The notes under the pieces are model-generated. The model saw only the letters and a list, made by a program, of their open reading frames with translations, did not search any database and was not told the DNA's origin. A DNA stretch of 22,461 nt from a virus, in IMG/VR virus record IMGVR_UViG_3300042882_000571, positions 1 to 22,461 of that record. The stretch is one strand, 5' to 3'. Below, one piece after another: positions 1 to 22,461 of this stretch. The position numbers and the translations under genes were made by a program. Numbering within the stretch: the first letter of the stretch is position 1; each line of letters opens with the position of its first letter.

Positions 1-222
1 TAATTTACCTGCTTTGATTAATCTTGTTTTATCTTCTGCATCAAAATAGCCTTGCTTCCAAGAATCATGTATATTTTCAAATTCCATTTGCTGTGCTTTA
101 GATTTTAGGTCTATAAATTGACTTGCAAAGTCATTGCTTGATATTTCTCTTTTGAGATATTTTATTAATAAAGCATGTGCCTGGTCATACAACCAATAAG
201 TTCCATAAGTGTGTTTACTCAT
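1..222 (-). CDS. Hypothetical protein, 3' end cut by window edge
   Basis: A leftward frame opens at an ATG at 222 and stays open for 74 codons to base 1, so the C-terminus lies outside the window. The visible part starts MSKHTYGTYW and is rich in charged and aromatic residues, with helical stretches such as LLIKYLKREI and FIDLKSKAQQ. Its start overlaps the last 8 bases of the upstream HTH-like gene, the tight packing typical of co-translated phage genes, and it should share the leftward transcript from about 1090. I do not recognise the family. It contains no cysteine, membrane segment or signal peptide in the visible portion. The gene call is supported by the open frame to the edge and the overlap with its neighbour. 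Confidence 0.65.
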   Translation of the reverse strand, partial: MSKHTYGTYWLYDQAHALLIKYLKREISSNDFASQFIDLKSKAQQMEFENIHDSWKQGYFDAEDKTRLIKAGKL

Positions 223-451
223 CGCCTTCGTGTTTTATAGTTATTGAATTAATGACTTCGCACAGGGGCAACTCAAGCACTTGGCTGAGATTCATCAGCT
301 GTCGTAACTTGATGCTGCCCGGGTCAACACACCAGTTGTGCAGTGTCTTTTTGACTATGGGTGTGTTGCTTCGTTGCATCGCACGAAGTAGGGCAGCCTT
401 ACTGCCCACCGTGCGTGCAATCAATCCGTTTAATTGATTGGTATTTCTCAT
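215..451 (-). CDS. Small HTH-like putative DNA-binding protein
   Basis: This 78-residue protein has a predicted all-helical core at about residues 15-68, beginning VGSKAALLRAMQ and followed by VKKTLHNWC and LRQLMNLSQVLELP. The spacing resembles a Cro/CI (XRE-like) helix-turn-helix fold in which KKTLHNW would be the recognition helix. The ATG overlaps the end of the upstream 112-residue gene by four bases, and the stop overlaps the next gene by eight. The opposite-strand frame at 177-437 is a shadow. Its position in a short leftward operon opposite the virion genes fits a regulator, but the target is unknown. Family assignment is by pattern only. It is short for a full CI-type repressor and has no dimerisation or cleavage domain. 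Confidence 0.6.
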   Translation of the reverse strand: MRNTNQLNGLIARTVGSKAALLRAMQRSNTPIVKKTLHNWCVDPGSIKLRQLMNLSQVLELPLCEVINSITIKHEGDE

Positions 452-786
452 GCCTTTGGTTTTAGTTCAGGATTAACGATGTAGAACAATTCACGATGGG
501 CAGCACTGAACTGGTGATGAAACACAGCAGGGTCAATGATAGCGAATTCTTCGTAATGATTCATGTCATAGGCGATGCTTTCGGCTACTTCATCCAAGTC
601 ATCATAACTGCGCACATCGAATGACATGCCGCCATTACGCAATGCCCATACGGTGATTAGCTTGAATTCAGCAGTCATGCAGCAATAGCTTTTTGATAGC
701 TTGCCTGTGGTGAAATAAAAGGGAAGTGTTATTTCGGTGGTGTCAATCGTAGTTAACACGCGATGCTTGATAGATACAGTTGTCAT
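448..786 (-). CDS. Hypothetical phage protein
   Basis: This 112-residue protein of unknown function is second in the leftward operon. The N-terminal half is beta-rich (residues about 10-55, ITLPFYFTTGKLSKSYCC then KLITVWAL). The C-terminal half is acidic and probably helical (YDDLDEVAESIAYDMNHYEEF). No membrane segment, signal peptide or metal-binding motif is visible; the two adjacent cysteines (YCC) are not part of a recognisable motif. Its stop overlaps the start of the HTH-like gene by four bases (ATGA arrangement), while 12 bases separate it from the gene upstream. Small proteins of this size and position are common among early genes of Bacteroidota phages, but I cannot assign a role. 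Confidence 0.6.
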   Translation of the reverse strand: MTTVSIKHRVLTTIDTTEITLPFYFTTGKLSKSYCCMTAEFKLITVWALRNGGMSFDVRSYDDLDEVAESIAYDMNHYEEFAIIDPAVFHHQFSAAHRELFYIVNPELKPKA

Positions 787-798
787 TGTTGTAAATTA

Positions 799-1050
799 TT
801 ATTGATTAAAAAAATGTGTAGTGATAGCGTCATTAACTGCGCTTTCGATTTCATCCTGCAACTTAGTGAATGTGCTTGCGTTGATGCAGTCAGTTAGATT
901 AAGGTCACCGCAGTGCAGCTCATACTTGTGCTTGAAATCAAACTCAGCAGGATTGTTGTAGTCTGCATGGCGGTGATAGGGTACATACTCAACGCGAATG
1001 GTGAGCGTGATTGGGATGATACTTGCTTCGTGTTCAAAAGTGAAATACAT
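799..1050 (-). CDS. Hypothetical protein, first gene of leftward operon
   Basis: This 83-residue protein is of unknown function. The first half is beta-rich (MYFTFEHEASIIPITLTIRVEY), the middle is polar (HADYNNPAEFDFKHKYEL), and the C-terminus is probably a helix (LQDEIESAVNDAI). It resembles small Bacteroidota phage proteins with a central 'fe.ye.....g.d.td' pattern, but no function is established for them here. It is the promoter-proximal gene: the putative leftward promoter at 1093-1122 would start RNA near 1086, leaving a leader of about 35 bases before this ATG. Codon use looks like the neighbouring genes. There is no signal peptide or transmembrane segment. Confidence 0.6.
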   Translation of the reverse strand: MYFTFEHEASIIPITLTIRVEYVPYHRHADYNNPAEFDFKHKYELHCGDLNLTDCINASTFTKLQDEIESAVNDAITTHFFNQ

Positions 1051-1056
1051 GTGCTA

Positions 1057-1085
1057 TTGATTTAAATGGTTATTGATTACCTTTG
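1057..1085 (+). promoter_or_regulatory. Putative rightward promoter facing the leftward one
   Basis: TTG at 1057-1059, an 18-base spacer and TACCTTTG at 1078-1085 match the Bacteroidota -33/-7 pattern. RNA would start near 1092 and run right into the sigma-like and tail genes. Its -7 box lies eight bases from the -7 box of the leftward promoter, pointing at it, and the two boxes form an inverted repeat (TTTGT, five bases, ACAAA at 1082-1096). RNA polymerase could hardly occupy both at once. Confidence 0.45.
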
Positions 1086-1092
1086 TTGGGTA

Positions 1093-1122
1093 CAAATCTA
1101 CACTAAAGTTTCAATGGTGCAA
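1093..1122 (-). promoter_or_regulatory. Putative leftward Bacteroidota-type promoter
   Basis: Read leftward, TTG at 1122-1120 is followed by 19 bases and then TAGATTTG at 1100-1093, an exact match to the TAnnTTTG -7 box with the usual spacing to the -33 TTG of Bacteroidota promoters. Transcription would begin near 1086 and cover the genes at 1050-1. It is the best promoter match found by eye in the window. Confidence 0.6.
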
Positions 1123-1248
1123 CTTTTTACCCGTGAATTTTTAAAGTTTTAACAAATCGACTGCGTAAGCTATAACATAAAAAAGCATTACAACGCATGG
1201 CTTGACAAGGCTACAAGGCTCGCTCACGATAAATGTAAAGGAAGTGAT

Positions 1249-1701
1249 TTGCTACATGAGGTATTAGCCAGGCTCATGGATAGACCAGAGCAGGATGTGC
1301 AAGACATCGTGTGCAGGGGCAAGGTAGAGCAATATGTAAACCGTGCATTGTGGTTAAGTTGGCACAGCAACCGCAGCGACTACGCGATAAAGTACCGCAA
1401 GTATTACGAGCTGCACACGGAGAAGGGCGCAGAAGACACAAAGCAGGATGAAACATGGATAGGCGCATTTATCGATGGTGAGTATTTGTACAGTGCAATA
1501 GGGCGCATGCATGAATTCGATGCAATCCTGCTGCGACTTTACAGCAAACCTGATTTTAATTACAAAGAACTGAGCGCGACTACAGGCATACCATACCCAT
1601 ACCTGCGCACAGCCATACACCGTGCATTAAAAAAGATTAGAACCTATGTTGAACTTCAACGTGCCGCTGCACATTCAAAGAGAGAGGCTGGCGATTTGTA
1701 A
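1249..1701 (+). CDS. Sigma-70-like HTH protein (start uncertain)
   Basis: This is a 150-residue product if the TTG at 1249 is used, which has a good ribosome site (AAAGGAAG at 1237-1244). The N-terminus (LLHEVLARLMDRPEQDV) resembles sigma region 2. The C-terminal part, about residues 100-137 (LLRLYSKPDFNYKELSATTG then AIHRALKKIR), looks like the region 4 helix-turn-helix. The same frame stays open upstream to 1153 and encodes plausible sigma-like sequence (HYNAWLDKATRLAH), so translation may really begin earlier at a non-canonical codon such as ATA 1177. In Bacteroidota phages such proteins often sit before the packaging genes. It could be a late-gene sigma-like activator or a DNA-binding packaging protein. 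Its last 56 bases also encode the start of the next gene. Confidence 0.6.
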   Translation: MLHEVLARLMDRPEQDVQDIVCRGKVEQYVNRALWLSWHSNRSDYAIKYRKYYELHTEKGAEDTKQDETWIGAFIDGEYLYSAIGRMHEFDAILLRLYSKPDFNYKELSATTGIPYPYLRTAIHRALKKIRTYVELQRAAAHSKREAGDL

Positions 1702-2095
1702 AAAGTGCAAGTTCTTCAAGCCACTTACGCAGTCATGCGGCACACTTATCGTGGGCAATACTGTAGATCCTGAAGAGAATAGCGTAACGTACTACAAGGA
1801 GAAGATAAAGCTGTGCGGTTGCATCATGCCAATAAAGACCATGTTCAGGTTTGCATCATGCCCGGCACATAAATGGTTTGCACTTGACTGGAAGCAGGAA
1901 GAGATTGCGGAGTTAAACGAGTTTATTCACCGCATCCATAAGGCGAATAAGATTGAACCGCAGGATTTGCAGCAGTTGTACAAGTGGGCGAGTAAAATGA
2001 CAGGTGTGCATCAACAACCATCGGGGTGTGCATCGTGCATACGCGACCTTATTAACGAATTCCGCAGGCAGCTGAACAAAATAGATAGCAAATAA
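1646..2095 (+). CDS. Cysteine-rich, probably zinc-binding phage protein
   Basis: This 149-residue protein has a compact cysteine cluster near the N-terminus: C18-x2-C21, C31, C57-x-C59 and C72 followed by H75 (motifs ICKKC, SCGT, LCGC, SCPAHKW). The spacing fits a zinc ribbon or two small zinc sites. After residue 80 the sequence turns charged and helical (EEIAELNEFIHRIHK), with a further pair C127/C130 (GCASC). Proteins with the ERLAIC..C...CG...LCGC..CP..KW layout recur in Bacteroidota phages near packaging or tail genes, without a known role. It starts inside the preceding gene, overlapping by 56 bases, which suggests translational coupling. A nucleic-acid-binding function is inference only. 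Confidence 0.65.
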   Translation: MLNFNVPLHIQRERLAICKKCKFFKPLTQSCGTLIVGNTVDPEENSVTYYKEKIKLCGCIMPIKTMFRFASCPAHKWFALDWKQEEIAELNEFIHRIHKANKIEPQDLQQLYKWASKMTGVHQQPSGCASCIRDLINEFRRQLNKIDSK

Positions 2096-2114
2096 CAATA
2101 TCTTATCGAACGAT

Positions 2115-2399
2115 ATGGAAAAGACACGAAACGACAAAGGTCACCTGCTTCCTGGGCATGGTGGTCTAAAACCGAAAGGAGCGGTTAGTGAAAAGACAAA
2201 GATGTGGAACGAATTAGGCGAGTGGTTCACCCAACAGGGTGCAGCCAAGTGCATGCGCATAATGAATGACATGGAAGATGAAGAATACATCAAACACTAC
2301 ACTGCGCTGCTGGAATACTTCAAACCAAAACAGGCACGCATCACGCACAGCGGAGATGAAAAAGCACCGGTAATTATTCAGGTGCATTCAGACCTGTAA
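2115..2399 (+). CDS. Possible terminase small subunit-like protein
   Basis: This 94-residue protein begins with a basic, glycine-rich segment (KGHLLPGHGGLKPKGAVS) resembling the 'PGqsGnpkGrp' N-termini of small DNA-binding phage proteins. It continues with helices (MWNELGEWFTQQGAAKCMRIM, YIKHYTALLEYFKPKQAR) and ends in a short strand (APVIIQVHSDL). The combination of helical core, 'ALLEYFKPKQAR' and a terminal beta strand is like terminase small subunits of Bacteroidota phages, which recognise DNA and hand it to the large subunit. No large terminase follows, which weakens the call. It sits 19 bases after the cysteine-rich gene and 34 before the tail chaperone. An alternative is a small unrelated DNA-binding protein. 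Confidence 0.45.
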   Translation: MEKTRNDKGHLLPGHGGLKPKGAVSEKTKMWNELGEWFTQQGAAKCMRIMNDMEDEEYIKHYTALLEYFKPKQARITHSGDEKAPVIIQVHSDL

Positions 2400-2433
2400 C
2401 AAAAAGGAATCAAAAACTACAATAACACACAAC

Positions 2434-3033
2434 ATGAAGTTAAAGCTAAACATAGCAGCCAATGCCAAAGGTGTATCACTTGCTAAGTACATCGACTACC
2501 AGAATGCGGTCGATAAGGTGGAGCAGGTGCATATCATCACGGGCAAGAGCAGCGAAAGCATACGACTACTACAGGCGAGCATCATTGATGAAATCATCAT
2601 GCAGTTCGAAGCAGCCATTAAGTTAGGCAGTAACGACTTTGAACGGAAGGTGCGAGCCAACGCGATTGAGTTAGGGTTCATTCCTAACCTGCAAGAGATG
2701 ACCTTTGGTGAATATGTGGATTTGGATAGCGCATGCACCAACCTGTACCAAAATGGTAAGGTGAATGGTGAGGCTGCGCTGAAGATGATGTGCATACTAT
2801 ACCGCCCTATCAAAGCAAAGTTCGGCAACTACTACGACATTGAGCCATACAAGACTGAAGCAAAGCGCAAGTATGCGGATGCGGTGAAGGAGTTAACGCT
2901 TGACCATGTACTGAATGTGCTGCTTTTTTTTTCGACTTTAGAAATCGAGCTGTACAACAGTTCCCTAGAATATTTGGCAAAGGAGATAACGGAGATAGTG
3001 GCGGAGATGACAGCGGAACACCAGACGGCTTAG
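2434..3033 (+). CDS. Tail assembly chaperone-like protein (unshifted product)
   Basis: This 199-residue protein has a core (about residues 82-167) reading FIPNLQEMTFGEYVDLDSAC, then MMCILYRPIK, Y.IEPYKTE and LNVLLFFSTLEIELY. That pattern is seen in proteins encoded just upstream of tail genes in Bacteroidota siphophages. I read it as the counterpart of lambda gpG, which binds the tape measure during tail assembly. Codons 164-166 lie in a run of nine T (2924-2932). A -1 slip there continues into a conserved-looking downstream frame ending at 3197 (separate entry). The residue 1-80 region is helical (SSESIRLLQASIIDEIIMQF). The stop at 3031-3033 gives the short form. The functional call comes from pattern plus position; no partner can be seen directly. 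Confidence 0.6.
   Translation: MKLKLNIAANAKGVSLAKYIDYQNAVDKVEQVHIITGKSSESIRLLQASIIDEIIMQFEAAIKLGSNDFERKVRANAIELGFIPNLQEMTFGEYVDLDSACTNLYQNGKVNGEAALKMMCILYRPIKAKFGNYYDIEPYKTEAKRKYADAVKELTLDHVLNVLLFFSTLEIELYNSSLEYLAKEITEIVAEMTAEHQTA
2924..2932 (+). promoter_or_regulatory. Putative -1 frameshift slippery site (T9)
   Basis: Nine consecutive T lie in the chaperone gene. In its reading frame the codons are CTT TTT TTT TCG, so bases 2925-2931 form T TTT TTT, a canonical X XXY YYZ slippery heptamer. The -1 frame is open from 2904 to 3197 and encodes the expected second tail-chaperone domain. RNA polymerase slippage on the T run, or an assembly error of one base, are alternatives. Confidence 0.6.
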
Positions 3034-3197
3034 AGGTGTATGGATGGTTTCACATCATTGAGAGCCTTGCCGACAGGGACATAACGAAGTTTGATGCGGT
3101 AACAGAGCGCAACGCATTTGAAGTATTTACGCACTTGACATACTTAGCCGATTATGTGTATGTGCAGAAAGTAGAAATGAGAAAAAGACAACACTGA
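2931..3197 (+). CDS. -1 frame extension of tail chaperone (gpGT-like)
   Basis: After a -1 slip at the T9 run the ribosome would read 88 more codons, giving a fusion of about 254 residues. The extension starts with a polar, glycine/aspartate-rich linker (KGDNGDSGGDDSG). It then carries YGWFHIIESLADRDITKFDA, an aromatic/helical motif like those found in the small gene after the chaperone in Bacteroidota siphophages. This is the layout of lambda gpG/gpGT, where a minor shifted product recruits the tail tube protein. No ATG opens this frame; the only ordinary initiator is a GTG at 3036, three bases after the upstream stop, which would give a separate 53-residue protein by coupling. The stop overlaps the next ATG (TGATG). 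Confidence 0.6.
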   Translation, partial: FDFRNRAVQQFPRIFGKGDNGDSGGDDSGTPDGLEVYGWFHIIESLADRDITKFDAVTERNAFEVFTHLTYLADYVYVQKVEMRKRQH

Positions 3198-5800
3198 TGA
3201 AAAGTTACAACTATAGCTACAACGTACTTATCAATCGACTTGAGGCATTTGCTGCAGGTCACTTTTTGATACGCAGGTTCACGCACGGACAAATCGATAT
3301 GAGCGACCAACTTCAGGACGATCAATATCCGTTCATGCACGTTACGCCCGATACGATTGAGCCAGTGCCAGGTGCAATGAACTTTGGTTTTCACATCATG
3401 TTTGCGGACATCCCACGCGACAAGGAGTATAAGGCAGAGTACCAACGCGAGGTAATTAGTGATTGCATACGATTAGGGCAGGACTTGATTGCTGAAGTAA
3501 AGAATGGACTTGAGTTGTTTGGCTTCGATGTGCAGCTACTTGAAACGCCCACGTTCGAACCATTCATGGAAGAACAGAAGAACACGGTCACGGGTGTTGC
3601 ATTTACGTTAAAGCTTTCCGTTCCGTGGGACTGGAGTGCATGCGACATTCCTGCGATATGGGCAGTAGGTGGTGCAAGTGGTTCAGGTGGTGAAGGCACA
3701 GGCTACGGCATAACGCTTCGCACCAATGGTGTTGACAACGTAGTGCAAACGCTGCTTGATTTGGTTGAAGGCACGAACATAACCATAACTGATTTAGGCA
3801 ATGGACAAGTAAGAATCGATTCAACAGGTGGCGGTGGTGGCAGTGGTGAGTTTGTAAGCACTGAATACAATGCTAACCACACAACTGCAACAGGAAACCA
3901 ATATGTAGTAGGTGACAGGGTATGGTACAACGGCAACGTGTATCGATGCATTGCAAACAATGACGCATTGCTTCCAACCAACACAACGTACTGGACACTT
4001 GTTGCGGTAGGTTATAGGTTGCGTCAATCGCCTGTAGATTGGAATGCAACGAGCGGTGACTATCAAATACTGAATAAGCCAACCATTCCTGCGGCACAGG
4101 TTAACTCCGATTGGAATAGTGTAAGTGGTGTGTCTGAAATCTTAAACAAACCAACTATACCTGCGGCACAAGTCAATAGTGATTGGAATGCGGTTAGTGG
4201 TGTTGCTGAAATCTTGAATAAACCAACCATACCAACTACACTTGACAGCTTAACGGATGTGAACACGCCTGCACCAACAAACGGGCAGGTACTAACTTAC
4301 AACACAAGCACAGGTCAATGGATAGCATCTACACCTTCGGGCGGTGGTGGTGGCACGGTAAATAGCGTTGCACTTTCAATGCCTGCGCCTGCGAATCCTG
4401 CATTCAGCGTGGCAGGTTCACCCGTTACCAATACAGGCACACTTGCGGTTTCAGCAAATGGCACTATAGATCAATATGTAGATGGCACAGGCGCACTTCG
4501 CACAATGCCTTCAACAGGTGGTGGTGGTGGGCAAATCTTCTACTTCAATGGTAATACTTCGCAAGGTACAATTGCAGGTAATCCATACTACCAATTAGGC
4601 ACAGCAGCAGGCACAGGAGCAGCGGCTAACTTTACTCGTGCAACGACAGGTGTTATTGCGCGATTCATTACAGATGTGGGCAGCCCTAACCATCTTTTGT
4701 TACCTTCAGGTGTATGGACAATCGATGTGTACTTAAGCGAAACAGGTGGCGGCTCAAACAACGCTGAGATATTAGCCAAGCTATACACATACAACGGCAC
4801 AAGTTTCACGCTCATTGGCACTTCGCCAGTTGAGCAAATCACCAACGGAAACGTGATAGACCTGTATACGTTTGGTATTTCAGTACCTAACACGGTCACA
4901 CTTGCAACCGACCGCATACACATTGAGTTCGATATTCAAAACACCAATGGCAAGACCGTTACACTGTACACTGAGGCGAGCCGAGTTGGTGAAGTGCATA
5001 CCACTTATGCAATTGGTATAAGTTCATTGAATGGCTTAACCGATAACACGCAGAACTTTGCGGTTGGCACAGCAGGTACTGACTTCAATATCAATAGCGC
5101 AGCAGGTACACACACGTTTAACCTACCAACTGCAAGTGCGGCAAATCGTGGCTTGCTTTCAACAACCGATTGGGCTGCGTTCAATGGCAAGCAAAACAAC
5201 ATCGGACTAACTACGGTAGGTAATGCACTCGCCACGCTTACCAATCCTAATGCAATAACCTTCCTTCGCGTAAATGCCGATAACTCGGTTACGCCACGCA
5301 CACCTGCGCAAGTTGTAACTGATTTGGGAATAAGTTCAAACATTATTCTAAACCGCAACTTTGCAGATACAGCCGCAATCACGGGAACGATTGCAAATAC
5401 TTTAATATTTAGCGTGTTGATTCCTGCAAATACATTTCAAACAAATGATTGGATTACAACAAGACTTAATGCAAAAACTACGGGAACAGGGGGAGCGGGT
5501 TTTTTAGTTTTTTTAAATACCTCTGCCGCAATTGGGGGGACACAAATTGGCGGTTGGACGGCTGCCTTAAATACGGCTTCGATGTTTGAGCGAAACTTTA
5601 TGATTACTGCAACGGGCGCATCAGGGTCAATTAAGTACGCTCCTTTTACCGGTGCTTCTCCCTATACGCCACAAAACGTATCGTGGACATCACTCACTTT
5701 TAACACGACCATTGACCAGTATTTGGTTTTTACGATTCAAAATAACAACGTAGCAGGGTCATCAACTACACATGGAAATCTGATAACTATAACACGATAA
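3197..5800 (+). CDS. Tail completion-like protein fused to a modular fibre
   Basis: This is an 867-residue virion protein. Residues 1-152 form a compact domain (start MKSYNYSYNVLINRLEAF, end KLSVPWDWSACDIP) that resembles a stand-alone tail protein encoded after the chaperones in other Bacteroidota phages. Glycine-rich linkers then separate fibre modules. One is an aromatic module at about 218-270 (GDRVWYNGNVYRCIANND) like chitin/carbohydrate-binding CBM5/12 folds. Next come three 24-residue repeats from residue 281 (DWNA.SG...ILNKPTIP) and a SLTDVNTPAPTNGQ segment. A beta-rich domain spans about 450-610, with a further C-terminal beta domain at about 725-867. It most likely joins the tail tip and reaches towards the host surface. 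Its start overlaps the frameshift product's stop. The C-terminal 140 residues have different codon and base use. Confidence 0.65.
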   Translation: MKSYNYSYNVLINRLEAFAAGHFLIRRFTHGQIDMSDQLQDDQYPFMHVTPDTIEPVPGAMNFGFHIMFADIPRDKEYKAEYQREVISDCIRLGQDLIAEVKNGLELFGFDVQLLETPTFEPFMEEQKNTVTGVAFTLKLSVPWDWSACDIPAIWAVGGASGSGGEGTGYGITLRTNGVDNVVQTLLDLVEGTNITITDLGNGQVRIDSTGGGGGSGEFVSTEYNANHTTATGNQYVVGDRVWYNGNVYRCIANNDALLPTNTTYWTLVAVGYRLRQSPVDWNATSGDYQILNKPTIPAAQVNSDWNSVSGVSEILNKPTIPAAQVNSDWNAVSGVAEILNKPTIPTTLDSLTDVNTPAPTNGQVLTYNTSTGQWIASTPSGGGGGTVNSVALSMPAPANPAFSVAGSPVTNTGTLAVSANGTIDQYVDGTGALRTMPSTGGGGGQIFYFNGNTSQGTIAGNPYYQLGTAAGTGAAANFTRATTGVIARFITDVGSPNHLLLPSGVWTIDVYLSETGGGSNNAEILAKLYTYNGTSFTLIGTSPVEQITNGNVIDLYTFGISVPNTVTLATDRIHIEFDIQNTNGKTVTLYTEASRVGEVHTTYAIGISSLNGLTDNTQNFAVGTAGTDFNINSAAGTHTFNLPTASAANRGLLSTTDWAAFNGKQNNIGLTTVGNALATLTNPNAITFLRVNADNSVTPRTPAQVVTDLGISSNIILNRNFADTAAITGTIANTLIFSVLIPANTFQTNDWITTRLNAKTTGTGGAGFLVFLNTSAAIGGTQIGGWTAALNTASMFERNFMITATGASGSIKYAPFTGASPYTPQNVSWTSLTFNTTIDQYLVFTIQNNNVAGSSTTHGNLITITR
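4037..4233 (+). repeat. Three in-frame 72-base repeats in the fibre gene
   Basis: Copies begin at 4037, 4109 and 4181 with a period of 72 bases (24 residues). Each encodes DWN(A/S)(T/V)SG, three to four variable residues and ILNKPTIP, with PAAQVNS linking copies. DWN..SG repeats of this kind occur in phage tail fibres. Synonymous differences between copies (ttaactccgat against gtcaatagtgat) show that they are not recent exact duplications. Confidence 0.85.
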
Positions 5801-5801
5801 A

Positions 5802-6062
5802 ATGAAAAATATCCAACCACTTGACATTTGGAGCGATGGTGATACAAAGACAGCCGTATGTATCCGACTTTACATCAGCTATGATGACCTTGCAACACGG
5901 GCTGCTTTTCAATACGCCTTGTGCGATGTTGATGGTGTAACCATTTACGAAGGGCAAATACTTATTGAAGGTCAAACCTATTTAGACTGGGGCAGTAGTG
6001 GTGATTCAAACAATGAAGCATACACCATTGCAGCAGCACAATTGAACATCACACTTGCGTAA
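5802..6062 (+). CDS. Small tail-module protein, unknown function
   Basis: This 86-residue protein is predicted to be beta-rich and soluble. Visible segments include TAVCIRLYISYDD, AAFQYALCDVDGVTIYEGQI and LIEGQTYLDWGSSGDSNNE, ending in AQLNITLA. Proteins of this type lie between fibre and connector genes in Bacteroidota phages, and a virion or tail-completion role is likely from position alone. It begins two bases after the fibre stop, and its final TAA overlaps the next ATG (TAATGG), so it belongs to one tightly packed operon. No signal peptide or membrane segment is present. I cannot name a family with confidence. Confidence 0.6.
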   Translation: MKNIQPLDIWSDGDTKTAVCIRLYISYDDLATRAAFQYALCDVDGVTIYEGQILIEGQTYLDWGSSGDSNNEAYTIAAAQLNITLA

Positions 6063-6592
6063 TGGCAGATGCTTTTGAAGACATACTAAACGAGTACGCA
6101 GTCGCAGTCATAGAACGTGCGCAATCGAACTTACGCATCAAACGAAGGGTGCGTGGTAAGGTTGTCAATCGCGTTGCTTCAGGCACGTTGTCAAAGTCGC
6201 TATACTACAATCTCAAGTTTAGATACAACAAGCCAACGCTTGACTTCACTGTGTCTAATGACAAAGCAGGTAAGTATGCGGATGTGATTGAATATGGGCG
6301 CAGACCTTACCCGGGGCAACCGAACAAACGCCCACCTGTTAAGGCCATTGAGGACTGGATAAAATTGAAGCCGTTGAAGCTGCGCAATAACCAGGGGCAA
6401 TTTATTAAGTCAACTGATGACACTATAAGAGCAGCAGCATTACGCATCGCAATCAACATTGGTGAGCGAGGCATTGAGGGAATTAACTACTACCAAGAAG
6501 CAATCAATGACACTTGGGATGAATACAAGGATAAGTTGATAGAAGGCTATGTAAAAGGAATTGAAACACGATTACTACTAAACAAAAGATAA
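6062..6592 (+). CDS. HK97 gp10-like head-tail connector/tail completion protein
   Basis: This 176-residue protein has the central motif KYADVIEYGRRPYPGQPNKRPPV at about residues 76-98. That matches the 'YA..vEyG......P.pfl..A' signature of HK97 gp10-type minor tail/completion proteins, which cap the tail end that joins the head. The N-terminus is helical (FEDILNEYAVAVIERAQSNL), then basic (RIKRRVRGKVV). The C-terminal helices (DDTIRAAALRIAINIGERG, DEYKDKLIEGYVKG) are also typical of the family. Length is in the usual range. It overlaps the preceding stop and the following ATG by one base each. The assignment is by motif; unlike in standard siphovirus maps it lies after the fibre gene instead of beside the portal. 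Confidence 0.6.
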   Translation: MADAFEDILNEYAVAVIERAQSNLRIKRRVRGKVVNRVASGTLSKSLYYNLKFRYNKPTLDFTVSNDKAGKYADVIEYGRRPYPGQPNKRPPVKAIEDWIKLKPLKLRNNQGQFIKSTDDTIRAAALRIAINIGERGIEGINYYQEAINDTWDEYKDKLIEGYVKGIETRLLLNKR

Positions 6593-7878
6593 TGGCAATA
6601 ACAATAGAAGACCAGCCGTACAAATGGGCATTGCGAGGGCAGAAGCTAATGATAGTTGCAACGAGTGACCAAATCGGACAGGTTGGTTTCAAGTATGGTG
6701 TAGAGGTATATGTGCAAGGCGTGCCTTACAATTTCTATTTGACTCCTGCACCTGATGGTCGGTTGTACTTTGACATGCAGCCATTGTTTGACACGATGCG
6801 CAACTATGAGCCACAAAACTTTCACCTTGCCACCAATGATACGCAGCAAGATGATAGTGCATTGACCTACGACTTCCTACTAACGGAATGGTGGATAGTA
6901 GATGGGGTGTTTACTGAAAACGAAGGCAGCCGTGTGGATGGTGTAGATGGAATTGTAGTTAACGGATACTTCCAAGTGATAGATGGATACAAGCCGGAAG
7001 TAGAAACAGGTAGCCAAAAAGTGAAACAATCGCTCACAAGTACATCATCGTACATGATGAGTGACCGCAACAACAACACTTCGCCATTTTATTTAAGTCA
7101 GACATGGGGATTTGGTACTGCAACTAATAGCATTTGGATTCCTGTGCTTGAGAAAGACTATGGTGTGTTGTCGATACCCGGCAATGACACCTATCTAAGC
7201 AACAACGTAGCAACTCAATTCCGCATTACAATATTCAGTTCAGCAGGTGCGCCAACGAGCCAAACCATTGCGCTTAATGGTTACGATATTGAAAACCTGC
7301 CTGTGTATCCTGCCAACCTTAACGACTGGACAGGGCTAACTGTTGCCCCTTCACTATTTCCTAACTGGAGATGTTACACTGTTGGCATACTTAACGCTGC
7401 AAATGGTAGTGTAAGTGAAACCTACATCTTCTACAACGCACACGGCTACGGGCAGAGCGATTGCAATTGGGATAACATCAGACTTGGATGGGTTAACTCG
7501 CGTGGCGGTTGGGATTATTTCAACTTCACCAAGAAGTCAGAAACGACAAACGAGATTGAGCGCAAGACATACCGTAAGGTTTTGTTCAATGGCACACCGC
7601 AGATATTTACCTTAAACGACAGGTCGCTACTACAACGCCAGAACTTAGCGCAACAAGTAATAACCATTACATCGGATTACATCACCGAAGGCGAGTTTAA
7701 ACTACTACGATCGTTGCTCGTAAGCAATCAAGTCACGTGGTTAACTGAAGATGCAGGAAAGACTGTTGAAGTACCTGTAAACATAGAAGACACAAGTTTT
7801 GTCGAAAAGAAGAACCGCGATGGTAAGCAGTACAACGTAACTTTGAGAGTGCGCCTATCTAACCCATACTGGACATAA
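6592..7878 (+). CDS. Tail protein, possibly distal tail component
   Basis: This 428-residue protein is predicted to be mostly beta. The N-terminal part (IEDQPYKWALRGQKLMIVAT, then VQGVPYNFYLTPAPDGRLYF) resembles beta-sandwich ring proteins of the tail tip. The C-terminal part (YITEGEFKLLRSLLVSNQVT, then VEVPVNIEDTSFVEKKN and VTLRVRLSNPYWT) looks like a second small sandwich ending on an aromatic residue. It lies directly before the 1051-residue hub, separated by one base, which is where a distal tail (Dit-like) protein would be expected. There is no membrane segment or enzymatic motif. I have no specific family match, so the Dit assignment is inference from position and fold impression. Confidence 0.5.
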   Translation: MAITIEDQPYKWALRGQKLMIVATSDQIGQVGFKYGVEVYVQGVPYNFYLTPAPDGRLYFDMQPLFDTMRNYEPQNFHLATNDTQQDDSALTYDFLLTEWWIVDGVFTENEGSRVDGVDGIVVNGYFQVIDGYKPEVETGSQKVKQSLTSTSSYMMSDRNNNTSPFYLSQTWGFGTATNSIWIPVLEKDYGVLSIPGNDTYLSNNVATQFRITIFSSAGAPTSQTIALNGYDIENLPVYPANLNDWTGLTVAPSLFPNWRCYTVGILNAANGSVSETYIFYNAHGYGQSDCNWDNIRLGWVNSRGGWDYFNFTKKSETTNEIERKTYRKVLFNGTPQIFTLNDRSLLQRQNLAQQVITITSDYITEGEFKLLRSLLVSNQVTWLTEDAGKTVEVPVNIEDTSFVEKKNRDGKQYNVTLRVRLSNPYWT

Positions 7879-7879
7879 C

Positions 7880-10800
7880 ATGAACGGAGAAGTACAACTT
7901 ATAGTTAACACGGGCAGTCTTGAGCAAATCGATAGCATAAGCAATAATCCTGCATTTGTCGGCATTGGTGCGTTATCGCGTTTGATTGTGACAAGCAGAC
8001 CCGAAGTTGCAGCACTAACTACGGGTGATAGCCTTACGATTATGAATGCGGTTGGTGATAGCGTTGTAAAAACACTCAACTCACCACCTGCTCTCGATTC
8101 ACCTGTAGTTGGACAAACACGTTTGAACTTTGCAGGCACATGGGCAGATGACTATTCCGCTGCCGCAGGTGGTTACTTCATGTTGGGTGTTGGTGGTGAA
8201 TACTACTTAGACCTTTTTGAAAACGAAAGCATATCGCAGAACTGGAAGTTTCAAGACCTTAATAGCTTCACAGCGCAAGGTGCATTCACTCGGGAGTTTA
8301 GAGTGCCGTATAGCGCAGCTAATCAACTTGCACTTGGTGCGTTGTTCGATGTTAACGTAGATGCAGGTTCATCGAATTACTTTCACTACAAGTTACCTGC
8401 AGAGATTCGTGTTGACACGCTACCCATCGCGACAGGTTACGTGCGTGTGCGCAAGATTTACAAGCAGCAGAACCGCATTAACGAGGTTGAGTTAGCCTTC
8501 TATGCTGAAACACCCGACGTTGTGCGCAACATTGGCGAGAAGAAGCTCAAGGATATAACCGACCTGCCAAATCTTAATGAAGTAATCGATTACGATAACG
8601 TAACTGATGCAACTAACGAACGTATTTGGACACTACTTGAGCGTGGTGAGTTATGGAGCGAAACAAACGAATTGAATACACGCAGTCTATTTGACTTTGA
8701 CAATCCCGTATACCCTGCCGACCTAACGCCAGCGGTGCGCTATGATTATCTCTTTGAGCAAATACTAAAAGACGCAGGCTTTGAATTGGTGGCAGGCTCG
8801 TTATTGAACATACTGTCTACCTACTACATGCCGTGGTTGAATAATAAAACCAATATCGCAAGTGATTCATTCAATGCTTTTTTCTTTAGGGTGTACAATA
8901 GTGCTTCAGCATCATTAGGTAATAGCTCTACGCTAATTAACATGAATACTGAGGTATTCGATAACAGCGGTGACTTTACCCCTGGCACTGCAACGTATAC
9001 CACACCTGCTGATGGTTTCTACACCTTCCGCTTCCGTAACAAGTTTACCTTAACGGGCAACAATAACATCTCATACTTTCTTGACATCGATGGGGTGCTA
9101 ATCTTCTTGGACAATTTCGATGTGGTCAATAATCAAATCATTGACTTTACGTGGCGCATAGGCATTAATGCCGCAAGTGTTGTTCAGTTAAAAATGAAAC
9201 GCAATGAAAATGGTGCAGTCACTTTGGTTGCAGGTGATGGTACACTTGACACTTCTATTTGGGAATTAGTCCAAACCGATTTGCACTATGGTCAAACTAT
9301 TTTCTATGATCTAAATGCTCCTGATGTAAAGCAAATAGACTTCGTGACGGATGTGATTAAGATGCACAATTGCATCATCGTATCGGACAGGGCTGTACCA
9401 AACAAGATAAGCATAGTACCGCAAAACAATTATCTTGGAAGTGGTAATGTCTTAGACTGGACAAGTAAGCTTGACATTTCAAAGGATGTCACCATAGGCA
9501 GCACGGTGGATTTGCAAAAGGCAAAGTTTCAGTTTACATATACGGCAGGTGAAGATATCATAAGCAAGCAGTACAAAAATGTGAAGCGTGTGTATGGTGA
9601 CTATGAAGCGGTAGGCTACACGATTAATCCAGACACACTACCAAGTGATTTTGCCATTGGTGAGCAGAAGATACAACTCACTATGCAATCAACTCCATGT
9701 GGTGTTGTCAATGGTAGCACGGTAATCATTCCGATGTTCATCAATGAGCAGTTGGAATTCGTTCAGCCGGGCATGCGCTGTTTATTTGAAGCAGGCGTTG
9801 TAAACATTGAATTGCTTAATGACAACATCGGTTTTCCCACGGTGACGAGTGTGCCTGTTCTCAATCACTACAGCCAAGTGATAGCTGATTTGGATGACTT
9901 CGACTTGAACTGGGCACCTGAAGTACCACCTTATGCAATCAATGCAAACCCGTACAACAACCTGTTCAATTTGTATTGGCGCACCTTTATGAATTCGCTT
10001 TATAGTCCTGAAGCACGCATGATGGAAGCATCGTTTGCGTTATCGTTAAAGGACATAGCTACCTTTCAGTTTAGCGACAAGATTTGGATTCAGGATAGTT
10101 ATTGGCGCATCCTTGAGGTGAGCGATTACAAGGTGGGCGATGTGGAAAGCACAAAAGTAAAGTTGCTCAAGTTCTTGGAAGACACCGAGGATTGTTCAGC
10201 TATACCTTCAACCATATCAACCAATGGTGAAGTGAACTTTGTTGATGCCAACGATGACCCTGTCGCACCATCACAAGACTGCTGCACGCGATATGGTTAC
10301 AATTGGGATGAGGCAAATGCAGTGTGCTGGGCGTTTACACCAAACGGCAACACGCGACCAAATAACATATCGGGCAATTCTACTACACCGGCTGTGCGTG
10401 AATTACCAACTGCGGCACAAACAAGGGGTGTCTTGAACTCAGTGATCAATGGGCAAAATGTAGACATTGAGGTAAACAACCAAAACACATTAGCCGTTGG
10501 TGAGCGATTGGCGTTGACCAAGAATGTCAATGGTAGCAATTTATTAGGTAAAAATGTTACGACAAATCTTCCCGGCATGCACGTGGGTGGGGGTTACAGA
10601 GCAGGCAACCCTGCGGCAACTGAAGACGGATGGGCGCAGTTTGGGCAGTTTGCTTTACATCGCTATCCAACCATTACGACATCAGGGCAGGTTTCAAATC
10701 TTTTCATTGAAGGCATCACAGGTGAATACATAGACATGCCCGATGATACGCTATGGAGTTGCATGCTTAACGTGACCATCAAAGATGCAACAGGGGCGAG

Positions 10801-11035
10801 CATATCAAGGCTTCTACACTTTACACTGGAGAAGGTAGGTGGTGTTGCAAGTGCGAGTGCTATCACAACCATAAGCACGATAGGTGCAATAGGTGCAAAC
10901 GTGTTCACATTTGGAATAGACACAGCGACCAATCCTGATGAGCATCGAATAAATGTCACTTTCACGGGCGGCACTTATCCTGATGCCTTTGTCATCAATA
11001 CATCATTGCAATACCAACAAAACAAAACAGCATAA
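7880..11035 (+). CDS. Large tail hub/adhesin protein
   Basis: This 1051-residue protein is the largest in the window. Residues about 110-250 (GEYYLDLFENESISQNWKFQ, FTREFRVPYSAANQ, YVRVRKIYKQQNRINEVELAFYAE) look like the baseplate-hub domain found in Bacteroidota phage tails. Residues about 350-455 form a beta domain with a C1q-like signature (NMNTEVFDNSGDFTPG, then TTPADGFYTFRFRN), followed by more hub sequence. At residues 800-817 is a cysteine motif (DCC-TRYGYNWDEANAV-CW) next to a polar linker. The C-terminus (GMHVGGGYRAGNP and the beta-rich remainder) resembles receptor-binding tips. It probably forms the tail tip that contacts and enters the envelope. No lytic or protease motif was recognised. 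Confidence 0.6.
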   Translation: MNGEVQLIVNTGSLEQIDSISNNPAFVGIGALSRLIVTSRPEVAALTTGDSLTIMNAVGDSVVKTLNSPPALDSPVVGQTRLNFAGTWADDYSAAAGGYFMLGVGGEYYLDLFENESISQNWKFQDLNSFTAQGAFTREFRVPYSAANQLALGALFDVNVDAGSSNYFHYKLPAEIRVDTLPIATGYVRVRKIYKQQNRINEVELAFYAETPDVVRNIGEKKLKDITDLPNLNEVIDYDNVTDATNERIWTLLERGELWSETNELNTRSLFDFDNPVYPADLTPAVRYDYLFEQILKDAGFELVAGSLLNILSTYYMPWLNNKTNIASDSFNAFFFRVYNSASASLGNSSTLINMNTEVFDNSGDFTPGTATYTTPADGFYTFRFRNKFTLTGNNNISYFLDIDGVLIFLDNFDVVNNQIIDFTWRIGINAASVVQLKMKRNENGAVTLVAGDGTLDTSIWELVQTDLHYGQTIFYDLNAPDVKQIDFVTDVIKMHNCIIVSDRAVPNKISIVPQNNYLGSGNVLDWTSKLDISKDVTIGSTVDLQKAKFQFTYTAGEDIISKQYKNVKRVYGDYEAVGYTINPDTLPSDFAIGEQKIQLTMQSTPCGVVNGSTVIIPMFINEQLEFVQPGMRCLFEAGVVNIELLNDNIGFPTVTSVPVLNHYSQVIADLDDFDLNWAPEVPPYAINANPYNNLFNLYWRTFMNSLYSPEARMMEASFALSLKDIATFQFSDKIWIQDSYWRILEVSDYKVGDVESTKVKLLKFLEDTEDCSAIPSTISTNGEVNFVDANDDPVAPSQDCCTRYGYNWDEANAVCWAFTPNGNTRPNNISGNSTTPAVRELPTAAQTRGVLNSVINGQNVDIEVNNQNTLAVGERLALTKNVNGSNLLGKNVTTNLPGMHVGGGYRAGNPAATEDGWAQFGQFALHRYPTITTSGQVSNLFIEGITGEYIDMPDDTLWSCMLNVTIKDATGASISRLLHFTLEKVGGVASASAITTISTIGAIGANVFTFGIDTATNPDEHRINVTFTGGTYPDAFVINTSLQYQQNKTA

Positions 11036-11208
11036 TGGACTCAATCAAAAACACAATGCGCTATCTTCAGTTAGGCATCAAAGCAAATCCACAACACAAC
11101 CATTCGCTGCGTAAGTGGCAACGTGTGCTATGGTATGCAACGCTATATGTTTGGCGCACCTTCTTGTTTTTCGGACTGATTTATTTACTATCTAAACTAA
11201 TCTACTAA
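11035..11208 (+). CDS. 57-residue single-span membrane protein
   Basis: This small gene sits between the hub stop (TAATGG overlap) and the tape-measure ATG (TAATGG overlap), with one-base overlaps at both ends. The first 30 residues are polar and basic (MDSIKNTMRYLQLG, HNHSLRKWQR). They are followed by a hydrophobic helix rich in aromatics (VLWYATLYVW then FLFFGLIYLLSKLIY), giving a probable N-in single-span protein. The exact end-to-end fit within the operon and sensible codon use argue for a real gene. Function is unknown. Possibilities are a superinfection-exclusion or membrane-targeting peptide, or a small tail-tip component. Nothing in the sequence decides between them. Confidence 0.6.
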   Translation: MDSIKNTMRYLQLGIKANPQHNHSLRKWQRVLWYATLYVWRTFLFFGLIYLLSKLIY

Positions 11209-13433
11209 TGGCTGAACCAATTGTTCGGAGTTTCGTAATCGACACCAGTGAGAGTGAACAGAATCTCAAAGAGTTATCAAATCAAATTGATTCGACCGCT
11301 GCAACAATTAACAGCGCATCGCAATCATTTAATTTAGACACAAATCAAAGCGAACAAAATCTAAAAGACTTAAACGCACAAGTCAAAGATTTGGGCAGTG
11401 ATTTGAAGGAATTACCTAACGATGTTACTTTTCCGACCGAACCTTTTGAGAAAGCGAAAAATTCTTTAGATGATATTGGTGACAAAGCAGGAAGTGCTAA
11501 AGAGAAATTAGATGATTCTGCAAAGTCCGCAAAGAAGTTAGGTGAAAATGCTAAAGGTGCTGAATCAGGATTCAAGAAAGTAGGTGCTACCCTTAATAGT
11601 CTTGCTAAAGCCACAGGTGTAGTAGCGTTGTTGACCGCTGCGTTTAACACGGTCAAAAGTGTTATACAATCAACTCAACCAATTGCGGATGCATTTAGCG
11701 CAGCGTTTGGAACTTTTACGGATATAATTCGTGATGCCTTTACCTATATCAGTGAAAACGCAGGCACAGTAGTAAAATACTTTGAAGCAATCTTCAATGA
11801 CCCGGTACAAGCTTTAAAAGATTTTGGTGATGCTATCGTTGAGAACCTGATTGAACGATTTAACTCGTTTCTTGATACGCTTGGATTTATTGCAGAAGGT
11901 ATTAAGAATCTTTTCACTGGTGAATTTGATGCTGCACTTGAATCATTCAAGAATGCAGGTAAAGAATCGATTGATGTATTGACTGGTGTTAATGACACGG
12001 TAGATCGTGTAACTGATGCCGTGGTTGAAGGTGCAACTGCTTTTGCGAATTACGTTACCGAAACTTATAAGGCAAACGAAGCATTGGTGCAACTTCAAAA
12101 CAATGCAAAGCTTGCTGCTGCTGAACAAGCACGATTAGCCGAACAATACGATAGACAAGCGGAATTGTTAAGACAAACGCGAGATGATGAAAGCAAAAGC
12201 ATTCAAGACCGTATTGATGCTAATACCAAATTAGGTGAAGTATTAGAAAAACAAGAAAAAGCTGAATTGGCAGCAGCGCAAGCACAAGTTGCAGCAGCAC
12301 AAGCTACGTTTAACCACAATCAAACCATAGATAATCAGGTTGCATTGACACAAGCTTTAGCAGGCGTTGATGGTGTACGTGCTAAGATTGCAGGTTTAAA
12401 GTCTGAACAACTTGTAAACGAAATTGCGCTTAATAAGGAACTGAATGAATTAACTAAGGCACAAGTACAAAGCAATGCAGAACTTGCAATAGCGGAACAA
12501 AAGTTTGTTGCCGATAGTATTAAAAACGACTTAGAAAGGCTTAATGCGCAGCGTGCGGTTCTTGAACAAGAAAAGATTATTGCATTAGATGCACTACAAG
12601 CAGAGATTGAAAAATACAATCAAGGCACACAGGCAAGATTAGATGCTGAGATAGCATTTGCGCAAAAGAAACAGGAGATAGACCAAAACTTAGCAACTAA
12701 TACCATTGCCATTGAGGTTGCGCAAGATGCTCGGCTACTTGAATTACAAAGATTGCGTATTGATAATGGAGCAATCGACGCACAAAGTCGAATTGATTTA
12801 ATCAACGCTGAGTATGCAGAAAAGGAAAGGCTGTATGCGAATGATGCTGAAGTCTTAGAGCAAATTGAACTTGAAAAAGCGAACAAGATTAAGCTAATTG
12901 AAAAAGAAACTCAGCAAGCAAAGTTAGATTTCGTAAAGCAAACACTTGATGGTATAGCAAACATTACTGCTGCGTTTGGTAAAAACAACGAGAAGGCTGC
13001 AAAGGCTGCGTTTAAAGTTCAAAAGGCAATCAGTATAGCGCAAGCAACCATTAGCACATATGAATCTGCCAACTCAATTTTCAATAGCACAGCAAAGAAT
13101 CCTGTAACGGTAGCCTTTCCTGCTGCGCCTTTTGTTGCGGCAGGTGTTGCGGTTGCGGCAGGTCTTGCCAATGTAGCAACCATTGCACAACAGCAGTTTC
13201 AAGGTAGTAAACCTGCGGCTGGTGGCGGTGGTGGAGGTGGTGGTGGTAGTTTTGGTGGCGGTGGTGGTGGTGGGGATACAGGCTCTCAACCTGCGCAGTT
13301 CAACCCACTCGCCTCATCGTTCCTGCAAGATAGACCAGAGCAGTTAACGCCCCGTGCCTATGTATTAGCAGGTGATGTGGCAAGCCAACAAGAAGTGCGC
13401 ACTAAAGTGGAAGACCTATCAAGAATCGGATAA
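11208..13433 (+). CDS. Tape measure protein
   Basis: This 741-residue, largely helical protein sets tail length by running inside the tube. The N-terminus repeats a short helix (SESEQNLKELSNQID, then NQSEQNLKDLNAQVK). A hydrophobic segment lies at about residues 125-165 (ATGVVALLTAAFNTVKSVIQ), and long coiled coils fill about 290-610 (AAAEQARLAEQYDRQAELLR and similar). A second hydrophobic stretch is near 635-660 (FPAAPFVAAGVAVAAGLANV). A glycine-rich spacer (about 672-690) precedes the C-terminal tail AYVLAGDVASQQEVRTKVED, as in other Bacteroidota tape measures. By the usual 0.15 nm per residue, the tail would be about 110 nm. Arginine codon use differs from both neighbours. It lies after the hub, not before it, which is unusual. 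Confidence 0.8.
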   Translation: MAEPIVRSFVIDTSESEQNLKELSNQIDSTAATINSASQSFNLDTNQSEQNLKDLNAQVKDLGSDLKELPNDVTFPTEPFEKAKNSLDDIGDKAGSAKEKLDDSAKSAKKLGENAKGAESGFKKVGATLNSLAKATGVVALLTAAFNTVKSVIQSTQPIADAFSAAFGTFTDIIRDAFTYISENAGTVVKYFEAIFNDPVQALKDFGDAIVENLIERFNSFLDTLGFIAEGIKNLFTGEFDAALESFKNAGKESIDVLTGVNDTVDRVTDAVVEGATAFANYVTETYKANEALVQLQNNAKLAAAEQARLAEQYDRQAELLRQTRDDESKSIQDRIDANTKLGEVLEKQEKAELAAAQAQVAAAQATFNHNQTIDNQVALTQALAGVDGVRAKIAGLKSEQLVNEIALNKELNELTKAQVQSNAELAIAEQKFVADSIKNDLERLNAQRAVLEQEKIIALDALQAEIEKYNQGTQARLDAEIAFAQKKQEIDQNLATNTIAIEVAQDARLLELQRLRIDNGAIDAQSRIDLINAEYAEKERLYANDAEVLEQIELEKANKIKLIEKETQQAKLDFVKQTLDGIANITAAFGKNNEKAAKAAFKVQKAISIAQATISTYESANSIFNSTAKNPVTVAFPAAPFVAAGVAVAAGLANVATIAQQQFQGSKPAAGGGGGGGGGSFGGGGGGGDTGSQPAQFNPLASSFLQDRPEQLTPRAYVLAGDVASQQEVRTKVEDLSRIG

Positions 13434-13452
13434 TTAAAACTAAATTTGTAAC

Positions 13453-14049
13453 ATGGAAAAGAGAAAAGTAGTTAAGTGTGTAATAGATGAAGAAGGCCGT
13501 TTAGGCATTACGGCAATGGGCTTAGTTGATAGCCCTGCAATCGAAGAGAACTGGATTGCATTAAGCAAGATGCAACTCGCGAAAGTGGATGAGGAACGTA
13601 GGATGTTATACGGCCCTGCACTCATACCCGACAAAGAAATACTGCGCTATGACGAGAAGGGCGAGCCTTACTATGTCTACTTTGAAAAGGCAACAGTTAG
13701 CGCAATTGCGCATCAGTTCTTTAAAAAGAATCTGCAACACACGACCAATCTGCAACACGAGATACCTGTAACCGGTGTGACCGTGGTTGAATCATGGGTG
13801 AAAGAAGGCAAGATGGACAAGTCGATACAACTTGGATTGCCTGAGTTGCCCGATGGTACCTGGTTCATCGGAACAAAGGTGGATGAAGACCATGTGTGGG
13901 AAGATGTCAAAGAAGGCAAGGTGCGTGGCTATAGCATTGAAGGATTCTTTAATGAAGTTGGCGTGTCGATGAGTGGCGTTAAGAATTACGAGGCTGAGTT
14001 GGTGCTTGAGCTTGACCAGTTATTGAGTAACGTAAAACCAAACACATGA
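13453..14049 (+). CDS. XkdF-like prohead maturation protease
   Basis: This 198-residue protein has the layout of phage XkdF-type putative serine proteases. Motifs are MLYGPALIPDKEILRYD (about residues 51-67), YYVYFEKATVSAIAHQFFKK, the His-containing NLQHE (H102), VVESWV (112-116), LPDGTWFIGTKV and RGYSIEGFF (S161). H102 and S161 are the likely catalytic pair by analogy with prohead proteases. They cleave scaffold and capsid N-termini during head maturation. It lies about 1.4 kb before the scaffold-like gene, separated by an unknown gene and a regulatory gap. The stop overlaps the next ATG (ATGA). Length fits a stand-alone protease without fused scaffold. The TTGTAAC leader places the ATG at 13453. 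Confidence 0.7.
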   Translation: MEKRKVVKCVIDEEGRLGITAMGLVDSPAIEENWIALSKMQLAKVDEERRMLYGPALIPDKEILRYDEKGEPYYVYFEKATVSAIAHQFFKKNLQHTTNLQHEIPVTGVTVVESWVKEGKMDKSIQLGLPELPDGTWFIGTKVDEDHVWEDVKEGKVRGYSIEGFFNEVGVSMSGVKNYEAELVLELDQLLSNVKPNT

Positions 14050-15110
14050 TAAACATCGACAAGGCACTTGAGGTACTTGGCTTACCCCCCGAATTTGAAG
14101 CGTATAACGGGCAGATACAGCAGCGCATCAACCGAGGCTACACCATCTTTGAGAACAATGATTTTTCAAGTGGTAAAAACGTAATATCGTATTCAGTCGA
14201 AAGACGCGAAAACACGGAAATGTTTGGATTGTATCCACTCAACTTTGCGGCTATGATGCTTTACACAAGTGGTTACACACTTGAGGGCATGACCGACAAG
14301 GGCTATCACCTATTGCAAGAAAGAAAGGCTGTGCTACATGAAGCACCAAGCGGTCTTGCCGGGCAATTGATACGCTATGTGGAAAGCAATATTTATTTCA
14401 ATGTAGATCGCATTGAATACACGTATGAGCCATACGAAACCGTGGTTAATGGTGTTGCCGATGACATGGTGAATCCAATTGTGCGTGTGCAGTATAAGTC
14501 GCGTGTACTTAGCAAAGATTCAAAAGGCAATACTGTGGTGAAGTGGACAAGCCGTGGTGCGATAACGCCAAAGAAAAGGTTTAGGCGCGATGAGTTCTTG
14601 CAACTGGCAGGCATAACTGCGCAGGAGTTTGTATGGAACTGCCGCATTACTTATCCTATCGTGCCTGTTAAAGGTGAAACGCACATCACATCGATTGCAA
14701 TGGACATCGAACAGCCAACACCTACAAGTGTAAAAAGCACGGTGTACATCAACGGCATTGATGCAAATAAGTTTGACTACAAGAAGCTCATTAATTCATT
14801 TGGTCAAACGTACAGCGGCTACATGCAGCAGTACAGGTTGCACAATGGACAACGCGAAAACCAAACGGCAATGAATGTCTACGGCAGCACGCTTGACATC
14901 GGGCAGAATTCAACACAAGACTCAACCATCAATCTACAGGTGGGTGGTACAAATGCATGGAATAGCGACACTCGCACACTAACGTACAACGCCAGTCTTG
15001 TTGATGATGCTCGTCTACTTGCATACATGGAATTCTGGCCTGCACAAGGCAAGAATGAAAATTGCGGAAAATGGTTGAGCCTTGAAACAGGTATCGAAAG
15101 TTTGTATTAA
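14046..15110 (+). CDS. Unknown 354-residue phage protein
   Basis: The start is coupled to the protease stop by an ATGA overlap and the gene ends before a strong terminator. The first half is mixed helix/strand (IDKALEVLGLPPEFEAYNGQ, then FGLYPLNFAAMMLYTSGYTL, LLQERKAVLHEAP and YVESNIYFNVDRIEYTYEPY). The second half is beta-rich and polar (WTSRGAITPKKRFRRDEF, VPVKGETHITSIAMDIEQP, LHNGQRENQTAMNVYG). No signal peptide, membrane segment or enzymatic motif is visible. Its place between the maturation protease and the head operon suggests a virion or head-assembly role, but this is inference. I do not recognise the family, and its even length and clean frame support it as a real intact gene. Confidence 0.6.
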   Translation: MINIDKALEVLGLPPEFEAYNGQIQQRINRGYTIFENNDFSSGKNVISYSVERRENTEMFGLYPLNFAAMMLYTSGYTLEGMTDKGYHLLQERKAVLHEAPSGLAGQLIRYVESNIYFNVDRIEYTYEPYETVVNGVADDMVNPIVRVQYKSRVLSKDSKGNTVVKWTSRGAITPKKRFRRDEFLQLAGITAQEFVWNCRITYPIVPVKGETHITSIAMDIEQPTPTSVKSTVYINGIDANKFDYKKLINSFGQTYSGYMQQYRLHNGQRENQTAMNVYGSTLDIGQNSTQDSTINLQVGGTNAWNSDTRTLTYNASLVDDARLLAYMEFWPAQGKNENCGKWLSLETGIESLY

Positions 15111-15162
15111 CTTCGCTTCGTGGTAATACATAGAATAGTATTTAGGTTAAAGAGTAATTAAA

Positions 15163-15194
15163 AAGAAAGCCCCAAACGAGGGGCTTCTTTTTTT
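15163..15194. terminator. Bidirectional intrinsic terminator
   Basis: AAGCCCC at 15167-15173 pairs perfectly with GGGGCTT at 15180-15186 around a six-base loop. The right side continues into TTCTTTTTTT, and an A-rich run on the left gives a U tract on the other strand. It separates the rightward protease/354-residue transcript from the leftward RHH gene, so it can stop both. Confidence 0.85.
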
Positions 15195-15211
15195 AACCAA
15201 AACAATAACCA

Positions 15212-15343
15212 CTACAAAATACAAGCGCGAACGTAATCGGCTATATTCATCTTCGATGCCTTTGCACTTTTCACCACAGCCTTATATTGCTTCTCGGTCA
15301 ATCGTGCTGATACTTTTTTCGCAAGTGTGTCTGCTGCTTTCAT
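15212..15343 (-). CDS. Ribbon-helix-helix (CopG/Arc-like) putative repressor
   Basis: This is a leftward 43-residue gene. The sequence KKVSARLTEKQYKAVVKSA followed by KASKMNIADYVRACIL has the RHH layout: a short beta strand (VSARL), a first helix (TEKQYKAVVKSAKAS), the turn (KMN) and a second helix (IADYVRACIL). RHH proteins bind DNA as dimers through the strand, usually as repressors at repeated operator sites. It is the only leftward gene between 1051 and the right edge and lies opposite the start of the head operon. The bidirectional terminator at 15163-15194 would end its message. An inverted repeat (TGTTGGAT/ATCCAACA) in the divergent gap is a candidate operator. The ATG at 15343 has no strong ribosome site. 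Confidence 0.7.
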   Translation of the reverse strand: MKAADTLAKKVSARLTEKQYKAVVKSAKASKMNIADYVRACIL

Positions 15344-15367
15344 AAATAAAGGTATTTAATTACCCTG

Positions 15368-15398
15368 CTAAGATAAAACAAAATGTTGGATGTAACAA
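15368..15398 (-). promoter_or_regulatory. Putative promoter of the leftward RHH gene
   Basis: Read leftward, TTG at 15398-15396 is followed by 20 bases and TATCTTAG at 15375-15368, one mismatch from TAnnTTTG. Transcription would start near 15361, giving a leader of about 18 bases. The left arm of the inverted repeat (15384-15391) lies inside the spacer of this promoter. Confidence 0.35.
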
Positions 15399-15434
15399 AA
15401 CAGGCTGATTTCTACAATAGCCAAATATCCAACA
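15384..15434. promoter_or_regulatory. Inverted repeat, candidate operator of head operon/RHH gene
   Basis: TGTTGGAT at 15384-15391 and ATCCAACA at 15427-15434 form a perfect 8-base inverted repeat with a 35-base spacer. The right arm ends on the base just before the ATG of the scaffold-like gene. The left arm lies within the putative RHH promoter. The gap must also hold the head-operon promoter, since the upstream transcript is terminated at 15194, but no good rightward promoter match is visible. Confidence 0.4.
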
Positions 15435-16034
15435 ATGTCAAACATCAAAGAACAAATCAAATCCGTATTCAACAAGTACGGCATTGACCCTTCAAGTGTT
15501 GGTATCAAGTTCGAAGAAGAAGCACCTGCGGCAGAGCCGGCAACTGAGTTGCAGTTCGCAGTAGAAGGCACTTTGAGCGATGGTACTAAAATCTATTCTA
15601 CCGCAAACGAGTGGGTAGTGGGCGTAGACATCTACACTCAAGACGCTGAAGGCAATCCAGTACCTGTTCCTGCAGGCGAATACATGCTTGAGGATGGTGT
15701 AACCAAAGTAGTAGTAGGCGAAGACGGCATGGTAGCCGAAATCGAACGCGAAGAGCAATCAACCGAAATGAGCAGCGAAGACCTCGTTGCAGTTATTGGT
15801 CAATTGTCTGAGCGCATCGCTGCACTTGAAACCGAAAAGACTGAGCTTGCCGCTGCGGTTGAAACTGCAAAGAGCGAAGCACAGGCTGCTAAGACTGAAC
15901 TTGCTTCAGTTAAGAAAGCACCGGCTGTACCTTCAGTTAAGTCACAAGAATTTAAAAAGAATGCTCAACCTGTGGTTGCATCGAATGGTAACTCATTCAG
16001 CGACTTCATGGAAAGCATCCGTTCAAAAAAGTAA
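15435..16034 (+). CDS. Capsid scaffold-like protein
   Basis: This 199-residue acidic protein lies directly before the major capsid gene, the normal place for a scaffold. After a helical start (IKEQIKSVFNKYGID) there is a beta segment (VEGTLSDGTKIYSTANEWVV, then PVPVPAGEYMLEDGVTKVVV). This is followed by a coiled coil at about residues 110-157 (LVAVIGQLSERIAALETEKT and beyond) and a basic C-terminus (FKKNAQPVV, SFSDFMESIRSKK), which in other scaffolds binds capsid protein. It would hold the capsid shell during assembly and be removed by the XkdF-like protease. The gene is first after the regulatory gap. The opposite-strand and overlapping frames are shadows. Confidence 0.65.
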   Translation: MSNIKEQIKSVFNKYGIDPSSVGIKFEEEAPAAEPATELQFAVEGTLSDGTKIYSTANEWVVGVDIYTQDAEGNPVPVPAGEYMLEDGVTKVVVGEDGMVAEIEREEQSTEMSSEDLVAVIGQLSERIAALETEKTELAAAVETAKSEAQAAKTELASVKKAPAVPSVKSQEFKKNAQPVVASNGNSFSDFMESIRSKK

Positions 16035-16064
16035 ATTAATTCACCTCATAAATTTTATTTAAAA

Positions 16065-16961
16065 ATGCCAACAACAACTTCACTCACCACCACCTATGCA
16101 GGTGAATTAGCTGGTGAAATCGTAGCAAAGGCACTCTTGTCAAACGTATCTGCACAGTACGTGACAATGAAGCCTAACGTACCTTACAAATCAGTAGTAC
16201 GTAAAATTGATGACACTGTAACATTTGCCGCAGGCACTTGTGATTTCACGCCAACAGGCACGATCACTTTGACCGAGCGCATCTTGACTTTGGAAGAGTT
16301 CCAAGTTCAACGCCAAATCTGTAAGAAAGATTTCTTCATTGACTGGACAACTGCCGATGTAATGAGCGGTCGTGTTAATACACAAATCCAAGACGCTATC
16401 ATTGGTCGCTTGGTTGGTGGTATTGCTGCAGCTAACGAGACCATCATGTGGTCAGGTGTTAACGCAACAGCAGGTCAATACGATGGTTTCGAAACTTTGA
16501 TTAAGGCAGGTGGTTCAGGTGCTGTATCTGCAGGTTCAGGCGCATTGAGCGATACTAACATCATCGCGACCATTTGGGATGTAATCAACACTGCTCCTGC
16601 CGCTGTAAAAGGTGCTGCTGAAAAGCCTGCAATTTACATGGGACAGGCTGCATGGGAAGCTTACATGCAAGCGCAAATTGCTGCCGGCAATGGATGGTAT
16701 TTGACAGGTGGACCAGAGGTTAGCCGTCGTTTCGTAGGAATGTACGAAATCTACGTTTGCCCGGGTATGACTGCAAACAACATCATCTTCGCACAGCCAA
16801 GCAACTTGATGCTCGGTACATGGCAAGAGAACCAAATGAACGAAGTGTTCATTTTGGACATGCAGAACTTGGATGGTTCACAGAACGTTCGTTACGGTGC
16901 TCGTTTCTACATCGGAGCGCAGATTGCTGTTGCTGAAGACATCACCTACTGGGGAGCATAA
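16065..16961 (+). CDS. Major capsid protein
   Basis: This 298-residue protein is the likely head shell subunit. The N-terminus is polar (MPTTTSLTTTYAGELAGEIV). The core has long mixed segments such as ILTLEEFQVQRQICKKDFFI and IGRLVGGIAAANETIMWSG (about residues 110-128). The C-terminus (NVRYGARFYIGAQIAVAEDI and TYWGA) matches the end of HK97-fold capsid proteins in Bacteroidota phages, where '.yga.f..G.qva..e...yy' is common. It follows the scaffold-like gene by 30 bases and precedes a hairpin that may lower downstream transcription, fitting its need for high expression. The codon choice is more even and uses preferred codons (GGT, CGT, AAC). Length is normal for the family. Confidence 0.85.
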   Translation: MPTTTSLTTTYAGELAGEIVAKALLSNVSAQYVTMKPNVPYKSVVRKIDDTVTFAAGTCDFTPTGTITLTERILTLEEFQVQRQICKKDFFIDWTTADVMSGRVNTQIQDAIIGRLVGGIAAANETIMWSGVNATAGQYDGFETLIKAGGSGAVSAGSGALSDTNIIATIWDVINTAPAAVKGAAEKPAIYMGQAAWEAYMQAQIAAGNGWYLTGGPEVSRRFVGMYEIYVCPGMTANNIIFAQPSNLMLGTWQENQMNEVFILDMQNLDGSQNVRYGARFYIGAQIAVAEDITYWGA

Positions 16962-16970
16962 TTAATAATC

Positions 16971-16994
16971 AAGGGGGTGTAACAGCCCCCTTTT
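16971..16994 (+). terminator. Partial terminator after the capsid gene
   Basis: AAGGGGG at 16971-16977 pairs with CCCCCTT at 16986-16992 around an eight-base loop, followed by only four T in total. The stem is strong but the U tract is short, so it probably stops only part of transcription and favours capsid mRNA over downstream genes. Confidence 0.65.
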
Positions 16995-17007
16995 AAAACT
17001 ATACAAA

Positions 17008-17550
17008 ATGGCTTGTGAATTAACTACAGGTTTTACACTCGGATGCCTTGAAGGTATCGGAGGTGTTAAAGAAGTATTGATTGCTAACTACGCAGACTTT
17101 GAAACAGGTATCACCTATGGTGGTACTGATGGCGAAGTGGATGGATTGCCAACGGCAACTATCTATCGTTACGTTCCTTTCCGCAACAGCGGTTCATACA
17201 TTGAGACCGTAAACAAAAACTTGGAAACAGGTACATTGTTTTTTTCTCAAGAAGTTGGATGGACTTTCGGTAAGTTGAACCAAGACATGCGCAACGAATT
17301 CTTGAACGTAGCAAAAGCAAAGATGATTGTGTTTGTTCGTACAAATGATGACCAAATCTTGTTGGTTGGTGCAGGCGAAGGCTCGCAGCTGACCGCAGGT
17401 ACTGTTCAATCGGGTGCGCAAAAGGCAGATTTGATGGGTTATCAGGTTACAACTATTGCAGAAGAACTTGCTCCTGCTGTACACCTTGAGCCATTCACTA
17501 CTGTGCCTTTCGATAACTTCGCTGGCATTACGGTAAGCCCTGCTTACTAA
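17008..17550 (+). CDS. Probable major tail (tube) protein
   Basis: This 180-residue protein starts MACELTTGFTLGCLEGIGGV and continues KEVLIANYADF, a pattern I associate with major tail or tube proteins of Bacteroidota siphophages ('MaC.lT.gf..gC.d..GGik.vyl.n'). The middle part (SYIETVNKNLETGTLFFSQEVGWTF) and AKAKMIVFVRTND fit a beta-rich subunit; the C-terminus (YQVTTIAEELAPAVHLEPF) is also beta-like. Tube proteins stack in rings around the tape measure. It lies between two terminator hairpins (16971, 17582), as expected for an abundant product needing its own dosage. An alternative is a head decoration protein, given its place next to the capsid gene and far from the tail module. Confidence 0.55.
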   Translation: MACELTTGFTLGCLEGIGGVKEVLIANYADFETGITYGGTDGEVDGLPTATIYRYVPFRNSGSYIETVNKNLETGTLFFSQEVGWTFGKLNQDMRNEFLNVAKAKMIVFVRTNDDQILLVGAGEGSQLTAGTVQSGAQKADLMGYQVTTIAEELAPAVHLEPFTTVPFDNFAGITVSPAY

Positions 17551-17581
17551 GAATTGTTTTCCGTTGTGTTCTTGTTGTATT

Positions 17582-17612
17582 AAAGGGGGCAGGTTTACAC
17601 TTGCCCCTTTTT
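17582..17612 (+). terminator. Intrinsic terminator after the tube gene
   Basis: AAGGGGGCA (17583-17591) pairs with TGCCCCTTT (17602-17610), including one G-U pair, around a short loop (GGTTTACACT), followed by a T run to 17612. It lies just before the ATG at 17625, so read-through must feed the portal genes unless there is a further promoter. Confidence 0.7.
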
Positions 17613-17624
17613 CAAATAAAGTCA

Positions 17625-18014
17625 ATGATCTATCTTCAAACAAATACACCAGACCAACAAGTGTTCTTATCACTTGACGAAGCACGGCAATACTTTGCTA
17701 CAGCCTTCACGAACTATCTTATAATCTTAACGCACGAAGAGAATAGCACCACGGGCAATGACCTTGCACAGGTTGCTACCATTGTTAACGAGAACGTGCG
17801 CATAACGGAACTTGAAATTACAACGGTTGGCCTTACATTAGCAGGCAGATACAGGTATGAAGTATACGGACAAAATTCTGCAAGCAATACTGACCCGACA
17901 AGCGGTCTTGTTATTGGTTTGTGTCAGCGTGGATATGCTGTATTAAATCAGAATACAACGTGGTTTGATGTGCCTGTAGTAACCATACCAAATGACATCA
18001 TCTATGAGCCTTAA
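17625..18014 (+). CDS. Small virion-associated protein, unknown function
   Basis: This 129-residue product assumes the ATG at 17625. The frame can extend upstream to a TTG at 17601, but that codon lies inside the terminator stem, so the ATG with AAATAAAG before it is more likely. The sequence is beta-rich (MIYLQTNTPDQQVFLSLDEA, NYLIILTHEENSTTGND, ITELEITTVGLTLAGRYRYEV). It ends GLVIGLCQRGYAVLNQN, resembling small structural proteins in Bacteroidota phages with 'G.Y.Ye.y.q.s..ntdp'. It may be a tail-terminator or head-decoration protein. The last 23 bases overlap the portal start. No signal peptide or membrane segment is present. Confidence 0.6.
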   Translation: MIYLQTNTPDQQVFLSLDEARQYFATAFTNYLIILTHEENSTTGNDLAQVATIVNENVRITELEITTVGLTLAGRYRYEVYGQNSASNTDPTSGLVIGLCQRGYAVLNQNTTWFDVPVVTIPNDIIYEP

Positions 18015-19932
18015 CGAATCGAATATAGTATCACTGAAGCTTAGCGAGTATGTTGCTAAGAGCGATGCGGAAAAAGTAGACCGCAAAGGTTGGGTTAACT
18101 ACGGAGACCAAAACGACTTTCCACAATACCTGCGCGACCTTGCGCATGAATCACCCGTGCATGGTAGCTTAGTTGTTGCCATTGGTGACATGATAGCCGG
18201 GAAGGGTATTCAGTCGGAGCAATACCAAGCAGAACTTGACGCACTTAAAATTGATAGCCTAACCTATGCATGTGCGCATGACTTGAAGTTGTTTGGTGGC
18301 TTTTACATTGAAGTTATTTGGAGCAACGACCGCACAGTGATATCAAAGCTAAACGCGATACCATTCGAAGAGTGCCGCATTGCAGTGAATCAGGATGATG
18401 ACAGCGAAATAGGAATCTTCCACAGCTACGATTGGAGCAACACACGAAAGAAACGCAACACGCCTGAGTTCATTCCCAAGTATAACTACCTAACACGTGA
18501 AGCAGAGCCACGACAAATATATTGGTGCTTCACTTACACAGGTTCGGATGTGTACCCACGCCCTGACTACTGGAGTGCTATTAACTACATCGAGTTAGAT
18601 AAGCAGATTTCAATCTTTCATATCAACCAAATTTCAAACGGTCTTTTCCCATCGACCATTATTAACTTCTACAATGGGCAGGCAACGCCAGAGCAGAAGC
18701 AGCAGATGATGATGGATTGGGAGAACAAGATGTCGGGCGCACGCAATGCAGGTAAGGTTGTGATGTTCTTTAATGAGCGTGACCAACCAAAGACCGAGGT
18801 TACACCATTCCCTGTAAACGATGCGGACAAGCAGTATCAATTGATGGATACAACCGCAACGCAGAAGATTATTACTGCGCATCGTGTTACTACGCCACTT
18901 CTATTTGGTATTCGCGAGAACACAGGTTTTGGTTCAAACAAAGATGAGATGGCAACGGGCTTGGAGATATTCAACAACCAGGTGATTGAGCCGTATCAGG
19001 CAAAAATTAACTATAGCTTGGAAGAGTTGTTGAGCAATCAAATGCCAGGTGTGACCTTTGAGATTATACCAAACACACCACTTGCAGTTGAGCAGGCAGA
19101 AGCTATCGTGGATGCAACAGGTGGAGCGACAGCGGATGTAGCTGCAACAGCCTTGAATGGTGCGCAGATTAGTTCACTCGTTGACATCGTAATGCAAAGT
19201 GCTGCAGGTGCTGTGCCTGTGTCAAGTGCAAAGGCTATTGTACAAGCAGGTTTTCCAACTCTTACTGCCGAACAGGTTAACGCAATCTTTGCTGATGTGG
19301 TTAGCGGTTCGCTGCAACCACAGGAAGTCATCATGAATGACGAAAAAAAAAAAGATGATAGCACAGTAGGCGATGCGCTAATAGCATTAGGCGAAGACTG
19401 GAAAGAAGAATGGTTGCTCATTGATGCCTACAACGCAGATGAAGAAATCGAACACGAATTTGCGGTGCGCACAGGAGCGGCAAGACCTGCGGCAAAGAGC
19501 GAACAGGATGCTGTTATCGATGGCAAATACTTTATTACACGCTATGTGTACGCAGGTAGTTTTACCCATGATAATATGCGCCCATTCTGCAAAAAGATGG
19601 TGGAAGCAGGTAAGCTTTACCGCAAAGAAGACATCGTGTCGATGGAAAATGTAGCGGTTAATCCAGGATGGGGACCAGAGGGTGCGGACACCTACGACAT
19701 TTGGTTTTACAAAGGCGGTGGTAACTGCCGACATTTTTGGGAGAAGCGTGTGTATGTAGATGCGAAAGGCGCAAAGATTAATCCTAACGACCCTGACGCA
19801 AAAAGAATAGCTGTTGCGCTTGCTGAACGTATGGGCTATAAAGTGCGAAACAATTCACTTGTTGCAAAGCTTCCTGAGGACATGCCTTATAACGGCTTTC
19901 TACCAACCAATCCTATTTACGGCAATCAATAA
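17992..19932 (+). CDS. Portal protein with C-terminal MuF-like domain
   Basis: This 646-residue protein has residues 1-447 that read as a portal. They contain WVNYGDQNDFPQYL, ESPVHGSLVVAIGDMIAGKG, GGFYIEVIW, NTGFGSNKDEMATGLEIF and the C-terminal helices ALNGAQISSLVDIVMQSAAG and AIVQAGFPTL. The portal ring forms the DNA gate and docks the terminase. A linker (MNDEKKKDD, 448-456) coded by eleven A leads to a second domain. That domain has RPFCKKM (C533), GKLYRKEDI and GGNCRHFW (C579, H581), resembling the cysteine/histidine end of MuF minor head proteins. A strong internal ribosome site (AGGAAG, 19322-19327) precedes M448. ATG 18004 is an alternative start, giving an 11-base overlap with the preceding gene instead of 23. 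Portal and MuF fusions are known in phages. Confidence 0.75.
   Translation: MTSSMSLNESNIVSLKLSEYVAKSDAEKVDRKGWVNYGDQNDFPQYLRDLAHESPVHGSLVVAIGDMIAGKGIQSEQYQAELDALKIDSLTYACAHDLKLFGGFYIEVIWSNDRTVISKLNAIPFEECRIAVNQDDDSEIGIFHSYDWSNTRKKRNTPEFIPKYNYLTREAEPRQIYWCFTYTGSDVYPRPDYWSAINYIELDKQISIFHINQISNGLFPSTIINFYNGQATPEQKQQMMMDWENKMSGARNAGKVVMFFNERDQPKTEVTPFPVNDADKQYQLMDTTATQKIITAHRVTTPLLFGIRENTGFGSNKDEMATGLEIFNNQVIEPYQAKINYSLEELLSNQMPGVTFEIIPNTPLAVEQAEAIVDATGGATADVAATALNGAQISSLVDIVMQSAAGAVPVSSAKAIVQAGFPTLTAEQVNAIFADVVSGSLQPQEVIMNDEKKKDDSTVGDALIALGEDWKEEWLLIDAYNADEEIEHEFAVRTGAARPAAKSEQDAVIDGKYFITRYVYAGSFTHDNMRPFCKKMVEAGKLYRKEDIVSMENVAVNPGWGPEGADTYDIWFYKGGGNCRHFWEKRVYVDAKGAKINPNDPDAKRIAVALAERMGYKVRNNSLVAKLPEDMPYNGFLPTNPIYGNQ
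19343..19353 (+). promoter_or_regulatory. A11 slippage tract at the portal/MuF junction
   Basis: Eleven A are read as GAA AAA AAA AAA. A -1 slip meets TGA at 19356-19358 almost at once; a +1 slip meets TAG at 19367-19369 after four codons. Either way the product would be a portal of about 455 residues without the MuF-like domain. Only the annotated frame crosses into that domain. Confidence 0.45.
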
Positions 19933-19940
19933 TTACAACT

Positions 19941-20510
19941 ATGGCAGAGGTACTTTTAATAAGCGAAAACTACATAAAGAAATACACTACGATTAATGGT
20001 AGTGTTGACCCTAACTTGCTATATCCTTCAGTCTATTTGGCGCAGGATAAATGGCTGCTTCCCTTTTTGGGAACTAATCTGCTGAACAAGATTAAGGACG
20101 ATGTAGCCAACAATACAATCGCAGGCAACTATCAAGTATTACTTGAGGATTACATCCAAAAGTGTTTGCTGTGGTGGGTGATGGTGGATGTAACACCTAA
20201 CCTGTGCTATCGCATGGACAACGGCACGCTCGTGCAACGCCAAAGTGAAGACACTATACCTGTTTCCGATGTAGTGATGAAGGACATGATAGATCGCGCA
20301 CGGCAAAACGCAGAACACTACACTACTTTGCTTGTCGATTACTTGTGCGCTAACTCAAGTTTGTTCCCTGAATACTCAACAAGCACTTGGCCTGAGCGTT
20401 CACCACGCACGGATGTGACCAATACGCTAAACTACCAATTCAGCACCGGCAACACATCAACTTCATTTCGTCCTACCTACTCTCGTAACATCATTAATCG
20501 TATACCATGA
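19941..20510 (+). CDS. Head-tail connector-like protein
   Basis: This 189-residue protein is encoded just after the portal. The N-terminal half is helical (ISENYIKKYTTINGSVDP, then YLAQDKWLLPFLGTNLLNKI and YQVLLEDYIQKCLLWWVMVD). It matches the pattern of small Bacteroidota phage proteins that follow portal genes and resemble gp6-type adaptors ('yP.i...qd..l.p.LG..l...l'). The second half has polar helices (MKDMIDRARQNAEHYTTLLV) and a disordered tail rich in Ser, Thr and Pro. It would connect portal to tail. The ATG lies eight bases after the portal stop, and the stop overlaps the next ATG by three bases. The adaptor call is by pattern and position. Confidence 0.6.
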   Translation: MAEVLLISENYIKKYTTINGSVDPNLLYPSVYLAQDKWLLPFLGTNLLNKIKDDVANNTIAGNYQVLLEDYIQKCLLWWVMVDVTPNLCYRMDNGTLVQRQSEDTIPVSDVVMKDMIDRARQNAEHYTTLLVDYLCANSSLFPEYSTSTWPERSPRTDVTNTLNYQFSTGNTSTSFRPTYSRNIINRIP

Positions 20511-20629
20511 GTGATAAGAAGACACTGAAACAAGATTACACCGAGCGTTTGCGCAAGTATGAGCGTGAACTACAACTAAAACTCAGAGCCAATGGCAAAC
20601 AAGAAGGAACAACCACAGGAAAAAAGTAA
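20507..20629 (+). CDS. 40-residue basic small protein
   Basis: This is a short frame starting at the ATG that overlaps the connector stop (ATGA) and running 40 codons to TAA at 20627. The product is highly charged: MSDKKTLKQDYTERLRKYER then ELQLKLRANGKQEGTTTGKK. It is probably one amphipathic helix. Its last 38 bases overlap the holin-like gene in another frame. The coupled start, sensible codon use and exact bridging of the space between two genes support it as real, but evidence is limited. Function is unknown; small basic proteins here sometimes modulate lysis or complete the head. Confidence 0.5.
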   Translation: MSDKKTLKQDYTERLRKYERELQLKLRANGKQEGTTTGKK

Positions 20630-21002
20630 CACGTTAAAGTCACTGCGCTACAAGCTGCAGTTGATAGATGGGCTGTGGTCAATACCACTTGCCTTTTTAG
20701 TGTTTGCGGTTTCAGGCACTGTGTCCGTTGCCTATTTTAACGATGCAATCATTAGCACCGAATACATCCAGTATATCGTGCTTGCTGCACTCGTCATGGT
20801 CTTTGCAAACTTCGTCGTTTTTTTGGGCATTAGATTCAATTTTCGGGCATTGCAACGCGAGATATACAACAAGGAAGTCAAGTATGAAATAAACACCTAT
20901 CTAACGACATGGCAAAAGGTTGTCTTATACCTGCTCTTATATGCATTCTACTTTGCTGCCTACCTGTATATTCTACAAATGCTGATGACGGTTACTGCGT
21001 AA
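20592..21002 (+). CDS. Holin-like membrane protein
   Basis: This 136-residue protein has about three membrane segments: SIPLAFLVFAVSGTVSVAYF (about residues 30-49), YIVLAALVMVFANFVVFLGI (about 61-80) and VVLYLLLYAFYFAAYLYILQ (about 109-128). The N-terminus is charged (MANKKEQPQEKSNTLKS), and a polar loop (FNFRALQREIYNKEVKYEIN) lies before the third segment. Size and topology fit a class of phage holins, which open the inner membrane at a set time. The position immediately before the lysin gene supports this. The last 94 bases, coding its third segment, also encode the lysin signal peptide in another frame. There is no family motif, so the call rests on topology and context. Confidence 0.55.
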   Translation: MANKKEQPQEKSNTLKSLRYKLQLIDGLWSIPLAFLVFAVSGTVSVAYFNDAIISTEYIQYIVLAALVMVFANFVVFLGIRFNFRALQREIYNKEVKYEINTYLTTWQKVVLYLLLYAFYFAAYLYILQMLMTVTA

Positions 21003-21484
21003 GGGCAACCGCTGCATCGTTTGTAGGCGTAAGGGAAAAGGGTGGCAACAACATGGGCTTTAATGATAAGGCTCTTCTTGTGCTTATGAAGCAACAAGGT
21101 TGGAAGCCCGGCTACGCATGGTGCAGTTTCTTTGTTATGGCTATGCTTGACGAGTGCGGCATACCACACACCATCACAGGTTGGTCACCTACCGCATACA
21201 ACCGCAATGATGTCATTTTCACCGATGGTAAATTTGTTCAGGCATTCAGCGACAAGGATGCACTGGTGATGACATTAAGCTACAATTCATTTAAGGGTAA
21301 GAGATACAAGGGCATTGGTCACACGGGCATCGTGGACAAGGTGGCTAAGTATTCAGTGCGCACCATTGAGGGCAACACCAATGACCAGGGGATGCGTGAT
21401 AGTCGTACACGCGATGGAGTGTATTACAAGATTCGTCCACTATCTAAAAATCTACACATAACGCGATGGAAGAAAACAAGCTAA
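20909..21484 (+). CDS. Exported peptidase-type endolysin
   Basis: This 191-residue protein has an N-terminal signal-like segment (CLIPALICILLCCLPVYSTN) with a likely cleavage near STNA-DD. The mature part matches CHAP/NlpC-type peptidoglycan peptidases: FVGVREKGGNN, YAWCSFFVMAML (catalytic Cys72), then IGHTGIV (His138) and TIEGNTND (Glu154/Asn156). These enzymes cut peptide crosslinks or the amide bond of murein. Export by a signal peptide means that it need not pass through the holin, though the holin may trigger activation. Alternatively the segment could act as a signal-anchor (SAR). It overlaps the holin-like gene by 94 bases and the next gene by 19. A C-terminal binding domain is absent. 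Confidence 0.7.
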   Translation: MAKGCLIPALICILLCCLPVYSTNADDGYCVRATAASFVGVREKGGNNMGFNDKALLVLMKQQGWKPGYAWCSFFVMAMLDECGIPHTITGWSPTAYNRNDVIFTDGKFVQAFSDKDALVMTLSYNSFKGKRYKGIGHTGIVDKVAKYSVRTIEGNTNDQGMRDSRTRDGVYYKIRPLSKNLHITRWKKTS

Positions 21485-21882
21485 GAAGCACTGTACTAAT
21501 CGCAGCGGTTGCAGCGGTTGTGTTAATTATGATTATTGTTGGTGTTAAATCCTGCAAGGAAAAGGAAGACCCTGCTATTGAACGGCTGCAAAGCATTAAC
21601 GATTCACTTTATCAAATCATTGAAACCAACAACAGCAAAACTGATAGTCTTTTTTTGAAGATAGACAGTCTTCAAATCCATCAAGACACCATCATCCAAC
21701 AGCAACAAATCACCAATGAAATTTACCGCAATGAAACTTACAACATTCTTTCTGCTACTCCTGCTAATGCCAACGCTCAGTTTCGCGCAACGCTCAAAAA
21801 GTCGGACTCCCTACTCAAAGCAGGATTTTACTCCAGAACTTACAACCTACGATCTGCAGCTTTTCAATCTCAACTACAATAG
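21466..21882 (+). CDS. Inner-membrane spanin-like protein (Rz-like)
   Basis: This 138-residue protein has an N-terminal charged stretch (MEENKLRS) and a single membrane helix (VLIAAVAAVVLIMIIVGVKS, residues 9-28). A periplasmic coiled coil follows at about 37-90 (AIERLQSINDSLYQIIETNN, LFLKIDSLQIHQDTIIQQQQ), then a tail with ATPANANAQFRATLKKSDSL. This is the topology of i-spanins, which link inner and outer membranes in the last lysis step. Its start overlaps the lysin by 19 bases. The last 167 bases also encode the start of the next gene in another frame, as Rz1 genes are nested in Rz genes. It has Cys30 but no lipobox, so it is probably not a lipoprotein. Confidence 0.65.
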   Translation: MEENKLRSTVLIAAVAAVVLIMIIVGVKSCKEKEDPAIERLQSINDSLYQIIETNNSKTDSLFLKIDSLQIHQDTIIQQQQITNEIYRNETYNILSATPANANAQFRATLKKSDSLLKAGFYSRTYNLRSAAFQSQLQ

Positions 21883-22171
21883 CATGATGTATTGGTACGG
21901 CACGGCTATGGAAATAGATAGCTTGTACCAACTTGAAAGATTAAAAACTACTTATTACGCTAAAATCACAGGCATTCAGGCGCAGAGTTATGAAACATTG
22001 GCTGAAATCTACGCCAACAAGCAGGCTATTGAAAAGGCTATTGCCACTGAGAAGGACAACGAAATAAAGGAATTGAAAAAGAAGAACAGGCGGTTAATAA
22101 TTACTAACACTGCACTTACTTTAGGTATCACAGCGGTAGCAGTTTCTACTATATATTTTGCAATACTATAA
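21716..22171 (+). CDS. Second spanin-like protein with signal peptide and C-terminal anchor
   Basis: This 151-residue protein may start at 21716 or at the second ATG 21731. The N-terminus is a signal peptide (MKLTTFFLLLLLMPTLSFAQ) with predicted cleavage after SFA and no lipobox cysteine. A polar middle (about residues 40-120, YDLQLFNLNYNSMMYW, AKITGIQAQSYETLAEIYAN) ends in a charged coiled coil (EKDNEIKELKKKNRR). A C-terminal membrane segment (LIITNTALTLGITAVAVSTI) follows. This arrangement is close to a unimolecular spanin but lacks its acylated cysteine. It overlaps the i-spanin-like gene by 167 bases, so it is a probable partner for outer-membrane disruption. The absence of cysteine argues against a classic o-spanin. 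Confidence 0.55.
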   Translation: MKFTAMKLTTFFLLLLLMPTLSFAQRSKSRTPYSKQDFTPELTTYDLQLFNLNYNSMMYWYGTAMEIDSLYQLERLKTTYYAKITGIQAQSYETLAEIYANKQAIEKAIATEKDNEIKELKKKNRRLIITNTALTLGITAVAVSTIYFAIL

Positions 22172-22173
22172 TC

Positions 22174-22461
22174 ATGGACTTTCAACCGAGGGATTTAATC
22201 ACAATAATTGGTGGAGCAGTGTCACTCACTGGCTTGTACTACGCACTTAAGCGCGATGTGGTGAAAGTATCAAGCGCATTAGGCAAAGTCGAATCATATC
22301 ACAAAAGAGAAGTTACTATGCTGTCCGATTCAATCAAAGAAACAAAGGATGAGTTCAACACCAAGCTCAACACCATGAAAGAAGAACAAAACAAAGCCAT
22401 TGATAAGCTTGAAAAAAAGATTGATGTGATTGCTTCACAAAACTTGAGCATCAGCACCAAT
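22174..22461 (+). CDS. Membrane/coiled-coil protein, 3' end cut by window edge
   Basis: This frame opens at an ATG at 22174 and stays open for 96 codons to the right edge, so the C-terminus is missing. It encodes an N-terminal helix (LITIIGGAVSLTGLYYALKR, about residues 8-27), probably one membrane segment. A long charged coiled coil follows (LSDSIKETKDEFNTKLNTMK, then EEQNKAIDKLEKKIDVIA). The layout, small membrane anchor plus coiled coil, resembles XhlA-like or holin-associated proteins near lysis genes. It starts three bases after the spanin-like stop, so it is in the same operon. There is no motif to name it; a second holin or lysis regulator is possible. Confidence 0.6.
   Translation, partial: MDFQPRDLITIIGGAVSLTGLYYALKRDVVKVSSALGKVESYHKREVTMLSDSIKETKDEFNTKLNTMKEEQNKAIDKLEKKIDVIASQNLSISTN

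Follow-up and report, generated by a model that had tools for sequence, protein, structure and literature searches.

The question raised by this locus is how a conserved protein domain that lacks a conserved start codon of its own would come to be made. The stretch of DNA analysed here, the window, is a 22,461-base IMG/VR virus fragment represented by sequence only, with no reads. An open reading frame (ORF) for a 199-aa protein, G (2434-3033), reads CTT TTT TTT TCG through an uninterrupted run of nine T at 2924-2932, and the T_TTT_TTT heptamer within it (2925-2931), in zero-frame phase, fits the X_XXY_YYZ pattern for -1 ribosomal frameshifting. The -1 frame is open from 2904 to 3197 and includes YGWFHIIESLADRDITKFDA; a -1 shift at the heptamer gives a 254-aa product, GT, in which the first part of G is joined to a second domain, T. 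That open frame contains a single GTG, at 3036, 3 nt past the G stop, and no ORF of at least 60 aa starting with ATG, GTG or TTG. A preliminary description of the window had already pointed to the run and its heptamer, to the extent of the open -1 frame and to products of 254 and 199 aa, all of which are reproduced from the sequence; its two further statements, that 2931-3033 is coding in two frames and that the second domain has no ATG of its own, are borne out by the relatives, in which synonymous freedom drops in both frames and candidate starts are not conserved. The features on which the argument draws are these:

2434-3033, + strand: ORF for the frame-0 product G, 199 aa, PHROG 32199 (unknown function); AF2 model with pLDDT 87.6.
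2924-2932, + strand: T9 homopolymer, the putative slip site; 9 T in 152/154 and 10 T in 2/154 distinct relatives.
2925-2931, + strand: heptamer T_TTT_TTT in frame-0 phase; no tree changes at its three wobble positions.
2931-3033, + strand: dual-coded overlap, 103 nt; synonymous entropy 0.24-0.31 bits inside, against ~1.0 outside.
2931-3197, + strand: -1 frame T domain, 88 aa and stop, which joined to the G part would make the 254-aa GT.
2939-2941, + strand: UAG in the third (+1) frame, two codons past the run; in 136/143 relatives.
3197-5800, + strand: next gene, its ATG overlapping the T stop (TGATG); a long-ORF ATG lies no more than 8 nt from the T stop in 131/143 relatives.
11208-13433, + strand: probable tape-measure gene, 8 kb downstream of GT (phrog_3336, E 1.2e-12).

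A first-order Markov model of the window predicts 0.25 runs of at least nine T per window, so that the run is not improbable by itself and the weight of the case rests on comparison with relatives. These were gathered from viral contigs (four protein queries), bacterial genomes and sequenced phages, and provide 154 distinct G sequences forming 66, 41 and 17 clusters at 90, 70 and 50% amino acid identity. The set is confined to sequences with an in-frame T7; a deep relative (L221), one contig with a deletion (L069) and contigs that end too early are left out. The slippery site is found at the same place in all 154, as the preliminary description had proposed to check: with in-frame T7 required for entry, the run is T9 in 152 and T10 in two, and never shorter than nine. 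The codon ahead of it is CTT, GTT, ATT or TTT, and the codon after it TCG, TAT, TAC, TGG, TCA, TGC or TTG. The third positions of NTT/TTT/TTT undergo no change on the protein tree of the 154 relatives; the median over 70 degenerate columns is 19.5 changes, the minimum in the other 67 is 4, and at nine other Phe columns TTT and TTC interchange 10-24 times on the same tree. No other heptamer occupies the site among the 154, but since an in-frame T7 was the entry condition, the real test is that, apart from contigs that end too early, just two sequences failed to enter the set. In L221 the run lies one codon position later (GGT TTT TTT TTG), is again exactly nine T long, and has the T domain in the -1 frame. 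In L069 (2475-3137) an in-frame deletion removes run and overlap together and fuses G to T in a 220-aa frame; as its junction is limited to a single contig, the fusion could be either genuine or an artefact of assembly. Chromosomal copies of the gene are rare: 3/397 genomes of the Winogradskyella family and 2/395 in a phylum-wide sample, one of the latter marginal.

Both frames are under constraint where they overlap. Across the 55 distinct sequences of the window's clade, synonymous entropy averages 0.98 bits ahead of the run, falls to 0.24 bits (frame 0) and 0.31 bits (-1 frame) inside the overlap, and is 1.08 bits in the -1 frame past the G stop (Mann-Whitney p 2e-9 and 7e-7 for these contrasts). 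In a second clade (L172-L215; 23 distinct sequences), the overlap is 241-256 nt long, so that very little of T lies outside it, and entropy drops from 0.52 to 0.08. Overlap length varies from 52 to 268 nt among 143 distinct T domains, with a median of 169. The first residue read in the -1 frame is only ever Leu or Phe in the 154 distinct sequences; within T, R4, G38, W39 and L69 are invariant and R6 nearly so in 27 diverse members.

These facts also speak strongly against two simpler accounts. Homopolymers are prone to errors, and the window is a metagenomic contig, so that the break in frame might be an error of sequencing or assembly, or the mark of a decayed gene. The same run and the same relative frames nevertheless recur in 154 distinct sequences, sequenced isolates among them, and purifying constraint acts on both frames, which for practical purposes rules out error and decay alike; a misread run length in particular is very unlikely because T9 is found in many separate assemblies as well as in the isolates P12024S and P12024L. 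That T might be a separate gene, with its own start codon or translated by coupled reinitiation near the G stop, has in its favour the GTG at 3036 and the annotation of its counterpart in Nonlabens phage P12024S, gp39, as a 55-aa gene with an ATG start. It is a highly improbable account all the same: ATG precedes the T core in only 8/143 distinct T domains, and any of ATG, GTG and TTG in 56/143; it is at the run, not at a start codon, that the -1 frame becomes conserved and synonymous freedom is lost; and in L187-type relatives T lies almost wholly within the G reading frame, ending 7 codons past the G stop. With a conserved run, dual-coding constraint and no independent start, recoding into the second domain is strongly supported, and the sequence provides for two products with a common N-terminus, the longer of which would arise by a -1 shift on the slippery heptamer. 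Recoding at the T run is accordingly very likely on these comparisons.

The picture that these relations suggest is of most readings of the mRNA ending as G (199 aa), with a minority switching to the -1 frame at the U9 run to yield GT (254 aa), where the last helix of G would at its end lead on into T, a helical domain of a different kind. If lambda is a guide, G would serve as the coat of the tape-measure protein, and recruiting the tail-tube subunit would fall to the rarer GT. Taken as a whole, slip route and chaperone role included, a programmed -1 recoding site that generates G and a rarer GT is the probable reading of the locus. The existence of both products, their ratio, the manner of the slip and the chaperone function are what we infer from these patterns. 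The preliminary description had proposed a -1 frameshift in a tail chaperone: programmed -1 recoding stands, on the evidence of the run, the dual coding and the starts, while "ribosomal" names one of two candidate routes.

Which enzyme slips is the less easily answered part. Tandem -1 slippage of two tRNA-Phe on U_UUU_UUU is slightly favoured over insertion by RNA polymerase slipping on T9, and the two could coexist. The stimulators that commonly, but not obligatorily, accompany -1 ribosomal frameshifting are not in evidence: alignments of 53 and 22 sequences, from two clades, give no signal of conserved downstream RNA structure, and the window shows no downstream structure beyond that of shuffled sequences (pseudoknots lie outside the models in both cases); a Shine-Dalgarno-like motif upstream of the run is absent in 78/78 sequences. 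One extreme z score, for the stretch from -60 to 0 upstream in the clade of the window, was disregarded, as its shuffles had almost no spread. In E. coli, U_UUU_UUU is a modest slip site, less shift-prone than A_AAA_AAG, and runs of nine A or T are the classical bacterial substrate of transcriptional slippage (PMC5009743); an uninterrupted A/T run of about nine or more (a threshold from the same source) that is selectively kept is just what this locus has.

With no stimulatory structure or Shine-Dalgarno-like motif and a run never shorter than nine, slippage by RNA polymerase is a serious rival and a real possibility, though not the preferred one: one U would be inserted into some transcripts (or two removed), normal translation of which would yield GT, and transcripts shifted in the opposite direction would end two codons past the run at the conserved UAG. 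Besides the missing stimulator and the length of the run in all 154 distinct sequences, it is favoured by L221, in which the run has moved by one codon position and yet is again exactly nine T; by the rarity of such runs, the T9 at the slip site being the sole run of at least nine T in 158.8 kb from 15 relatives; by the propensity of E. coli RNA polymerase to slip on T7 and T8 (~5 and 10%), poly(T) being preferred (PMC6260861); and by the second run, A9-A11, conserved in the portal gene of the window's clade. In addition, changing the seventh T to C would be silent in both proteins in the 88 sequences that have Leu first in the -1 frame, and would turn the heptamer into U_UUU_UUC, which has been proposed as the SPP1 site (PMC6316719), but C is never seen there; Phe UUU may, however, simply outslip UUC. 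Likewise, the third-frame UAG in 136/143 relatives, which would suit polymerase slippage, is also explained by the Leu/Phe-Arg pair required in two frames, and the eighth and ninth T by the need for a hydrophobic residue in one frame or the other; known G/GT shifts, moreover, are described as ribosomal (PMC5009743). Since the two extra Ts can also be accounted for as second positions of hydrophobic codons in one or the other frame, the ribosome keeps its slight preference. The UAG of the window (2939-2941) may itself follow from dual coding, or it may end translation of oppositely shifted transcripts. With its run strictly kept and no ribosomal stimulators detected, the locus offers a clean natural test of ribosome against polymerase slippage.

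The only other run of eight or more in the window is A11 at 19343-19353, in the 646-aa portal ORF (17992-19932), where the portal domain gives way to a C-terminal one. Among 66 distinct close relatives (L308-L387), it is A11 in 40, A10 in 25 and A9 in one; its Lys codons are always AAA, against an AAG:AAA count of 656:342 elsewhere in these sequences, and in each of the other two frames a stop follows after 0-9 codons. The run is absent in the Nonlabens phages and in more distant relatives with a readable portal. Judged by its sequence, this run might be another place of slippage, at which some of the portal proteins would be cut short; no transcriptional slippage tied to a phage portal is evident in the open-access literature, the coverage of which is incomplete. 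On a bolder reading, which is less likely than not, a large group of Bacteroidota phages might set its tail-chaperone ratio through polymerase slippage on T9 in place of ribosomal slippage, with transcripts divided among three frames (G, GT and a G cut short at UAG), and A9-A11 might likewise set a ratio of full-length to shortened portal in the clade of the window.

That G and GT form a tail-assembly chaperone pair is probable by analogy. In PHROGs, G matches confidently only phrog_32199, and no Pfam match above cutoff connects it with a named chaperone family; searches of Pfam and PHROGs with T return only chance matches and the Nonlabens family phrog_38404. The run falls within the long last helix of the G model, the ending of which is therefore not the same in G and GT. 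A Foldseek search of the PDB with G yields nothing significant; a second-look structural alignment has the HK97 tail chaperone 2ob9 as its top row, with a weak match (Z 4.0, 58 residues, rmsd 3.3), and chaperone names appear at ranks 45-46 among weak predicted-structure matches. T is modelled as a small helical domain (pLDDT 77.5), for which Foldseek finds no match in the PDB. Neither does the pair lie just upstream of the tape measure and beside the major tail protein: five ORFs intervene before the tape-measure gene, for which reason the pair is described as working like G/GT and is not filed as a member. Architecture, sizes and shift speak for a chaperone pair, but gene order does not.

A recoded gene with some other structural or regulatory job near the terminase genes would accommodate a family that is unnamed in any library used, a gene pair that comes after the terminase in P12024S and a tape measure 8 kb away in the window; it is nonetheless unlikely, in that a small G with a rare -1 extension into a small helical domain is the chaperone architecture, and in that HK97 heads the second-look alignment and chaperone names recur among the predicted structures, weak as these matches are. 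The likeness to a lambda G/GT chaperone claimed in the preliminary description accordingly holds for the two-frame architecture and gains a weak structural lead, but not for a place beside the tape measure or for the family, phrog_32199 being of unknown function. The gene order of the window from 2100 to 20510 is itself unusual: chaperone-like pair, fibre-like gene, tape measure, protease, capsid, then portal.

If the chaperone reading is right, a gene family that is widespread in Bacteroidota phages but has no name shares the G/GT frameshift architecture, and PHROGs 32199, 38404 and 25418 gain a testable function; no frameshift of this kind in Bacteroidota phages is reported in the open-access literature, coverage of which is incomplete. 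The putative GT product is overlooked by gene callers, and an isolate record presents it as two unrelated hypothetical genes.

The pair resembles gpG/gpGT of lambda and the corresponding proteins of HK97 in combining a small protein with a rarer -1 extended form, in the position of the shift near the end of G and in the additional C-terminal domain. The slippery site of lambda is G_GGA_AAG; the present family differs from it in its run of at least nine T, and also in overlaps of 52-268 nt, a tape measure that is not adjacent and the lack of Pfam-detected homology. In lambda, GT is made at a low level, with a ratio of ~30:1 (PMC5009743). Overlaps in annotated actinophage chaperone genes, with a mean distance of 26 nt from slippery site to zero-frame stop (PMC10885494), are much shorter than those found here. 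SPP1 gp17.5/gp17.5* shares a U-run heptamer and a putative -1 shift in a chaperone gene, on UUUUUUC (PMC6316719), but there the run is not the uninterrupted nine or more seen here, the host phylum is another, and the profile libraries used detect no homology.

A distant homologue of G that continues into a C-terminal part resembling T occurs in Duneviridae (Flavobacterium phages 2A and laban6-1) and in Bacteroides phage BT-TP2 (PHROG 25418) as one continuous ORF of 270-301 aa that needs no shift; the G part aligns with an hhalign probability of 95.7% (E 1e-8), and the T part stands in the right order with a weak match (E 0.046, probability 1.2%). Flavobacterium phage 6H gp10 was considered as a relative with U_UUU_UUC and rejected: 2A has one continuous ORF, and 6H differs locally. 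The frame of 6H gp10 (L303, 10047-10927) is broken relative to the 293-aa ORF of 2A, perhaps through a problem with the 6H sequence.

The direct homologues are gp38 and gp39 of Nonlabens phages P12024S and P12024L, with T9 in the same codon phase and T in the -1 frame; their record lists two unrelated hypothetical genes and notes no frameshift. In P12024S (L388, 23136-23830; T9 at 23578) they are the two halves of a single frameshifted gene. What is new against these known systems is a putative recoding site overlooked in cultured Nonlabens phages, overlaps of up to 268 nt, and G-T homologues in Duneviridae that are joined in a single ORF.
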